64,000 bases of DNA, from contig NZ_JACIET010000001.1 in the NCBI RefSeq assembly GCF_014197015.1, positions 186,001-250,000 of the forward strand, in the 5' to 3' direction. The DNA is from Niveibacterium umoris (GTDB taxonomy: Bacteria; Pseudomonadota; Gammaproteobacteria; Burkholderiales; Rhodocyclaceae). A program made the translations under genes and the position numbers. Position 1 is the first letter of the stretch. Each line of letters opens with the position of its first letter. Of this stretch, positions 1-64,000 are shown in pieces. Under the pieces are notes generated by a model. The model did no database searches. It was given only the letters and a program-made list of their open reading frames with translations, and had not been told where the DNA came from.

Positions 1-1164
1 GCCCGCGAATTTTCCGACGTTTTGCGCTCGAACACAGCGCTCGAGGTGATGCACGGCGTCGATCTGGTGGGTGCCGCGCAGCGACGCATCGAAGCACGTA
101 CCGGGATGCTCACGAAACTCGACGATGTCGATCCGGACATCTGGGTCAACGTCGACAGCTTTGCAATCGTGCAGGTGATAACCGTGCTCGCGCAGCGCGT
201 GCATGAATCGGTCGAACCGCGCGAAGTGCGCCTCGCGGTGCGTGGCGACGCGGGGACTGCTGTGGTCGAACTCTCTTGGGGGGGCACGTCGCTGTCGAGC
301 GAATCGGCCGCCGGTTGGGAGATGGAGCCGATGCTGCTGGCCGGGGAAACCAGCCCGCGCTCGATCCGCGAGGTGCTGCACCGGCACGAGGGCGAACTGG
401 TCTATGGTCGCGAGCGTGCCAGTGCGCGTTCCTGGTTCCGCGTGCTGTTGCCACTGGCCGTTGCCGGTGAGTCCGCAGCGGCAGACGAGGCGGGCGATGG
501 CACGCGGCCGGAGTACTACGACTTCGACCTGTTTGCCTGGGGCGAACAGGGCAGGGCGCTGCAGGACCGCCCGCTGGCAACCCTCGCCTACACCGTGTTC
601 GATACCGAGACGACGGGCCTGGACCCCTCCGGCGGCGACGAGATCATCCAGATCGGCGCGATTCGCATCGTGAACGGCCGCTTGCTTCGCGGCGAACGCT
701 TCGAGCAACTAGTGGATCCGAAGCGCGACATCGACCCGGCGTCGGAGGCCATCCACGGCATCTCGCGCGAGCGGCTGCGGGGTCAGCCGGAAATCGGGGT
801 GGTGCTGCCGCGTTTTCATGCCTTCGCGCGCGACACGGTGCTGGTCGGCCACAACGCGGCCTTCGACATGCGCTTCCTGCAGATGAAGGAAACCGTCACC
901 GGCTTGCGTTTCGATCACCCGGTACTCGATACGCTGCTGTTGTCGGCCGTCCTGCACCCGAATCAGGAAACGCACAAGCTCGACGCAATCGCCGAGCGCT
1001 TCGGCGTACCGCTGCTCGATCGCCACGACGCATCGGGCGACGCGCTGGTGACCGGCCAGCTATTCCTGCGCATGATCCCGTTGCTGGCCGAACGCGGTAT
1101 CGTGACGCTCGGTCAGGCCCGTGAAGCGTCCGAGAAAACCTACTATGCCCGCATCCGCTACTGA
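1..1164 (+). CDS. 3'-5' exonuclease (DnaQ/DEDDh type) with degenerate HATPase-like N-terminal region, 5'-truncated
   Basis: The reading frame is open from base 1, so the true N-terminus lies outside the window. The C-terminal half is a DnaQ-like 3'-5' exonuclease. ExoI is FDTETTGLDP (near 598-627), ExoII is GHNAAFD (847-867) and ExoIII is HDASGD (around 1024), which gives the DEDDh set of acidic residues plus catalytic His. The first ~150 residues read like a histidine-kinase ATPase fold (IVQVITVLAQ..., then a SWFRVLLPL-type final strand), but the Asn residues of an N box are absent, so ATP binding is doubtful. The gene overlaps the downstream CBS/DUF294 gene by 20 bases and is followed by a symporter, a combination known in several proteobacteria. 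A role in processing nucleic acid or signalling is inference. Confidence 0.85.
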   Translation, partial: AREFSDVLRSNTALEVMHGVDLVGAAQRRIEARTGMLTKLDDVDPDIWVNVDSFAIVQVITVLAQRVHESVEPREVRLAVRGDAGTAVVELSWGGTSLSSESAAGWEMEPMLLAGETSPRSIREVLHRHEGELVYGRERASARSWFRVLLPLAVAGESAAADEAGDGTRPEYYDFDLFAWGEQGRALQDRPLATLAYTVFDTETTGLDPSGGDEIIQIGAIRIVNGRLLRGERFEQLVDPKRDIDPASEAIHGISRERLRGQPEIGVVLPRFHAFARDTVLVGHNAAFDMRFLQMKETVTGLRFDHPVLDTLLLSAVLHPNQETHKLDAIAERFGVPLLDRHDASGDALVTGQLFLRMIPLLAERGIVTLGQAREASEKTYYARIRY

Positions 1165-2626
1165 GCCAGCAGCCGCGCCAGACGACACCATCACCCCGGC
1201 GGCGTTTTCGCTGCATGCGCCCTTGCGCACGCTGGTTCGCCGGGTGCCGGTGACCGTATCGCCCGACGCGAGCATTCGCGAGGCGCTCGAGTTGATGGAT
1301 GCAGGCCGCATCGGTTCGGTGATCATCGCGTCGGGCGACGGCGTGCCACAGGGCATCCTGACCTTCGGTGACGTGTTGCGGCGCGTAGTGCTGGCAGAGG
1401 AGGCCGATCTCTGGCGCCCGGTCAGCGAAGTCATGACACCCGGCGTGGTGCAGTTGGGCTTTGAGGCCAGTGCCTACGACGCGGTGTTGCTGATGGCGCG
1501 GCGCAACGTCCGCTACGTCACGGTGATGGATCGCGCCGGCCGGCTGGTCGGGGTCGTGTCGCGTGGCGACCTCTACAGCGCGCAGCGGATTGCCTCGGAA
1601 GAGGCGGTGAATGCGGTGCTGTCGGCGCGCGACCTGCCGCAACTGGTACTCGCGGCCGAGGCGGTGCGGGCGTTTTCGGCGCGCCTGGTGACGCAGGGCA
1701 TGGCGGCGGAGCAGACGATTCAGTGGATCTCGTCGCTCAACGATCTGGTCGCGCTGCATGCCATCGACCTGGTGCGCGAACAGCACGCTCTGCCTGAGGT
1801 GCCCTGGTGCTGGCTGGCCTTTGGCTCGGAAGGGCGTTTCGAGCAGACGCTCGCGACCGATCAGGACAACGGGATCATCTTTGTCGCGCAGGACGAATCG
1901 GAAGCCGCAACCTTGCGCGCACGCTTCCTGCCATTTGCCCTGGCGGTGAACGAAGCGCTCGCGGCCTGCGGCTTTCCGCTGTGCAGCGGCCAGATCATGG
2001 CAAGCAATCCGAAGTGGTGTCTTTCAACGGTCGAGTGGCGCGCGCGTTTCCTTGACTGGATCACGCATGCCGAGCCGGTGTCCTTGCTCAACGCCAGCAT
2101 CTTCTTCGACTTCCGCCCGCTGTATGGCGACACCCAGTTGTCGGATGCGCTGCGCGACTGGCTGCTTGATCACACCGTTGGCAGCGCGCTATTCCTGCGC
2201 CTGATGGCAGCGAACGCGCTGCAGAGTCGACCACCGCTCGGCCTGATCCGCGAATTCGTTTTTGACAAGAAGGGGCAGCACCCGCGTACCCTTGATCTGA
2301 AGCTTCACGGCGTGCGCCCCTATGTCGATGCGGCGCGCCTGTTTGCGCTGGAGCAGGGGCTGCGCGCCACAAACACTGCGCAACGCTTGCGCGACGCCTC
2401 GCGCCACGTATCCTTCGGCGGAGAGGACATCGCTGCAGTGATCGACGGTTATCACTTCATCCAGTTGCTGCGCCTGAAGAACCAGAAGGGCGAGGCGGAG
2501 TACGGCTCACCAAACCGGATCGACCCTGCGCGCAGCATCAACCATCTGGAGCGGCAGGTGCTCAAGCACGCCTTCCGCCAGGCCAATCGCCTGCAGGACC
2601 GCCTGCGCGCGGACTACCGCCTGTGA
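1145..2626 (+). CDS. CBS-domain protein with DUF294 putative nucleotidyltransferase
   Basis: About 493 residues from ATG 1145, which overlaps the exonuclease stop by 20 bases; an in-frame upstream start at 1121 is less likely. A tandem CBS pair (roughly residues 25-140) is followed by a DUF294 nucleotidyltransferase-like domain with GSEGRFEQT at about 227-235 and TDQDN shortly after, then the DUF294 C-terminal helical domain. CBS pairs usually bind adenosyl nucleotides. The GSxGR...DQDN signature is that of GlnD-like transferases, so a nucleotide-sensing modifier of a partner is plausible. Its position between an exonuclease and a sodium:solute symporter suggests it controls transport, which is inference. 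Confidence 0.88.
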   Translation: MPASATEPAAAPDDTITPAAFSLHAPLRTLVRRVPVTVSPDASIREALELMDAGRIGSVIIASGDGVPQGILTFGDVLRRVVLAEEADLWRPVSEVMTPGVVQLGFEASAYDAVLLMARRNVRYVTVMDRAGRLVGVVSRGDLYSAQRIASEEAVNAVLSARDLPQLVLAAEAVRAFSARLVTQGMAAEQTIQWISSLNDLVALHAIDLVREQHALPEVPWCWLAFGSEGRFEQTLATDQDNGIIFVAQDESEAATLRARFLPFALAVNEALAACGFPLCSGQIMASNPKWCLSTVEWRARFLDWITHAEPVSLLNASIFFDFRPLYGDTQLSDALRDWLLDHTVGSALFLRLMAANALQSRPPLGLIREFVFDKKGQHPRTLDLKLHGVRPYVDAARLFALEQGLRATNTAQRLRDASRHVSFGGEDIAAVIDGYHFIQLLRLKNQKGEAEYGSPNRIDPARSINHLERQVLKHAFRQANRLQDRLRADYRL

Positions 2627-2693
2627 CGCAGCGTCGTAGGGGCTTCGCTGCCGTGCACATGCGACTTTTGAGCCAGGCGCCTGACGGCCGCGC

Positions 2694-4751
2694 GTGATGG
2701 AAGCCTTCACCCGCCGGCTCGCCCGCCTCTCGATCTCGTTCGTACTCGGCTTCTTCGGTCTGGTGCTGTTGCTCTTGCAGGCAGAGCGTGCCGGTATGCC
2801 GACGCGCCTGATCGGCTACATCTTCCTGCTCGCCCCGATCCTGATCTATGCAGTGATCGGCGCGGCCTCGCGCACTTCGGATGTGGTCGAGTACTACGTC
2901 GCCGGCCGTCGCATCCCGGCCGTCTTCAACGGCATGGCGACCGCGGCCGACTGGATGAGCGCCGCAAGCTTTATCGGGCTGGCCGGCACGCTCTACTTCG
3001 CGGGCTTCGATGGCCTCGCCTTCGTGATGGGCTGGACCGGTGGCTACGTGCTGGTGGCCTTGTTTCTCGCGCCTTATTTGCGACGCTTCGGCCAATTCAC
3101 GATTCCGGATTTTCTGGGTGCGCGCTACGAGGGGCATCTGCCGCGTGTGATCGGCGTCGTGATCGCGGTGATCGCCAGCTTCGTCTACGTGGTGGCGCAG
3201 ATCTACGCGGTCGGGCTGGTCACCAGCCGATTTGCCGGCATCCAGTTCCAGATCGGCGTTTTTGTCGGGCTCGCCGGCGTACTGGTGTGTTCCTTCCTCG
3301 GCGGCATGCGTGCGGTGACCTGGACTCAGGTGACGCAGTTTCTCGTCCGCATCGTTGCCTACCTGGTTCCGGTCGTGATCCTGTCGTGGCAAGTCACCGG
3401 GCTCTTCGTGCCGCAGCTCAGCTACGGGCGTGTCCTGCAGAATCTGGCGCCAATCGAACGCAAACTCGCCGAGAGCCCGGATGAACGTGCAGTGCAGGCG
3501 CAGCGGCAGGCGCGCGCGGCGAGGTTCGAATCGGAAGTGGCAGGGTTGCCGGGTTCGCTGACGCGCGCACGAGAGGCTGCTCGCACCAATTTCGAAGCGC
3601 TCCTTGGTAAGCCCAATGTTCCCGGCCACGACATCGCGGCGGCCCAGCGTGCGCTGCGAGAGCTTCCGAAAACGCCAGCCGAAGCGCGCGAGCAGTGGGG
3701 GCGGATGCGCGCCGAAGAACTGGCACAGGCTGCGCCGTTGCGCCCCCATGCCGAGCCCTTTGTCGCCAAGACGCCCTCTGACTCGCGGGCCGCGAGGAAT
3801 AACTTTCTCGCCCTGGTGTTCGTGCTGATGGTCGGTACTGCGGGAATGCCGCACATCCTGACTCGCTATTACACGACGCCCGGCGTCGCGGCGGCACGGC
3901 GCTCGGTCTTCTGGTCGCTGTTCTTCATCCTGATGCTTTACCTCGCGGCGCCTGCATATGCCGTTTTTGCCAAATGGGTTGTGTATACCCAGCTGGTCGG
4001 CTTGCCGGTGTCCGACCTGCCAGCATGGGTCGCCTCGTGGGGCAAGGTCGGTTTGGTGCGGGTGGAGGACGTCAACCACGACGGCATTCTCCAGCTTGCG
4101 GAGTTGTCCCTGAGCCCCGATGTCATCGTGCTCGCGTTGCCCGAAATCGCCGGTTTGCCATACGTGGTGACCGGGCTTGTCGCCGCTGGCGCACTCGCTG
4201 CAGCCCTGTCTACCGCCGACGGACTGCTTCTGACGATATCAAGTGCGCTGTCACATGATCTCTATTACCGGATGATCAACCCGTCGGCATCGATCCCGCG
4301 GCGACTGGTCATCTCGAAGGCCGTGCTGCTCTCGGTTGCCGTGCTCGCGGCGGCAATCGCATCGCTGCGACCGGAAAGCATCGTGCAGACCGTCGGTTTC
4401 GCATTCTCGATCGCAGCCGCCGGCTTCTTCCCTGCGTTGACGTTGGGCGTGTTCTGGCAACGCGCCAACAAATGGGGTGCCGCTGCCGGCATGATCGGCG
4501 GTATCGCGGTGACACTCGCCTACGCCGTGATGACACACCCGTTCTTTGGTGGTTCCATGGCCAACGCCTGGTGGGGCATCCAACCCATTGCCAGCGGCAT
4601 CTTTGGCGTCATGGCCGGCTTTGTCGCGATCATAGCTGTCAGTTTGGTGACCCCCGCACCCAGCGAAGAGGCACGCTCGGTCGTGCTCTTCATCCGCATC
4701 CCGCGCGAACGCGCCATCGCTGCCGCGGACGCTGCTGGTTTGGAGAAGTAG
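2694..4751 (+). CDS. sodium:solute symporter, VC_2705/ActP-like
   Basis: A 685-residue SSS-family transporter. An N-terminal helix (about 10-30) precedes the conserved start DVVEYYVAGRRIPA, the sequence TAADWMSAASFIG and many further membrane segments. A hydrophilic, Ala/Arg/Glu-rich insertion of about 125 residues (near 240-367) splits the core. A later loop carries DVNHDGILQLAE (459-470), which fits an EF-hand calcium loop. Start codons GTG 2694 and ATG 2697 are adjacent. The 67-base gap after the DUF294 gene suggests one operon. The family carries acetate and other monocarboxylates with sodium; the substrate here is not known. The last bases overlap the tRNA-Ser promoter. Confidence 0.9.
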   Translation: MMEAFTRRLARLSISFVLGFFGLVLLLLQAERAGMPTRLIGYIFLLAPILIYAVIGAASRTSDVVEYYVAGRRIPAVFNGMATAADWMSAASFIGLAGTLYFAGFDGLAFVMGWTGGYVLVALFLAPYLRRFGQFTIPDFLGARYEGHLPRVIGVVIAVIASFVYVVAQIYAVGLVTSRFAGIQFQIGVFVGLAGVLVCSFLGGMRAVTWTQVTQFLVRIVAYLVPVVILSWQVTGLFVPQLSYGRVLQNLAPIERKLAESPDERAVQAQRQARAARFESEVAGLPGSLTRAREAARTNFEALLGKPNVPGHDIAAAQRALRELPKTPAEAREQWGRMRAEELAQAAPLRPHAEPFVAKTPSDSRAARNNFLALVFVLMVGTAGMPHILTRYYTTPGVAAARRSVFWSLFFILMLYLAAPAYAVFAKWVVYTQLVGLPVSDLPAWVASWGKVGLVRVEDVNHDGILQLAELSLSPDVIVLALPEIAGLPYVVTGLVAAGALAAALSTADGLLLTISSALSHDLYYRMINPSASIPRRLVISKAVLLSVAVLAAAIASLRPESIVQTVGFAFSIAAAGFFPALTLGVFWQRANKWGAAAGMIGGIAVTLAYAVMTHPFFGGSMANAWWGIQPIASGIFGVMAGFVAIIAVSLVTPAPSEEARSVVLFIRIPRERAIAAADAAGLEK

Positions 4752-4769
4752 ACTGAAGTCTGATATAAT
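4740..4769 (+). promoter_or_regulatory. sigma-70-like promoter of tRNA-Ser
   Basis: A perfect -10 box TATAAT (4764-4769) lies 14 bases before the mature tRNA 5' end. A weaker -35 TTGGAG (4740-4745) sits 18 bases upstream, inside the end of the symporter gene. Confidence 0.65.
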
Positions 4770-4783
4770 TATCGGCTCACCGC

Positions 4784-4874
4784 GGAGAGGTGGATGAGTG
4801 GTTTAAGTCGCACGCCTGGAAAGCGTGTTTAGGTGAATAACCTAACGCGGGTTCGAATCCCGCCCTCTCCGCCA
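4784..4874 (+). tRNA. tRNA-Ser (anticodon GGA)
   Basis: A 91-nt class II tRNA with encoded CCA. The acceptor stem GGAGAGG pairs with CCTCTCC, with discriminator G and then CCA (4872-4874). The anticodon stem CACGC/GCGTG encloses loop CTGGAAA with anticodon GGA (4818-4820). The long variable arm and the T-arm GGTTCGAATCC are typical of tRNA-Ser. It reads UCC/UCU serine codons. Confidence 0.97.
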
Positions 4875-4887
4875 GAACACCAGCAAT

Positions 4888-4917
4888 CAAGCACCTTCCG
4901 GGGTGCTTGTTTGTTTT
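4888..4917 (+). terminator. intrinsic terminator after tRNA-Ser
   Basis: A perfect 8-bp stem CAAGCACC/GGTGCTTG with a six-base loop (4896-4901) is followed by TTTGTTTT. It begins 13 bases after the tRNA CCA. The stretch from here to 5063 contains no gene I can support. Confidence 0.85.
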
Positions 4918-5063
4918 CCTGATCAGTTACCCCATCAAAATCACGCGTGGTAGGGATTTCGCTGAGGCGGTTCTTCTGCCAAGTCCCTTCATAACCTGCG
5001 TCTTCAACCTGTTGCACTGTCAGGATCAGATTGCGATCAACATCCAACGCGTTTCGACGCGGG

Positions 5064-5366
5064 CTAATCTGAAGACTGCTTGGAGCGCGCCATCGCGTTG
5101 AGCATCATCTCATCGCCCAGTTTGTCGCCGGCCATCAGGACGCCAAAGAGGCGTTCCCTTCCGTTGGCTTGGCACACGAAGTAGAACTCGACGGCTTCTG
5201 TGATGCGGCCGGCGGCGCGGGTGCGATCGTAGAAGGCCACCAGGGCGTCACGCAGTGCTTGCGTCTCTGGCGAGCTCGCAATCTCTTGTGCCGCGAAGCC
5301 GGCGCACGGGTTAAGGCCATCCGCCACAACAAGGCTCACGTCGATCTCACATTTTTCATTCGTCAC
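5064..5366 (-). CDS. small hypothetical protein (100 aa)
   Basis: I do not recognise this protein. It has no signal peptide or membrane segment. It is a soluble mixed helix/strand sequence with two Cys (6 and 21), a region EFYFVCQANGRERLFGVLM that could form paired strands, and a charged helical middle. The start is GTG at 5366. It is the last gene of the minus-strand run that includes the GGDEF-SIR2-OGFr gene, 117 bases downstream of that gene's stop. Coding status is moderately supported by length and composition only. Confidence 0.5.
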   Translation of the reverse strand: MTNEKCEIDVSLVVADGLNPCAGFAAQEIASSPETQALRDALVAFYDRTRAAGRITEAVEFYFVCQANGRERLFGVLMAGDKLGDEMMLNAMARSKQSSD

Positions 5367-5483
5367 CGTGGGGCTTGCTTTGCTTGCTCTCGGATAGGGT
5401 GTCCGCAGGTATGGATAGGGTAGCGATACCGTATTGACGCCCCCGGTGCGCGATCGTCTCTGCGTTTCCGCGCTACATCATCG

Positions 5484-8462
5484 CTAAGCACCCTCAGCCA
5501 TCGCTGCATTCTTCCAGTGCCATAGCGCGACCGTCGCATCGACGTAACGGTGGTTCGGCAACTCCTGTTCCATGAAGCGCACGACGGCGCTCGCTTCCGC
5601 TTTCAGCCCGACCAGGGATAGCGACTCAATCATCCGCGAGATGCGGTAGTCGTGATCGCCGCTGCGGTTGGCCCACCAGTCGAAGCGGTGCTCCCAGTTG
5701 CCGGCTTTGCACACTTCGCCTTCCACCCATTCGAGTCCAAGCACGGCCAGAGTTCGCGCAAACGAGCGGCGCATTGCATCGATGACCGCGGCGTCCTGCG
5801 CGAAGATCGCGAAGTCTTCCGGCGTCGGTGCCGGGCCCAAGGGGCAATTGCGCCCCTTTCGTGGCAGCGGAAACTGCCAGCCGGCCAGATCCGGTGCAAC
5901 CGCGTAATCAACATCCGACATCTCGATCATGCGCTGCAGGGTTCGGCCCGCATGATCCTTGCCACAGCCGGCGAGGAAGGCGTGCGCGGCGGCGCCGTCC
6001 GGGCTCAGTTGCACGTCGGAAGAGACTGGGTCCGCCTTTTGCGCGAGGCGTTCTATCAGTCGGCGCACCACATGCAGCGATCCCCCGAGCACGCATTCGT
6101 CCACCAGATCCATGCTCGATTGCGGGCCGGAACCGAGCATCACGATCGTCGCGCCACGGACCCGCGCCTTTTCGATCAGGGACCGCGTCGGGGAAAGCGT
6201 CAGATCACTCTCGAGCACCAGGACCAGATCGGCGCGCTTCGCCCGCAGTTCCGCTTCATAGAACGCGCCGAACTCGAGCCCTTCGTTCAGCAAGGTGATC
6301 GCCGGTCGGCGCAGGGGCGAGTGCGCGCGGCATTGGGGGCAAACGTCTGCTTCAGCGCCCAGCGGCGCTGCACAATGACCGCAGGCATCCTTGAACAAGG
6401 AACCAAACATTTCGATCGGCGCCGGAATGCCTGCACGCTGAAGCCACTCGTCCGTACGCTCGGTGATGAGCGTGGGGGAGGGCAGCGCGCGATAGAGTGT
6501 GGCGACTTCATTGAACAAGGCCGGCACCGGCTGCTTCTCAAGTTCCTCGCGCAGTCGCTTCCAGTACGCGAGAAAGCTGGTGGGCTGCGTTCGCAGCGCT
6601 GATGCATCGGCGAATCGCTGGCGGTCGGCCGCCCGCCACGCGGCGAAGTTCTCGCCGCTCGCCAGACCATTCTGGCTCAGGGCGTAGCCAGAGCCCACCA
6701 GCACGGTTACCGTCTTGGCGCGCTGCAGATGACGCACGACGCGCTCGACCTGGATCGGAGAGACCGCTTCCTCGTCGCGATCGCGGTAGACCCCGTACAG
6801 ATGCTTGCGTGCGCGCTTACGCCGGTACATGTCTTCGTCCGCACGCGCGAGGAAACTCGCGACGGTGTCGTCCCGCTGCACTTCGGCAACGCCGATCGAC
6901 AGGCTCACCCGCAGGCCGCTCTTTACTCCCGCCCAGTCAAAGCTTTTGACGTCGGCTTCGATCCGGTCGCAGATCAAGCGCGCGACATCATCGGTGGTGC
7001 CACGCAAGAGGATCGCAAATTCGTCGCCACCGATGCGGGCCGCCAGATCGCGTTCGCGTACGTTGGCACGCAGCACCGCGCCGACCTGCTTGAGCACGAG
7101 GTCTCCCACCTCATGCAAGAACTGGTCGTTGATCTGCTTGAAGCGGTCCAGGTCGATCAATGCAACGGAGAGCGGCTCGCCTGCGTCACGGCCCTGTGCC
7201 CGCCATTCTTCAATGCGGTCAGCAAAGCGACGTTTGTTGGCAACGCCGGTCAGGGCGTCTTCATAGGCCAGTTTCTCAAGTTCCAGCCGGTTGGCCCGCA
7301 GCTCGCGATTGGCATCGGCGTTGGCACGCGCTTCGATCTGATCCGTCGTGAAGCGCCGGCGGTCTCCAAGGTCGCGACTCAAGCGCTGGTGTTCAAGTTG
7401 GCTGAGTTCGAGCATCACTTCGATCGCGGACTCTCTGGCATTGAGTGCCAGCAGCGCCGATAAGGCCGCGCGGCGCGCGAGAACGCCGAGTGCTTCGCTT
7501 TCCATGTTCGTGGCCGCAATGCACGCATTCGACAGATGCAGAGAAATCGCCTCGGTCTTGCGGGCCAAAAGGGCCCGCTCAATGCCGATCAATCCGGCCA
7601 GGATCTGGCCCAAGCCTTCGATACGCGCACTGCCCATTGCGCTCAGCGCATCCGGCAACGGGTCGTGCGCCGAAGCTTTGGCGGCGTCCCCCGCGGCGTG
7701 CAGCGCGCGGGCGAAGCAATTCATCAGGGCAAGGGAGACCTGTTGCCCGGGGAAAACGCACGCGCCTCGCGCTTGCGGTGGCGATTCCGTGTCGGCGCTG
7801 TGGCGGAAGCCATCGATACTCATCGCCCCTGGGTGAGAGGCACGGCCCGCGTTGACCCATTCGCAGTAGTCAATCCAGACATTGAGCTCCGAGAGTTCGC
7901 CCGGCATTTCAGTGGCCGCGAAGGGGGCCTCGTGCGCGGTGAGCCGCGCGAGCGTGCGTCGCGCCATCGCTGTGTTGGCGTTCCACAGGTAGGCGTTGGC
8001 GAGTGCAATCTCTGCCCGAAGTGTCCAGACGCCAGGGTCGAACCGCGCAGCCAGTTCGGAGGCCAACAACGCGAGTTCCACTGACTCGACCGGGCGTCCC
8101 ATGCGCGCGCCCGCCAGCGCTTGCGCGGCGAGGGCGCTGATCTCGGTAGCAAGGTCGCGCGCTTCACGTGCCGCTTCCACGGCAAGGCCTGCCGCATCGT
8201 AGGCGCGTCTGAGGCGTCCGAGCGCCAGGTCAAGCATGGACTGCAGGAACGCCATGCTGGCGCTGTCCTTGGCGGTCTGACTCCCGGACGGCTCTGCCCG
8301 CCAGCGCTGAAGGCAAGACTCCACTTCGACGAACTGGCCCGTCGTCAGCAGATGCTCGATATGCGGTGCGAAGGCTTGTTGGTCAGGGGTTCCGATGGGC
8401 GTATGGGTGTTGTCGTTGGCGGGAGGCGTGACAGTCATGGTCAAAGTGGCGCAGGTCGACAT
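5484..8462 (-). CDS. multidomain signalling protein: TPR-like region, GGDEF diguanylate cyclase, SIR2-like zinc domain, OGFr-like C-terminus
   Basis: 992 residues, no signal peptide, probably cytoplasmic. Residues 1-390 are all-helical repeats like the TPR regions that precede many GGDEF domains. A coiled stretch leads into YEDALTGVANKRRF and an intact GGDEF (478-482), with an inhibitory-site RERD five residues before it, so active c-di-GMP synthesis is expected. Residues 575-810 match the sirtuin layout: GSGYALS (590-596), TERTD (667-671), a Cys4 zinc ribbon (694, 697, 708, 711) and a Rossmann-like tail ADLVLVLESDLTLSPT. The catalytic His of the ELHG motif is Phe686, and GTS is ESD (751-753), so deacetylase activity is doubtful. 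Residues 857-970 (GWQFPLP, HDYRISRMIESL) resemble the opioid growth factor receptor domain. The start could also be ATG 8438. I know of no standard family with this architecture. Confidence 0.82.
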   Translation of the reverse strand: MSTCATLTMTVTPPANDNTHTPIGTPDQQAFAPHIEHLLTTGQFVEVESCLQRWRAEPSGSQTAKDSASMAFLQSMLDLALGRLRRAYDAAGLAVEAAREARDLATEISALAAQALAGARMGRPVESVELALLASELAARFDPGVWTLRAEIALANAYLWNANTAMARRTLARLTAHEAPFAATEMPGELSELNVWIDYCEWVNAGRASHPGAMSIDGFRHSADTESPPQARGACVFPGQQVSLALMNCFARALHAAGDAAKASAHDPLPDALSAMGSARIEGLGQILAGLIGIERALLARKTEAISLHLSNACIAATNMESEALGVLARRAALSALLALNARESAIEVMLELSQLEHQRLSRDLGDRRRFTTDQIEARANADANRELRANRLELEKLAYEDALTGVANKRRFADRIEEWRAQGRDAGEPLSVALIDLDRFKQINDQFLHEVGDLVLKQVGAVLRANVRERDLAARIGGDEFAILLRGTTDDVARLICDRIEADVKSFDWAGVKSGLRVSLSIGVAEVQRDDTVASFLARADEDMYRRKRARKHLYGVYRDRDEEAVSPIQVERVVRHLQRAKTVTVLVGSGYALSQNGLASGENFAAWRAADRQRFADASALRTQPTSFLAYWKRLREELEKQPVPALFNEVATLYRALPSPTLITERTDEWLQRAGIPAPIEMFGSLFKDACGHCAAPLGAEADVCPQCRAHSPLRRPAITLLNEGLEFGAFYEAELRAKRADLVLVLESDLTLSPTRSLIEKARVRGATIVMLGSGPQSSMDLVDECVLGGSLHVVRRLIERLAQKADPVSSDVQLSPDGAAAHAFLAGCGKDHAGRTLQRMIEMSDVDYAVAPDLAGWQFPLPRKGRNCPLGPAPTPEDFAIFAQDAAVIDAMRRSFARTLAVLGLEWVEGEVCKAGNWEHRFDWWANRSGDHDYRISRMIESLSLVGLKAEASAVVRFMEQELPNHRYVDATVALWHWKNAAMAEGA

Positions 8463-8597
8463 AAAAAGGGGATTGCGCAGTCATCCGCACCCGATGCGCA
8501 GCACGCGTGCGCGACGGAACGGGGGAGGGCGGCATCAGATTGCGCGGCATGCACGAAATTACGGCCGCTTGAGCGCACACTTGAGGTGACTGCCTGA

Positions 8598-9506
8598 TCA
8601 GGCGTCTGTTTCGTTGGCGATGCCATAGAGCACCTGCCCGGTCGGGCCGGCGCTGACTGCGCCTTCGCAATGCCCCGCCTGGTCGTCGAAGAAGAAGTCT
8701 GGTTCGAACGCCTTGAGGAAAGGGCCCTTGGGCAGACCGCCGAGAAAGCAGGCCTCATCGACCTCGATGCCCCAGTGCAGCAGGGTGCGGATCGCGCGCT
8801 CATGCGCTGGGGCGCTGCGGGCGGTGACCAGTGCGGTACGAATCTGCACGGTGTTTTCGCGCGCACGCGACTGCAAGCCATGCAGCGCGGCGAGGAAGGG
8901 TTTGAAGGGCCCCGCCGGCAGCGGCTCGTTGATGCGGATCACCTCGTGCTCGACAAAGCGCGCCAGGCTCTCACCCTTGAATACCCGCTCGGCCTGGTCG
9001 CTGAAGAGCACCGCGTCACCGTCGAAGGCGATGCGGATCTCGTCCGGGTTGCGCGCCGCATCGGCGGCGGAGGCGGGATAGACCTGGGCGGCCGGATAGC
9101 CAGCGAGCAAGGCTGCACGCACGTCCTGCGGATTGGCCGAGAGGAACAGCGAGGCATTGAGCGGCGCTAGGTAGCGGTGCGGCGAGCGCCCGCGGGTGAA
9201 GATGCCGCGTTCTATCGACAGCCCGTAGTGTTTGGCGGCGCGGAAGATGCGCAGGCCGCTGACTGGGTCGTTGCGCGACGCGATCACTACCTCCACCGGC
9301 TGTGTCGCCGCGCTGTTCAGACGCAGCAGCTTCTGCACCAGCGGATACGCGACCCCGGTCGGCGGGGGATCGTCGAGGCGTTCGAGCTGCAAGGCCCGAT
9401 AGGCGCCATCGTCACCCGTTTCAAAGACCGCGTTCTCTGATTCCAGGTCGAAGAGCGCGCGCGACGAAATGGCAACGACGAGTTTTCCATCAAGGGTCGG
9501 GGACAT
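8598..9506 (-). CDS. 5'-nucleotidase, cytosolic NT5C1-like family
   Basis: 302 residues resembling the cytosolic 5'-nucleotidase I family (the bacterial 5_nucleotid group), which dephosphorylate AMP and related nucleoside monophosphates. The HAD-like core shows IAFDGDAVLFSD in the middle, VIASRNDP and ALVTARSAPAHERA, and near the end DFFFDDQ. No signal peptide. It lies 135 bases upstream of the GGDEF-SIR2-OGFr gene on the same strand. Shared nucleotide or NAD-related metabolism with that protein is inference. Confidence 0.85.
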   Translation of the reverse strand: MSPTLDGKLVVAISSRALFDLESENAVFETGDDGAYRALQLERLDDPPPTGVAYPLVQKLLRLNSAATQPVEVVIASRNDPVSGLRIFRAAKHYGLSIERGIFTRGRSPHRYLAPLNASLFLSANPQDVRAALLAGYPAAQVYPASAADAARNPDEIRIAFDGDAVLFSDQAERVFKGESLARFVEHEVIRINEPLPAGPFKPFLAALHGLQSRARENTVQIRTALVTARSAPAHERAIRTLLHWGIEVDEACFLGGLPKGPFLKAFEPDFFFDDQAGHCEGAVSAGPTGQVLYGIANETDA

Positions 9507-9540
9507 CGCTGCGCCTCTCAGTTCGTGTTCGCTTGATCCG

Positions 9541-10014
9541 TCATCGCCACGGCATCGCCCGCAGGCGTCGCCAGCCCTCGGGGATCCAGAAGAGCGCGGG
9601 CAACGCGAGCACCAGGCACAGCGCTTCGGTGCCTTCCCACGACAACGCGCCTTGCAGCGGATTGGCGTCGGTCAGTGGCCACCATGGCTGGATGTCGTGA
9701 TGCACGATACCGTCGAGCAGCAGGTGGCTTAGCGTACCGGCCAAGGCCCCGGCGAGCGCCGAGCGGGCGGAGATGCGGATGCCCAATGCCCGTTCCGGCC
9801 ATCGTTTGAGGGCGACACAGATCAGCGTGATCAGCAAGGCGCCGGCCAGGGTATGCGAATAACCATGCAGCACGCTCGCGCCACGTAGCATGCCGATACC
9901 CGGTTCCAGGTCGATCAGGATCTGAGCGCAGGTGAAGCTTGCAAGGCTCATGCGCGGGCCTGCCACGCGCTTGAGCGTAACGCCGGGGCCAAGGTGGAAG
10001 GGCGTGAAAGGCAT
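9541..10014 (-). CDS. membrane-bound metal-dependent hydrolase (YdjM/DUF457-like)
   Basis: 157 residues with about four hydrophobic helices. Conserved polar residues are typical of the YdjM/DUF457 inner-membrane group: FTPFHLGPG at the N-terminus, DLEPG, HGYSHTLAG and HLLLDGIVHHD. The repeated His/Asp residues are consistent with a metal site, but the substrate of the family is not settled. The ATG at 10014 fits. The stop is 34 bases before the nucleotidase start, which implies co-transcription. Confidence 0.75.
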   Translation of the reverse strand: MPFTPFHLGPGVTLKRVAGPRMSLASFTCAQILIDLEPGIGMLRGASVLHGYSHTLAGALLITLICVALKRWPERALGIRISARSALAGALAGTLSHLLLDGIVHHDIQPWWPLTDANPLQGALSWEGTEALCLVLALPALFWIPEGWRRLRAMPWR

Positions 10015-10062
10015 CGCTGTCTTCGGCGGGCGTTCGGTGATGAAAGTCGGGTGTCCAGGCGA

Positions 10063-10620
10063 TCAGGGCGTCCAGTCCCAGGCGAGTCTAGTCCAGTCCA
10101 GCGCGTCGATCTGCGTGAGCACCAAGGGCTCGGTCGGAACACCGAAGGCGTCCTGGAACCACACGGCCACAAGGGATGAGTAACACTCCCCCGGGTCACG
10201 TGCGACCTCGGACGATTCGAACACCCCGATGCAGGTGACAAAGCCGACGCGTTGCCAGCGTTCGCTACTCCCGTCGCTTCGTGTGACCTCGCCCACGAAA
10301 CGCTGAGGCGTCAGCAACACAGGCGTTCCGAAATGGGGAGGTAACCGGCCGCGCGCGCTGCGCAGGGCTTCCTTGCCGCGATATTCGATTTCATCCCAGA
10401 ACTGACCGGGGAGGCCACACAGCATGCCATCGTAAGTACCGAACTGAATCAGCTTCGTCAGCGCGATCACACGCCCATCGGCAAGCGTGCGCGTCCAGCG
10501 CTGATGCGTCAGTGGGTGACCTTTCGTGCGGCCGGTATCGATGACCGGCGCATTGGTGCTGCAGCGCTTGGCCTGTATGTCGAACATCTCGCGTTCCGCT
10601 TCGTTCAGATCGCCGTGCAT
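10063..10620 (-). CDS. hypothetical protein (185 aa)
   Basis: I do not recognise a family. I chose the ATG at 10620 because a GGAGA ribosome-binding site lies about eight bases upstream. A longer frame to 10695 would overlap the preceding gene. The protein is soluble, Trp/Arg-rich and ends WTRLAWDWTP; it has no signal peptide or obvious catalytic motif. It lies between two other minus-strand genes with short gaps (37 and 48 bases), so it is probably part of one transcript. Confidence 0.65.
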   Translation of the reverse strand: MHGDLNEAEREMFDIQAKRCSTNAPVIDTGRTKGHPLTHQRWTRTLADGRVIALTKLIQFGTYDGMLCGLPGQFWDEIEYRGKEALRSARGRLPPHFGTPVLLTPQRFVGEVTRSDGSSERWQRVGFVTCIGVFESSEVARDPGECYSSLVAVWFQDAFGVPTEPLVLTQIDALDWTRLAWDWTP

Positions 10621-10657
10621 GGACAGTCTCCAGTAGGGACTTCGGGTCGGGGCAGGC

Positions 10658-10921
10658 TCAGAGGGCCTCGTAGAGCTCGCGCAGCGACGCGGCACCGGGG
10701 CGGCAGCGATCCATGAAGGTCACGATCTCAGCAGGGGCAAAGCGGCTGGTCACCAGCGGCAGCACAGCGTCGAACGGCCGGCCTGATGCGCGTGCCCAGC
10801 GCAGCAAGGCTTCCAGCGCGACATCGGCATCGTCAGCGGTGTAGGACGGAGCGCTTGCGCAGGTCGGCAAAGGGGAGGGGTAGGCGGGGCGCGCAGTGGC
10901 GAGCAGGGGTTTGGAGAACAT
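10658..10921 (-). CDS. small hypothetical protein (87 aa)
   Basis: Unrecognised. A Pro/Ala-rich start is followed by a predicted helical region (ADVALEALLRWARASG... to the end). There are two Cys and no clear membrane segment. It would be the first gene of the minus-strand run, with its start 109 bases from the divergent WYL regulator; an internal start is possible. Support is positional and compositional only. Confidence 0.5.
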   Translation of the reverse strand: MFSKPLLATARPAYPSPLPTCASAPSYTADDADVALEALLRWARASGRPFDAVLPLVTSRFAPAEIVTFMDRCRPGAASLRELYEAL

Positions 10922-11030
10922 GCGAGGACCTCGCGAACTTGATGAAACGCATTCTTGCGCGCGCCAGGCTCACCCGGTGAGCTACCCATGCGGCAAGATG
11001 CACGTCATCCTCACAAGACCCTGATCCGTC

Positions 11031-12011
11031 ATGGACCGCACCGAACGCTTCTACAAGATCGAACGCCTGATCGCCGAGCGGCGGGTGGTGACCCGCGACG
11101 AGCTGCTGGCGGAGCTGGAAGTGTCGCTTGCGACCCTCAAGCGCGATCTGGAGTACCTGCGCTCGCGCCTGGAGGCGCCAATCATCTGGGATCGGGACGC
11201 CGGCGGGTATCGCTACGAAACTGACCCGAACACGCCATCCTTCGAACTGCCCGGGATGTGGTTCTCGGCGGCCGAGATTCACGCGCTGCTGTCGATGGAG
11301 GCCTTGCTCGAGAGCCTCGGCCCGGGGCTGCTGACGCCCCATGTGCAGCCGCTGCTCACCCGGCTGCGCGCGATGCTCGATCGCGAGGACATTCCGCTCG
11401 AGGCGGTGAACAAGCGCATCCGGGTGATGCGATCGAGCGGCCGGCGTTATGAGCCGCGCCACTTCACCCCGATCGCCCATGCGGTGCTCAAGCGCCAGCG
11501 CCTGATGATCGACCACCGCCATCGCGGGCGCAATGAAGTCACGCGACGGGAGGTGTCGCCCCAGCGCCTGACCTATTACCGCGAGAACTGGTACCTCGAA
11601 GCCTGGTGCCACCTGCGCAATGAGTTGCGCAGCTTCGGGCTCGATGCGATCGAAGGGGTGTGGAGCAGCACCGAGGCCGCGAAGGAAGTCTCCGAGCAGC
11701 GTCTGAAGAAAGTGCTCGATGCCGGTTATGGCATTTTCTCGGGCGAGAAGGTCGAATGGGCTGAACTGCGCTTCGCGCCCGAGCGCGCGCGCTGGGTCAG
11801 CAAGGAAACCTGGCATCCGGACCAGGAGGGCGCGTTCGATGACGCGGGGTACTACACCCTGCGCATTCCCTACAGCGCACCCTTCGAACTCGCGATGGAT
11901 GTGATGCGCCATCTGCCGGAAGTGGAAGTCATCGCCCCCGCTTCCCTGCGCGAAGAAGTCCACGCGAGATTGACCCAAGCGCTGCAAGCCATGCAGACAC
12001 CGCAGCGTTGA
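11031..12011 (+). CDS. WYL-domain transcriptional regulator (YafY-like)
   Basis: 326 residues. An N-terminal DeoR-type winged helix-turn-helix (residues ~1-65, FYKIERLIAERRVVTRDELL then SLATLKRDLEYLR) is followed by a WYL domain (about 150-230, including YYRENWYLEAWC, matching the WYL core) and a C-terminal WCX-like extension. Such proteins bind DNA and sense ligands, often nucleic-acid-like or small nucleotide signals, through the WYL fold. It is divergent from the minus-strand hypothetical/nucleotidase/GGDEF genes, so the 10922-11030 gap may hold a shared control region. That control is inferred. Confidence 0.9.
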   Translation: MDRTERFYKIERLIAERRVVTRDELLAELEVSLATLKRDLEYLRSRLEAPIIWDRDAGGYRYETDPNTPSFELPGMWFSAAEIHALLSMEALLESLGPGLLTPHVQPLLTRLRAMLDREDIPLEAVNKRIRVMRSSGRRYEPRHFTPIAHAVLKRQRLMIDHRHRGRNEVTRREVSPQRLTYYRENWYLEAWCHLRNELRSFGLDAIEGVWSSTEAAKEVSEQRLKKVLDAGYGIFSGEKVEWAELRFAPERARWVSKETWHPDQEGAFDDAGYYTLRIPYSAPFELAMDVMRHLPEVEVIAPASLREEVHARLTQALQAMQTPQR

Positions 12012-12056
12012 CGCAGTCAGACGCCGCAGACCCGATATACACGCGCAGGAGCCCCC

Positions 12057-12392
12057 ATGGCCGACGTGATGAACCGCGACAACCTCTACGCCGCCCCGCG
12101 TGCCGCGCTGCACGAGGACCGACTGTCACCGCGCCACTGGCTGGTGGAGTGGGGATGCGCGGCCGTTCGCGCCGTGCTCGATCTTGCGATCCTGCTGCTG
12201 ATGCTGCTCGCTCTGACAGACGTATTCGATCTGCTGCAGGGCGAACCGCGCGCAACCTGGATCGCCCCGGCGGCGTTCGGTGCCGGATTGGTCGTGGCAG
12301 TTCTCGTTCGCAGGCTGTTCGTTACGACAGATGACGACACGCCCGTGCGAGGTCGTTGGCGCGCGCGGCAATGCGCGCGTCGCACGCGATGA
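12057..12392 (+). CDS. hypothetical membrane protein (111 aa)
   Basis: No family recognised. Two hydrophobic helices are visible: residues ~38-57 (VLDLAILLLMLLALTDVF) and ~68-86. An AGGAG ribosome-binding site sits just upstream of ATG 12057. The stop overlaps the next start as ATGA (12389-12392), so the two genes are translationally coupled. They lie 45 bases behind the WYL regulator and may be co-transcribed with it. Confidence 0.7.
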   Translation: MADVMNRDNLYAAPRAALHEDRLSPRHWLVEWGCAAVRAVLDLAILLLMLLALTDVFDLLQGEPRATWIAPAAFGAGLVVAVLVRRLFVTTDDDTPVRGRWRARQCARRTR

Positions 12393-12811
12393 TGCCGGCG
12401 GTGAGGCAACTGCTGGAACTGCTCGCCCCCGGCGAATGGCGCCGGCCGTGGAAACTTGCCACGTTCGCTGTGGGCATGGCATGGCTGCTCTGGGGCGCGC
12501 TGACACTCGAGATCGGGGATTGGGATGTCGGCGTGTCGATTCTGATGGGCGCCTTCACCTACCTGCTATCGCCCATGGCTGCGCGTATCCTGATGCGACG
12601 TCAGTGGCGCTGGCTACCGCTGAGTCTGCTCGCCTGGTGGTGGTGCGTCGACGGCGTGTACATGGCCTGGCATCTGTCGATGGGCAACCCGATCTACCGC
12701 GAGGCAAACGCCTACGCGTCGACGTGTCTGTTCTGGCTGTGCGGGTTTATCTGGTCGCCGCGCGCGGCGCTGGTCGAAGTCTTGCACAACCGTCGAAGCG
12801 TCGGGTTCTAA
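12389..12811 (+). CDS. hypothetical multi-pass membrane protein (140 aa)
   Basis: Unrecognised family. I chose ATG 12389 because it forms the ATGA overlap with the preceding stop; a frame open from 12356 is less likely. Four hydrophobic segments are visible (WKLATFAVGMAWLLWGAL, VGVSILMGAFTYLLS, WLPLSLLAWWWCVDGVYMAW, CLFWLCGFIW), and Trp is abundant. Probably an inner-membrane protein that works with its coupled neighbour. Confidence 0.7.
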   Translation: MMPAVRQLLELLAPGEWRRPWKLATFAVGMAWLLWGALTLEIGDWDVGVSILMGAFTYLLSPMAARILMRRQWRWLPLSLLAWWWCVDGVYMAWHLSMGNPIYREANAYASTCLFWLCGFIWSPRAALVEVLHNRRSVGF

Positions 12812-12946
12812 ATCGGCCAAGCGAGCAACGTATTCACCGACATCGTAATGTTGTTCAGTGGCTACGGTCATCATGAGGACGGCAACGGGCCGTCTACGCA
12901 TACTTCGAGGCGCCTTTCTTTTAGACAAGCTGAATGAAGTCTTGGT

Positions 12947-14185
12947 TTATTGGCCAAGCGCAGCGAGGTGTTGTTGTGCTTCAGCGACGTCCTTGCCGAA
13001 TTCCTTCAGGTAGCGTTCTTTCTGTTCGCTTTGCCACTCGACGTTCGCAAAACTGCTCAAGGCGTACTGCGCGCTTGTCAGCACCTTGCCTTCCAGGCGC
13101 GGCATCAGCAGGCGATCGGGGTGGCCTTGCTCGCGCAGCAGGTAGCCATCGACATCGCGCACCTGCAGCGGGAAGGTCGGTTTGCTGTCGTGGATCAGCT
13201 TCCCGAACACGGTCAGCGTGACCGGCTGGGAGCCCGCCGCCAGTTCGTCGTTGAAGGTGACGAGCGCCAGCGGCGTGCCGCTGGCGTCGTCGACCCGCGC
13301 GTTGATGACATAGCGCCCCGCCTGCTTCACATCGACCGGAACGCGCAGCACCAGCGAACCGTTTTCCTGCGCATCGCGGAAAGGGCCCGCCCATGTGGCC
13401 GGCACCTGCGGCGAATAGACCACGTCAAACAGATGTCGCCCGCTCTTGCCACCTGCCGTGAATGCCACTTCCACCCGGATTGTGCCGTCGAAATCCGCGA
13501 GCGACGTGCCGCTCGGGTCGAGCGTCGCCGACTGTGTGCCATCGCCCGCCTGCGCGTCGCCCGCCTGCCCTTGGTCGTTGAACGCGACCGGCGCGCTGCG
13601 GCTGCCGCCATTCGTCGTCGGGTTCATGCCGATCGCACGCGCCGCCTGTACCGCGACCGGCAGCGGATGTCCATCCTGGTCGTGCGCGGCGATCGTGAAC
13701 AGCACCGATTCGCCGCTGGCCATGAAGACCCGGCTTTGGCTGGTGACGACTTCGACCGAGGTGTCGGCCTCGTCACTGCCGTTGTTCAGGGGACGCGCTT
13801 CGATCACCGGCCGGTTGGGGTAGAGCTGGTCGGCGTGCTCGCTCGCCGGGCGGGAATTGAACGGGTATTCGCTGGCCTTGCGATAGCTCACCAGCGTCGC
13901 GCGCGCGCGTGCCAGTCGCTCTGCCCACAGCGCACGCTCGGCCTCGATGCCTTGCGCGGTCGCAGCCCCCGCGCTGTCTGCAGGCCGCGCCGTCAGAAAC
14001 GCGGTGCCACCCGCAGCCCCTGCGGACGTTGCGGCGCGCACGGTGCCGGCGCTGTCGGCGAGTTTCGCGGCGACATCGGGCCAGATCAGCCAGCCGACGC
14101 CGGCGAGGCCGACCAGCGCAAGCGATACCGGCAAGGCCCAGCGGCGGCGGTCTGGCTTGCCGCCCCCCGGATCGTCAGCGCGCAT
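12947..14185 (-). CDS. membrane-anchored protein with Ig-like domains, partner of the adjacent secreted hydrolase
   Basis: 412 residues. One N-terminal transmembrane helix (about 16-34, LPVSLALVGLAGVGWLIW) anchors a large periplasmic part. A helix with YRKASEYPFNSRP leads to beta-rich segments (TSQSRVFMASGESVLFTIAA; RYVINARVDDASGTPLALV; PLQVRDVDGYLLRE) that look like two Ig-like domains, then a charged C-terminal helix. The start overlaps the upstream hydrolase stop by 11 bases, so the genes are coupled. The arrangement recalls lipase with membrane-bound foldase, but the sequence does not look like Lif. Exact family uncertain. Confidence 0.68.
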   Translation of the reverse strand: MRADDPGGGKPDRRRWALPVSLALVGLAGVGWLIWPDVAAKLADSAGTVRAATSAGAAGGTAFLTARPADSAGAATAQGIEAERALWAERLARARATLVSYRKASEYPFNSRPASEHADQLYPNRPVIEARPLNNGSDEADTSVEVVTSQSRVFMASGESVLFTIAAHDQDGHPLPVAVQAARAIGMNPTTNGGSRSAPVAFNDQGQAGDAQAGDGTQSATLDPSGTSLADFDGTIRVEVAFTAGGKSGRHLFDVVYSPQVPATWAGPFRDAQENGSLVLRVPVDVKQAGRYVINARVDDASGTPLALVTFNDELAAGSQPVTLTVFGKLIHDSKPTFPLQVRDVDGYLLREQGHPDRLLMPRLEGKVLTSAQYALSSFANVEWQSEQKERYLKEFGKDVAEAQQHLAALGQ

Positions 14186-15065
14186 TGTTGACGACGTTGG
14201 TACGCACGACCGAGACGATGCCGCCCCACGCGCCGTTGGTGTAGTGGTTGTAGGCCTCGCCGTCGTCGCGGAAGCTCACCGAGTGGTAGCTCCACTTGGT
14301 GCGGCCACCCTCGTTCGCGGCAGTACCCAGCGTCAGGTCATTGCAGAACCAGTCCGACGGGTTGCAGAACGATGCGCCCGCGCTGCCCGAGACGCCGCCG
14401 GTCGAGTGGTAGGCGACCACCTCGTCATCCTGACCCGGCAGGATGCCCGAGTACAGCGTGCCCTTGGCGCCGGCGTACATGTAGAACCAGACGCCCTGCG
14501 TGGCGTTGTGGTTGTAGAGCGCACGGGCGGTGGTGGTTTTCAGGTCCTGCGTCAGCACGTCCGACACCGCCCACGAGCCAACATCGGCCAGTTCAGAGCC
14601 ACCGCCGGCGCCCGAGGCGACGTTCACCCACTTGATGTTCCAGCCGGTCTGGGTGGTGCCGTCGGCGTTGCTGCATTGCCCGGACGCGTTCGGCTGCGGC
14701 GTTTTCTTGTAGCGGGTCGAACTGCCGTAGTTCGCCATCGTGTAACCCATCATCAGGTCGCCGGCGCTATGTACGGCCACATAGCACCAGTTGTTGCCGG
14801 TACAGAAGCAGTCCAGGGCGTTGCGGACGAGGTAGTTCTGGTCGGCGATATGGCTTTTGCCATCCCAGTTCACGGCCTTCTTGTTAACGCCGGCGGCGGT
14901 GCTCGCCGGGCCCCAGTAGGTGAAGGAATCGTAGTTGCCGATTTGCCCGCCGCCATTGCGGCCGTTGATCCACAGCGTGAAGTTGTCGGCCAGGGCCGGC
15001 AGCGCCAGCAAGGCGAGGGCGGTGGCAAGGAGGGCGGCAAGCGTTCTGCGATGCGTGTGCGACAT
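14175..15065 (-). CDS. secreted alpha/beta-hydrolase-like protein
   Basis: 296 residues from ATG 15065, which has GGAGA upstream; the frame extends further but without support. A clear Sec signal peptide ends at ALPALA/DN (residue ~27). Several Cys suggest disulfides (CFC...C near 86-94, and two Cys in FCNPSDWFC). The nucleophile elbow is VHSAGD with Ser100. A candidate Asp is in GQDDEVVAYHS and a candidate His in EAYNHY, which give a plausible triad. The substrate is unknown; a lipase or peptidase-like activity is possible. The stop overlaps the gene for a membrane-anchored Ig-like partner. Confidence 0.72.
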   Translation of the reverse strand: MSHTHRRTLAALLATALALLALPALADNFTLWINGRNGGGQIGNYDSFTYWGPASTAAGVNKKAVNWDGKSHIADQNYLVRNALDCFCTGNNWCYVAVHSAGDLMMGYTMANYGSSTRYKKTPQPNASGQCSNADGTTQTGWNIKWVNVASGAGGGSELADVGSWAVSDVLTQDLKTTTARALYNHNATQGVWFYMYAGAKGTLYSGILPGQDDEVVAYHSTGGVSGSAGASFCNPSDWFCNDLTLGTAANEGGRTKWSYHSVSFRDDGEAYNHYTNGAWGGIVSVVRTNVVNNAR

Positions 15066-15189
15066 GGTGCGGTCTCCGTGGATGAGTGACACGATGCGAT
15101 GCATGTCGGGCCGTGATCCCTCCCTCGTTGCGGTAGCCCGAGGTCGCACCCGGTTCGAAGCCCTGTCCGGGGAGATGCCTGAAGGAGGT

Positions 15190-15213
15190 GTTCCCCTTTG
15201 CCAGCCGGGGAAC
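15190..15213. repeat. inverted repeat in divergent intergenic region
   Basis: GTTCCCC (15190-15196) and GGGGAAC (15207-15213) form a perfect 7-bp inverted repeat, preceded by a strong Shine-Dalgarno-like AAGGAGGTG (15182-15190). It lies between the divergent hydrolase and MFS genes (15066-15431) and could be an operator or a hairpin. Confidence 0.45.
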
Positions 15214-15412
15214 GCGCGGACTATAGCCGCCGTATCACGGGGCACAATGGCCCCTGTGGCGGTGCTGCCAGCGCACAAAATGCCCATACCGCCACGTATG
15301 GCGAAATGACAGCGGCAATGCGGCTCGGTGGCTTGTCGATACTGGCGGCCGCGGCAGTTTTGGGGTGTTCGTGGGCGCTGCAGCACGGGCATCGTCAAGG
15401 GGACGAAGTGCT

Positions 15413-15433
15413 ACGACGGTACAATTCCGTCGT
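15413..15433. repeat. inverted repeat at the MFS transporter start
   Basis: ACGACGG (15413-15419) and CCGTCGT (15427-15433) flank TACAATT. The loop contains a -10-like TACAAT, and the right arm overlaps the probable GTG start at 15432. This is the layout of a repressor operator or a translation-blocking hairpin. Confidence 0.45.
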
Positions 15434-16607
15434 GCGCTACCTTCCGCTGCCCGCAAGATTTCCCCCGCAACTCATTGCGCTCATCGGCGTCATGCTGTTC
15501 GGGCATATTGCTGTCGCGGGCGGACGTGTCACGGCATCGCTGTTCCTGCTGCGCCACGGTTACGGGGAAGCGGCGGTCGGGGTATTGATTGCCCTTTACA
15601 GCGTCTTGTCGGTCGCCTTCGGTATGCACTTCGGCCGCTGGAGCGACCGTTACGGGCCGCAGCCGGTGATCCGCGGCGGGCTTGCAGCGATCCTGCTCGG
15701 CATCCTGTTGCCGGCCGCCTGGCCGGCCTTGCCCGCGATGATGGTCGGTGGGGTGCTGTGCGGCACGGGCATCACGATCGTCTCGGTCGCGATCCAGCAC
15801 GCCGTCGGCAACCTGCCGGTGGCCTCGCCGACCCAGCGCGTCGCGCTATTTGCCTGGCTCACCCTGGGCCATTCGACCTCTTCGGTGATCGGTCCCTTTA
15901 TCGCCGGGACGGTGATCGATACTGCCGGTTTTCGTGCCGCGTTCGCCGTCCTCTGCGGCGGGACGCTGCTGGCTTTGCTGCTGAGCACCCAGTTGAGGGG
16001 CGATGCGGTTGCGGCCGATCCGCAAGCCGCCACAAGTACAACGAAGGCTGGCTGGCGCGGCCTGTTGCAAAGCCCGACCCTGCGCCGTGTGTACCTGCTC
16101 ACCACGATCAATGCCATCGCCTGGGATGCCTTCACCTTCTTTGGCCCGGTGCTTGGCCATCGCGCCGCGCTGTCGGCGACCGCCATCGGTACCGTGATGT
16201 CGGCCTTCGCACTCGGCACGCTGGCGATTCGGCTGGTGGTGTCGGCGGCGGGGCATCGCTTCAGCGAGTGGCGCATGCTCGCCGCAGCGCTGGCGCTCGA
16301 AGCGCTGGTGTGGAGCGCATTCACGGTCGCCCGCGGCGCCTCGGCGCTGATGGCGCTGGCCTTCCTGCTCGGGTGTGGGGTTGGCTGCGGGCAACCGAAC
16401 GTGCTTTCACTGCTTCATCGCCACGCGCCGCAGGGCCGGGCGGGCGAGGCGATCGGTCTGCGGTCCCTGCTCGGCAACGTTTCCGGGCTCGGGGTGCCAT
16501 TGCTGTTCTCGGCAACTGTTGCGCTGGCGGGCGTTTGGCCCGTGTGTGCTGCGATTGCGTTGGCGGCTGGCGTCGCGTCGGTGGTCGGCGCGCAAACAAG
16601 CGACTGA
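15432..16607 (+). CDS. MFS transporter
   Basis: About 391 residues from GTG 15432 (VRYLPLPARFPP), which gives a normal MFS length and N-terminus. Upstream in-frame starts (ATG 15306; TTG 15198 behind AAGGAGGTG) would add an untypical N-terminal stretch, so the start is uncertain. Twelve hydrophobic segments are visible, with the loop 2-3 signature GRWSDRYGPQPVIRGG. It belongs to the drug/sugar-efflux type of major facilitator; no substrate can be assigned. The inverted repeat at the start may regulate it. Confidence 0.85.
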   Translation: MRYLPLPARFPPQLIALIGVMLFGHIAVAGGRVTASLFLLRHGYGEAAVGVLIALYSVLSVAFGMHFGRWSDRYGPQPVIRGGLAAILLGILLPAAWPALPAMMVGGVLCGTGITIVSVAIQHAVGNLPVASPTQRVALFAWLTLGHSTSSVIGPFIAGTVIDTAGFRAAFAVLCGGTLLALLLSTQLRGDAVAADPQAATSTTKAGWRGLLQSPTLRRVYLLTTINAIAWDAFTFFGPVLGHRAALSATAIGTVMSAFALGTLAIRLVVSAAGHRFSEWRMLAAALALEALVWSAFTVARGASALMALAFLLGCGVGCGQPNVLSLLHRHAPQGRAGEAIGLRSLLGNVSGLGVPLLFSATVALAGVWPVCAAIALAAGVASVVGAQTSD

Positions 16608-16702
16608 CGCGCACACGGCGGCTGGCAGTCGGTATCCTTGCGAGACCAAGAATATTGACCTCGCCACGGGAATCAGCAGAAAGCTGGAATAGCGAGGCAG
16701 AC

Positions 16703-17824
16703 ATGAAAACAATGCAATGGCTGTGGCCCCTGCGGGTCGCGACGATGGGCGCGGTCATGGTGGCCGGGTGTGGGGGCGGAGCCGCGGGCACTGCGCCAGC
16801 GACCCCGGTGCCGGATATCGCGAGCTACCCGCCGGTGGCCAACAACGCTGCACCTGGCGCATCGGCGCGGGCGGTAGCGGCAGCCGCGTCGATCGGGCGC
16901 GGCGTGAACTTCGGCAACATGCTCGAAGCCCCGACCGAAGGCGCCTGGGGGATCAGCGTCACCGACGACTTCATCGACAAGGCCTGGGCGGCAGGTTTCC
17001 GCTCGGTACGCTTGCCGGTGCGCTGGAGCAACCACGCGAGTGCCGAAGCCCCGTACACGATCGACGCTGCCTTCATGGCGCGTGTCGAGTCGGTGGTGGA
17101 CAAGTTGCTCGCCAAGGGCTTCGTCGTCGTACTCAACATGCATCACTACCGCCAGCTCGACGGGGATGCGCTCGATTCGGGTGAACTCGCGGTGGCCAGC
17201 GCCGCGCTCGACGTGCGCTTCGTGATGCTGTGGGAGCAGATTGCGGCGCGTTTCCAGACTCGCAGCGAGCAATTACTGCTGGAGCTCTACAACGAGCCGC
17301 ACGGCCGGCTCAATGGCGAGCCTTGGAACGTGCTGGCGGCGCGGGCGCTTGGCGTGGTGCGCAAGTCCAACCCGCAGCGGGTGGTGGTGATCGGCCCGAC
17401 GCACTGGAACAACGCGAGCGATCTGGCGCAGTTGAAAATGCCGAACGACGCCAACCTGATCGCGACGGTGCACAACTACGAACCCTTCGACTTCACGCAT
17501 CAGGGTGCCGAGTGGATCAGCCCGCCCAAACCCACCGGCGTGACCTGTTGCAGCAGTGGGCAACTGTCGGCGATGACCTTGCCGCTGGATACCGCCAGCG
17601 CGTGGTCGGCGCGAACGCGTTACCCGGTCTTCGTCGGTGAGTTCGGCGCCTACAGCAAGGCCGACGAGGCCTCACGGATCCGCTTCAATCGCGCGATGCG
17701 GACGGCGATGGAGGCGCGCGGCATGAGCTGGACTTACTGGGAGTTCGCCTCGGGATTCGGCGTCTACGACCCGGTCGCGTTGAGCTTCAAGCAAGCCCTG
17801 CTCGATTCGCTGCTGGGGAGTTAG
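16703..17824 (+). CDS. glycoside hydrolase family 5 lipoprotein (endoglucanase-like)
   Basis: 373 residues from ATG 16703, with GAGG upstream. The N-terminus carries a lipoprotein signal with lipobox VAGC (Cys23), followed by a Pro/Ala-rich linker. The GH5 barrel follows: RGVNFGNMLEAP, RLPVRW, NMHHY, the acid/base glutamate in YNEPHG (Glu198), HNYEPF and the nucleophile in VGEFGAYS (Glu313). Expected activity is retaining hydrolysis of beta-1,4-glucans or related polymers at the cell surface. It follows the MFS gene by 95 bases. Nothing appears truncated. Confidence 0.9.
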   Translation: MKTMQWLWPLRVATMGAVMVAGCGGGAAGTAPATPVPDIASYPPVANNAAPGASARAVAAAASIGRGVNFGNMLEAPTEGAWGISVTDDFIDKAWAAGFRSVRLPVRWSNHASAEAPYTIDAAFMARVESVVDKLLAKGFVVVLNMHHYRQLDGDALDSGELAVASAALDVRFVMLWEQIAARFQTRSEQLLLELYNEPHGRLNGEPWNVLAARALGVVRKSNPQRVVVIGPTHWNNASDLAQLKMPNDANLIATVHNYEPFDFTHQGAEWISPPKPTGVTCCSSGQLSAMTLPLDTASAWSARTRYPVFVGEFGAYSKADEASRIRFNRAMRTAMEARGMSWTYWEFASGFGVYDPVALSFKQALLDSLLGS

Positions 17825-17832
17825 TCCCGACA

Positions 17833-17868
17833 GGGGGGGCCGGGGGGCGGGGAGGGGGTCGGTATAAT
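17833..17868 (+). promoter_or_regulatory. recQ promoter with G-quadruplex-forming tract
   Basis: Four G runs of 7, 6, 4 and 5 bases (17833-17839, 17842-17847, 17849-17852, 17854-17858) are separated by loops of only 1-2 bases. A perfect -10 box TATAAT (17863-17868) follows four bases later. No -35 box is visible where the G tract lies. The ATG is seven bases after the -10, so the mRNA may be leaderless. Confidence 0.6.
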
Positions 17869-17875
17869 CAGGGCG

Positions 17876-19702
17876 ATGAATTCGACCCCAGTCGCCAGCG
17901 CTCCGCCGGCCCTCGACACCCTGCGCCATGTCTTCGGCTACCCGGCTTTCCGCGGGCAGCAGCAGGCGATTGTCGAGCATGTCGCGGGCGGCGGCGACGC
18001 GCTGGTGCTGATGCCGACCGGCGGCGGCAAGTCGCTGTGCTACCAGATCCCCTCGCTGTTGCGCGACGGCTGCGGCATCGTTGTGTCGCCGCTGATCGCG
18101 CTGATGCAGGATCAGGTCAGCGCGCTCAAGCTGCTCGGCGTGCGGGCTGCCTTCCTCAATTCCTCGCTGCCGCTCGAACATGCCTCGGTGATCGAGCGCG
18201 AACTGCTCGAAGGCGAGCTGGACATGCTCTACGTCGCGCCCGAAAGGCTGATGACGCCGCGCTTCCAGCAACTGCTCGGTCAGGCGCGGATCGCGCTGTT
18301 CGCGATCGACGAAGCGCACTGTGTGTCGCAATGGGGCCACGACTTCCGCCCCGAATACATCCAGCTCTCGGTGCTGCACGAGCGCTTTCCGGACATCCCG
18401 CGCGTCGCGCTGACGGCCACTGCAGACAATGCTACCCGCGCCGAGATCATCGAACGCCTGCAGCTGCAGCACGCCGAGGTCTTCCTCTCCAGTTTCGATC
18501 GGCCGAACATCCGTTACACGGTGGTGGAGAAGGACAACCCGCGCAAGCAGTTGCTGCGCTTCATCCGCAGCACGCACGACGGCGATTCCGGCATCGTATA
18601 TTGCCTGTCGCGCAAGAAGGTCGAAGAGACCGCGAAGTGGCTGCGCAGCGAAGGGCTCAACGCGTATCCGTATCACGCAGGGCTGGATGCGGAAACGCGT
18701 GCGACGCACCAGCACAAGTTCATCCGTGGCGAGGGCGTGATCATGGTGGCGACCGTGGCCTTCGGCATGGGCATCGACAAGCCGGACGTGCGCTTCGTTG
18801 CCCACCTCGATTTGCCCAAGTCGCTCGAGGCCTACTACCAGGAGACCGGCCGCGCGGGGCGCGACAGCCTGCCGAGCAATGCATGGATGGCCTACGGGCT
18901 GCAGGATCTGGTGCTGCAACGCGAGATGATCGAGCAGTCGCAGGCGCCGGATGAAGTGAAGCGGGTCGAGCGGCAGAAGCTCGATGCGCTGCTCGGCTAC
19001 TGCGAGGCGCCGGCCTGTCGTCGCGAGGTGCTGCTGCGCTACTTCGGCGAAGAATCCACCCCCTGCGGCAACTGCGACATGTGCCTGAACCCGCCGCAAA
19101 CCTGGGACGCCAGCGTCGCCGCGCAGCAGGCGCTCTCCACCATCTACCGAAGCGGACAGCGTTATGGCGCCGCCCACCTCATCGATATCCTGCAAGGGCG
19201 TGAAACCCCGAAGGTGATCGAACGCGGGCATCAGCACCTGAGCACCTTCGGCATCGGTAAGACGGTGAGCGATGTGCAGTGGAGCTCGCTCTTGCGCCAG
19301 ATGGTCGCGCAGGGCCTGATCGGCGTGAACGAGCACGGCGGCCTGCTGCTGCTCGAACCTTGCCGGCCGATCTTGCGGGGCGAGGCGAGCTTCATGGCGC
19401 GCAAGGTGCGCGAGGCGACACCCGGTGGCGCCACCAGCGTGCGTCGCGAGATCGAGTTCGCGAGTGACGAAGCGCGCACCCTGTGGGCGGCGCTGCGCCA
19501 GTGCCGGCGCCAACTCGCCGAAGAGAACAACGTCCCCGCCTACATTGTCTTTGGCGATGCCACACTCAAACAGATGCTCGAACGCCGCCCCGCGTCGCTG
19601 GCCGAGATGGCTGAGCTTTCCGGCGTCGGCGACAAGAAACTTGAACGTTACGGCGCCGAGTTCCTTGCTGTGATTCGCGCGCACGAGGTCGAATCATCGT
19701 GA
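17876..19702 (+). CDS. recQ: ATP-dependent DNA helicase RecQ
   Basis: 608 residues, full length. SF2 helicase motifs: [12 protein letters not shown] (Walker A), [17 protein letters not shown] (DEAH and the RecQ aromatic loop), [11 protein letters not shown], and the motif VI region [12 protein letters not shown]. The zinc-binding RQC domain shows Cys residues in CEAPACRRE and CGNCDMC, followed by a winged helix and a C-terminal HRDC domain ([12 protein letters not shown]). It unwinds forks, recombination intermediates and, in many homologues, G-quadruplexes. The stop overlaps the next GTG start by four bases. Confidence 0.97.
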
Positions 19703-20283
19703 CGGTGGAAACCGTGGACCCCGCTCCTGCTTTTCCGTCACTCACGACGCCACGTTTGCGTTTGCGCGAACTGACTCCCGATGACACACCGGAGGTCTTC
19801 GAGATTCATTCGGACGCGGAGGGTATGCGATGGTTCGGCAGTGATCTGCTTACCCGGTCGGAACAGGCGCTTGGTTTGATTGAAACCTTTGCTGCCTGGC
19901 GAAAGATGCCGAATCCAGGCACGCGGTGGGGTATCGAACGAAAGGAGAATGGCCATCTGATTGGAACCTGCGGGCTGTTCAAATGGAATCGTGCCTGGCG
20001 CAGTTGCACGATCGGCTACGAACTTGCGCGCAGTGCATGGGGCGTCGGCTACATGCGCGAGGCGCTGGTCGCGATGCTGCAATGGGGCTTCGACAACATG
20101 GCACTGAACCGAGTCGAAGCCTTGATTCATCCTGAAAATCAGCGCTCGCGCCGGACTGTGGCGCGACTCGGTTTCGCCTTTGAAGGCCGGATGCGCGAAG
20201 CAGGTTTCTGGAACGGCGAGACACAGGATCTTGAACTTCACGCCTTGCTCATGCGTGACTGGCCGCCTGGGCGGTTGGGCTAA
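19699..20283 (+). CDS. GNAT family N-acetyltransferase (RimJ/RimL-like)
   Basis: 194 residues from GTG 19699 in a GTGA overlap with the recQ stop. The RimJ/RimL-type start [13 protein letters not shown] is followed by GTCGLFKWN, the acetyl-CoA loop region [18 protein letters not shown], and [17 protein letters not shown]. It probably acetylates the N-terminal amine of a ribosomal or other protein; the target is unknown. Co-expression with recQ is suggested by the overlap. Confidence 0.88.
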
Positions 20284-20299
20284 GGAAACGAGGGCAAAA

Positions 20300-20776
20300 A
20301 TGGAATGGCTGTGGATTCTGGCGATCGGGCTAATGGTGATCGGCCTTGCGGGCATCGTGCTGCCAGTGTTGCCAGGCACGCCTCTGCTGTTCGGCGGCAT
20401 GCTGCTGGGGGCCTGGATCGATCACTTCGAGAAGGTGGGCGTGATCGCGGTGGTGGTGCTGGGTGTGCTGGCGGCACTCGCGTGGGCGATTGATTTCGTC
20501 GCCGGCATCCTTGGCACGAAGCTGGTCGGCGCGAGCGGCTATGCGATGGCGGGGGCCGGCATCGGCGGCGTGATCGGGCTGTTCGGCGGCATTCCGGGGC
20601 TGATCTTCGGGCCGGTGATCGGTGCGGCGGCGGGCGAACTCTATGCCCGTCGCAATGCGGGGCAGGCCGCGCGGGCGGGGGTTGCCGCGGGCCTGGGCTT
20701 CGTGCTGGCGATGGCGGCCAAGTTGGGTATCTCGGTTGCAATGCTTGCAGTATTCGTTTTTGCCTACTTCGTCTGA
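20300..20776 (+). CDS. DUF456 family membrane protein
   Basis: 158 residues from ATG 20300 with a purine-rich AGGAAACGAGGG site upstream. Typical DUF456 features are GLAGIVLPVLPGTPLLFGG and a Gly-rich helix pair (GAGIGGVIGLFGGIPGLIFG), with about four membrane helices. The function of the family is not established. It lies 17 bases downstream of the acetyltransferase, probably in the recQ transcript. Confidence 0.88.
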   Translation: MEWLWILAIGLMVIGLAGIVLPVLPGTPLLFGGMLLGAWIDHFEKVGVIAVVVLGVLAALAWAIDFVAGILGTKLVGASGYAMAGAGIGGVIGLFGGIPGLIFGPVIGAAAGELYARRNAGQAARAGVAAGLGFVLAMAAKLGISVAMLAVFVFAYFV

Positions 20777-20847
20777 GACGGCCGCCCCGGCTATGATGAG
20801 GAAACACCCGTGACGTTCTAGCTCCGCTTCTGGCAGGAGGCCGTGCC

Positions 20848-22254
20848 ATGCAACGCAACAGCCCGCCCGCTCATGCACAGCACCATGCGCGTTTGCACGA
20901 AGATGCGCTGGGTATCGAGGAGTCGGTCGTGATGGGGGTGGCCGGCACCGCGCCGGCATTCAGCGTAGCGGCCACGACGGCGACGCTGGTGGCGGCGGTC
21001 GGCATCCTTTCGGCGGGTAGCCTGCTGTATTGCGGCTTGATCATGTTCGGCGTGACCTTCGCCTTCATGCATCTGAACCGCGTCATCACGAATGCGGGCG
21101 CGTCTTACGCCTGGGTGGGCGAGGTCTTCGGGCCGCTGTTCGGTTTCATCGCGGGCTGGTCGCTGCTGGTGGCGTCCGCGGTGTTCATGGTGTCGGGCAC
21201 GATACCGGCAGCGACCGCGACGCTGATCCTGATCAGCCCGGAGCACGCGGCCAATCCGACCACTGTTTCTTTCGTTGCGGCCGGCTGGTTGCTGGCGGTG
21301 AGCAGTGTCATCGTCAAGGGCATCAAGCCGACCAGCTACACGCAGATCGTCATGACCGCCATCGAGGTGGGCGTGCTGGTCATCGTGATCGTCGCCTCGG
21401 TGTGGCAATACGCGGCGCATCCGGCCCATCCGTTTTCATGGAAGTGGCTGTCGATTGCCGAGTTCACGCCCTCGCTTTTTGCCACCGGGGCGTTGACGGC
21501 GCTGTTCTTCTTCTGGGGTTGGGATGTCACGCTCAACCTCAACGAGGAAACACGCGACGCGGCGCATGCACCCGGTCGCGGTGCGGTCGTGGCGATGGTC
21601 ATCGTGCTGCTGCTGTTCATCAGCTTCGCGATCGCGGCGCTGCTGGTGTTGAGTGACGAAGAGATCGCACAGTCGAGCACCAACGTCGTGTTCGCGCTGG
21701 CCGAAAAGCTCCTGCCGCGGCCCTGGAGCTACCTTGCAGTGGTGGCGGTGATGCTCAGCTCAGTCGGCACGCTGGAAACCTCGATCCTGCAATTCACGCG
21801 GACCATGTATGCCAAGGGGCGCGACGGCGCGCTGCACCCGCGTTACGCCGTGCTGCACAAGAGCTGGCGCACGCCCTGGGTGGCGACCAGCGTGATCGTG
21901 GTGCTCGGGCTGCTGTTGCTGTTCCTCTCGTCCTACTTCCCGACGGTGAACGACATCATCAAGGACTCGGTCAACGCGATCGGCTTCCAGGTCGCTTGCT
22001 ACTACAGCCTGGCCGGACTGGCGTGCGTGTGGCACTTCCGCAAGACGGCGCTGCGTTCGGCGGACAACTTCGTCTTCCTGTTTCTCTGGCCGGGGCTCAG
22101 CGCCGCGTTCCTGATCTTCATTGCGCTCTACAGCGTGCCGACCTTCGATCTGGCGACCAACATCGTCGGTATCGGGGGGATCGCGCTCGGCGTCATCCCG
22201 TGGGCGCTGAATCGCCGTCGTGCTCGCGTCGCTGTGCGGCCGCGCCAGAAGTGA
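20848..22254 (+). CDS. APC family amino acid permease
   Basis: 468 residues with about 12 membrane helices. The N-terminal GIEESVVMGVAGTAPAFS and NAGASYAWVGEVFGP are typical of amino acid/polyamine/organocation permeases. A central FFFWGWDVTLNLNEE precedes the helix 6-8 region and is characteristic of the family. Substrate unknown. Its 3' end overlaps the convergent sensor-kinase gene by 62 bases. Confidence 0.88.
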   Translation: MQRNSPPAHAQHHARLHEDALGIEESVVMGVAGTAPAFSVAATTATLVAAVGILSAGSLLYCGLIMFGVTFAFMHLNRVITNAGASYAWVGEVFGPLFGFIAGWSLLVASAVFMVSGTIPAATATLILISPEHAANPTTVSFVAAGWLLAVSSVIVKGIKPTSYTQIVMTAIEVGVLVIVIVASVWQYAAHPAHPFSWKWLSIAEFTPSLFATGALTALFFFWGWDVTLNLNEETRDAAHAPGRGAVVAMVIVLLLFISFAIAALLVLSDEEIAQSSTNVVFALAEKLLPRPWSYLAVVAVMLSSVGTLETSILQFTRTMYAKGRDGALHPRYAVLHKSWRTPWVATSVIVVLGLLLLFLSSYFPTVNDIIKDSVNAIGFQVACYYSLAGLACVWHFRKTALRSADNFVFLFLWPGLSAAFLIFIALYSVPTFDLATNIVGIGGIALGVIPWALNRRRARVAVRPRQK

Positions 22255-24229
22255 GGTGCTCGCGCGGCTCGTTGTTGTCGGTCGCGGAGAGTGTTGGAAC
22301 GTCCGCATCCACCGCGTTGTCCTCTTGCCCGGTTGTGCGCGGGATGAGGCGCGGACAGCGGATCGTGAATTGCGTGCCGTACCCGGGTGCGCTCTGGACG
22401 CTGATCGTGCCCTTGAGCACATTGGTGACCAGGCTGTGCACGATGCTCAGGCCAAGCCCGGTGCCGCCCTTGCCCATGCGGGTGGTGAAGAAGGGGTCAA
22501 AGATCCTAGGCTGTACCTCGGCAGACATGCCGCGCCCGTCGTCCGCTATGCTCAGTTCCACCGTGTCGTCGCGCAGCGCACCCGTGATACGGATGCTGCC
22601 GGATCCGTTTTCGTCGTAGGCATGCGTGAGAGCGTTGCCGACCAGGTTGGTGATGATCTGGGCAATCGCGCCCGGGATGCTGTCCATGACGATGGGGGAT
22701 GCGACCGTGCAATCGACGGTGATCGGGCGGTGTTTGAACGAGGGGCGCAGCGATACGAGGATTTCGTTGAGCAGGCCGCCCAGCTCGAATTCTCGCCGCC
22801 GGTCGCTGGTCTGATCCGCGGCCACCTGTTTGAAGCTCTGGATGAGTTCGGCGGCACGCAACAGGTTGCGCTGTGTGATCTGCTCGGTCTCGGTGAGATC
22901 TGCCAGCAGCGCATTGAACTGGCGCTTGGTCAGCGACTCGTTCGATTTCTGACTCAGTTCGACGACGCGACGGTGGAGCGTCGACGAGGCCAGCAGCGCG
23001 TTGCCGATCGGCGTGTTCAGCTCATGGGCGATGCCGGCGACCATGTTGCCCAGGGCGACCATCTTCTCCGCCTGCACCAGCTCCTGCTGTGCCAGTGTGA
23101 GCGTGGCGAGCGCCTGCGACAGTTCGTCGTTGGTACGCGAGAGTTCGGCGGTGCGTTGCGAAACGCGTGCCTCAAGGGTTTCGTTCGCGCGCACCAGCGC
23201 GGCTTCGCGCTGCGAAAGCGTGTTCGCCATGTTGCGCAAATCGCGCGAGAGCATGTCGACTTCCGCAATGCCGCTGTGCGGCCACTCGCTGCCCGGTCGG
23301 CCATCGGCGATCTGGTGGGCGCCCTCGGTCAGCCTTAGCAGCGGCCGCGCGAAGCGGCCGGCGGCATAGGTGCCCAGCGCCAAGGCGAGCAGCGCCGAAC
23401 CGCCGAGCGCGACCGCAATGACAAGGATCGTGCGCTGGTAGATCGGATTGGTGGCGCCGGATGGCACCGCGATGATGTAGCGCCAGCTCAGGCGCGCCGA
23501 CGACGCCGCCGCAAAGGCGTACTTTCCGCGGCCTTCGAAGTCGGCCTCGGTGAACGCCACGCCGCCGAGCAGGGCGCGGATGGCCGGCACGGTGCCGTAG
23601 TTGCTCATGCGTTCGCCGAAGAAGGCGGAGTTGCTGGAGATCCAGTCGCCGCGACCGTCGACCACCAGCAGGTCCTGCGAAACCGAGCGGGTGGATTCCG
23701 TGAGCGCGCGGTGGACGCGCTCGGGCGCGATTTCTGCGATCAGCACTTCACCGTCGATCCGGGTCATCGCGGCGATCACGATGTTGCCAGTGACGATAGA
23801 GAGCAGGCGGTCGCTCCAGACGAAGTCGGCGTCACGCAGCGTGGCCGGCATGGTCTGCGCATTCAGGTAGTTGATTTCGCCGGCTTTCTGCGTGTTCGGG
23901 TCGCGGGCGAAGGCGGTGACCTTGCCCTGCGCGCCGACGGTATATACCGCAAGGTACTGGCCGGAGCCGGCCATGATCGCGTCGAGCAGCGCCTGGCGCG
24001 GGAGTCGGTCGGACTTGCCCGCCGCGACGGCAGTGCGCAGCGGGGCTTCGAAGGCCGCAAGCGCATGGTCGACCGAAATCGCCGCTGCCTGGGCCGATTC
24101 GACGGCGCGTTGGCGCTGCTCGCGCTCGATCTCGGGCAGGCGCAGTGTCAACAACAGCAGCGCCACGAAGGCGGTGATGGCCGTGGTGCTGCCGAGCAGG
24201 ACGAGGACGAGTGCGGTGCGGAGTTTCAC
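22193..24229 (-). CDS. sensor histidine kinase with periplasmic sensor domain
   Basis: 678 residues from GTG 24229. TM1 (~5-27), a periplasmic Cache-like domain (~30-250), TM2 (~270-290), then a HAMP region, a coiled-coil linker and a kinase core. The H box is GIAHELNTPIG with His402. N box: TNLVGNALTHAY. G boxes: DDGRGM and GKGGTGLGLSIV. About 50 polar C-terminal residues follow the catalytic domain and are encoded in the overlap with the permease gene. No response regulator is adjacent. The upstream lipoprotein solute-binding gene (18-base gap) suggests a binding protein that presents ligand to the kinase; that link is inference. Confidence 0.88.
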   Translation of the reverse strand: MKLRTALVLVLLGSTTAITAFVALLLLTLRLPEIEREQRQRAVESAQAAAISVDHALAAFEAPLRTAVAAGKSDRLPRQALLDAIMAGSGQYLAVYTVGAQGKVTAFARDPNTQKAGEINYLNAQTMPATLRDADFVWSDRLLSIVTGNIVIAAMTRIDGEVLIAEIAPERVHRALTESTRSVSQDLLVVDGRGDWISSNSAFFGERMSNYGTVPAIRALLGGVAFTEADFEGRGKYAFAAASSARLSWRYIIAVPSGATNPIYQRTILVIAVALGGSALLALALGTYAAGRFARPLLRLTEGAHQIADGRPGSEWPHSGIAEVDMLSRDLRNMANTLSQREAALVRANETLEARVSQRTAELSRTNDELSQALATLTLAQQELVQAEKMVALGNMVAGIAHELNTPIGNALLASSTLHRRVVELSQKSNESLTKRQFNALLADLTETEQITQRNLLRAAELIQSFKQVAADQTSDRRREFELGGLLNEILVSLRPSFKHRPITVDCTVASPIVMDSIPGAIAQIITNLVGNALTHAYDENGSGSIRITGALRDDTVELSIADDGRGMSAEVQPRIFDPFFTTRMGKGGTGLGLSIVHSLVTNVLKGTISVQSAPGYGTQFTIRCPRLIPRTTGQEDNAVDADVPTLSATDNNEPREHLTSGAAAQRREHDGDSAPTG

Positions 24230-24247
24230 GTGTCGGGCAGCGGCCGT

Positions 24248-25399
24248 TCAGCGGATCACCTTGAACTGGCCGTTCTCAACGCGCACGATCACCGCCTTGC
24301 GGTGCGCATCGCCGAAGCGGTCGAAGCGGATCTCGCCCTGCACGCCAGCGAAACGCGCCACGCGAACGATCGCCGCCTTGAGCGATTCGCCGGATTCGCG
24401 ATGCGCGAGGCCTTCGAGGGTCACGCGCGTCGCGTCGTAGCTGGCGATCGCTTCGAAGCCGGGTTTTGTCTTGAAGCGCTGCTCGTAGGCGGCGACGAAC
24501 GCGGCATAACGCGGCGACGGGTCGTCGCGGTCAAAGGTCTGCGTGGCGACAAGGCCTTCGACCGCTGCACCGCCCAGCTGTATCACCCGTTCTTCGGCGG
24601 TGTCGCCAAGCAGGCGGACTTTCTCGTTGCGGCTGCGGACGACCTGGCTGATGCGTGCGGTATCGACCGGGTTTGAAATCATCAGGATCGCCTCGGGCGA
24701 GGCGGCCAGCAGACGCTCGGAGGTGGAGGTGGCGTCCTTCGCGTCGAGCGGGGTGATCAGCACGACCTTGCCGCCGAGGTCTTCGAATGCCTTGCGAAAG
24801 GCATTGGCAAGGCTCTCGGAATAGGAGCGGTTGGCTTCCTCGAAAGCGATTGCGAGCGTGCGTACGCCGAGCGTCTGCCAGGCATAGCCCGCCAGTTGCA
24901 GCGCGTACTCGGGATCGGACGAGAGGATGCGGAAGAGCGGGTCGTCTTTGCCTTCCAGCTCGGAGCTGGTGGCGGTAGGGCTGATCAGCGGAACGTCGGT
25001 GCCGGTGAGCACCGGGATCACCGCCTTGGCCATCGCGCTGGTCATCGGGCCCACGACCGCACGTACCTGCTGGGCGAGCAATTCGCGCGTGGCGTCCGCC
25101 GCCTTGGCATCGTTGTGCTGGTCATCGCGAATGACGGCTTCGATACGGCGCCCATCGACGCCGCCGGCAGCGTTGATTTCCTCGAGCGCGAGCAGGAATC
25201 CGTTGCGTCCGCCTTCACCCAGGTAGGCGTACTTGCCGGTGAGGCTGCCGAGAAAGCCGATGCGGTACGGCGATCGATCGCCACATCCGGCCATCAGCAA
25301 GGCTGCGCCAAGCAGGGTGCTTGCGGCGACGGCGGCAAGTCTGCGTGCGCGCTTGAGGGGGAATACCGATGCCGTGTCGCCGCGTTCGATCCAGCCCAT
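24248..25399 (-). CDS. lipoprotein solute-binding protein, branched-chain amino acid type (Peripla_BP_6)
   Basis: 383 residues. The signal sequence ends in lipobox LMAGC (Cys39), so it is a lipoprotein. The mature part is a type I periplasmic binding fold: IGFLGSLTGKYAYLGEGG, GGVDGRRIEAV, VVGPMTSAMAKAV, PLISPTATSSEL, and IASYDATRVTLEGLA. Relatives bind amino acids or amides for LivFGHM-type ABC transporters, but no permease or ATPase gene is nearby. It precedes the sensor kinase by 18 bases. Confidence 0.88.
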   Translation of the reverse strand: MGWIERGDTASVFPLKRARRLAAVAASTLLGAALLMAGCGDRSPYRIGFLGSLTGKYAYLGEGGRNGFLLALEEINAAGGVDGRRIEAVIRDDQHNDAKAADATRELLAQQVRAVVGPMTSAMAKAVIPVLTGTDVPLISPTATSSELEGKDDPLFRILSSDPEYALQLAGYAWQTLGVRTLAIAFEEANRSYSESLANAFRKAFEDLGGKVVLITPLDAKDATSTSERLLAASPEAILMISNPVDTARISQVVRSRNEKVRLLGDTAEERVIQLGGAAVEGLVATQTFDRDDPSPRYAAFVAAYEQRFKTKPGFEAIASYDATRVTLEGLAHRESGESLKAAIVRVARFAGVQGEIRFDRFGDAHRKAVIVRVENGQFKVIR

Positions 25400-25590
25400 G
25401 GTGCGTAATCCTCGAGGTGAGCCTGCGCAAGGGGCGTCTGCCGGCCTTGACCGGGAATGGGGTAGCAGCCCGCAGACACGCGCGCAAATTCAAAGCCTGG
25501 CCGCTACGTGTTTCAAGCGGACGAGGCTGCAGTGGACTTTTACGGATCTGCGCGGCCGAGCTTGAACCCAGCCGGCAGTAAGTCGTTGCG

Positions 25591-26532
25591 TCAGGCGGCG
25601 GTGCGCCAGCCCTTGGCGAGGAAGAGTTCGAGGTAGTCGTCGGGGACGTACAGGCGGTCTTCCGGGTTTTCGACCGTGTAGTAGCGCTGCGGGTCGATCA
25701 GCAGATCGTCTGATCGTGAGAGGTCGATGACCCAGCGGTTGGGCGCCTTGCGCTGCGTCAGGTAGCGCAGCTCGAAGGCCTGCAGGCGCAGCGGATCTTC
25801 ACTGTCGAAGACGCCGACGCCCGCTTCGCGGTTGGCGCGGAACCACTCACGCGCCTGCTTCAGACGCATGTCGGTCTCGGCAATGCGGGCCTGGCTGCCA
25901 GGGATGGGGATCGCCTCGCGCAGCGCGCCGATGCGCCGCCACGGGGCAACGTTGGGCCAGATGAAGTAGGGCAGCGCGAGGCCCTTGAGCATCATGCGGT
26001 GGTTGTAGGTCGGCGGGCGATCGTCGGAGGCTTCCTCGCGGTTGATCCAGCCGAGCAGGCGGCCGTAGCCGTCGATCGCCTCGCGGGAAAAGCGAACGTA
26101 GAAGCGGAAATCTTCGGGTGCCAGCCCGGTCGCGGCAAGGTCGGCGAGGATCTCGCCTTCCAGCCCGCGCTCGGCCGCTTCCGCATGGCGGTGGTGGTTG
26201 GCGGCACAGCCCGGCCCGATGCGGCCCTGCAGGTATTCGCGCAGCCCGTCCGCGAGCCGGATCGGCGGCAGATGCGGTGCGAACGGGTCGGTCAGAAAGG
26301 CCTCCCACGCCGCGTGGTCGGTCTTCACGAAGGCGCTGGAGCCGGGCAGTGGCAGGCTTACTTCCGGGGTGTCGACGCCAAGAAAGCGCACCGCGATGTT
26401 GCCCAGCGGCCGCACCAGCACGGTATCGCCGTCATGCACCAGATTGCGCACGCTGCCGATGCCACCGCCGTGCCCGCCCAGGCCCATGTGGCCCACCGTG
26501 ATGTTGCCGATCCGCTCGAATGCCTTGGTCAT
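25591..26532 (-). CDS. staphylococcal-nuclease-like (SNase) protein with long insertion
   Basis: 313 residues from ATG 26532, chosen because GGGGGA lies just upstream. No signal peptide. The SNase active-site set is visible: metal ligands in DGDT (Asp34, Asp36), then VRFLGVDTPE with Arg49, Asp54 and Glu57 spaced as Arg35/Asp40/Glu43 of the nuclease, and GYGRLLGWI with Arg158 in the place of Arg87. About 100 residues separate the two parts, against about 43 in the classic enzyme, and a C-terminal half of about 150 residues is unrelated to SNase. Likely an intracellular nuclease; substrate unknown. Confidence 0.7.
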   Translation of the reverse strand: MTKAFERIGNITVGHMGLGGHGGGIGSVRNLVHDGDTVLVRPLGNIAVRFLGVDTPEVSLPLPGSSAFVKTDHAAWEAFLTDPFAPHLPPIRLADGLREYLQGRIGPGCAANHHRHAEAAERGLEGEILADLAATGLAPEDFRFYVRFSREAIDGYGRLLGWINREEASDDRPPTYNHRMMLKGLALPYFIWPNVAPWRRIGALREAIPIPGSQARIAETDMRLKQAREWFRANREAGVGVFDSEDPLRLQAFELRYLTQRKAPNRWVIDLSRSDDLLIDPQRYYTVENPEDRLYVPDDYLELFLAKGWRTAA

Positions 26533-26640
26533 GCTTTCCCCCTTGCCGCTGCGCTCAAACCGCAAGCCTAGTCGTCATCATCCTCAGCGCCCTGCGCTGG
26601 ATCAAGCCGACAGGGCTGCCGGCGGCTGCACTGTCGACAC

Positions 26641-27351
26641 TCAATGCTCGGTGAAACCGATGTCCGAATACCAGGCGTCGACGCTCTCGCCGGTATTGTC
26701 GGTGTCGGTGAGCACGCCGTAGGCGAGCATCCGGCCCGGTGCTTCGCCGAAACAGTGCCGGAAGTCCTCGACCCAGTTGCGGCGCACCGTTTGCCACGCG
26801 CCACCGGGGCCGCTGGCCGCGACAATCATCTTGACCCGGCCAGTGTGCGGGTTGTCGATGACGGTGCCCACCGGATCATGCGCCGACCAGATGTACATGA
26901 GCGTTGCGTAGGCCATCTCGCGACCCGAGAGATGGCTGCTGATCGCCAGCGCAGCTTGGTCGAACAGGCCGAGCGCGCCCTTGTCTCCGTCGAAACTCAG
27001 CACCACGCGCGCGGCAGCGTCTTCCTTGGCGCCGACGCGGTTGTCGGCCGATTCAAGCGCGTGCGAGACCTTCCAGCGCCAGCGCAGGATCGGCCGCTGC
27101 GTCGCGTCGTCCGGCGCGGTGTGCGCGAGCGCCATTGCGGCGGCTTCTGCGTGCGCGTGGATGACGTTGCGCGCCCCTTCGTGCTCGAAGCTGTACGCCG
27201 TCGGTTTCTTGTCGGCCGTGAGCGGAATCGCGTGCCAGCCAGCCGGCAAGGCGGTGTCCTGCGCCGCGGTAATCGCGGAGACTGCCGACAGCGCGAATGC
27301 GAGCGCAATTGTGGTGGCGCGACGTGGCGAGGTGAGCGGGGCGTGGGTCAA
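26641..27351 (-). CDS. DUF3047 family secreted protein
   Basis: 236 residues with a Sec signal (ALAFALSAVSAITAA/QD). The conserved DUF3047 features are ILRWRWKVSHAL, a DDAAARV-type segment (here EDAAARVVLSFDG), MYIWSAHDPVGTVIDNPHT and a C-terminal DTDNTGESVDAWYSDIGF, which forms an LPS-sugar-lectin-like beta sandwich in related proteins. The function is not established. It stands alone between the SNase-like gene and the ALDH gene. Confidence 0.85.
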   Translation of the reverse strand: MTHAPLTSPRRATTIALAFALSAVSAITAAQDTALPAGWHAIPLTADKKPTAYSFEHEGARNVIHAHAEAAAMALAHTAPDDATQRPILRWRWKVSHALESADNRVGAKEDAAARVVLSFDGDKGALGLFDQAALAISSHLSGREMAYATLMYIWSAHDPVGTVIDNPHTGRVKMIVAASGPGGAWQTVRRNWVEDFRHCFGEAPGRMLAYGVLTDTDNTGESVDAWYSDIGFTEH

Positions 27352-27432
27352 ATGTGTGAGTGCCAGAAAAAAGAGGGGGTCGCCAGCTTGACGCCCCCCT
27401 AACCACAGTAACTACGAGGTGCTGCAAATTGC

Positions 27433-28986
27433 TCAGACGTCGAAACGGATACCCTGCGCCAGTGGCAGTGCGTCGCCGTAGTTGATCGTGTTGGTGGTGC
27501 GCCGCATGTAGGCCTTCCAGGAATCGGAGCCGGACTCACGCCCGCCGCCGGTCTCCTTCTCGCCGCCGAAGGCGCCGCCGATCTCGGCGCCAGAGGTGCC
27601 GATGTTCACGTTGGCAATGCCGCAATCCGAGCCGGCCGCCGCCATGAAGCGTTCTGCCTCCTGCATGCGTTCGGTAAAGATTGCGGACGACAGACCTTGC
27701 GGCACGCCGTTGTTCAGCGCGATGGCCTCGTCCAGCTCGCGGTAGGTCATCACGTACAGGATCGGGGCGAAGGTCTCGTGGCAGACAACCTTGAGGTTGC
27801 CGGGCACTTCGACGATCGCAGGCTGCACGTAGAAGCCCCCGGCCGGCACGTTGTCGGCGATGCGCCGGCCGCCGCAGACGATACGACCACCCTGGATCTT
27901 GGCGTCGTCCAGCGCGAGCTGCATCGCTTCGAACGAGGCGGCATCGATCAGCGGCCCGACAAGGGTGCCGGGTACGCGCGGATCGCCCACCGGCAGGCTC
28001 TCGTAGGCTTTGACGAGCTTGGGCAGCAGTTCCGGCAGCACCGATTCGTGCACGATCAGGCGGCGCAGCGTCGTGCAGCGCTGGCCAGCAGTGCCCGCCG
28101 CGGCGAAGACGATCGCGCGCAGGGCAAGATCGAGCCGCGCCGTCGGCGTCACGATCATCGCGTTGTTGCCGCCCAGTTCCAGCAGGCTGCGGCCCAGCCG
28201 CGCGCCCACCGTGGCCGCGACGCGCTTGCCCATGCGTACCGAGCCGGTGGCGGACACCAGCGGTACGCGGGTATCGGCGGCGATGGCTTCGCCGACATCG
28301 GCGAGGCCCACGACGAGTTGCGACAGGCCGGCCGGCGCTTCATCCATCGATGCAATCGCCTGCCCCACCAGGGTCTGCACGGCGAGCGCGCAGAGCGGCG
28401 TCTTCTCCGACGGCTTCCAGATCACCGAGTCGCCGCAGACGAAGGCGAGCATCGCATTCCACGCCCACACCGCCACCGGGAAGTTGAAGGCGGTGATGAC
28501 GCCGACCGGCCCGAGCGGCAGCCACTGCTCCATCATCCGGTGGTCCGGCCGCTCGCTGGCGATGGTGAGGCCGTGCAACTGGCGCGAGAGGCCGACGGCG
28601 AACTCGCAGATGTCGATCCATTCCTGCACCTCGCCTTCGGCTTCAGCAGGGATCTTGCCGGCCTCCAGCGTGATGATGCGGGCGAGTTCGCGTTTGTTCT
28701 GGCGCACTGCTTCGCCGATGCGGCGTACCAGCTCACCGCGGCGCGGCGCGGGCACCGTGCGCCAGGCCATGAAGGCCGCCTGCGCGCGCTCGACCGCCTC
28801 GGCGGCGAGTGCGGGGTCAGCCAGCAACTGGCTGCCGAGCGGGGCGCCATCGAGCGGGCTCTTCAGCGCGCGCGCGGGCGCCCCTTCCGGGAAGCGTGCT
28901 TCGCCGTCGATGATGGCAGCGGGGTAGGTGGAGCCGCGCACCGGCGGCTGAACGCCGGCGAGCACCGGCAGGGTGTTGTCAGTCAT
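27433..28986 (-). CDS. amaB: aldehyde dehydrogenase, aminoadipate-semialdehyde/piperideine-6-carboxylate type
   Basis: 517 residues of the ALDH superfamily, closest in style to ALDH7. NAD-binding ITAFNFPVAVWAWN and WKPSEKTPLC; catalytic Glu in LELGGNNAMIV; catalytic Cys in GTAGQRCTTLRR; EIGGAFGGEKETGGGRESGSD at the C-terminus is characteristic of the antiquitin group. It oxidises 2-aminoadipate 6-semialdehyde to 2-aminoadipate. The start is 12 bases from the stop of the lysine-dehydrogenase-like gene, so the two form a lysine degradation operon. The symbol is given by family resemblance. Confidence 0.85.
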   Translation of the reverse strand: MTDNTLPVLAGVQPPVRGSTYPAAIIDGEARFPEGAPARALKSPLDGAPLGSQLLADPALAAEAVERAQAAFMAWRTVPAPRRGELVRRIGEAVRQNKRELARIITLEAGKIPAEAEGEVQEWIDICEFAVGLSRQLHGLTIASERPDHRMMEQWLPLGPVGVITAFNFPVAVWAWNAMLAFVCGDSVIWKPSEKTPLCALAVQTLVGQAIASMDEAPAGLSQLVVGLADVGEAIAADTRVPLVSATGSVRMGKRVAATVGARLGRSLLELGGNNAMIVTPTARLDLALRAIVFAAAGTAGQRCTTLRRLIVHESVLPELLPKLVKAYESLPVGDPRVPGTLVGPLIDAASFEAMQLALDDAKIQGGRIVCGGRRIADNVPAGGFYVQPAIVEVPGNLKVVCHETFAPILYVMTYRELDEAIALNNGVPQGLSSAIFTERMQEAERFMAAAGSDCGIANVNIGTSGAEIGGAFGGEKETGGGRESGSDSWKAYMRRTTNTINYGDALPLAQGIRFDV

Positions 28987-28998
28987 GCAGCGTCGTCC

Positions 28999-30120
28999 TC
29001 AAAGCGTCACGCGCTCGGCGTGATGCGATTCGGTGGAGTAGTAGCGGCCGAAACGGTTGGCCAGGAAGTGTTCGAGGTCGACCTGCTCCTGCCGCACGAA
29101 GCCCTTGTTCGGCAAGCGGCCCTCACGGTGCAGATCGACCGCGGCGCAGGCGCCGGCCGCGGTGGTGAGCTGGATCGAGCTCCACGCTTCGCCGAACAGA
29201 TTTTGATGGTAGATCTTCCGGGCGTCGGTTTCCTGCCAGTAGTGGCCATCCTTCCAGCCGGATACCGCGCAATACACCAGCACTACGTCCTGCTTGGTGA
29301 TCGGCAGGGCGGATTCCATGATCTCGCGCAGCTCGTGGCGGCGCTCAAGGCTGTGGCCCATCTTCAGCCCGTTGATCAGGAAGTCCATCAGGTACTGGTG
29401 GCCGGGGTAGCGCACGGTCTTGTAGTTGAGGTCGTTGATGCGGCCTTCCAGGGTTTCGCACAGCGTGCCGAGCCCGCCCGAGGTATTGAACGCCTCGTAC
29501 TCAAGACCATCGAGCGAGAAGCGCTCGAGCCCTTCGAGCGCCAGCACTTCCATGCGGCGCCCCTTGTGGATCACCTCGCAGGGGTTGCAGTACTCGTTGA
29601 TGACCCCGTCGGTGGACCAGGTCAGGTTGTATTTCATGTGGTTGTGCGGGTACTGCGGCAGCGCGCCGACGCGCATCTTGATGCTGTCGAGCCGGTCAAA
29701 GCGGCGGCTCATCGCGTGCGCAATGATGCCGATGAAGCCCGGCGCCAGCCCGCATTGCGGCATGAAGATCTGGCCTTCGCGCGCATCGGCCGAATACTGA
29801 CGCACGCGGCGGGTGGTCTCGACGTCTTCGGTCAGGTCGAAGTACGAGACGCCGGCTTCCAGCGCCGCTTGCGCGATCGCCGGGTTGACGTCGAAGGAAC
29901 ACGCCGAGAACACCGCGCGCTGACCGACCAGCGCTTGTCGCAGCTGTTCGGGCTGCGACAAGTCGATCAGCTGCGTCGTGACATGGAGTTGCTTGGCGAG
30001 GCGTTCCAGCGTCGCAGCGTCGCGGTCGGCAACGGTGACCTGGTAGTCGCCGCTCATGTGCAGCAGTTTGGCGATGGATGCGCCAATCTTGCCGGCGCCG
30101 AGGATCAGGATCGGATACAT
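28999..30120 (-). CDS. saccharopine dehydrogenase family protein, probable lysine 6-dehydrogenase
   Basis: 373 residues. An N-terminal Rossmann fold ILILGAGKIGASIAKLL, the NAD/adenine loop VADRD, and a segment FDLTEDVETT followed by PQCGLAPGFIGI are typical of saccharopine-dehydrogenase-like enzymes. Length and pairing with the aminoadipate-semialdehyde dehydrogenase point to direct oxidative deamination of lysine at the epsilon carbon, though a saccharopine or carboxynorspermidine enzyme cannot be excluded from sequence alone. It is the first gene of the pair; a 626-base leader region lies upstream. Confidence 0.8.
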   Translation of the reverse strand: MYPILILGAGKIGASIAKLLHMSGDYQVTVADRDAATLERLAKQLHVTTQLIDLSQPEQLRQALVGQRAVFSACSFDVNPAIAQAALEAGVSYFDLTEDVETTRRVRQYSADAREGQIFMPQCGLAPGFIGIIAHAMSRRFDRLDSIKMRVGALPQYPHNHMKYNLTWSTDGVINEYCNPCEVIHKGRRMEVLALEGLERFSLDGLEYEAFNTSGGLGTLCETLEGRINDLNYKTVRYPGHQYLMDFLINGLKMGHSLERRHELREIMESALPITKQDVVLVYCAVSGWKDGHYWQETDARKIYHQNLFGEAWSSIQLTTAAGACAAVDLHREGRLPNKGFVRQEQVDLEHFLANRFGRYYSTESHHAERVTL

Positions 30121-30746
30121 CGTTTGTCTCTCTCCGTTGTGGGTTGGAGGTGCGCCGCCTTGGTGACGGTCGTCGGATATCGCCCGCTACGATCGTGTCG
30201 TGCGGTGACTAGTGCGGGTATCGGATGAAACGGGAAGGCGTCTCGCTGGCTGGTCGCGTGCTGCGGGGCCATCGGTCATGCCGGGTGTCGAGTCGCTGCA
30301 GGCCGCGACGCGGCTGGTGGTGAAAAGAAGGGCGGACGCGCGACCCGGGATCCCGGCATTCGTGCGTAAAGCCAACATGCGCATAGTCAAACTGCAGCAA
30401 CCCACTCGCATTCCCCCCAGAAGCGAAGTGGCTTCGTCCCGAGGAGAGACGAAGCGGGGGGATCGTGTCCCCCCACATGTTGGGCGTGCGCACCGGGGTT
30501 GCCGATACGCGCGTCCGCTCACCGGAAGCCGTGATGCGGTGTCTTCCGGTGCTCGCATTAGAGACTGAGGCGACCGGGCAGGCTTGCGGGTCTGCGGCGC
30601 GTGTTGTCAAAAACGGGACGCTCTGTCGGGCAAACACGTGTTGCCGTGCGAGTGGTCACGTCGCGCGCACCGGCACATCGTCGCGGCCTGCAAGTTGGCG
30701 CGCCGATACTCCGGTGACGGGAAGCGAGAACCCTGTTTGCTTGTGA
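30121..30746. other. 626-base intergenic region upstream of the lysine operon
   Basis: No gene is supported on either strand. The notable content is a cluster of inverted repeats at 30413-30474, described separately. On the minus strand a -35-like TTGACT (30385-30390 complement) lies 5' of the lysine operon, but a good -10 is not seen at the proper spacing. Confidence 0.5.
30413..30474. repeat. nested inverted repeats (C6 / hairpin / G6 / C6)
   Basis: A perfect 8-bp stem GCTTCGTC (30431-30438)/GACGAAGC (30448-30455) is flanked by CCCCCC (30413-30418) on the left and GGGGGG (30456-30461) on the right. A second CCCCCC (30469-30474) lies seven bases after the G run. The G run can pair with either C run, so two exclusive structures are possible. 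A short GAAGC/GCTTC pairing also competes with the main stem. Confidence 0.6.
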
Positions 30747-31781
30747 CTACTTCTGGCCGGTTTTCTTGGCCGAGTAGAAATGATCCGACACGGTAGCGAG
30801 GAACTCGGGCGTCATTTCGTTCCAGTTGCGCCAGGTCGGTACGCCGTCGAGTCGCATGAACGGAACCGTGATGCCGAGCGAGCGGGAGCGTTCCATCAAT
30901 TGCCGGTACTGCGGCGGCGCGCAGCCTTCGGTGGTGCAGAAGAGGTGCAGGCGGAAGGGTTGCTTGTCCAGCTGACCGGCGATGACGGCATCGTTGAAGG
31001 TCTCATTCATCGGCACCACCAGGCTGAAAGCCTTCGGGTGCGCGAGCGCAACGGCGAGCGGCCCGAATTCGCTGATCGACATGCCGCCGATGGCCCGCTG
31101 GGAAGTCTCGTTGGTGACCGGCTGCTGCTTGGCGAGCCACGGCAAGGCAGTCTGAACGACCGCTTCGGCGTACTTGGGCATCGCGTGACCAGCGTGGCCG
31201 CCGGGCAGGAACACCGCAAACGGCCGCAGCAAACCTTGCGCGAGGAGATTGTCCATGTACTGCTTGATGCGGCCGTTGGTGGCCCACTGGTTGGCCCGCA
31301 TCTGATGGCCGTGCATCAGCACCAGCAGCGGCAGCTTGTCGTTTTCCCTCGTGCCGGGTGGCAGATAGAGCTGGCCGGGCAGCGAGCCGCCGAGCTTGGA
31401 GCAGGGAATGTGCAGATCGAGGAGTTCGCCGCGCGGTACCTTTGGCTTGTCGAGCCAGTCGCCTTCGCCGAGGAACACGTAGGAATGGCACTCACCCATG
31501 CCCATGCCGTCTTCGGCCAGCAGTGGGTTGAGCGGATCGGGGATGCGGCGCGTGTCGACGTCGAACTTGTAGTGCCACTGGCCGCGACGGAGCTGGAGCT
31601 TGAGGTGCCAGACGCCGTCTTCCCCGCGCGTCATGGGTAGCTTGCCGTCTTGCCAGTGCGTCATGTCGCCAAAAAGGAAGACCTCCTTCGCAGACGGTGC
31701 ATACAGCGAGAACTCGCAGGGCGATAGCGACCCGGCGAGATCCGACTGCGTGAGGATGAGCGAGTGAAGTCCGAATGGCAT
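30747..31781 (-). CDS. CBM48/AMPK-glycogen-binding-like domain fused to esterase-like domain
   Basis: 344 residues, no signal peptide. Residues ~20-105 form an E-set/CBM48-like domain (EFSLYAPSAKEVFLFGDM, HWQDG, GQWHYKFDVD). Residues ~115-340 resemble enterochelin-esterase/esterase D family proteins (PLLVLMHGHQ, AVFLPGGH). The elbow reads GGMSISEFG (Ser235), where the usual second Gly is Ser. The expected catalytic His region reads DGVPTWRNW with Pro at 315. The enzyme may therefore be weak or inactive, or use another His (for example 334). Carbohydrate binding is inferred from the N-terminal fold. Confidence 0.75.
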   Translation of the reverse strand: MPFGLHSLILTQSDLAGSLSPCEFSLYAPSAKEVFLFGDMTHWQDGKLPMTRGEDGVWHLKLQLRRGQWHYKFDVDTRRIPDPLNPLLAEDGMGMGECHSYVFLGEGDWLDKPKVPRGELLDLHIPCSKLGGSLPGQLYLPPGTRENDKLPLLVLMHGHQMRANQWATNGRIKQYMDNLLAQGLLRPFAVFLPGGHAGHAMPKYAEAVVQTALPWLAKQQPVTNETSQRAIGGMSISEFGPLAVALAHPKAFSLVVPMNETFNDAVIAGQLDKQPFRLHLFCTTEGCAPPQYRQLMERSRSLGITVPFMRLDGVPTWRNWNEMTPEFLATVSDHFYSAKKTGQK

Positions 31782-31954
31782 GCATACCTCCTGGGTGCGC
31801 GATTTTACACGCCGGAGATGTGATCTCTGGTGCAGCGTGATGTGGGCGCATCATCCCGTGGATTCGGCGCAACAGCCCTTTGCGCCGATGCGGGCTCTGG
31901 ATGAGCGTGCGAGTCGTGCTGCCCTGTGTTGCGTCGGTGGCGCGTTCGGCTGCT

Positions 31955-32857
31955 TCAGGCGTGTCCGTTTCTCGCTTGCATTGCGCTTGTAAGCTCGTTG
32001 CGAAGCATGCGGTACTGCGCGAAGCGTGAGGCGGCGATGGCGCCATCGGCGAGCGCTGCGAGCAACGCGCAGCCAGGCTCGGCATCGTGGTGACAGTCGC
32101 GGAACCGGCATTGGCCCAGATGCGGACGGAACTCGCGGAATGACCACGCAAGCGCGTCGTGCGACAGTTGTGCGAGCCCGAACATCTGCAAGCCCGGGCT
32201 GTCGATCAACGTACCGCCGCCGGGCAGGCGGTAAAGCCGCGAGAAGGTCGTCGTGTGCCGTCCGGAATCCAGGGCGGTCGAGATTTCCGCGGTAACGGCC
32301 GCCGCATCGGGAATCAACGCGTTGGTCAGTGTGGACTTGCCCATTCCCGACTGCCCCACCAGCAGGCTGACCTCGCCGGCGAGCCGCTCGAGCAACGGCG
32401 CTACCGATTGCTTGGCGCAGGTTTCGAGCACTTCGTAGCCGACATCCAGGAACGGTCTGAGGAGCGCGCGTGCGTCTGCAAGCCGGTCTGACAGATCCGC
32501 CTTGTTCAACACGATCAGGGCCTTGAGTTCCTGATCTTCGACTGCGCACAGGCAGCGCGTAAGCAGTTCAGGACTGAAGCTCGGTTCCGTCGCCACCACG
32601 ATGACCACTTGGGTCAGGTTGGCGGCGATCAGCTTCTGCTTGAAGGCGTCTTCGCGGTACAGCAGGCTTGTGCGCGCGTGCAGCTTTTCGATGACGCCCT
32701 GGTCCGGCGCGGTGGCGCTGACTTCGACGTGATCGCCGCAGGCAAAGGAACTCTTCTTGGCGCGGGTAAAGCAGAGCAGGCGGGTACCGTCTGCAAGTTC
32801 GACCTCGTACTGGCGCCCGAAGGCTGCGACGATGGTTCCGTCAATGCCGTTTTTCAT
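31955..32857 (-). CDS. rsgA: ribosome small-subunit-dependent GTPase A
   Basis: 300 residues. An N-terminal OB fold is followed by a circularly permuted GTPase: G4 NKADLSD before G1 GQSGMGKSTLTN and G3 DSPGLQMFG. The C-terminal zinc domain has CRFRDCHHDAEPGC. RsgA checks late 30S assembly. The ATG overlaps the upstream M48 gene stop as ATGA (32854-32857), a neighbour pair with orn seen widely in betaproteobacteria. Confidence 0.95.
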   Translation of the reverse strand: MKNGIDGTIVAAFGRQYEVELADGTRLLCFTRAKKSSFACGDHVEVSATAPDQGVIEKLHARTSLLYREDAFKQKLIAANLTQVVIVVATEPSFSPELLTRCLCAVEDQELKALIVLNKADLSDRLADARALLRPFLDVGYEVLETCAKQSVAPLLERLAGEVSLLVGQSGMGKSTLTNALIPDAAAVTAEISTALDSGRHTTTFSRLYRLPGGGTLIDSPGLQMFGLAQLSHDALAWSFREFRPHLGQCRFRDCHHDAEPGCALLAALADGAIAASRFAQYRMLRNELTSAMQARNGHA

Positions 32858-34101
32858 GCAGCGCGCAGACGCGCCACGCGGATCGGTGCGGGCGGGTGGG
32901 AGTCGTAGAACGCTGAGTACAAGGGGTCGGGTGTCAGCGTGCCGGCATTGTCGCGATAGAGTTTCACCAACGCCGAGACCAGGTCCTCCGCCCGTGCGTG
33001 GTGGGCGGCATAGGCGTCAGCCTGGAATTCGTGGCGGCGCGACCAGAGGCTGGTCAGCGGCGTCAGCGGGAACGTGAACACCGGCAAGGCGAACATCACC
33101 AGTGCGAGCGCTGGCGCTTCGCCAGTCGCCTGCATGCCGAGCCCGTTGAAGAACCAGGCTTGCCCCATCAGCCAGCCGAGCAAGGCGAGGATTGCGAGGC
33201 TCATCAGCGCCATGACGCCGACCCGCTGCCACAGGTGGCGCAGTTTGAAATGCCCGAGTTCGTGGGCCAGCACTGCCTCGACCTCTTCTGGTGCAAGTTT
33301 CTCGATCAGCGTATCGAAGAACACGATCCGTTTGGCAGCTCCAAGCCCGGTGAAGTAGGCATTGCCGTGGGCCGAACGCTTCGATCCATCCATCACGAAA
33401 AGACCGGAGCTGCGAAAGCCGCAGCGCACCAGCAGTGCTTCGATGCGCTGCTTGAGGCTGCCGTCTTCCAGCGGCACGAACTTGTTGAAGATCGGCGCGA
33501 TGACGATCGGATAGAGCACCATGACCAGCAGGTTAAAGCCAAGCCAGAACGCCCACACCCATACCCACCAGTTCGGGCCGGTACGCTGCATCATCCATAG
33601 CACAACGGCGATCAGCGGTATGCCAACGATGGCAGCCACCAGTACGCCCTTGATCAGGTCGGAAACGAAGGTCGCGGGGCTGGTCTTGTTGAAGCCGAAG
33701 CGGGCCTCGGTGACGAAGGTGCGCCAAACCGAAAAGGGCAGCCCGACCGAGAACGATGCGATCGAGATCAGTGACAGGAACGCGATGCCGTGCCAGATGC
33801 CGCCAGCCTGCAGGTACGGGCTCGCAAGGTCGTACAGCCACTGCAGCCCTCCGCCGAGCGTCAGCGTTACGAGGAAGGCCGTCTCGACGATCAGCTCGAT
33901 TCCGCCTACACCCAGGCGGGCGCATGTGTAGTCAGCGGCTTTCTGATGGGCGTCGAGCGGAATCCGGTCGGCAAAGGCCGCGGGCACTGCTGCACGATGC
34001 TTTGAAACGTGTCGCGATTGCCTGAACGACAGCCAGAGTCTCAGACCCAGGGTGAGTGCGACGACAAGCAGGAAAAGGGTGCTGAATCCGGAGGCTGTCA
34101 T
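32854..34101 (-). CDS. M48 family metallopeptidase (Ste24/CAAX-protease-like)
   Basis: 415 residues with about seven membrane helices and a catalytic LAHELGHFKLRH containing HExxH. The third zinc ligand is probably the Glu of RRHEFQADAYAA. An N-terminal CAAX-protease-1 region shows DYTCARLGVGG. It is an integral inner-membrane zinc protease, probably in membrane-protein quality control. The stop overlaps the rsgA start by four bases. Confidence 0.92.
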   Translation of the reverse strand: MTASGFSTLFLLVVALTLGLRLWLSFRQSRHVSKHRAAVPAAFADRIPLDAHQKAADYTCARLGVGGIELIVETAFLVTLTLGGGLQWLYDLASPYLQAGGIWHGIAFLSLISIASFSVGLPFSVWRTFVTEARFGFNKTSPATFVSDLIKGVLVAAIVGIPLIAVVLWMMQRTGPNWWVWVWAFWLGFNLLVMVLYPIVIAPIFNKFVPLEDGSLKQRIEALLVRCGFRSSGLFVMDGSKRSAHGNAYFTGLGAAKRIVFFDTLIEKLAPEEVEAVLAHELGHFKLRHLWQRVGVMALMSLAILALLGWLMGQAWFFNGLGMQATGEAPALALVMFALPVFTFPLTPLTSLWSRRHEFQADAYAAHHARAEDLVSALVKLYRDNAGTLTPDPLYSAFYDSHPPAPIRVARLRAA

Positions 34102-34177
34102 GAATCTGGAAGGCGCGCCGTACTAGTGACGGCAAGGCCTGTGAGAGAATGGGATTTTGAATCAGGAGCTTGCGATT

Positions 34178-34726
34178 ATGGCACAGGACCCCAACCGTCT
34201 CGTCTGGGTGGACATGGAAATGACAGGCTTGGAGCCGGATCGCGATCGTATCCTTGAAATCGCGGTCATCGTCACCGATGCCGATCTGGTGACTGTGGCC
34301 GAAGGGCCCGTGCTGGTGGTCCATCAGAGCGACGCAGTACTGGATGGGATGGACGACTGGAACAAGAACACGCACGGCAAGAGCGGTTTGATCGACCGGG
34401 TGCGTGCATCAACCACCGACGAAGCTGAGGTCGAGCGGCAGTTGCTGGCCTTTCTGAACGAGTTCCTGCCTGCGCGCGCGACGCCGATGTGCGGAAATTC
34501 GATCGGACAGGATCGCCGCTTCATGGTGCGTTACATGCCTGCTCTCGAGGCGTGGTTCCATTACCGCAATCTGGACGTGAGCACGCTCAAGGAACTCGCC
34601 AAACGCTGGAACCCAGCGGTCTTCGCCGGACTCAAGAAGCAGGGTGCCCATACCGCACTTGCCGATATCCGTGAGTCGATCGAAGAGCTCCGCTACTACC
34701 GCGAGAACTTCCTGCGCTTGCCCTGA
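34178..34726 (+). CDS. orn: oligoribonuclease
   Basis: 182 residues from ATG 34178, which has AGGAG at proper distance; a TTG at 34157 would add seven residues. DEDDh exonuclease motifs: [17 protein letters not shown] (ExoI), SIGQDRRFM (ExoII) and [11 protein letters not shown] (ExoIII). It degrades 2-5-nt RNAs and pGpG, the breakdown product of c-di-GMP. It is divergent from the M48/rsgA pair. Confidence 0.96.
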
Positions 34727-34749
34727 ACGCCGCTAATTGCGACGCGGAT

Positions 34750-36381
34750 TCAGATACGCCGATAGAGCGTGAAATGCTCTGCGGTCCGGCGCCGTCCGCG
34801 TTGCAGGTTCCACACTTGGGTCCAGCCCGATCCGGGTTCCAGACCCTCACCGCTACTGCCGCGATACACAACCAGCCATTCGCAGCGGGTGATTCCGCGT
34901 TCAGCAGGTTCGAAGCGCAGGTTCTCGAAGTAGAGCAAGGTTGCCAACTGCGCTTCGCCCATTCCGCTCTCGGCGATACAGGCGTGTGGCTGTGCAGCGA
35001 TCTGCGCCGAAAGGTCGCGCGCAATGTCGTTGTAGCGCTTGTCGTGGTCGACGAAGGGCATGAATAGCGCGACAACCAGCGCCCACAGGAAGCTCGTGCC
35101 GACTGCCCACGACAATGCACCGCGAAGCGGCGAGCGGGGCGGTCGTGCTACGAGCGCGACCCATCCGATGGTGAGTAAGGCGCCCGCGACAACCGCAACA
35201 GGGGAAATACTGGGCACGAAGTCCGGCACGATGCGTGCGACGTTTCGTGCCAAAGGGGCAGGCCAGCCGAAATGCTGTGCGTACCAGGCGAGCCAGACGA
35301 ACACGCCGACCGCAAGGTAGGTCATGCGACCGAACCAGTCGAATGCACTCGCTGCGCCGCGCCGCAAACTCATCACGCCGTGGGTGGCGAGCAGAACCAG
35401 TGGTGGAATCAGCGGCAGCGCGTGCGCCGGACGCAGCGGGCCGGTAGTCACGACGAGCAGCCCGGCGAGCAGCAGCGCGGCCAGTGGAAGCGTGATGCGC
35501 GTTTCCTTGAGTTGCTTGCGCTCGTACCAGATCGTCCACAGCATGATCGGCCAAAGGGGCCACATGAACCAGCCAAGCAATTCGAAGAGCCGGCCCAGGT
35601 TGGCAAGATGCCCGCTGTGCGGCGTGATCGAAAAGACTTCACTGGCCCACCAGATCTTCAGGTGCGTCGGTTCAAAAGTGGCGAGCAGGATCGGCCAGAT
35701 CGACGCCACCGCGAGCGCAATCGCGGCACCCATCCACAACGCCCGGACGCGCTCTGTTGTGCGGCATTCGCTGCATAGGCCGGGCAGCAAGACCCACAAG
35801 GGCATCAGGATCAGCATTGCCGGCAAGCCGGCGGCGAGTGCAGCCAAACCGATAGCGCTGCCGGCAATCACTGCGCCGCGACGCGGGGCATCTAGGAATT
35901 CGGCGAAGCCGAGAAACGCGCCGGCAATGCTGGCGAGAAGGGCGAGTTGCGGCTGGAATTCGTGTGCGTGGGTCAGTAGTCCGAGCGTGCCGAGTCCAAG
36001 CAGCACGGCCGCGCGGTCTGCTGGACTCCCGTAGAAGCGCCGCGCGGCGCGGGCCAGACAGTAAAGCGTGATGGCCACGCAGGCTGCGGATGCCAGGCGT
36101 GCGGCGCTATGGAGCGGAAGTGCCCAGCCAAGCGCCTTTGCTAGTACAGCGCCAAGCCAGAAATAGAGTGGGCCGAAATCGAAGGTAGGACGATCTGCGA
36201 CTGCGAGTGTCAGCCAGTCACCGGTGCGCAGCATCTGGTGGATCACGCCGAAGTAGGCGCCGTCGTCGCCGCGCCAGGGCGTATGGTCGATCAGGCCGGG
36301 CAAAGCATAAAGCGCGAAAAGGGCCCAAAGCGCCCAGATGGGAAGCGTGAGCGTCGAGGGTGGTCTTGGGGCGTGGGCCAT
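34750..36381 (-). CDS. ArnT-like glycosyltransferase family 39 protein
   Basis: 543 residues, polytopic (about 11-12 hydrophobic helices). The first periplasmic loop holds TPWRGDDGAYFGVIHQML, where the acidic pair resembles the catalytic DD/DE of GT39/GT83 transferases that use polyprenyl-phosphate sugars. The C-terminus is a soluble periplasmic domain. The acceptor could be lipid A or a protein; it cannot be told from sequence. It is convergent with orn. Confidence 0.85.
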   Translation of the reverse strand: MAHAPRPPSTLTLPIWALWALFALYALPGLIDHTPWRGDDGAYFGVIHQMLRTGDWLTLAVADRPTFDFGPLYFWLGAVLAKALGWALPLHSAARLASAACVAITLYCLARAARRFYGSPADRAAVLLGLGTLGLLTHAHEFQPQLALLASIAGAFLGFAEFLDAPRRGAVIAGSAIGLAALAAGLPAMLILMPLWVLLPGLCSECRTTERVRALWMGAAIALAVASIWPILLATFEPTHLKIWWASEVFSITPHSGHLANLGRLFELLGWFMWPLWPIMLWTIWYERKQLKETRITLPLAALLLAGLLVVTTGPLRPAHALPLIPPLVLLATHGVMSLRRGAASAFDWFGRMTYLAVGVFVWLAWYAQHFGWPAPLARNVARIVPDFVPSISPVAVVAGALLTIGWVALVARPPRSPLRGALSWAVGTSFLWALVVALFMPFVDHDKRYNDIARDLSAQIAAQPHACIAESGMGEAQLATLLYFENLRFEPAERGITRCEWLVVYRGSSGEGLEPGSGWTQVWNLQRGRRRTAEHFTLYRRI

Positions 36382-36478
36382 GCTTCGTTTTCTTTGGAGA
36401 GCCCGGAGAATCGCGCAATTTTAGCTGCAACGCGATGACTAGGGAGGTGGCGGGGCGATATCCCGCCGCGCGAAAAAC

Positions 36479-36506
36479 AAAAAAGGCAGCCGAAGCTGCC
36501 TTTTTT
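36479..36506. terminator. bidirectional intrinsic terminator
   Basis: A-tract, GGCAGC (36485-36490), CGAA loop, GCTGCC (36495-36500), then TTTTTT. On the minus strand it lies just downstream of rpmE and reads with a T-rich tail (TTTTTTGTTTTT), so it ends rpmE transcription. Confidence 0.85.
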
Positions 36507-36521
36507 GGGGCTGATCGGAGA

Positions 36522-36725
36522 TCAGCGGCCGTACTTCTGGCGGAAACGCTCGACACGACCGGCGGTATCGACGATCTTCTGTTTGCCGGTCCAGAACGGG
36601 TGGCATTCCGAGCAGACTTCAACGTGGTAGGCGTCTTTGGCCATCGTCGAACGGGTGGTGAAGGTGTTGCCGCAGGAGCAGGTGACCTTCAATTCGTTGT
36701 ACTTCGGATGCGTATCGGCTTTCAT
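36522..36725 (-). CDS. rpmE: 50S ribosomal protein L31 (zinc form)
   Basis: 67 residues from ATG 36725 ([12 protein letters not shown]); the frame open to 36767 is longer than any L31. Zinc-binding Cys residues are present as CSCGN and CSECHPF, so this is the C+ form. The conserved end [11 protein letters not shown] is intact. A terminator follows at 36479-36506. Confidence 0.97.
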
Positions 36726-36862
36726 TTCTGAATCCTTTGTGCGCGGCCGGCGGATGTGACCGGCCAAGTCGAATAAACGAACATGATGCCATGCGGCGTG
36801 TCAACGAGTCAAGGATTCCCCGGCTGGCATAATCGACGACTCTCCAACGGCGGGATTGTCCG

Positions 36863-37252
36863 ATGCAGTATCGACCTTTAGATCCGGGGCGCGAGTTCCT
36901 TGTGGCCTGTCTCTGCGCCGAGTGGTGCGGCACCTGTCGCGATTACCGGGCAGGGTTCGAGGCGCTGCAGGCCCATTTTCCGCAGATGGGATTGATCTGG
37001 GTGGACATTGAAGACAGCGCAGATCATTTGGGCGATATCGACGTCGAGAACTTCCCGAGCATCCTGATTCAGCGCGGTGAGCATGTGGTCTTCTTCGGGA
37101 CCGTACTGCCGGACCATGGACTCTTGCGGCGCCTGCTGGAGACCTTCGCGGCCCAGTCTGTCGAAGAGAGTGCGGCGTATGCGGCGGCGACCCCGGAGCG
37201 TCGCGGATGGCAGACCGGGCACAATCTTCGTGCCTTGCTTCGAGAGGCCTGA
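36863..37252 (+). CDS. thioredoxin-family protein
   Basis: 129 residues, cytoplasmic. The active site is EWCGTC near residue 20, with FPSILIQRGEHVVFFG as the cis-Pro and following strands of a thioredoxin fold. The C-terminal tail of about 30 residues lacks similarity I know. It is likely a general dithiol reductase or reductase partner. It is convergent with tyrB across a shared terminator. Confidence 0.85.
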   Translation: MQYRPLDPGREFLVACLCAEWCGTCRDYRAGFEALQAHFPQMGLIWVDIEDSADHLGDIDVENFPSILIQRGEHVVFFGTVLPDHGLLRRLLETFAAQSVEESAAYAAATPERRGWQTGHNLRALLREA

Positions 37253-37263
37253 ATCACGCAATG

Positions 37264-37290
37264 AAAAACGGGGCCGAAGCCCCGTTTGTG
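37264..37290. terminator. bidirectional terminator between thioredoxin-like gene and tyrB
   Basis: ACGGGGC (37268-37274), CGAA loop, GCCCCGT (37279-37285). T-rich on both sides: TTTGTGTT on plus, TTTTT on minus. Confidence 0.85.
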
Positions 37291-37307
37291 TTCTGACTGA
37301 TCGTGGA

Positions 37308-38516
37308 TCAGGCTTTCATGACGGTCGCCAACGCATCGGCGACATAGTCGATGTTCTTGCTGTTCAGCGCGGCGACACAGATGCGCCCGGTCGAGACGGC
37401 ATAGATGCCGAACTCGTTCTTCAGCACTTCCACTTGTCCGGCTGAGAGGCCGGTATAAGAGAACATGCCGCGCTGACGCGTCACGAAGGACAGGTCACGC
37501 GTCACGCCGCGAGCGGCGAGGCGCTCGGCCAGACCCTTGCGCATTTCGCGGATGCGCACGCGCATGCCGGCCAGCTCGTCTTCCCACTGCTGGCGCAGTT
37601 CCGGGCTCGACAGCACGGCCGCGACGACCGCGCCGCCATGCGTCGGTGGATTGGAGTAGTTGGTGCGCACAACGCGCTTCACCTGCGACAGCACACGGGC
37701 CGACTCTTCCTTCGAAGCGGTGACGATCGACAGTGCGCCGACGCGCTCGCCGTACAGCGAGAAGGACTTCGAGAACGAGCTGGAGACGAAGAACTGCAGG
37801 CCGCTGGCCGAGAAGGCGCGCACCGCGACGGCGTCGGCATCGATGCCATCGGCGAAGCCCTGGTAGGCCATGTCGAGGAAGGCGACGAGGCCCTTGGCAC
37901 GGCAGACGGCCACGACCTCTTCCCACTGTGCATCGGTGATGTCGGCGCCGGTGGGGTTGTGGCAGCAGGCGTGCAGCACAATGATCGAGCCGGCCGGCAG
38001 GCTTTCGAGCTTGGCCTTCATGCCAGCGAAGTTGGCGCCGCCGGTTGCTGCGTCGTAGTACGGGTAGGTGTCGACCGGGAAGCCGGCGGACTCGAACAGG
38101 GCGCGGTGGTTTTCCCAGCTTGGGTCGGAGATGTACACCGTCGCATCCGGGTTCAGACGCTTCAGATAGTCTGCGCCGACCTTCAGTGCGCCGGTGCCGC
38201 CGAGGGCTTCGACGGTGATCACCTGGCCGTTGGCGATGAGTGCCGAATCCTTGCCGAACAGCAGCGCCTGCACCGCGTTGTTGTAAGCGGCCAGACCCTC
38301 GATCGGCTGGTAGCCGCGTGCCGGCATGGCTTCCAGGCGTGCCTTTTCGGCGGCCTTCACAGCGCCCAGCAACGGGATCTTGCCGTTGTCGTCGTAGTAG
38401 ACGCCGACGCCGAGGTTCACCTTGGTGGCGCGGGTGTCGGCGTTGAAGGCTTCGTTGAGGCCGAGAATCGGGTCGCGCGGGGCCATCTCCACCGCGGCAA
38501 AAATCGAGGCAGTCAT
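37308..38516 (-). CDS. tyrB: aromatic amino acid aminotransferase (class I/II, aspartate-type)
   Basis: 402 residues. Typical N-terminus APRDPILGLNEAFNAD, substrate loop VNLGVGVYYDD, cofactor-binding CCHNPTGADI, PLP-lysine in SSSFSKSFSLYGERVG, and a C-terminal FSYTGLSAGQ. It transaminates aromatic amino acids and aspartate with 2-oxoglutarate. Distinguishing tyrB from aspC by sequence is not certain. It follows glpX by 118 bases on the same strand. Confidence 0.92.
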   Translation of the reverse strand: MTASIFAAVEMAPRDPILGLNEAFNADTRATKVNLGVGVYYDDNGKIPLLGAVKAAEKARLEAMPARGYQPIEGLAAYNNAVQALLFGKDSALIANGQVITVEALGGTGALKVGADYLKRLNPDATVYISDPSWENHRALFESAGFPVDTYPYYDAATGGANFAGMKAKLESLPAGSIIVLHACCHNPTGADITDAQWEEVVAVCRAKGLVAFLDMAYQGFADGIDADAVAVRAFSASGLQFFVSSSFSKSFSLYGERVGALSIVTASKEESARVLSQVKRVVRTNYSNPPTHGGAVVAAVLSSPELRQQWEDELAGMRVRIREMRKGLAERLAARGVTRDLSFVTRQRGMFSYTGLSAGQVEVLKNEFGIYAVSTGRICVAALNSKNIDYVADALATVMKA

Positions 38517-38634
38517 CGGAACTCCAGGTCGTTTGGTCGCGACGTTTCGGGGGGAAAGTCGCTGGAAATCAAGCTTTTAAGTTTAGCACGCACGCTGAAG
38601 CGCAGTCGCCGCCAAGCGCACGTGGGGGATGTCA

Positions 38635-39642
38635 TCAGAGGATCAGGTTCTTGATCGCGTCGTCCTTGCGCGCAAGGTAATGCGTCGAATGGATACGGCG
38701 GATCGTGCGCGATTTGCCGCGGATCAGCAGCGTTTCGGTGGTCGCGAAGGTGCCGTCACTGGTGACCCCTTCGAGCAGATCGCCCTTGGTGATGCCGGTG
38801 ACCGCGATGATCACGTTGTCCGTGCGGGCCATCTCGTCGAGCGTCAGCACCGTGTCGACCGCGATGCCCATCTTTGCGCAACGTGCGCGCTCTTCGGCGC
38901 CGAGCGCCACGTTTTCCGGTGTCGCGCCCTTGGCGATGTCGCGCGGGATCAGGCGGCCCTGCATGTCGCCATCGAGCGCGCGGGCGACTGCGGCGGAGAC
39001 AACGCCTTCCGGTGCGCCGCCGATGCAGTACAACATGTCCACTTCGTTGTCGGGCATGCAGGCCATCACCGACGCGGCGACATCGCCGTCGGGGATCGCG
39101 AAGACCTTGCAGCCAAGCGCATGCATTTCCTTGATCGCGGCCTCATGGCGCGGCTTCGCCAGCGTGATCACGGTCAGCCGGTTGAGCGGCTTGCCGAGTG
39201 CGGCTGCGACCGAGCGCAGGTTGTCTTCGAGCGGCTTGTGCAGATCGATCGCGCCCTTGGCCGGGTTGCCGACGATCAGCTTCTCCATGTACATGTCCGG
39301 CGCGCGCATGAAGCTGCCCTTGTCGCCCGCGGCCAGCACCGCTACCGCGTTGTTCTGGCCCATTGCGGTCATGCGGGTGCCATCGATCGGGTCGACCGCG
39401 ATATCCACGCCGTCGCCGCCACGACCGACGTGTTCGCCGATGTAGAGCATGGGGGCCTCATCGATCTCGCCCTCGCCGATAACGATCTCGCCGTCGATCT
39501 GGATCTGGTTCAGCACGAAGCGCATCGCCTCGACGGCAGCGCCGTCTGCCTTGTTCTTGTCGCCGCGGCCGAGCCATTTATAGCCGGCCAGTGCGGCGGC
39601 TTCGGTGACTCGGGTGAATTCGATCGCAAGTTCGCGTCTCAT
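38635..39642 (-). CDS. glpX: class II fructose-1,6-bisphosphatase
   Basis: 335 residues. The GlpX signature is clear: [54 protein letters not shown] with metal-binding acidic residues, and VDPIDGTRM. It hydrolyses fructose-1,6-bisphosphate in gluconeogenesis. ATG 39642 fits the family N-terminus. Confidence 0.96.
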
Positions 39643-39815
39643 GCTCTGGGATTCCTGTCGTGGTCCTATGCGCTCGTGGCGCGTCGGTAAGTCAATTCAG
39701 GGGCGGGATTGTAAACGGATGGGCGTGTCAGTGCCCGGCCAGACGAAACGAGGCGGCGGCGAACTTGCAGAGCGGCATACAATCCAAGGTTCGGCCTGTT
39801 TCCCGGAGCGCCCTT

Positions 39816-41849
39816 GTGATCGTTGAATTCCCTGGTAGTCCGTTCCGTCTGCATCAGCCGTTCGAGCCGGCCGGCGATCAGCCTACGGCGATCAGCAAAC
39901 TGGTCGAGGGCGTTGAAGATGGCCTGATGTACCAGACCCTGCTCGGCGTCACCGGCTCGGGCAAGACCTACACGATGGCCAACGTCATCGCGCGCACCGG
40001 CAAACCCGCGCTGGTGCTGGCGCCGAACAAGACGCTGGCGGCCCAGCTCTATGCCGAGTTCCGCGAGTTCTTCCCGGAGAACGCGGTCGAGTACTTTGTC
40101 TCGTACTACGACTACTACCAGCCGGAAGCCTATGTGCCCAGCCGCGACCTCTTCATCGAGAAGGATTCGGCGATCAACGAGCACATCGAGCAGATGCGGC
40201 TGTCGGCGACCAAGAGCCTGCTGGAGCGTCGCGATGTGGTGATCGTCGCGACCGTGTCCTGCATCTACGGTATCGGCGACCCGGTGGATTACCACTCGAT
40301 GATCCTGCACCTGCGCGAGGGCGAGAAGATGCCGCAGCGCGACGTGGTGCAGCGTTTGGTCGGCATGCAGTACACCCGCTCCGATCTCGATTTCAAGCGT
40401 GGCACCTTCCGCGTGCGCGGTGACGTCATCGATATCTTCCCGGCCGAGAATGCCGAAATGGCGGTGCGGCTGGAGCTCTTCGATGACGAGATCGAACACA
40501 TCACGCTTTTCGACCCGCTGACCGGGCATCTGAAGCAGAAGCTCGGGCGTTTCACCGTGTTTCCGTCCAGCCATTACGTGACGCCACGTGCGACGGTGCT
40601 GAAAGCCATCGAGGGCATCAAGGAAGAGCTTCGGGAGCGCATCGACTTCTACGTGCGGGAACACAAGCTGGTCGAGGCGCAGCGGATCGAGCAACGCACC
40701 CGTTTCGATCTGGAAATGCTGACCGAGGTCGGTTTCTGCAAGGGGATCGAGAACTACTCCCGGCACCTCTCGGGCCGCGCGCCGGGTGAGCCGCCGCCGA
40801 CCTTGATCGATTACCTGCCGCGCGATGCGCTGATGTTCATCGACGAATCACATGTCGCGATTCCGCAGGTGGGCGCCATGTTCAAGGGCGACCGGGCGCG
40901 CAAGGAAAACCTCGTCGGTTACGGCTTCCGGCTGCCCTCAGCCGTGGATAACCGGCCGCTGAAGTTCGATGAGTTCGAGCGGCTCATGCCCCAGTCCATC
41001 TTCGTGTCGGCGACCCCCGCGGCGTATGAGGAGCAGCACCAAGGCCAGGTGGTGGAGCAGGTGGTACGGCCGACCGGGTTGGTGGACCCGGTCATCGAAG
41101 TACGCCCGGCGATCACGCAAGTCGACGACCTGCTGACCGAAATCCGCAAGCGCACCGCAGTTGAGGAGCGGGTGCTGGTGACGGTACTGACGAAGCGGCT
41201 TGCCGAAGAACTGACCGATTACCTGAGCGAGAACGGCATCCGCGTGCGCTACCTGCATTCGGATATCGACACCGTCGAGCGCGTCGAAATCATCCGCGAC
41301 CTGCGCCTGGGCGAGTTTGATGTGCTGATCGGCATCAACCTGCTGCGTGAGGGGCTGGATATTCCGGAAGTGTCGCTGGTGGCGATTCTTGATGCGGACA
41401 AGGAAGGCTTCCTGCGCTCCGTGCGCAGTCTGATCCAGACAATCGGCCGCGCCGCCCGTCATTTGCACGGTACCGCGATCCTGTACGCCGACCGCGTGAC
41501 CGATTCGATGAAAGCGGCCATCGGCGAGACCGAACGGCGCCGCGCCAAACAGATCGCCTACAACGAGGCGCACGGCATCGTGCCGAAGTCGGTGCACAAA
41601 CGCATCAAGGACATCATCGACGGCGTGTACCACGAGGATGAGAGTGGCAAGATCCTGAAAGCCGCCGAGGCTTCCGCCGACTATGCGGTGATGGACGAAA
41701 AGGCGCTCGCGAAGGCCATCAAGAAACTCGAGAATGAGATGCTCGAGCACGCGCGGAACCTGGAGTTCGAGAAAGCCGCGGCGGCACGTGACGAACTGTT
41801 CCGCTTGCGCCAGCGCGCGTTCGGTGCGGATCAGCACGATTCCCCATGA
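39816..41849 (+). CDS. uvrB: excinuclease ABC subunit B
   Basis: 677 residues from GTG 39816 with GGAG upstream; the frame is open to 39660 but the family begins here ([18 protein letters not shown]). Walker [14 protein letters not shown], the beta-hairpin [15 protein letters not shown], helicase motifs including FIDESHV and TIGRAARH, and a C-terminal UVR domain ([24 protein letters not shown]) that binds UvrC. It acts in nucleotide excision repair. No LexA box is evident upstream. Confidence 0.97.
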
Positions 41850-41881
41850 ACTGAACAAGCTCAGCCAGAGAACAACCAAGC

Positions 41882-42346
41882 ATGAAGCGCGTACTTTTTG
41901 TCTGCACGGGAAACATCTGCCGCTCGCCTACCGCTGAGGGCGTTGCGCGCCATCTGGTCGCGCAGCATGGGCTGCCGATCGAGGTGGATTCGGCCGGAAC
42001 GCAGGGCTACCACGTCGGCGAGCCGCCCGATCCACGTGCGCAGCGCGTTGCGCGCAAACGCGGTTACGACCTGTCGAAGCTGCGCGCGCGCAAGTTGATC
42101 GCCGCCGACTTCGGGTTGTTCGACCTGCTGCTGGCGATGGACCGGGGGCACCTGCAGCAGATGCAGCGCATGTGCCCGCCAGAATTCGCCGACCGTGTTC
42201 ATCTGTTTCTGGATTATCTGCCCGGCCCGAAGACCGAGGTGCCTGACCCCTACTACGGCGGCGAAGCTGGTTTTGAACATGTCCTCGATCTTTGCGAGGA
42301 CGGCGTCAATGCCCTGTTTGCCGCACTGCGCAAACAGGGCATGTGA
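41882..42346 (+). CDS. low-molecular-weight protein-tyrosine phosphatase
   Basis: 154 residues. The P-loop is VLFVCTGNICRSPTAEG (Cys near residue 9) and the general acid Asp is in VPDPYYGG near the C-terminus. It removes phosphate from tyrosine residues, in bacteria often on exopolysaccharide regulators, but no tyrosine kinase is nearby. It follows uvrB by 32 bases, probably in the same transcript. Confidence 0.93.
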   Translation: MKRVLFVCTGNICRSPTAEGVARHLVAQHGLPIEVDSAGTQGYHVGEPPDPRAQRVARKRGYDLSKLRARKLIAADFGLFDLLLAMDRGHLQQMQRMCPPEFADRVHLFLDYLPGPKTEVPDPYYGGEAGFEHVLDLCEDGVNALFAALRKQGM

Positions 42347-42369
42347 GCGGTGGATCGCGCCGCGCCGGC

Positions 42370-43497
42370 TTAGCTCAGCGTGCCGCCATTCTTGGACATG
42401 ACCGAGGTATCGGCGTAGTGCGACCAGCGGTTATGTTCGCGCGCGGAGAGTTGCCAGCCACCGAAGTCGAATCCGTCCAGCGAACGGAGCGAAGCGGCCA
42501 GCGTGGTGGCGCGCGGATCGCTGTTTTTCTTCAGCGTTGCAACCAGCGCACGGGCTGAAAGGTAGCCTTCCAGGCTGCTGGCCGAAGGGGCTTCGTCGAG
42601 GTAACGCTCCAGCGTCTTGACGAATTCACGAACCACGGGCGTGGTTGTCTTGTTGGGCTCCGGCACGACGCGAGACACCACCACGCCGGATACGACTTCC
42701 GGCGGCAGCAGTTGGCGCAGTACAACCTGGTTCACGTTCGACAATGCACAGATGAAGACACCCGGATTGCGTGCGCGCATTTCACGCGTCAGCATTGCCA
42801 TCGGGATCGTGTCGGCGAGAACAACCAGGGCCTGCGGCGCGCGACGCGCCACTTCGGCGGCCACCGAAGCGGCATTGCGGGCATCGTCCGCCAGCGGCAC
42901 CAAGGCGGCGGGCTGCAGATTGCGCGCCTTGAGCAGCGCCTGTGCCGCGTCCAGACCGGCACGGCTGGTTTCGCTCTGCGTGTGCGCGATCATCACTGAC
43001 TTCATTCCGATGCCGTGGAACTGCGTCAGGATCATCGCAAGTTCTTCACCATAGGTTGCGCGCAGATAGAACACCCGTTCGTGGCCGACATCCATGCCGC
43101 TCATCGGGGCGAACAGGGCGCGGTCTGAACGCGAAAAGGCCTTGCTCTTGATGACGCGAGCCACCGAAGCGTCTCCGGTCAGTCCGAACAGGACATCCGC
43201 GCGTTCCGAGTCCAGCAGTTTTTCGGCGTTGGCTTCGGCACGCGCGGCGTCGCCACCATCGTCCAGCGACAGGAACTTGACTGGCCTGCCGTTGATGCCG
43301 CCGGCTGCGTTGGTCGCGTCAAAGCAGAGCTTCGCACCGGTGAAATAGTCCCGGCCGATGTCCTGGGTGGGGCCGGACAAGGCGCAGGTCTGTCCGACGA
43401 TGATCGGGGGGGGCACGTTTGCCGCACGGGCGACGGAAGGCAAGGAACTCAGCAGGAGCGGAGCGGTGGTGCTGAAAAGAAAACGGCGTCGATCCAT
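42370..43497 (-). CDS. ABC-type solute-binding protein, branched-chain amino acid type, Tat-like signal
   Basis: About 375 residues from ATG 43497 (MDRRRFLFS); a GTG at 43512 is possible. The twin-arginine-like DRRRFLFSTT and a signal ending ARA/A suggest Tat export. The mature part has a Peripla_BP_6 fold (VGQTCALSGPTQDIGRDY, NAAGGINGRPVKFLSLDDGG, VVLADTIPMAML). No ABC genes are adjacent. It is convergent with the phosphatase gene. Confidence 0.85.
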   Translation of the reverse strand: MDRRRFLFSTTAPLLLSSLPSVARAANVPPPIIVGQTCALSGPTQDIGRDYFTGAKLCFDATNAAGGINGRPVKFLSLDDGGDAARAEANAEKLLDSERADVLFGLTGDASVARVIKSKAFSRSDRALFAPMSGMDVGHERVFYLRATYGEELAMILTQFHGIGMKSVMIAHTQSETSRAGLDAAQALLKARNLQPAALVPLADDARNAASVAAEVARRAPQALVVLADTIPMAMLTREMRARNPGVFICALSNVNQVVLRQLLPPEVVSGVVVSRVVPEPNKTTTPVVREFVKTLERYLDEAPSASSLEGYLSARALVATLKKNSDPRATTLAASLRSLDGFDFGGWQLSAREHNRWSHYADTSVMSKNGGTLS

Positions 43498-43596
43498 GAG
43501 GCATGTCGTCACAAAATCGCAAAATGCGATAGTGCCAATGGATCATTGTGAGATTTTTACAAAGCCGCCCTTTCTGCTGCTTTTTAGCTGGCGGCC

Positions 43597-43633
43597 AAAA
43601 CAAAGAAGCCGCGCGGGCGGCGCGGCTTCTTCA
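43597..43633 (-). terminator. intrinsic terminator of rne
   Basis: A perfect 10-bp stem, GAAGCCGCGC (43605-43614)/GCGCGGCTTC (43620-43629), with a five-base loop. Read on the minus strand it ends in TTTGTTTT and lies 25 bases after the rne stop. Confidence 0.85.
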
Positions 43634-43653
43634 TTTACAGCAATGACCTGCAA

Positions 43654-46641
43654 TTACGGGCGACGGGTTTCGACCTGTTGCAGAGACTCTTCAGCCGGCA
43701 CCTGCGTCGGCGTGCGCGGCTGACGACGGCGACGCGGCGATGCAGCCTGTTGCTCGGATACTTCGACGCTTGGGAGTGTCGGCGCACTGCTGGTCGAACG
43801 CGTTTCGATCATGACCAGATCGTTGCTGTCGATCAGCGCCGCCAGATCGAAGGGAAGCTGAGCCTGGCCACGCGCAGCCGCGGCGCGCACGACGAGCGGT
43901 TCCTCTGCCGGGGCCACCGTCGCGGCGCTCGCGGGTGACGCTTCTTGCGCATCAGCGGCAGGCGCAGCCGGCGCATGTGATTCGCTGACTGCAGTTTCCT
44001 GAGCATCGGAGGCTTGCTCAGCTACCCGTGCTTCTGGCGCGGCGCGTGATTCGAGCACTGGCGAAGCGGCGGTCACTTCCGCGACCGGCTCCGACGCTGC
44101 TTGGACCGCAGCACTGGATGCTTCGGCTGCGGCCGCTGCTGCTGCCTCGGGCGTCGGATAGAAGACCGTTTCGACCGGCGCCTGACGCTGACGGCGTTCG
44201 CGATTGGCTTGGCGTTCGGCGTCGCGCTCTGCGCGGCGAGCCTTGGCGGCTGCACGGCGCGCTGCGTCTTCGGCGGCTTTGGCTTCTGCGGCGGCGGCTG
44301 CTGCTTCCGGCGTCGGGTAGAAGACGATTTCGACCGGCGCTGCCACGCCCGCTTCGGTCACGTTGTTCGCGCCAGCTTCGCCGTTGCGACGCTCGCCTCC
44401 GCGGCGCCCACGACGATTGCGGCGGCGGCTGCCGGTGTCTTCGCCAGACTGGCTTGCAGCAGTATCGACTGCCGGGACGTTCGACTCCGCAAGCGTCTCA
44501 ACCGCGACGTCCACATTCTCGACTTCCGGCGCAACCTGCTTCGGCTGACGCGGCTCGCGCGGCTGGCGCTCGCGGCGTTCCTGCGGCTGCGCCTCGCGCT
44601 TCTCCTGGCGTTCTGCGCGCGCTTCATCGCGCCGACCGCGTTCGGCGCCATCCCGCTGGGGTTTGACCTGCGGCTCGATCGTCGTTTCGGTCTTCTGCGG
44701 TTGACGGTCGCGGTTCTTGCCTTCCGCGCGCGACTCGTTGCGGTTGCGCTGGTCGTCACGACCCTTCTGGCCGTCGCGATTGCGTTCTTCGCGATTGCCG
44801 CGCTCTTCCCGATTGCCACGGGCGCCGCGTTCGCCGCGATTGCGGTCGTTGCGACGAGGCTCGCGGCCCGCACTCTTTGCTTCGGGCGCGGGTGTCGCGG
44901 CGGGTGCGGCTTCGTTTGCGTCGCCGCCGCGCAGCCAGTTCATGACGCGCTGGAAGAAACCAGGGCCGGCTGGGGCGGCGGGTGCCGCGGCGACCGGGGC
45001 GACCGGTTTGGGTTCGATGACCGGCGCAGGCTGATCCGGCGTGAAGGAACGAATCGCCGCTTCCTGGCGTGCGGGTTTGCCTTCGGTATTGGCCGATGGC
45101 GGCTCGTAGGTCGCATCGGCCGGCATCTGCGCCATCTTGTAGCTGGGCAGGTTCAGTTCTTCCGAATTGAGCTGGTCGTGACGCAGGCGGATGATCTCGT
45201 GGGCCGGTGTTTCCAGATGGCGGTTCGGGATCAGCAGCAGGTTGACCTTGTGGCGCAACTCGATCTTCGCGATATCCACCCGCTTTTCGTTGAGCAGGAA
45301 GGTCGCGACATCGACTGGGACCTGGCAGTGCAGGGCGCCGGTGTTTTCCTTCATCGCCTCTTCTTCGAGGATGCGCAGGATGTGCAGCGCAGCCGATTCG
45401 GTCGAGCGGATATGGCCGGTGCCGGTACAGCGGGGGCAGGTGATGTAGCTGGTCTCGGCAAGCGCCGGGCGCAGGCGCTGACGCGAGAGCTCCAACAGGC
45501 CGAAGCGGCTGATCTTGCCGGTCTGAACACGGGCGCGGTCATGGCGAAGGGCATCGCGCAGGCGGTTTTCCACCTCGCGCTGGCTCTTCGGGTTTTCCAT
45601 GTCGATGAAGTCGATGACGATCAGGCCGCCCAGGTCGCGCAGGCGCAACTGGCGGGCCACTTCGTCGGCGGCTTCGAGGTTGGTCTTCAGTGCGGTCTCT
45701 TCGATGTCCGCGCCGCGGGTAGCGCGACCGGAGTTCACGTCAACCGCCACCAACGCTTCAGTGTGGTCGATCACCACGGCGCCGCCCGAGGGCAGGTTCA
45801 CTTGGCGTGAGTAAGCCGATTCGATCTGGTGCTCGATCTGGAAGCGCGAAAACAGCGGCACATCGTCGCGGTAGCGCTTCACGCGATGCACGTTGGCCGG
45901 CATGACGTGGGCCATGAACTGCTTGGCCTGTTCGTACACGTCGTCGGTGTCGATCAGGATTTCGCCGATGTCCGACGAGAAGTAGTCGCGGATCGCCCGG
46001 ATCACCAAGCTGCCTTCCTGATAAATCAGGTAGGCGCCGCTTTGCTCCTTGGACGCGCCTTCGATGGCTTTCCAGAGCTGGGCGAGATAGTTCAGGTCCC
46101 ACTGCAGTTCTTCCGCTGCGCGTCCGATCGCCGCCGTACGGGCGATCATGCTCATGCCCTGCGGGACGTCCAGCTGATCGAGCGCCTCGCGGAGTTCGGC
46201 GCGGTCGTCGCCTTCTACCCGGCGCGAGACACCGCCACCACGCGGATTATTCGGCATCAGGACGAGATAACGACCGGCGAGCGAGATGAAGGTGGTGAGG
46301 GCAGCGCCCTTGTTGCCACGTTCGTCCTTCTCAACCTGGACGATCAGTTCCTGGCCTTCCTTGATGGCGTCCTGGATACGGGCGCGCGAAGCCTCGACAC
46401 CTTCCTTGAAGTAGATGCGCGAGATTTCCTTGAACGGCAGGAAGCCGTGGCGCTCAGCGCCGTAGTCGATGAACGCGGCTTCGAGGCTGGGCTCGACGCG
46501 CGTGACAACGCCCTTGTAAATGTTGCTCTTGCGTTGTTCTTTCGAGGCCGATTCGATATCGAGATCGATCAGTTTCTGACCATCTACGATCGCGACGCGC
46601 AGTTCTTCGGCCTGCGTCGCATTGAAAAGCATGCGCTTCAT
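43654..46641 (-). CDS. rne: ribonuclease E
   Basis: 995 residues from ATG 46641 (MKRMLFNATQAEELRVA); the frame is open to 46686. An N-terminal RNase-H-like/S1 domain (YKGVVTRVEPSLEAAFIDYG), the 5' sensor, and the DNase-I-like catalytic part with acidic residues in VDVNSGR and VIDFIDME. The zinc link is CPRCTGTG. The C-terminal half is Arg/Gln/Pro/Ala-rich and disordered-looking, with a duplicated FYPTPEAAAAAA motif, and ends with a more conserved LPFDLAALIDSNDLVMIETR. It is the core endonuclease of mRNA decay. It is read away from rluC, with a long 5' leader. Confidence 0.96.
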   Translation of the reverse strand: MKRMLFNATQAEELRVAIVDGQKLIDLDIESASKEQRKSNIYKGVVTRVEPSLEAAFIDYGAERHGFLPFKEISRIYFKEGVEASRARIQDAIKEGQELIVQVEKDERGNKGAALTTFISLAGRYLVLMPNNPRGGGVSRRVEGDDRAELREALDQLDVPQGMSMIARTAAIGRAAEELQWDLNYLAQLWKAIEGASKEQSGAYLIYQEGSLVIRAIRDYFSSDIGEILIDTDDVYEQAKQFMAHVMPANVHRVKRYRDDVPLFSRFQIEHQIESAYSRQVNLPSGGAVVIDHTEALVAVDVNSGRATRGADIEETALKTNLEAADEVARQLRLRDLGGLIVIDFIDMENPKSQREVENRLRDALRHDRARVQTGKISRFGLLELSRQRLRPALAETSYITCPRCTGTGHIRSTESAALHILRILEEEAMKENTGALHCQVPVDVATFLLNEKRVDIAKIELRHKVNLLLIPNRHLETPAHEIIRLRHDQLNSEELNLPSYKMAQMPADATYEPPSANTEGKPARQEAAIRSFTPDQPAPVIEPKPVAPVAAAPAAPAGPGFFQRVMNWLRGGDANEAAPAATPAPEAKSAGREPRRNDRNRGERGARGNREERGNREERNRDGQKGRDDQRNRNESRAEGKNRDRQPQKTETTIEPQVKPQRDGAERGRRDEARAERQEKREAQPQERRERQPREPRQPKQVAPEVENVDVAVETLAESNVPAVDTAASQSGEDTGSRRRNRRGRRGGERRNGEAGANNVTEAGVAAPVEIVFYPTPEAAAAAAEAKAAEDAARRAAAKARRAERDAERQANRERRQRQAPVETVFYPTPEAAAAAAAEASSAAVQAASEPVAEVTAASPVLESRAAPEARVAEQASDAQETAVSESHAPAAPAADAQEASPASAATVAPAEEPLVVRAAAARGQAQLPFDLAALIDSNDLVMIETRSTSSAPTLPSVEVSEQQAASPRRRRQPRTPTQVPAEESLQQVETRRP
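44125..44178 (-). repeat. rne internal repeat, copy B
   Basis: Codes PVETVFYPTPEAAAAAAA in the disordered C-terminal part of RNase E. Same 18-residue pattern as copy A, 159 bases (53 codons) further along the gene. Confidence 0.75.
44284..44337 (-). repeat. rne internal repeat, copy A
   Basis: Codes PVEIVFYPTPEAAAAAAE. It differs from copy B at only a few residues, and an Ala/Arg-rich charged stretch separates the two copies. Confidence 0.75.
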
Positions 46642-47120
46642 TTCTATTGTTCTCCCGCGCGCCAGCGGGCAGAACGAACCTCGCACCTTGGGGTGCGTAC
46701 GCCGACTTCAGGTGGCGAATCCTCCCGCCCCACGGGCGGAATGTTCGCGACCGAACGGATCTGGTGCGCTCGACGCCCAGCACGAGCCCGACTCCCGGTC
46801 GGAGCAGGCGATGCGGCATGGAGAGGTCTGGCGCAAAGTCATTCGATAGTTCGGATCAACGAGAGTCACGGGGTTCGTACAGGAGGCCCTGAAAGTCCGG
46901 CAAGAAACTGCCGGTGATGCAGGGCATCGCATTCTGCGAGTTGCGCGCCAACTATGTGGTCAAGTGTTTTTTGGGTACCATCGCGAGCTTTTGTGCTCCA
47001 GCGACGGTTGGCTTGGCGTTCTGCCGGGAGCTGAGCTCATCGCCGACCGTCCCGCGCATGCATTCTGCGAAGCGCGGTCCGAGCCAGACGTACCGGACGA
47101 ACCCAAGCAGTATATTCAAC
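46642..47120. other. divergent rne/rluC intergenic region (479 bases)
   Basis: No gene supported. It contains a hairpin CCGGCA (46897-46902)/TGCCGG (46909-46914) and a minus-strand TTGACC (46958-46963 complement) without a clear -10. A TATATT (47111-47116) is four bases before the rluC ATG. The length fits a long rne 5' leader, which in enterobacteria mediates autoregulation; that role here is inferred. Confidence 0.5.
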
Positions 47121-48089
47121 ATGGTGTTGCAAGGCAAAACCCCGTCCGCCCCTCCTGCCGTCCAGCGCCTCGTCATCGATGAGCATGACGCTGGCCAAAG
47201 GATCGACAACTTCCTCATCCGGGTCTGCAAGGGCGCACCCAAAAGCCTGATCTACAGGATTCTTCGCAGTGGCGAAGTGAGGGTGAACAAGGGGCGGATC
47301 GATCAGACCTATCGGCTGGCGCTCGGCGACGAAGTTCGCATTCCACCGCTGCGACTGGCGGAGAAGGCTGACAAGTCGGCTGTGCCCGGTCGTGAATTTC
47401 CGGTCCTGTTCGAAGACGATGCGCTGCTGGCAATCAACAAACCGGCAGGAACGGCGGTGCATGGCGGCAGCGGCATCAGCTTCGGGGTGATTGAACAGTT
47501 ACGGCAGCAACGGCCGGAGCAGCGTTTTCTCGAGCTGGCGCATCGCCTGGATCGCGAGACCTCCGGAATCCTTCTGATCGGCAAGAAGCGTGCGGCGCTG
47601 AGCCGATTGCACGATGTGCTGCGCGAGGGCGGCCTCGATAAACGATACCTGGCTCTGGTGTCGGGCAAGTGGCCCAATCCGGTTCAGCACATCAAGCTCG
47701 CGTTGACCAAGTACCTGACCGAAGACGGCGAACGTCGCGTGGCGGTCGACAAGGATGGCAAGGCGTCGCACAGCATCGTCCGACTCGTTGCGCGCTGGGA
47801 GCGATTCAGTCTGGTCGAGGTGCAGATCAAGACCGGCCGCACCCATCAGATCCGCGTCCATCTGACGCATCTGGGTTTTCCGCTGGCAGGCGATGACAAG
47901 TACGGAGATTTCGCCTTGAACAAGGCGTTGCAGAAAGAAGGTCTGAAGCGGATGTTCCTGCACGCAGCCAGTCTTGTCGTGCCGCACCCGGTGAGCGGCG
48001 AGCCGCTTGAGCTTGCTGCGCCGCTTCCCGACGAACTGGCGCAGTTCGTGGCCCATCTGGACGCCAGCGAGGCGCGCAACTATGGCTGA
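47121..48089 (+). CDS. rluC: 23S rRNA pseudouridine synthase RluC
   Basis: 322 residues from ATG 47121; the frame is open much further upstream but the family starts here. An N-terminal S4 RNA-binding domain (LIYRILRSGEVRVNKGR) is followed by the RluA-type catalytic domain with Asp in AHRLDRETSGILLIGK and the motif TGRTHQIRVH. It modifies 23S rRNA at positions equivalent to 955, 2504 and 2580. It overlaps the next gene by eight bases. Confidence 0.95.
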   Translation: MVLQGKTPSAPPAVQRLVIDEHDAGQRIDNFLIRVCKGAPKSLIYRILRSGEVRVNKGRIDQTYRLALGDEVRIPPLRLAEKADKSAVPGREFPVLFEDDALLAINKPAGTAVHGGSGISFGVIEQLRQQRPEQRFLELAHRLDRETSGILLIGKKRAALSRLHDVLREGGLDKRYLALVSGKWPNPVQHIKLALTKYLTEDGERRVAVDKDGKASHSIVRLVARWERFSLVEVQIKTGRTHQIRVHLTHLGFPLAGDDKYGDFALNKALQKEGLKRMFLHAASLVVPHPVSGEPLELAAPLPDELAQFVAHLDASEARNYG

Positions 48090-48741
48090 GCGCCGTTTTG
48101 ACCTGATCGTTTTTGACTGGGACGGCACCCTGATGGATTCAACGGCGTCCATCGTCAGTGCGATTCAGGCGGCTTGCGCGGATCTGGGTCTGCCGGTGCC
48201 CACGCGCGAAGCGGCGAGCCATGTGATCGGGTTGGGTCTGAGCGATGCTTTGCACACGGCGGTGCCGGAACTCGACCCGGCGGACTACCCGCGCATGGTG
48301 GAACGTTATCGCTACCACTACTTCGCCCGCGACGGGCAATTGGTGCTGTTCGACGGTGCAGAGGAACTGGTCAGCCAACTGCGGGCTGCGGGTTACATGC
48401 TTGCCATTGCAACCGGGAAGAGTCGAGCTGGCTTGGATCGGGCGCTGGCGTCGACCGGTATCGGTCCGCTATTCCAGGGCTCCCGTACAGCGGACGAAAC
48501 CCACTCCAAGCCGCATCCCGCCATGTTGCTTGAGCTAATGGATGAATTTGCGGTGCCGGCCGCTCGTGTGCTGATGGTGGGGGATACGACGCACGATTTG
48601 CAGATGGCGCAGAACGCCGGCACGGCGGCTTTGGGAGTCAGCTATGGCGCGCACCCGGCAGAACAACTTGTAGCTGCGGCGCCGCTGGCCCTGCTGCATT
48701 CGGTCGCGGAGCTTGGCGAATGGCTGGCAGCGAACGCCTGA
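48082..48741 (+). CDS. HAD-family hydrolase (phosphoglycolate-phosphatase-like)
   Basis: 219 residues from ATG 48082, overlapping the rluC stop. HAD motifs: FDWDGTLMDS (I), ATGKSR (II), SKPHPAML (III) and MVGDTTHDLQMA (IV), with a helical cap domain. This position behind rluC is common in betaproteobacteria. The substrate is not determined. It overlaps the Rieske gene by 22 bases. Confidence 0.9.
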   Translation: MAERRFDLIVFDWDGTLMDSTASIVSAIQAACADLGLPVPTREAASHVIGLGLSDALHTAVPELDPADYPRMVERYRYHYFARDGQLVLFDGAEELVSQLRAAGYMLAIATGKSRAGLDRALASTGIGPLFQGSRTADETHSKPHPAMLLELMDEFAVPAARVLMVGDTTHDLQMAQNAGTAALGVSYGAHPAEQLVAAAPLALLHSVAELGEWLAANA

Positions 48742-49073
48742 TCTGCGCCAGCGACGCGGTGCTGGAGGGGGGCGACGGCGTGCGCTTTCCGATCGAAACC
48801 GCGTGGGGCGACCGCACCGGGTTCGTGGTTCGTTACCGCGGCCAGGTCCGCGCCTATGTAAACCGCTGCGCGCATGTCCCGGTGGAGCTGGACTGGCAGC
48901 CGGGCAAATTCTTCGACGACAGCGGCCTATACTTGATCTGCGCCACGCATGGCGCCCTCTACGACCCGGCAGGCGGTTACTGCCTTGCAGGGCCTTGTCG
49001 TGGAGGTCGATTGCCTCAACTTGAAGTCGTCGAGCGCGACGGAAACGTATTTCTCATCGAGCAGGGTGAATGA
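48720..49073 (+). CDS. Rieske [2Fe-2S] protein, small ferredoxin type
   Basis: 117 residues. Rieske ligands: RCAHVP (Cys-x-His) and CATHGALYDPAGGYCLAGPC (Cys-x2-His, followed by two further Cys). The size is that of a stand-alone Rieske ferredoxin without a signal. Embedded in the rluC-HAD-sppA operon with overlaps at both ends (22 bases and ATGA). An electron partner is not evident. Confidence 0.9.
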   Translation: MAGSERLICASDAVLEGGDGVRFPIETAWGDRTGFVVRYRGQVRAYVNRCAHVPVELDWQPGKFFDDSGLYLICATHGALYDPAGGYCLAGPCRGGRLPQLEVVERDGNVFLIEQGE

Positions 49074-50002
49074 GCGAACTTAACTGGGAACGAAAGCTGG
49101 TCGAAGATCTGGCGACCGAGGCACTCAAGGAGCAGCGTCGGCGCCGACGCTGGGGCATCTTCTTCAAGTTCCTCGGTGTCGCCTACTTTGGCGTGTTTTT
49201 GTGGATCATGTGGTCGGGCCGCAGCCCGGACGGTGTCGACGGACACCCGCACACCGCAGTCATCGAGCTGGATGGCGTTATCGCGGCAAACAACCCGGCA
49301 AGCGCTGCAAGGGTGAATTCCGCGTTGCGCGAGGCGTTCAAGAGCGATGCCGTCAAAGGCGTAGTTCTCAAGATCAACAGCCCGGGCGGGAGCCCGGTGC
49401 AGGCCGGAGCGATCTACGATGAGATTCGCCGGCTCAAGGCGGGCAAGCCGTCGCTGCCGGTGTACGCGGTCGTCGAGGAGTTGTGTGCGTCCGGCGGTTA
49501 CTACGTCGCGGCGGCGGCCGACAGGATTTATGTCGACAAGGCCAGTCTGGTTGGCTCGATCGGCGTGATCATGGATGGCTTCGGCTTCACCGAAGCGATG
49601 CAGAAATTCGGCGTCGAACGGCGCGTGTATACCGCTGGCGACAACAAGGCGTTTCTTGATCCATTCTCGCCTTCCGTGCCCAAACACGTTGAGCACGCGA
49701 ATTCGATGCTGCAGGAAATCCACGCTCAGTTTATCGACGCCGTTCGCAAGGGACGCGGCAAGCGTCTGAAGGAAACGCCCGAGATGTTTTCCGGGCTGGT
49801 CTGGACCGGCGCGAAGAGCATCGAACTCGGGCTCGCGGACGCTACTGGCACCGTCACTTCGGTGGCGCGCGACGTGATCAAGGCGGAAAAGCTGCGCGAC
49901 TATACCGAGCGTGAGCCGGCATTCGAGCGCTTTGCGCGACGCTTTGGTGCTGTGGCTGCAGAGGCACTGTCCAGCGGATTGGCTGAGACGCGCTACCGCT
50001 GA
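49070..50002 (+). CDS. sppA: signal peptide peptidase SppA-like S49 protease
   Basis: 310 residues, short SppA form. One N-terminal membrane helix (WGIFFKFLGVAYFGVFLWIMW). The nucleophile Ser is in ELCASGGYYVA and the base Lys in YVDKASLVGSIGV. It degrades membrane-retained signal peptides in the inner membrane. The ATG overlaps the Rieske stop as ATGA. Confidence 0.92.
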   Translation: MSELNWERKLVEDLATEALKEQRRRRRWGIFFKFLGVAYFGVFLWIMWSGRSPDGVDGHPHTAVIELDGVIAANNPASAARVNSALREAFKSDAVKGVVLKINSPGGSPVQAGAIYDEIRRLKAGKPSLPVYAVVEELCASGGYYVAAAADRIYVDKASLVGSIGVIMDGFGFTEAMQKFGVERRVYTAGDNKAFLDPFSPSVPKHVEHANSMLQEIHAQFIDAVRKGRGKRLKETPEMFSGLVWTGAKSIELGLADATGTVTSVARDVIKAEKLRDYTEREPAFERFARRFGAVAAEALSSGLAETRYR

Positions 50003-50038
50003 TCTTGGCGCCGCTGACAGGCGGTGGTGGGCCGTTGG

Positions 50039-50752
50039 TCAGCTGTCGGCCAGCAACAGGAACACCGTGGGGCGACGATCAAGTTCTGGCGGCGAGCGGT
50101 GTTTCCACTCCGAGACGCGCCGGGTTTCGATCCATTCGCCTGCGGTTGTGACTTCGCGCGCGACACACAGGCGCGTATTGGGTGCGAGGCTGGCAAGCAG
50201 CGCCGCGAACATTGCTTCGTTCCGGTAGGGCGTTTCAATGAAGATCTGCGTTCGGCGGAACTTGCGCGATTCTTTCTCCAGATCCTTCAGTGCTGCCTGC
50301 CGCTCGGCTTCCTTGATAGGCAGGTAGCCGTGAAACGCAAAGCTTTGTCCGTTCAGCCCGGAAGCCATCAAGCCTAGAAGCAGGGATGACGGACCGACCA
50401 TCGGAACGACTCGGATGCCGTGCTTGTGCGCCGCTTCAACGAGCGCCGCGCCCGGATCCGCCACTGCGGGGCAACCGGCCTCGGACATCAGGCCGATGTC
50501 GTGCCCCTGCAGGGCGGGCGCCAGCAGCGACTCCAACGAATTGCCCGTCGCGTGTTTGGGTAACTCCGCGATGGACAGTTGCTGGAGCGGCGTCGGGTGT
50601 TCCAGGCGTTTCAGGTCCACGCGTGCCGTTTTGGCGTTCTCGACCACGAAATGCGTGATGCGCCGCGTTGTTTCGAGCGCACCGGGGGGGTGGAGGTGGG
50701 CGGAATCCGCTGGTCCAAGCCCCACAGGAATCAGAATCAGCCGGCCGTGCAT
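50039..50752 (-). CDS. SAM-dependent methyltransferase, tetrapyrrole-methylase/RsmI-like
   Basis: 237 residues. The family has an N-terminal LILIPVGLG and central EAGCPAVADPGAALVEAAHKHGI, then VPMVGPSSLLLGLMASGL and FHGYLP, close to RsmI (16S rRNA 2'-O-methyltransferase) but shorter. It may be a paralogue with a different RNA target. The start overlaps the maf stop (TGATG), indicating coupling. Confidence 0.85.
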   Translation of the reverse strand: MHGRLILIPVGLGPADSAHLHPPGALETTRRITHFVVENAKTARVDLKRLEHPTPLQQLSIAELPKHATGNSLESLLAPALQGHDIGLMSEAGCPAVADPGAALVEAAHKHGIRVVPMVGPSSLLLGLMASGLNGQSFAFHGYLPIKEAERQAALKDLEKESRKFRRTQIFIETPYRNEAMFAALLASLAPNTRLCVAREVTTAGEWIETRRVSEWKHRSPPELDRRPTVFLLLADS

Positions 50753-51330
50753 CAGACGACCTGAACGCCCGCGTCGCGCAACAGCCTGCTCAGCGCGATC
50801 AGTGGCAATCCGACCAGCGCATTCGGGTCGTCACCCCGGATATGCTCAAGCAGCGCAATTCCGAGGCCCTCGGACTTCGCGCTGCCCGCACAGTCGAGCG
50901 GCATTTCGCGACCCACGTAGCGTTCGATCTCATCGTCGCTGAGGGTCCTGAATCCGACTTCGGTCGGTACACAGAGTGTCGTTGCCTTGTCGCTTTGAGT
51001 GTCCAGCAAACAGACGGCAGTGTGGAACGTGATCGATCTTCCGCTCATCTGCCGCAGTTGGGCTTGTGCGCGTTCGGCGGTACCCGGTTTCCCGAAGCGT
51101 TCGTCGCCAACACTGGCGACCTGGTCTGAGCCGATGATCAATGCATCGGGGTGTCGCGAGGACACTGCGCGCGCCTTCTCTTCCGCCAGACGAATGGCGG
51201 TGCTTGCCGGCGCTTCTCTGGGTAGCGGGGATTCGTCGGTCTCTGGTTTGTCCGTTTCAAACGGCAGGCCCAGTTTTTCCAGCAGTTCTCGCCGATAGCG
51301 AGACGTGGAGGCGAGGATGATTTTGCGCAT
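50752..51330 (-). CDS. maf: Maf/nucleoside-triphosphate pyrophosphatase
   Basis: 192 residues from ATG 51330 (MRKIILASTSRYRRELLEKLG); the frame is open to 51849 antisense to yceD, which is not coding. Maf motifs: STSRYRRELL, PRE-x-ASTAIRLAEEKA, IIGSDQVASVG and DCAGSAKSEGLG. It hydrolyses modified or pyrimidine nucleoside triphosphates. Divergent from yceD. Confidence 0.93.
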   Translation of the reverse strand: MRKIILASTSRYRRELLEKLGLPFETDKPETDESPLPREAPASTAIRLAEEKARAVSSRHPDALIIGSDQVASVGDERFGKPGTAERAQAQLRQMSGRSITFHTAVCLLDTQSDKATTLCVPTEVGFRTLSDDEIERYVGREMPLDCAGSAKSEGLGIALLEHIRGDDPNALVGLPLIALSRLLRDAGVQVV

Positions 51331-51367
51331 CGGGGCTGGCGGACGGTTGCTGCACGGCACGTCGCCT

Positions 51368-51396
51368 TTGACAGGGAAGGGGAACGATAATATCAT
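51368..51396 (+). promoter_or_regulatory. strong sigma-70 promoter of yceD-rpmF-plsX-fab operon
   Basis: A perfect -35 TTGACA (51368-51373), 17-base spacer and -10 TATCAT (51391-51396, five of six). The start of transcription would lie about 30 bases before the yceD ATG. The complementary strand carries a TATTAT that could serve maf. Confidence 0.8.
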
Positions 51397-51432
51397 TGCA
51401 CGTTTATGTCGCAATAGCTGGACGACTTCTTC

Positions 51433-51924
51433 ATGACGCTCATTGCCGATCCGCTTGAATTTGCTCAGCGCGGCGAGCGTCTGCAGGGAAGTGTCGAGCT
51501 GAAGGCGTTGTCGCGGTTGGCCGACGAGTTGGTCGATCGTGAGGGTTCGGTCAAGTTCGAAGTGTTTGGGGTTGTGGTCGGTGATGATCACTTCCTTGAA
51601 GTGTCGATCGAGGCCCAGCCCCGCGTGCAATGTCAGCGTTGCCTGCAGTCGCTTGCTCTTGATCTGGCGCTTCAAGTGCGTTTCCTGCTGGTGCCGCCGG
51701 GTGAGGTGATTCCGGACGACGAGTTGGAGGAGGATTCCTTCGACGCGATCGCAGCAGAGCGAAATCTTGATGTGCTGGCTTTGATCGAAGACGAGTTGCT
51801 GCTCGCGCTGCCGATCTCGCCGCGACATGAAGTGTGTGATACCCCGCAACCCCGCGAACGGGACGACAGCGCGTCGCCCTTCGCCGCGCTGGCGAGCCTG
51901 CGCGGGGCCGGAAAGAAGAGTTGA
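51433..51924 (+). CDS. yceD: YceD/DUF177 large-subunit rRNA accumulation protein
   Basis: 163 residues. The DUF177 core VQCQRCLQSLAL holds the CxxC, with an acidic C-terminal half (DELEEDSFDAIA). YceD is needed for normal 23S rRNA levels in E. coli and plants. First gene of the operon, immediately before rpmF, a pairing conserved in most proteobacteria. Confidence 0.93.
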   Translation: MTLIADPLEFAQRGERLQGSVELKALSRLADELVDREGSVKFEVFGVVVGDDHFLEVSIEAQPRVQCQRCLQSLALDLALQVRFLLVPPGEVIPDDELEEDSFDAIAAERNLDVLALIEDELLLALPISPRHEVCDTPQPRERDDSASPFAALASLRGAGKKS

Positions 51925-51984
51925 GCCCGTTCTGCTAAGTCAGACGGGCCGGGTTTTTGAACAATTGAGCGAAGGAGCATCAAC

Positions 51985-52164
51985 ATGGCTGTTCAACAGA
52001 ACAAGAAGTCGCCGTCGAAGCGCGGTATGCATCGGTCCCACGATTTTCTGACCGGCCCGGCAATCGCTGTCGAAGCGACCTCTGGTGAAGTGCATCTGCG
52101 TCACCACGTGTCGCCGTCCGGCATTTATCGTGGCCGCAAGGTCATGAAGGCCAAGGGCGAATAA
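51985..52164 (+). CDS. rpmF: 50S ribosomal protein L32
   Basis: 59 residues: [20 protein letters not shown] at the start, then [17 protein letters not shown]. The length and N-terminus are canonical. GGAG lies upstream of ATG 51985. No zinc Cys pair is present, so this is the Cys-free form. A strong terminator follows before plsX. Confidence 0.97.
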
Positions 52165-52181
52165 GAAGTTGATTCGAACGG

Positions 52182-52210
52182 ACGGCGCCAGGGTGCCTGG
52201 CGCCGTTTTT
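52182..52210 (+). terminator. intrinsic terminator after rpmF
   Basis: An 11-bp perfect stem, ACGGCGCCAGG (52182-52192)/CCTGGCGCCGT (52196-52206), with a three-base loop, then TTTTT. It lies between rpmF and plsX, so it may reduce readthrough into the fatty-acid genes. Confidence 0.88.
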
Positions 52211-52239
52211 GTTCGTCTATTCACTCCAGTCCCATTTCG

Positions 52240-53265
52240 ATGCAGGTAACTCTCGCGATCGACTGTATGGGCGGTGACTTTGGCCCGTCGGTCACACTGC
52301 CAGCAGCCCGCCAGTTCCTGCGCGATGATCCATACGCCAGCGTACTGCTGGTTGGTCGCCCGGATGCCATCGAGTCCGAGGCGAAAAAGCTAGCCTCTGA
52401 GTTTTCTGGGCGTGTGCGATTCGTGCCGGCGACGCAAGTCGTCGAAATGCACGAGGCGCCTGCCACCGCTTTGCGATCCAAGAAGGACTCGTCCCTGCGT
52501 GTGGCGATTGACCAGGTCAAGACTGATCAGGCGCATGCCGCCGTCTCTGCGGGAAACACGGGCGCGCTGATGGCGATCGCGCGCTTTGTGCTTAAGACCC
52601 TTGACGGCATTGACCGTCCCGCGATTGCAACGATTCTGCCGGCCTTGAAGGGCCAGACCTATGTTCTGGATCTTGGGGCAAATGTGGATTGCTCGGCCGA
52701 GCATTTGCTGCAATTCGGCATCATGGGATCCATGCTCGTGTCCGCGCTTGAGCATAAGGAGCGGCCGACCGTCGGATTGCTCAACATCGGGGAAGAGGCG
52801 ATCAAAGGCAATGAGGTTGTCAAACAGGCGGCCGAATTGCTCCGGGCGAGTGGGCTGAACTTTTACGGCAACGTTGAGGGCGATGACATCTTCAAGGCGA
52901 CGACTGATGTCGTCGTGTGCGATGGCTTCGTCGGAAACGTTGCGTTGAAAGCCTCCGAAGGCGTTGCCCAGTTCATGGCAACGACGCTCCGTGAAGAGTT
53001 CACGCTGAACTGGTACGCGAAGGTGATTGCGTTCCTGGCGCTGCCGGTCCTCAAGCACTTCAAACAAAGAATTGATCACCGCCGCTATAACGGTGCAGCG
53101 TTGCTTGGCCTGCGTGGCGTAGTGTTCAAGAGCCATGGCTCGGCCGACGCATTCGCTTTTGAACACGCACTGCGACGTGCTGCCGAAGCAGCGCGGAATC
53201 AGGTTGTTGAACGCATTGCTGAGCGGATGACCGCGCACCGAGCCGCAGAGGGAGTTACGCCTTGA
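52240..53265 (+). CDS. plsX: phosphate acyltransferase PlsX
   Basis: 341 residues. Typical N-terminus [38 protein letters not shown], and DLGANVDC. Makes acyl-phosphate from acyl-ACP for phospholipid synthesis. The stop overlaps the fabH TTG start by four bases. Confidence 0.96.
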
Positions 53266-54224
53266 TTTATTCGCGCGTAGTGGGTACCGGCAGCGTTTTG
53301 CCTGGGAATCCGGTTTCGAACGATGAACTGGTGGCTCGCGGAATCGAGACGTCGGATAGCTGGATCATCGAGCGCACCGGTATCCGCTTTCGCCATATTG
53401 CCGAATCGGGGCTCACCTCCAGCATGCTTGGCGCCGAGGCTGCCCGGCGCGCGCTGGATGCGGCGGGGCTTGCGGCATCCGATGTTGATCTCATCATCGT
53501 TGCCACGTCGACGCCGGACAAGGTGTTTCCGAGCACGGCTTGCTTGGTGCAGGCGGCGCTGGGTGTATCCGGGTTTCCTGCATTTGACGTGCAGGCGGTC
53601 TGCTCCGGATTTGTTTACGCACTGACGATTGCAGACAAATTCATTCGTTCTGGATCGCATCGCCGCGCCTTGGTGATCGGCGCCGAAGTTTTCTCGCGGA
53701 TCATTGATTGGGAGGACCGGCGGACCTGCGTCTTGTTTGGAGATGGCGCTGGTGCTGTGGTGCTGGAGGCTTCAGAGCAGCCAGGCATTCTCGCCACCGC
53801 CCTTCGCGCGGACGGGAGCCAGCACGAGATTCTCGAAGTGCCTGGCAACATCCGCAATGGTCATGTCGAGGGATCGCCCTTTGTGCACATGGATGGCGCG
53901 GCGGTATTCAAGCTCGCCGTCAGGGTGCTGGGCGATGTTGCGCAAGAGGTGCTGGATCAAGCGGGCCTCACCACCGAGCAACTCGACTGGCTGATTCCGC
54001 ATCAAGCCAATATCCGGATCCTCCAGGCGACGGCAAAGCGACTGCAGTTGCCGACCGAGAAAGTCGTCGTCACCGTAGATCGTCACGGGAATACCTCGGC
54101 CGCTTCAGTGCCGCTTGCGCTTGATACCGCTGTGCGTGATGGACGTGTCAAGGCCGGCCAAAACGTGATGCTGCAGGGTGTTGGCGGCGGATTCACTTGG
54201 GGCGCAGCGCTGCTGCGCATGTAA
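53262..54224 (+). CDS. fabH: 3-oxoacyl-ACP synthase III (KASIII)
   Basis: 320 residues from TTG 53262 (TTGA overlap with plsX), [16 protein letters not shown]. Catalytic Cys in [11 protein letters not shown], His in [11 protein letters not shown] and Asn in [14 protein letters not shown]. Starts fatty-acid synthesis by condensing acetyl-CoA with malonyl-ACP. The rare TTG start may limit its translation. Confidence 0.96.
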
Positions 54225-54242
54225 GGACTGCACGGGGTCAGA

Positions 54243-55184
54243 ATGAATTTTGCATTTGTGTTTCCAGGGCAGGGATCTCAGTCCGTCGGCATGATGGCGC
54301 CGTATGGTCAGGCAGACGTTATCCGTGCCACATTCGACGAAGCTTCGGCTGCGCTTGGGGAAGACCTTTGGGCGATGGCCGCTGAAGGGCCGGTTGAGCG
54401 TCTCGCGCAGACGGTCAATACCCAGCCCCTCATGTTGACGGCGGGTGTCGCAGTCTGGCGCGCGTGGTGCGCTGCGGGTGGGCCCGCCCCTGCGGTTGTT
54501 GCAGGTCACAGTCTTGGTGAGTACTCAGCACTGGTTGCGTCGGGTGTACTCGATCTCAAGCAAGCGGTGCCTCTTGTGCGCTTGCGCGCTCAGGCAATGC
54601 AGGACGCAGTGCCTGCGGGCACCGGGGGCATGGCGGCCATTCTCGGTCTGGCGCCGGAACTCGTGGCGCAAGCGTGTGCGCAAGCAGCTGGCGATGAGCA
54701 AGTGGCCGCAGCCAATCTCAATGATCCCAATCAGATCGTGATCGCAGGTCACGCTGGTGCGGTGGCGCGCGCGTGTGACGCAGCCAAGGCGCTCGGTGCA
54801 AAGCGAGCCCTGCCTTTGCCCGTCAGCGCACCGTTTCATAGTGCGCTGATGCGTCCTGCGGCAGAGCGTCTCGCATCTGCGCTGGAGGTCATCGAATTTC
54901 GCACGCCTGCAATCCCGGTGGTCAATAATGTGGACGTCGCGATTGAGACCGATCCCGCGCGAATCAAAGACGCGCTCGTGCGTCAGGCTTACTCGCCGGT
55001 ACGCTGGATCGAAACGGTGCAGAAAATAGCGTCGCTTGGATCGAGTCATGTTGTCGAGTGCGGCCCCGGCAAGGTATTGATGGGCTTGGTAAAGCGCTGC
55101 GGCGCCGGACCCGACGCGCTGGGCATTTTTGATGCCGACAGCTTTGCAAAGGCTCTGGATCTGGTGAATGGGGTGGCTGTATGA
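54243..55184 (+). CDS. fabD: malonyl-CoA:ACP transacylase
   Basis: 313 residues. N-terminal FAFVFPGQGSQSVGMM, nucleophile in GHSLGEYSALVASG, and the His-containing SAPFHSALM. Transfers malonyl from CoA to ACP. The fabG ATG overlaps its stop (ATGA). Confidence 0.96.
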   Translation: MNFAFVFPGQGSQSVGMMAPYGQADVIRATFDEASAALGEDLWAMAAEGPVERLAQTVNTQPLMLTAGVAVWRAWCAAGGPAPAVVAGHSLGEYSALVASGVLDLKQAVPLVRLRAQAMQDAVPAGTGGMAAILGLAPELVAQACAQAAGDEQVAAANLNDPNQIVIAGHAGAVARACDAAKALGAKRALPLPVSAPFHSALMRPAAERLASALEVIEFRTPAIPVVNNVDVAIETDPARIKDALVRQAYSPVRWIETVQKIASLGSSHVVECGPGKVLMGLVKRCGAGPDALGIFDADSFAKALDLVNGVAV

Positions 55185-55927
55185 CGCTGCTTGAAGGTCA
55201 GGTTGCGCTCGTAACGGGCGCGAGTCGAGGCATTGGTCGGGCAAGCTTGCTGGAGTTAGGGCGCCAAGGTGCTGTCGTGGTTGGCACGGCGACTTCGGAT
55301 ACGGGCGCCGCTGCGATTTCCGCGGCCCTGGCCGAGGCGGGCGTGCGCGGTGCAGGAATGCGCCTCGATGTGACGAACGCTGAAGAGTGCGAAGCCACGA
55401 TCAGTGCCATCGAGAAGGAGTTCGGGGCGGTTTCGATTCTAGTAAACAATGCCGGCATTACTCGCGACAACATTGCGATGCGAATGAAGGACGACGAGTG
55501 GGATGCGGTGCTCGACACCAATCTCAAGGCGGTGTTCCGCATGTCAAAGTTGGTGATGCGTGCCATGATGAAGGCGCGCTATGGTCGGATCGTCAATGTG
55601 ACCTCAGTGGTTGGGTCGTCCGGCAATGCAGGTCAAGCCAACTATGCCGCTGCGAAGGCCGGCGTGGCGGGGATGACCCGCGCGCTTGCACGGGAATTGG
55701 GTAGCCGCAATATCACCGTCAATTGTGTTGCACCCGGGTTCATCGATACCGACATGACTAAGTCGCTCGGCGACGCGCAACGGGATGCCTTGCTCGGACA
55801 GATTGCGCTCGGCCGTTTGGGGCGACCGGAGGAAATTGCGGCGACAGTTGCCTTTCTGGCATCCCCGGCCGCCAGTTACCTTACCGGAGTTACGCTACAT
55901 GCCAACGGTGGCATGTATATGGCCTGA
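55181..55927 (+). CDS. fabG: 3-oxoacyl-ACP reductase
   Basis: 248 residues, SDR fold. Cofactor motif TGASRGIGRA, NNAG, and catalytic Ser/Tyr/Lys in SVVGSSGNAGQANYAAAKAG. C-terminal YLTGVTLHANGGMYM is typical. Reduces 3-oxoacyl-ACP with NADPH. It is read before acpP. Confidence 0.96.
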   Translation: MTLLEGQVALVTGASRGIGRASLLELGRQGAVVVGTATSDTGAAAISAALAEAGVRGAGMRLDVTNAEECEATISAIEKEFGAVSILVNNAGITRDNIAMRMKDDEWDAVLDTNLKAVFRMSKLVMRAMMKARYGRIVNVTSVVGSSGNAGQANYAAAKAGVAGMTRALARELGSRNITVNCVAPGFIDTDMTKSLGDAQRDALLGQIALGRLGRPEEIAATVAFLASPAASYLTGVTLHANGGMYMA

Positions 55928-55987
55928 ACATCAATTAGGTGTCTAGGCAGGATGGGCTTTTGCCCGTTTCTTGTGGTTACTTTTTGA

Positions 55988-55993
55988 TAAAAT
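55988..55993 (+). promoter_or_regulatory. possible -10 box of acpP
   Basis: TAAAAT at 55988-55993, 42 bases before the acpP ATG. No good -35 is seen at 16-18 bases. A short GGGC-TTTT-GCCC hairpin (about 55954-55965) after fabG may separate the genes. Both are weak. Confidence 0.35.
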
Positions 55994-56035
55994 GTGGCGG
56001 TTTTTACGCCCGTAAATAGAGAAGGAGTAGTGTCA

Positions 56036-56272
56036 ATGGAGAACATCGAACAACGCGTCAAGAAGATCGTTGCCGAGCAACTCGGCGTCAACGAAGCTGA
56101 CATCAAGAACGAGTCTTCCTTCGTGGATGATCTGGGCGCTGACTCGCTGGATACCGTTGAACTGGTCATGGCGCTCGAAGAGGAATTCGAGGTCGAGATT
56201 CCGGACGAAGAGGCCGAGAAGATCACCACGGTTCAGCAGGCAATCGACTACGTCGTTGCCAACAAGAAGTAA
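56036..56272 (+). CDS. acpP: acyl carrier protein
   Basis: 78 residues from ATG 56036 ([17 protein letters not shown]) with AAGGAG upstream. The phosphopantetheine Ser is in [20 protein letters not shown], a canonical site. Strongly acidic. It carries growing acyl chains; located between fabG and fabF as in most bacteria. Confidence 0.97.
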
Positions 56273-56309
56273 TCAGATTTTCTAATTGAAACTGGATCCG
56301 GAGCGCACT

Positions 56310-57548
56310 TTGGGCGGTCGTAGAGTCGTCATCACCGGTCTCGGCATTATCAGCCCGGTCGGTAATTCCATCTCCGAAGCCTGGGACAACATCCTTAATG
56401 GGCGTTCCGGCATCACTCATGTCACGCGTTTTGATGCTTCGGTCTTGCCGGTGCAGATTGCCGGCGAAGTAAAGAACTTCGACGTAACGACGTACGTCTC
56501 TGGCAAGGAGGCGCGTCGCTACGACAAGTTTGTGCATTACGGTGTCGCAGCGGCAATCGATGCGCTCAAGGATGCGGGCATCGGCGAGCATCCTGAAAAT
56601 GCCGAACGTATCGGCGTTTGCATCGGTTCCGGCATCGGTGGTTTGCCGATGATCGAGGACACCTTGCGCGCAGCATTTGAGGGCGGTGCGCGCAAGATCT
56701 CGCCCTTCTTCGTGCCTGGGTCGATCATCAACATGATCTCAGGGCTGTTGTCGATCCAGTACGGTTTCAAGGGGCCCAATTTCGCCACAGTCAGCGCTTG
56801 TGCGACTGGCAATCATGCTATCGGCGAGGCGCAGCGTCTGATCGAGTACGGTGATGCTGATGTCATTGTTGCCGGTGGGGCTGAGGGCACCGTGTCCTTC
56901 CTTGGAATGGGTGGCTTCTGTGCGGCACGCGCGCTTTCGGGGAGAAACGACGATCCCGCCGGTGCCAGTCGTCCGTGGGATGAGGGCCGTGATGGGTTCG
57001 TGCTGGGCGAAGGCGCCGGTGTGCTCGTGCTCGAAGAGTACGAACATGCAAAAGCGCGTGGCGCAAAGATCTATGCAGAGCTTGCCGGCTACGGCATGAG
57101 TGCAGACGCCAACCACGTTACGGCACCGTGCGAGGATGGCGAGGGCGCATCGCGCAGCATGCGCAACGCGCTCCGCAACGCGAAGACCGACGTTGCCGAG
57201 ATCGACTACATCAATGCGCATGGCACTTCGACGCCGCTCGGTGATCTGGCCGAAACGGTGGCGGTGAAGCGTTGTTTTGGTGATCACGCGTACAAGCTCG
57301 CAGTGAGTTCGACCAAGTCGATGACTGGGCACCTGCTAGGCGCCGCTGGCGGCATCGAGGCGGTGTTCACGACCCTTGCAATTCGCGATCAGATCGCGCC
57401 GCCGACGATCAATCTCGATTCGCCCAGCGAGGGGTGTGACTTGGATTACGTGCCAAAGGTGGCCCGCAAGATGAAGATCGATGTTGCTATGTCGAATTCA
57501 TTCGGTTTTGGCGGCACCAACTCGACACTGGTGTTCCGCAAAGTCTGA
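56310..57548 (+). CDS. fabF: 3-oxoacyl-ACP synthase II (KASII)
   Basis: 412 residues from TTG 56310, chosen because GGAG is six bases upstream and the protein then starts near RRVVITGLGIISPVGN, the family N-terminus. A TTG at 56286 lacks a ribosome site. Catalytic Cys in VSACATGNHAI and His residues in INAHGTSTPLGD and SMTGHLLGAAG. Elongates acyl-ACP. Confidence 0.95.
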   Translation: MGGRRVVITGLGIISPVGNSISEAWDNILNGRSGITHVTRFDASVLPVQIAGEVKNFDVTTYVSGKEARRYDKFVHYGVAAAIDALKDAGIGEHPENAERIGVCIGSGIGGLPMIEDTLRAAFEGGARKISPFFVPGSIINMISGLLSIQYGFKGPNFATVSACATGNHAIGEAQRLIEYGDADVIVAGGAEGTVSFLGMGGFCAARALSGRNDDPAGASRPWDEGRDGFVLGEGAGVLVLEEYEHAKARGAKIYAELAGYGMSADANHVTAPCEDGEGASRSMRNALRNAKTDVAEIDYINAHGTSTPLGDLAETVAVKRCFGDHAYKLAVSSTKSMTGHLLGAAGGIEAVFTTLAIRDQIAPPTINLDSPSEGCDLDYVPKVARKMKIDVAMSNSFGFGGTNSTLVFRKV

Positions 57549-57568
57549 AGACCGGGCTGGGAATCACG

Positions 57569-58033
57569 ATGAGGCTTGCCGGCGAAATTCGTCCGCAAGC
57601 CTCAGTCTTTTTCTGGGGCTTGCTTGTCGGGCTTCATGCGTGCGCCTTGCTGCTTTTGAACTTCCCAGGCGTTTCGGGCGTGGCACTCGGGCCTGGGTTG
57701 GTCGCGGTTTGCGCGTCTGCAATGCTCGCATACCGTGCTTGGTCCGCGGCTCGTGGGCTTGTCATCACACTCACCGATGAAGGCCAGATCCACGTCCGCG
57801 GTCCGGGCTGCGAACCGCAGGCGATAGCGCTCAATCGCGAATCGAAGGACTACGGTTTCTTTGTCGTGCTGTGTTGGCGGCGTCCCGCGTCCGGAGGAAT
57901 GCTGCGGCTGTGCTTGACGAAAGCGGCGCTGACTGATGCCGAATGGCGCTTGCTGCGTAGCTGGTTACGTTGGCGCGCGTTTAACGCTGATTCGTCCAGC
58001 GCTCCATATCCTTCGGCCAGCGAGCATTTCTGA
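57569..58033 (+). CDS. YgfX-like membrane protein
   Basis: 154 residues. Two N-terminal hydrophobic helices ([34 protein letters not shown]) are followed by a soluble tail, the layout of YgfX/CptA-type proteins that lie next to nadB in many betaproteobacteria. Sequence identity to CptA is not evident by eye, so family assignment is mainly by context. Its 3' end overlaps the convergent nadB by 53 bases. Confidence 0.7.
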
Positions 58034-59594
58034 GTATCGTCGGCTTCCCCTTGGGGAGCATATCGGGATAGTCGCGGCTGTAATGCAGCCCTCGGCTTTC
58101 TTTGCGCAGTAGTGCACCGCGCACGATCAGTTCAGCGCTGACAACTAGATTCCGCAGTTCAATCAGGTCGTTGCTGACGCGGAAGTTGGCATAGAACTCG
58201 TCAATTTCCCTGTGCAGCAGCGCGATGCGGTGCTGTGCGCGTTGAAGGCGTTTGGTAGTGCGGACGATGCCGACGTAATCCCACATGAAGCGGCGGAGTT
58301 CGTCCCAGTTGTGCGCGATCACCACTGATTCATCTGCGTCGGTCACCTTGCTCTCGTCCCATTCCGGAAGGTCGTCAGCGATCGTGCGCGGATGATCAAT
58401 GATGTCCTGTGCCGCGGCTTCTCCAAAGACCACGCATTCGAGCAAAGAGTTGCTCGCGAGGCGGTTCGCACCATGCAATCCGGAACACGCGGTTTCTCCG
58501 ACTGCGTATAGACCGGGGAGGTCGGTCCGTGCGCGTAGGTCGGTGAGGACGCCGCCGCAGGTGTAGTGCGCAGCGGGAACGACCGGAATCGGTTCGCGCG
58601 TGATGTCTATGCCCAACTCCACACAGCGGGCGTAGATGTTGGGGAAATGTCCCTTGATGAAGTCTGCCGGCCGGTGACTGATGTCCAGGTAGACGCAATC
58701 GAGGCCGTGGCGCTTCATCTCGTAGTCGATTGCGCGGGCAACGATGTCGCGCGGCGCAAGTTCGCCGCGCGGGTCGTGATGCGGCATGAATCGGGTGCCA
58801 TCAGCCAAACGGAGCAACCCGCCTTCCCCCCGAACGGCCTCGGAAATCAGAAACGATTTCGCCTGCGGGTGGTACAAACAAGTCGGATGAAACTGGATGA
58901 ACTCCATGTTCGCGACCCGACAGCCCGCACGCCACGCCATCGCGATGCCATCGCCGGTCGCTGTGTCAGGGTTGGTGGTGTAGAGGTACACCTTGCCGGC
59001 GCCTCCAGTCGCAAGCACGGTATTGCGGGCCGCAAAGGTACTCACCCGATCAGCAGCGATGTCCAGAATGTAGGCGCCAAGGCAGCCAGCGTTGCCGCGC
59101 CCGATGCGGTGTCCGACGATCAGATCAACCGCAATGTGATGTTCGAAGACCCGAATGTTCGGATGAGCGCGCACTTTCTGGGTCAGCGTCTCCTGCACCG
59201 CAGCGCCGGTCGCGTCGGCGACGTGCACGATCCGGCGATGGCTGTGTCCGCCTTCGCGCGTCAGGTGCATGTGCAGCGGACCTTCTTCTGCGGGTGTGAA
59301 GGGGACGCCTTGAGAGGCGAGCCACTGGATAGCTTCACGACCGTGCTCGACAACGAAGCGCGTGGCATCGTCATCGCAGATGCCGGCGCCGGCGATATGC
59401 GTGTCCTTGACGTGCGCCTCGATCGAATCCATCGGATCGACCACCGCAGCAATACCGCCTTGTGCCCATGAACTGGCGCTGTCTTCGAGTTGGCACTTGG
59501 TGACGAGGGCGACCGAATGGTGATCTGCGAGCCGCAGAGCAAGCGATTGGCCAGCAAGACCGCTGCCAAGGATCAGGACGTCGAACTGAAGCAC
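57981..59594 (-). CDS. nadB: L-aspartate oxidase
   Basis: 537 residues from GTG 59594, which gives the usual length and start ([20 protein letters not shown]); an ATG at 59717 would add about 41 residues. FAD motif GSGLAGQ, active-site region [22 protein letters not shown], and [18 protein letters not shown]. It oxidises aspartate to iminoaspartate for NAD synthesis. A TATATT (complement of 59641-59646) 47 bases upstream favours the GTG start. Convergent with ygfX-like gene and divergent from rpoE. Confidence 0.92.
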
Positions 59595-59704
59595 GGGAAT
59601 GACGGCGCGGGGCGCGCTACCGTGAGAAAGGGGATGCGCAAATATAGCACGTGGCCGTCGCAGGGCATCCCGTGCGGACGCGACAAATGACCCTGCTGTT
59701 GACT

Positions 59705-59731
59705 GAACTATTTCCATTCTGCCGGGTCTTT
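59705..59731 (+). promoter_or_regulatory. possible sigma-E autoregulatory promoter of rpoE
   Basis: GAACTA (59705-59710), 16 bases, then TCTTT (59727-59731), near the ECF consensus GAACTT-N16-TCTGA. A sigma-70-like TATACT lies at 59765-59770 without a good -35. Weakly supported. Confidence 0.4.
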
Positions 59732-59820
59732 GCAAGCGTAAGCGGCCGCCTTCAGGGGCTGGGGTATACTGGTTTTTGCGCCACTCAGAGCGCGAACCAC
59801 TGTTCTCACTACCCATTCCC

Positions 59821-60420
59821 ATGAGCGACCGTCAGTTGGATTTGCAGTTGGTTGAGCGTGCGCAGCGCGGAGACAAGCAGGCCTTTGGTCTCTTGGTTTC
59901 CAAGTATCAGCGCAAGCTCGCGCGACTGCTTTCGCGGATGATTCGAGATCCGGCAGAAGTCGAGGATGTGACGCAGGAAGCCTTCATCAAGGCATACCGT
60001 GCCCTGCCTGCTTTTCGCGGCGACAGTGCGTTCTATACCTGGCTGTACCGGATCGGGATCAACACTGCAAAGAATTACCTGGTGTCGCAGGGTCGTCGCG
60101 CCCCGACATCGACGGATATTGATTCGGAAGAGGCGGAAGGGTACGAAGAAGGCGACTTGCTGCGCGACAACGACACGCCCGAAAGGCTGTTGTTGACCAA
60201 GCAGATCGGTGAAACCGTTAACGTGGCGATCGAGGCATTGCCGGAAGAGTTGCGAACAGCAATCGTCTTGCGGGAAATAGAAGGATTGAGTTACGACGAG
60301 ATCGCCACCGTTATGGGGTGTCCGATCGGAACAGTGAGATCACGGATTTTTCGGGCGCGCGAAGCTATAGCGGAGCGCTTGCGGCCGCTGCTCGATACGA
60401 ATCCGGAAAAACGATGGTGA
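59821..60420 (+). CDS. rpoE: RNA polymerase sigma factor RpoE (AlgU/ECF)
   Basis: 199 residues from ATG 59821. Region 2 ([56 protein letters not shown]) and region 4 ([39 protein letters not shown]) are typical of RpoE. It directs the envelope-stress response. The anti-sigma genes follow. Confidence 0.97.
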
Positions 60421-60427
60421 GCGAGAC

Positions 60428-60937
60428 ATGAAAGAGCAGTTGTCGGCATTGATCGATGGTGAATTGGATGCGGACCAGGTATCGCGTTCTTGCGATGCCA
60501 TCAAGGTCAATCGCGATTTGCGCAAGTGCTGGAACGAATATGCCCTGATCGGCGACGTGATGAGGGGCGAGCTGGCGCTCCGCAGTGATTTCACCGACGA
60601 TGTACTGCGAAGACTGGAGCAGGAGCCGACGGTGTTGGCGCCCAGTGTCCGCGCGACCACGGCACGATCAAAAAGCGCATGGGACCGTTACTTGCCCATC
60701 GCCGCCACCATCGCCGGTGTGGCCGTCGTGGGCTGGATGGGCGTGCGCACGGGCCTGCCGGCAACGGCGCCAGCATCTGCCCATCCGACACTTGTGCGGC
60801 AACAGGCGCCCGCGCAGGATACCGAGCGCGCATACCTGTTGGCGCATCACGGCTACGCGGGGGCGCAGGCGGTGCCCGGTGTGGGCTACTACATGCGAAC
60901 GGCTGCCGATGTGCAGAACGGAGAGATGGCACGATGA
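60428..60937 (+). CDS. rseA: anti-sigma-E factor RseA (MucA-like)
   Basis: 169 residues. N-terminal QLSALIDGELDADQ with the zinc-less anti-sigma fold, a central helix KCWNEYALIGDVMRGE, one membrane helix (IAATIAGVAVVGWMGVRTGL) and a periplasmic tail. It holds RpoE at the membrane until proteolysis. The stop overlaps the rseB ATG (ATGA). Confidence 0.93.
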   Translation: MKEQLSALIDGELDADQVSRSCDAIKVNRDLRKCWNEYALIGDVMRGELALRSDFTDDVLRRLEQEPTVLAPSVRATTARSKSAWDRYLPIAATIAGVAVVGWMGVRTGLPATAPASAHPTLVRQQAPAQDTERAYLLAHHGYAGAQAVPGVGYYMRTAADVQNGEMAR

Positions 60938-61902
60938 GGCGCGCGCTGGTCGCGTGCTGTTGCGCCATTGCCGTCATGAGTCCCGCGTCCGCGGCAGATC
61001 GCCCGGACGCTATTGCATGGCTGGGTAAAGTCAGCAGCGCCGCTGCGTCGCTGACTTTTTCTGGGACCTTTGTCTACCAGGCCGGGAAATCGTCCGAAAC
61101 GTCGCGCATTGCCCACATCACTGATGCGACGGGCGACTACGAGCGACTCGAAACGCTCGACGGGCCCCCACGGGAAATCGTGCGCAGTAATGGCGAGGTC
61201 CGTTTCTACCTGCCACAAGAGAAGATCGTCATCTCTGACCATGCCATGCCGCGTCGATTCCCGGCGTGGTCACATTTTTCGCCGGATCAATTGGCCGGAA
61301 ACTATGGCGTACGCATGGGGTCGCTCGACCGCGTAGCTGGCTTGCCTGCGCAGCAGGTGCTGCTCGATGCGCGTGATGGCTTGCGATATAGCCACGTATT
61401 CTGGATCGAGCCGGCCAGCGGTCTGCTGCTGAAGTCTCGCATGCTCGACGCGAATGGTGGGTCGGTCGAACAGTTTGCCTTTTCTGAAGTCACGATTGGT
61501 GGTTTGGTCGAGCGTGACAAGGTGCGTTCATCCTATGCAGTTCTCGCAAAGGACTGGCGCGAGATCAATGCGCGCGGCGAGGTCGTCAAGCCGGAAGAGA
61601 ACTGGGTGACCTGCGGTGCGCATGTCCCGGGCTTCAAGCAGATCAGTGCTGTCCGGCGCAGGATCAAGGCCGGCGGCGCCGAGGCTTTGCATCTTGTTTT
61701 CTCCGATGGCTTGGCGACCATTTCGGTATTCGTAGAGCCTACATCGGGCAGTTCCACAGCGACCCTTGGAGAGAGCAGCACAGGCCCAACTCGCATATTC
61801 AAGCGTGCGCTGACGGGGCAGTATCTGGTGACTGCGCTGGGAGAAGTGCCGCCGGAAACTGTACGCAGACTGGCCGAAGCCATTGAGATCAAGCGCAAAT
61901 GA
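60934..61902 (+). CDS. rseB: RseB/MucB sigma-E regulator
   Basis: 322 residues. Sec signal ending near SPASA/AD, then the MucB/RseB domain: TFSGTFVYQAGKSSETSRI, LETLDGPPREIVRSN, YGVRMGSLDRVAGLPAQQ. It protects RseA from cleavage in the periplasm. Start and end overlap neighbours by ATGA. Confidence 0.94.
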   Translation: MRRALVACCCAIAVMSPASAADRPDAIAWLGKVSSAAASLTFSGTFVYQAGKSSETSRIAHITDATGDYERLETLDGPPREIVRSNGEVRFYLPQEKIVISDHAMPRRFPAWSHFSPDQLAGNYGVRMGSLDRVAGLPAQQVLLDARDGLRYSHVFWIEPASGLLLKSRMLDANGGSVEQFAFSEVTIGGLVERDKVRSSYAVLAKDWREINARGEVVKPEENWVTCGAHVPGFKQISAVRRRIKAGGAEALHLVFSDGLATISVFVEPTSGSSTATLGESSTGPTRIFKRALTGQYLVTALGEVPPETVRRLAEAIEIKRK

Positions 61903-62345
61903 CGACTCGCAAGGCAATTGTTCTTCGCGTAGAAGGCGGAGCCGCGATCGTCAAGGTCGGCGCCGAAGGGGGCTGTGGCCGTTGCAATGAAACCGGGGGA
62001 TGTGGCTCGGATGTCCTGGGCAAGATCTTCGGCGGGCGTTGCACGACGTATGCGGTGGAATCGGACGCTGCGCTGCAGGCTGGCGACGAGGTGGAGGTCG
62101 TCGTAAATCCGCGTGCGCCGCTCCTGGCTGCGGGCGTCGCCTATGGCTTGCCGCTTGCCGGGATGTTGCTGGGGGCGGTAATCGGATCCATCGCCGCCAA
62201 CGATGCAGGCGCAGTGGCTGGCGCGCTGACCGGCTGCGTTGCGGGCGCCCTGCTAGCAAAGATGCTGGCGAAAAGGTGGGTGGCGCAGTTCAACGTTCAG
62301 GTCGTCGCGTCGAGTCCGGAAGCACTATCGGGAAGGGCGACATGA
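61899..62345 (+). CDS. rseC: SoxR-reducing system protein RseC
   Basis: 148 residues. N-terminal Cys-rich CGRCNETGGCGSD, then two membrane helices (LLAAGVAYGLPLAGMLLGAVIG; GALTGCVAGALLAKM). RseC/MucC family. In E. coli it affects SoxR reduction and sigma-E. Fourth gene of the operon, coupled to mucD by ATGA. Confidence 0.93.
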   Translation: MTTRKAIVLRVEGGAAIVKVGAEGGCGRCNETGGCGSDVLGKIFGGRCTTYAVESDAALQAGDEVEVVVNPRAPLLAAGVAYGLPLAGMLLGAVIGSIAANDAGAVAGALTGCVAGALLAKMLAKRWVAQFNVQVVASSPEALSGRAT

Positions 62346-63763
62346 GCGTGCGCACGAACGTATTTGGAATGCTGCTTTGCCAGTTGGTCCTTGCGCTGGG
62401 TGTCTGGTCTGGTTCCGTTGCCGCTCGCGACTTGCCGGAGCTGGCGGATCTGGTGGACCGCTCGGCGCCGGCGGTCGTTAACGTAAGCACCGAGCAGATC
62501 CGTACTCGTGGCAAGCGTGCCGATTCGGATGCCAAGGATCCGATGCAGGAATGGTTTCGACGTTTCATGCCGAAGCATCCCCGGATTCCGCGCGATGAAG
62601 ATGAAGGCGATTCGATGGGCTCTGGCTTCATCATTTCCGCCGACGGCTACATCCTGACCAATGCGCATGTCGTGGAGGATGCCGATAGCATCCTTGTGCG
62701 ACTGACCGACAAACGGGAATTCCGTGGTCGCCTGATTGGCGCGGACAAGCGATCGGATGTGGCGCTGATCAAGATCGATGCCGTGGGCTTGCCAAGAGTT
62801 CCGGTAGGCGACAGCAGCAAGTTGCGGGTTGGCGACTGGGTCATGGCTATCGGTTCGCCATTCGGTTTCGATCACACCGTGACCGCGGGCATCGTGAGTG
62901 CCAAGGGGCGCTCCTTGCCCGACGAGTCTTTGGTCCCATTCATTCAGACTGACGTTGCGATCAACCCGGGCAATTCCGGTGGGCCGCTGTTCAATCTGAA
63001 AGGCGAAGTCGTGGGTATCAACTCGCAGATCTACAGCGAGACCGGCGGCTTCATGGGGCTTTCCTTTGCCATACCGATTGAAGTGGCAATGGACGTTCAG
63101 AATCAGCTGCGAACCTTTGGTCGGGTGACCCGCGGGCGAATCGGCGTGGTCATCCAGGAGGTCACCAAGGATGTGGCCGACAGTTTTGCCTTGAAGAGCC
63201 CGGTCGGGGCGCTGGTCAGCAGTGTGGAAAAAGGTGGACCCGCGGAGCGCGCGGGCGTTGCGATTGGCGATGTGATCCTGAAATTCGATAACAAGCCGGT
63301 CGCCACATCTTCCGACCTGCCTCGTCTGGTCGGGGCAACCCGGCCCGGCTCGCGCTCGTCAATGCAGGTTTGGCGCCGTGGCGCGGTCAAAGATGTGGCT
63401 TTGGTCGTTGAAGAGTTCGCCGATGAAGCGCCAGAACCGCGCCGCGTGCCACCCAAACGCGTGGAAGGCGCGGGGACCAATCGCCTCGGCTTGGTTGTGG
63501 CGCAACTTTCATCCGAGCAGCGACGCCACTATCGCGGCGAAATCGGGGTTTCCGTCAAGGATGTCCGAGGGGTCGCGGCGAGAGCGCAATTGCAGGGCGG
63601 GGACGTGATCCTGTCCGCCGCGCGCAAGGGGGCTCCGGTGGAGTTCCGCAACGTCGAGCAGTTCAACCGCTTTGCCGCCTCGATCGAGCAGGGCGAAAGT
63701 GTCTCGCTGCTGGTGCGTCGGGGCGATACACAGAGTTTTGTCAGTCTGCGGGTGCCAGAGTAG
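62342..63763 (+). CDS. mucD: periplasmic serine protease MucD (DegP/HtrA family)
   Basis: 473 residues from ATG 62342; a Sec signal ends at VAARDLP (about residue 27). Trypsin-like triad: His in LTNAHVVEDAD, Asp in KRSDVALIKID and Ser in NPGNSGGPLFN. Two PDZ domains follow (RGRIGVVIQEV..., then NRLGLVVAQL...). It degrades misfolded envelope proteins and damps sigma-E activity. Last gene of the rpoE operon. Confidence 0.95.
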   Translation: MSVRTNVFGMLLCQLVLALGVWSGSVAARDLPELADLVDRSAPAVVNVSTEQIRTRGKRADSDAKDPMQEWFRRFMPKHPRIPRDEDEGDSMGSGFIISADGYILTNAHVVEDADSILVRLTDKREFRGRLIGADKRSDVALIKIDAVGLPRVPVGDSSKLRVGDWVMAIGSPFGFDHTVTAGIVSAKGRSLPDESLVPFIQTDVAINPGNSGGPLFNLKGEVVGINSQIYSETGGFMGLSFAIPIEVAMDVQNQLRTFGRVTRGRIGVVIQEVTKDVADSFALKSPVGALVSSVEKGGPAERAGVAIGDVILKFDNKPVATSSDLPRLVGATRPGSRSSMQVWRRGAVKDVALVVEEFADEAPEPRRVPPKRVEGAGTNRLGLVVAQLSSEQRRHYRGEIGVSVKDVRGVAARAQLQGGDVILSAARKGAPVEFRNVEQFNRFAASIEQGESVSLLVRRGDTQSFVSLRVPE

Positions 63764-63831
63764 TCCTGAACCGCCGATCAATGGGCGTATCGGCTATACT
63801 CGCGCGTTCTCAAACCCGATGAATTCCTGAG

Positions 63832-63857
63832 AAGGGTGCGGCAACGCACCCTTTTTT
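63832..63857 (+). terminator. terminator/attenuator hairpin before lepA
   Basis: GGGTGCG (63834-63840), GCAA loop, CGCACCC (63845-63851), then TTTTTT. AA before and TT after extend the stem. It ends six bases before the lepA ATG. A -10-like TATACT lies at 63795-63800. It may end mucD transcription or act as an attenuator of lepA. Confidence 0.8.
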
Positions 63858-63863
63858 CGTGGC

Positions 63864-64000
63864 ATGCAGCACATCAGAAACTTTTCGATCATTGCCCATA
63901 TCGACCACGGCAAGTCTACGCTTGCCGACCGGCTCATCCAGCGTTGCGGCGGCCTTTCCGACCGTGAAATGGAGGCTCAGGTGCTCGATTCGATGGATAT
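63864..64000 (+). CDS. lepA: translation elongation factor 4, 3'-truncated
   Basis: The first 45 codons are present: [20 protein letters not shown], then [20 protein letters not shown], an exact LepA/EF4 N-terminus with the G1 P-loop. It runs off the window. No Shine-Dalgarno sequence is seen ahead of the ATG; the terminator U tract is six bases away. EF4 promotes ribosome back-translocation. Order mucD-lepA is standard. Confidence 0.93.

Follow-up and report, generated by a model that had tools for sequence, protein, structure and literature searches.

Background

The protein analysed here is most readily set beside the GGDEF diguanylate cyclases (PF00990), with which it shares the signature motifs, an I-site and a domain that follows a helical region; it differs from them by a C-terminal module, SIR2-like plus OGFr-like, which in the collections searched occurs in its own genome and one congener (G120) only. 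The SIR2-like part recalls the sirtuins, or NAD-dependent deacylases (PF02146), in a fold-length match, a Cys4 ribbon, Gly-x-Gly and Asp671, but sits inside a cyclase and carries Phe for His, Glu-Arg for Gln-Asn, ESD for GTS and LGS for INP. The OGFr-like part aligns end to end with the conserved region of the opioid growth factor receptor (OGFr_N, PF04664; phage family phrog_38436) and shares its W/F/P/R/W residues and predicted fold, but is without the E..H...Q and S of that family, whose 28 other bacterial copies surveyed here we judge to be stand-alone. The NAD+/ADP-ribose conflict systems of viruses (PMC9503650, main text) present a further likeness, in that SIR2, PARP, NADAR and macro are among the OGFr neighbours or fusion partners here; OGFr, opioid and GGDEF have 0 occurrences in that main text. 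Literature searches found no article joining GGDEF with 'opioid growth factor receptor' and no described biochemical role for the OGFr domain in microbes, and articles retrieved with GGDEF, SIR2 and 'domain architecture' dealt, judging by titles, with other subjects.

Results and discussion

The gene was found in a 64,000-nucleotide stretch of Niveibacterium umoris DNA (the window) as an uninterrupted frame with an ATG start (Table 1). GGDEF, SIR2-like and OGFr-like domains, all three above curated Pfam cut-offs, lie in that one frame, as an initial annotation of the stretch had proposed. Because Pfam likewise identifies GGDEF, SIR2 and OGFr_N in a single 992-aa ORF of the congener G120 (L052:7733-10711, full-length, 69% identity), we consider this a single real gene; a frameshift or a mis-joined gene pair, which the annotation had named as fatal to its claim, is excluded by that orthologue. 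The N-terminal, GGDEF and SIR2 parts have dN/dS of ~0.1-0.2 against G120, with saturated dS, which points to purifying selection. The highest 19-residue Kyte-Doolittle mean is 1.36 (the usual threshold for a membrane helix is ~1.6), so no segment is hydrophobic enough to span a membrane, and we read the protein as a soluble, cytosolic cyclase that carries two C-terminal pseudo-domains.

Table 1. Features of the fusion gene and its surroundings, in window positions.
Feature	Position	Strand	Basis
Whole gene: helical N-terminus / GGDEF / pseudo-SIR2 / OGFr-like	5484..8462	-	ORF and translation, 992 aa
Predicted helical N-terminal region, residues 31-390, no assigned family	7293..8372	-	low-confidence model, no Pfam TPR match
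GGDEF domain, residues 399-553	6804..7268	-	Pfam PF00990, motifs
SIR2-like domain, residues 572-808	6039..6749	-	Pfam and NCBIfam; Phe686, Glu668-Arg669, ESD 751-753
Cys4 zinc-ribbon motif, C694-C697...C708-C711	6330..6383	-	sequence; kept in G120
OGFr-like domain, residues 827-986	5505..5984	-	Pfam, alignment, model, Foldseek
High-identity tract covering most of the OGFr part	5561..5861	.	91-97% identical to G120 per 100 bases
5'-nucleotidase (PF06189)	8598..9506	-	135 bp upstream, same strand, same order in G120

Window neighbours with a Pfam match encode a 5'-nucleotidase, a sodium:solute symporter, a CBS/DUF294 protein, a YdjM-like protein and a WYL protein, and give no direct functional link. 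The name SRAP for the window gene at 10063-10695 was dropped for want of a Pfam match. A promoter and terminator scan of the locus returned nothing informative, and PADLOC-DB profiles matched the fusion protein in 0 families at E 0.1. In another genome (G072) the site following the 5'-nucleotidase holds what looks, on visual inspection, like a type I restriction cluster.

Cyclase domain and N-terminal region

The GGDEF domain matches its Pfam model with E 1.7e-36 and places its name-giving motif at residue 478, accompanied by LTGVAN, DLDRFKQIND, SIGV, ADEDMYRRK and RERD, read here with the roles usual in this family. An inhibitory I-site is an RxxD five residues before GGDEF; RERD precedes GGDEF in both orthologues at the usual spacing and agrees with this definition. 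With active-site motifs and RERD intact in the sequence, the description of an active-looking domain with an inhibitory site stands. The TPR assigned to the N-terminus was not confirmed, as residues 1-387 have no Pfam match up to E 10 and the best TPR score on the G120 orthologue, whole protein, is E 0.65. A two-sequence profile of this region gave no usable match among PDB sequences, and a single-sequence AlphaFold model of it is all-helical but poor (pLDDT 48). Its G120 counterpart is 56% identical; the 198 family genomes gave two further matches, both of them weak and running across stop codons.

A degenerate SIR2 domain with a conserved pocket

Pfam places SIR2 at residues 610-757 (E 5.7e-7, 30.1 bits against a cut-off of 24) and finds it in G120 at 24.4 bits against the same cut-off; the NCBIfam NAD-dependent deacylase model covers residues 572-808 with E 1.3e-20 but, at 73.5 bits, falls far below its cut-off of 243, and the best PDB sequence match is the Sir2 protein of entry 1ma3 (E 1.5e-14). 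The predicted Cys4 ribbon inside a sirtuin-like layout is present in both orthologues, with Pfam zinc-ribbon scores sub-threshold in each. The layout is thus sirtuin-like, but the catalytic residues are gone: both orthologues have Phe686 in place of the histidine found in 36/36 other SIR2 loci, and Glu668-Arg669 in place of the Gln-Asn pair (Asn in 36/36, Gln in 33/36 of the others), to which are added GTS to ESD (751-753) and INP to LGS. Asp671, Gly-x-Gly and the zinc cysteines are kept. This part is almost certainly dead as a sirtuin, judging from these residues, and since the genome also encodes a separate canonical sirtuin the fused copy would have been free to change.

The coupling of c-di-GMP to NAD through the SIR2 part, as first annotated, survives in reduced form: NAD consumption is very unlikely because neither the catalytic His nor the Gln-Asn pair remains, whereas sensing of NAD or ADP-ribose by the pseudo-pocket is possible. 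We hold it very improbable that the domain is instead an enzyme with altered chemistry (an NADase, or one performing ADP-ribosyl transfer) on whose product the OGFr part acts; retention of Asp671, Gly-x-Gly and the zinc Cys would suit such an enzyme, as would the adjoining OGFr and SIR2 genes seen elsewhere, but His and Asn are both lost in both orthologues, the OGFr part has likewise lost its signature, and PADLOC gave no match.

Between the orthologues, 19/20 pseudo-pocket positions are identical as compared with 143/217 elsewhere in the domain (hypergeometric P 0.004), the positions having been taken from canonical sirtuins and picked once the alignment had been seen. SIR2 motif blocks behave similarly (55/63 identical vs 107/174, P 7e-5); the four cysteines alone are identical (4/4) but not significantly so (P 0.22). 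The pseudo-pocket appears unusually conserved, on the thin evidence of a two-sequence comparison.

This bears on a different reading, in which the pseudo-domains are protein-interaction platforms that localise the cyclase, for instance to acylated or ADP-ribosylated partners, and sense no small ligand. Pseudo-enzymes often act as scaffolds, and this one may just as well offer a surface for binding proteins. The helical N-terminus could bind proteins, as could the OGFr part, whose nearest PDB shapes are helical-repeat proteins at background-range scores, and of the 64 places in the genome that match the fusion protein, 63 do so only around GGDEF, making local signalling via partners plausible. 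Against this, the conserved positions gather in what was once the NAD pocket, where the same substituted residues are kept, and we regard a pure platform as rather unlikely.

A genuine but altered OGFr domain

OGFr_N matches residues 862-967 (E 1.9e-7, 31.3 bits against a cut-off of 22; 30.6 bits in G120), so that the SIR2 and OGFr profile searches by which the initial annotation had proposed to check itself both returned matches above curated cut-offs. An OGFr-like C-terminus is borne out, the domain starting earlier than claimed, at about residue 827. A structural model of residues 820-992 has a pLDDT of 93.4, and its only significant viral match in Foldseek is a Marseillevirus OGFr protein (E 2.2e-5, TM 0.77), a match not fully independent because the model's alignment included viral OGFr rows. 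The model matched no PDB fold at E 0.001 or better, and VIA-align against PDB gave a best Z of 6.6, to helical-repeat proteins, within the tool's stated background range. We conclude that the OGFr part is genuine, with a predicted OGFr fold over residues 820-992.

The family signature, LExxHDxIQW plus S as read from our own alignments, is lost here: its E, H, Q and S, present in 33-34/34 viral and 12/12 bacterial OGFr relatives, are replaced by A854, P857, G861 and G870, while W, F, P, P, W, R, R and W are retained. Like the sirtuin catalytic residues, these four are lost in both orthologues. The annotated domain list thus holds for these parts, but the degeneracy of both C-terminal domains had been missed. 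Outside the high-identity tract (Table 1) the gene is 42-79% identical to G120 per 100 bases, and the tract itself is probably a product of recombination or gene conversion, for which reason identity in the OGFr part (98% in the core) is no measure of constraint.

Loss of signature residues from both C-terminal domains, in a gene seen in two species only, might suggest a neutral relic in which a cyclase was joined by chance to decaying fragments and which now serves no purpose. We consider this improbable, as the full frame has been kept in both species over saturated dS with dN/dS of ~0.1-0.2, and conservation is higher in the pseudo-pocket than in the remaining SIR2 domain.

Distribution of the fusion

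The same architecture is present in 2/7 congeners and 2/199 family genomes, in each case the own genome and G120. A SIR2-OGFr profile matched 70 of 399 genomes of the order, but the match covers both domains in the own genome alone. Searches at order, class and phylum level drew on samples, and G120 surfaced in none but those of the family and the genus. Scans of genome_contigs, viral_contigs (SIR2-OGFr query) and plasmids found no fusion beyond these two, the genome_contigs and viral scans being weak negatives because they used a few short exact peptide patterns and near-relative records are perhaps absent.

OGFr genes in other bacteria and in viruses

Bacterial OGFr loci were surveyed in 28 of the 30 OGFr genomes besides the own one (G691 and G1106 were left out). 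As far as can be judged from sequence, all 28 copies are stand-alone, of roughly 150-220 aa. Apparent OGFr fusions in L043, L044, L291, L294 and L297 were judged to be read-through of GC-rich DNA, in the congeners L291 and L297 because the alignment is confined to the last ~160 residues and GC at third positions drops ahead of them, and in L043, L044 and L294 because their congeners have short frames (L045, 174 aa; L049, 195 aa; L292, 189 aa); the two genes of L043 and L044 recur as L276 and L277. Seeds for NADAR, PARP and DUF4326 had no match in the 28 loci.

A SIR2 gene lies within 2 kb on the same strand in 2/28 loci (G1037 and G229, of different families), the OGFr gene adjoining the sirtuin gene or standing one gene apart. 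At L273 the genes run SIR2, hydrolase, OGFr, with the OGFr a stand-alone protein. Assumed sirtuin densities predict 0.04-0.06 such loci (P 0.0009-0.002). Counted sirtuins (17 in 20 genomes) predict 0.023 (P 2e-4), the 20 genomes having been chosen by us with both positives included and congeneric genomes not being independent. Setting aside G229, which was noticed before the test, ~0.022 are expected and 1 seen; without G1037, 0.017 are expected. The G1037 pair is clustered with genes for GmrSD and Fic, and another frame matching SIR2 occurs 2.2 kb from it, which inflates the clustering estimate.

The viral survey comprised 48 loci, 44 with an OGFr gene by profile and 36 non-redundant. On a 299-kb viral contig (L195) the OGFr gene is followed, after 3 bp, by a SIR2 gene whose motifs are intact. 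Seed searches of the 36 loci found one OGFr fused to NADAR, PARP at 318 and 352 bp (two loci) and at 2.3 kb (one), DUF4326 at 1.5 and 4.1 kb, NADAR at 4.3 kb and RNA ligase at 31 bp and 1.9 kb. No match to a macro seed was found in them. Viral OGFr regions hold genes for PARP, nicotinate phosphoribosyltransferase and PRPP synthase. We compared 116 near genes (<=1 kb, >=100 aa) with 118 far genes hand-picked from 244 at the same loci, the NADAR-OGFr fusion gene being in neither set. Among the families listed for the near set (best 25 of 57) were PARP 2, PRPP synthase 2 and SIR2 1, and among those for the far set (best 25 of 45) nicotinate phosphoribosyltransferase 3 and NADAR, PARP, NUDIX and a SLOG family 1 each. 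With NAD families in both sets, this comparison does not support a closeness of viral OGFr to NAD genes beyond the general NAD gene load.

From the sirtuin gene neighbours in two bacteria and one viral contig, together with the viral NADAR fusion, OGFr may belong to NAD/ADP-ribose biology. A more specific proposal, which we think doubtful, is that OGFr works together with sirtuins in NAD/ADP-ribose metabolism, where it might bind or process a sirtuin product such as acyl-ADP-ribose, and that the dead sirtuin-OGFr pair senses this pathway with c-di-GMP as output.

These surroundings also invite an antiviral or anti-mobile-element interpretation, with the dead SIR2-OGFr module as decoy or detector of phage NAD/ADP-ribose metabolism and c-di-GMP as the alarm. 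It could draw on the L195 gene pair, the NAD-related genes of viral OGFr regions, the GmrSD and Fic genes beside the G1037 pair, and the patchiness of the gene within the genus (2/7) along with the restriction cluster at the G072 site. There is little chance, in our estimate, that it is right, given that PADLOC gave no match, the Pfam-matched window neighbours are of other kinds and no effector gene is seen.

Proposed function and implications

Our preferred reading, held tentatively and at somewhat short of even chances, is that of a soluble diguanylate cyclase, regulated by a ligand, with two pseudo-domains making up its C-terminal half. The GGDEF domain would make c-di-GMP under product inhibition. 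The sirtuin fold would still bind a small molecule without turnover, the first candidates being NAD+, ADP-ribose and acyl-ADP-ribose, and binding, passed on via the helical segments that flank GGDEF, would set cyclase activity; the helical N-terminus may be an additional input or a dimerisation part.

If this is true, c-di-GMP signalling would gain a sensor built from inactivated NAD/ADP-ribose domains, a new kind of input. It would also provide a functional clue for OGFr in bacteria and viruses, where sirtuin neighbours and SIR2-like and NADAR fusions accompany the domain.

Domain architecture

The fusion gene is read as a single frame, and curated Pfam cut-offs are exceeded in its product by GGDEF (residues 399-553, E 1.7e-36), SIR2 (610-757, E 5.7e-7) and OGFr_N (862-967, E 1.9e-7). 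Three parts of the four-part fusion proposed in the initial annotation, including its SIR2-like and OGFr-like regions, are therefore recovered by profile; the TPR part is not, as no Pfam TPR model matches the protein. Residues 572-808 also align to an NCBIfam deacylase model, with a score under that model's own cut-off. Because the congener G120 holds a 992 aa orthologue (69% identity) with the same three domains, a mis-joined gene pair is ruled out. An AlphaFold model from one sequence predicts residues 1-400 as helical with low confidence (pLDDT 48), and the N-terminal region may thus be helical rather than TPR.

The fusion is a rare new architecture within a known enzyme class, occurring in 2 of 7 genus genomes. 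A SIR2-OGFr query matched 49/199 family genomes, both domains being spanned only in the genome under study and G120, and in a sample of 399 order genomes they were spanned in the former only; in the collections covered, the proposed genome count for the combined architecture is two. Its N-terminal part matches 4/198 family genomes, two weakly and across stop codons. OGFr alone was found in 12 other genomes among 399 searched in the order, 1 other among 360 in the class and 17 others among 398 in the phylum.

Coordinates and evidence for the fusion gene, tracts similar to G120, and OGFr loci elsewhere.
Feature	Location	Strand	Details
Fusion ORF	window 5484-8462	-	uninterrupted, 992 aa
G120-similar tracts	window 8560-10850 and 5561-5861		similarity far above rest of fusion gene
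Viral NADAR-OGFr fusion gene	L206:4350-5480 (same contig as L109:2338-3468)	+	PF08719 E 4e-38, OGFr_N E 2e-22
Viral OGFr gene, then SIR2 gene	L195:5001-5552, 5555-6511	+	3 bp apart; SIR2 E 6e-41
G229 SIR2 / alpha/beta-hydrolase / OGFr row	L273:6082-8869	-	hydrolase end with sub-threshold macro match
G1037 SIR2 immediately before OGFr	L295:6145-7480	-	OGFr signature also degenerate (IPW, HES)
Viral PARP-like genes	L215:5864-7138, L210:5910-7211	+	two genes after OGFr

GGDEF and SIR2 parts

The GGDEF part contains LTGVAN, DLDRFKQIND, GGDEF, SIGV and ADEDMYRRK, with RERD a short way before GGDEF in both orthologues; all are common to the two save one residue of ADEDMYRRK. Given the functional roles we take these motifs to have, the domain looks active, as originally described. 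No membrane-helix-like stretch occurs in the fusion protein. Of 64 places in the genome that match the protein, 63 do so solely in the region of its GGDEF domain, from which a large c-di-GMP network is predicted.

The SIR2 part was compared with ORFs from 36 other loci, 28 obtained via similarity to the fusion protein and 8 via PF02146, the genome's own canonical sirtuin included. The catalytic His and the Asn of QNxD are present in 36/36 and replaced in both orthologues by Phe and Arg, respectively; the Gln (33/36, Ser in 3) is replaced by Glu, and the Asp is unchanged throughout. Elsewhere in the part GTS has become ESD and INP has become LGS. Aligned with the three top-ranking PDB sirtuins, the part shows the same active-site changes, with no gap in that stretch, and it is almost certainly a pseudo-enzyme. 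The orthologues agree at 19/20 pocket positions, defined on canonical sirtuins and picked after inspection of the alignment, versus 143/217 others (P 0.004), and at 55/63 positions in motif blocks versus 107/174 elsewhere (P 7e-5), so that by alignment the former sirtuin pocket is better conserved than the remaining domain. A pocket held constant without its chemistry suggests a putative repurposed binding site.

The OGFr part

Residues ~827-986 align end to end with 12 other bacterial OGFr proteins (23-29% identity), making this a genuine OGFr domain, longer than first claimed. An AlphaFold model, built on an alignment of the domain with 34 viral OGFr proteins, reached pLDDT 93.4 and pTM 0.89; its sole BFVD match at E <= 0.001 is a Marseillevirus "opioid growth factor receptor" protein (E 2.2e-5, TM 0.77), consistent with the original assignment, and nothing in the PDB matched at E 0.001 or better. 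The W, F, P, P, W, R, R and W of the family are retained, and the HN pair appears as HD or as DH according to which alignment is used. The polar signature E, H, Q and S, kept in 33, 33, 34 and 33 of the 34 viral proteins and in 12/12 bacterial ones, is lost: E is A here and C in G120, and H, Q and S are P, G and G in both.

Synonymous divergence from G120 is near saturation across the N-terminal, GGDEF and SIR2 parts (dS 2.1, 1.3 and 1.1; dN 0.39, 0.15 and 0.24), versus dS of 0.27 in the OGFr core, 0.16 in the neighbouring 5'-nucleotidase gene and 0.11 in the YdjM-like gene. Identity per 100 bases drops or rises sharply at ~8552-8652, 5861 and 5561. The similar tracts are exceptional, because longer G120 matches in 11031-23000, the one other stretch compared, are 70-85% identical; the tracts were probably exchanged recently by recombination, and OGFr identity is therefore no measure of constraint. 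One tract boundary lies close to the start of the OGFr_N match. The congener G072 has the 5'-nucleotidase without the fusion; beyond it (L061:8180-15977), apparent metalloprotease and type I restriction-modification genes, read by eye, take the fusion's place.

OGFr and NAD-related genes

Sirtuins neighbour 2/28 bacterial OGFr loci versus 0.023 expected (P 2e-4), a test in which the 20 sirtuin-counted genomes were chosen by us and include both positives, G229 was noticed beforehand, and a cluster effect in G1037 inflates the clustering. The G1037 pair sits with GmrSD, PP2C and RhuM/Fic genes. In genome G203 a gene with a sub-threshold macro-domain match lies 11 bp after OGFr. The SIR2 gene of the 299 kb viral contig at L195 has intact GAGLS, TQNID and HG motifs. 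The PARP-like gene at L215 (same contig as L101) carries a WGR domain. A near/far gene control on viral contigs gave no clear NAD-gene excess near OGFr. With the fusion counted in, the sirtuin-OGFr link is a candidate, not established, and likely enough to test; it offers a good clue to a domain so far unexplained.

Literature searches found neither a paper combining GGDEF with "opioid growth factor receptor" nor the terms "OGFr domain" and "pseudosirtuin". Among the matches listed, "opioid growth factor receptor" with ADP-ribos gave, by title, medical and animal work; with phage and genome it gave a clam genome paper alone. The words OGFr, opioid and GGDEF do not occur in the main text of PMC9503650, which reviews NAD/ADP-ribose systems in viruses.

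Coupling of c-di-GMP synthesis to NAD had been proposed through the SIR2 part. With His, Asn and Gln replaced, an NAD-using mechanism becomes very unlikely, and the protein would at most sense NAD or ADP-ribose. According to its title, PMC12421817 reports that NAD biosynthesis can be regulated by c-di-GMP through NadR; the fusion protein would suggest the opposite traffic, from the NAD side toward c-di-GMP.
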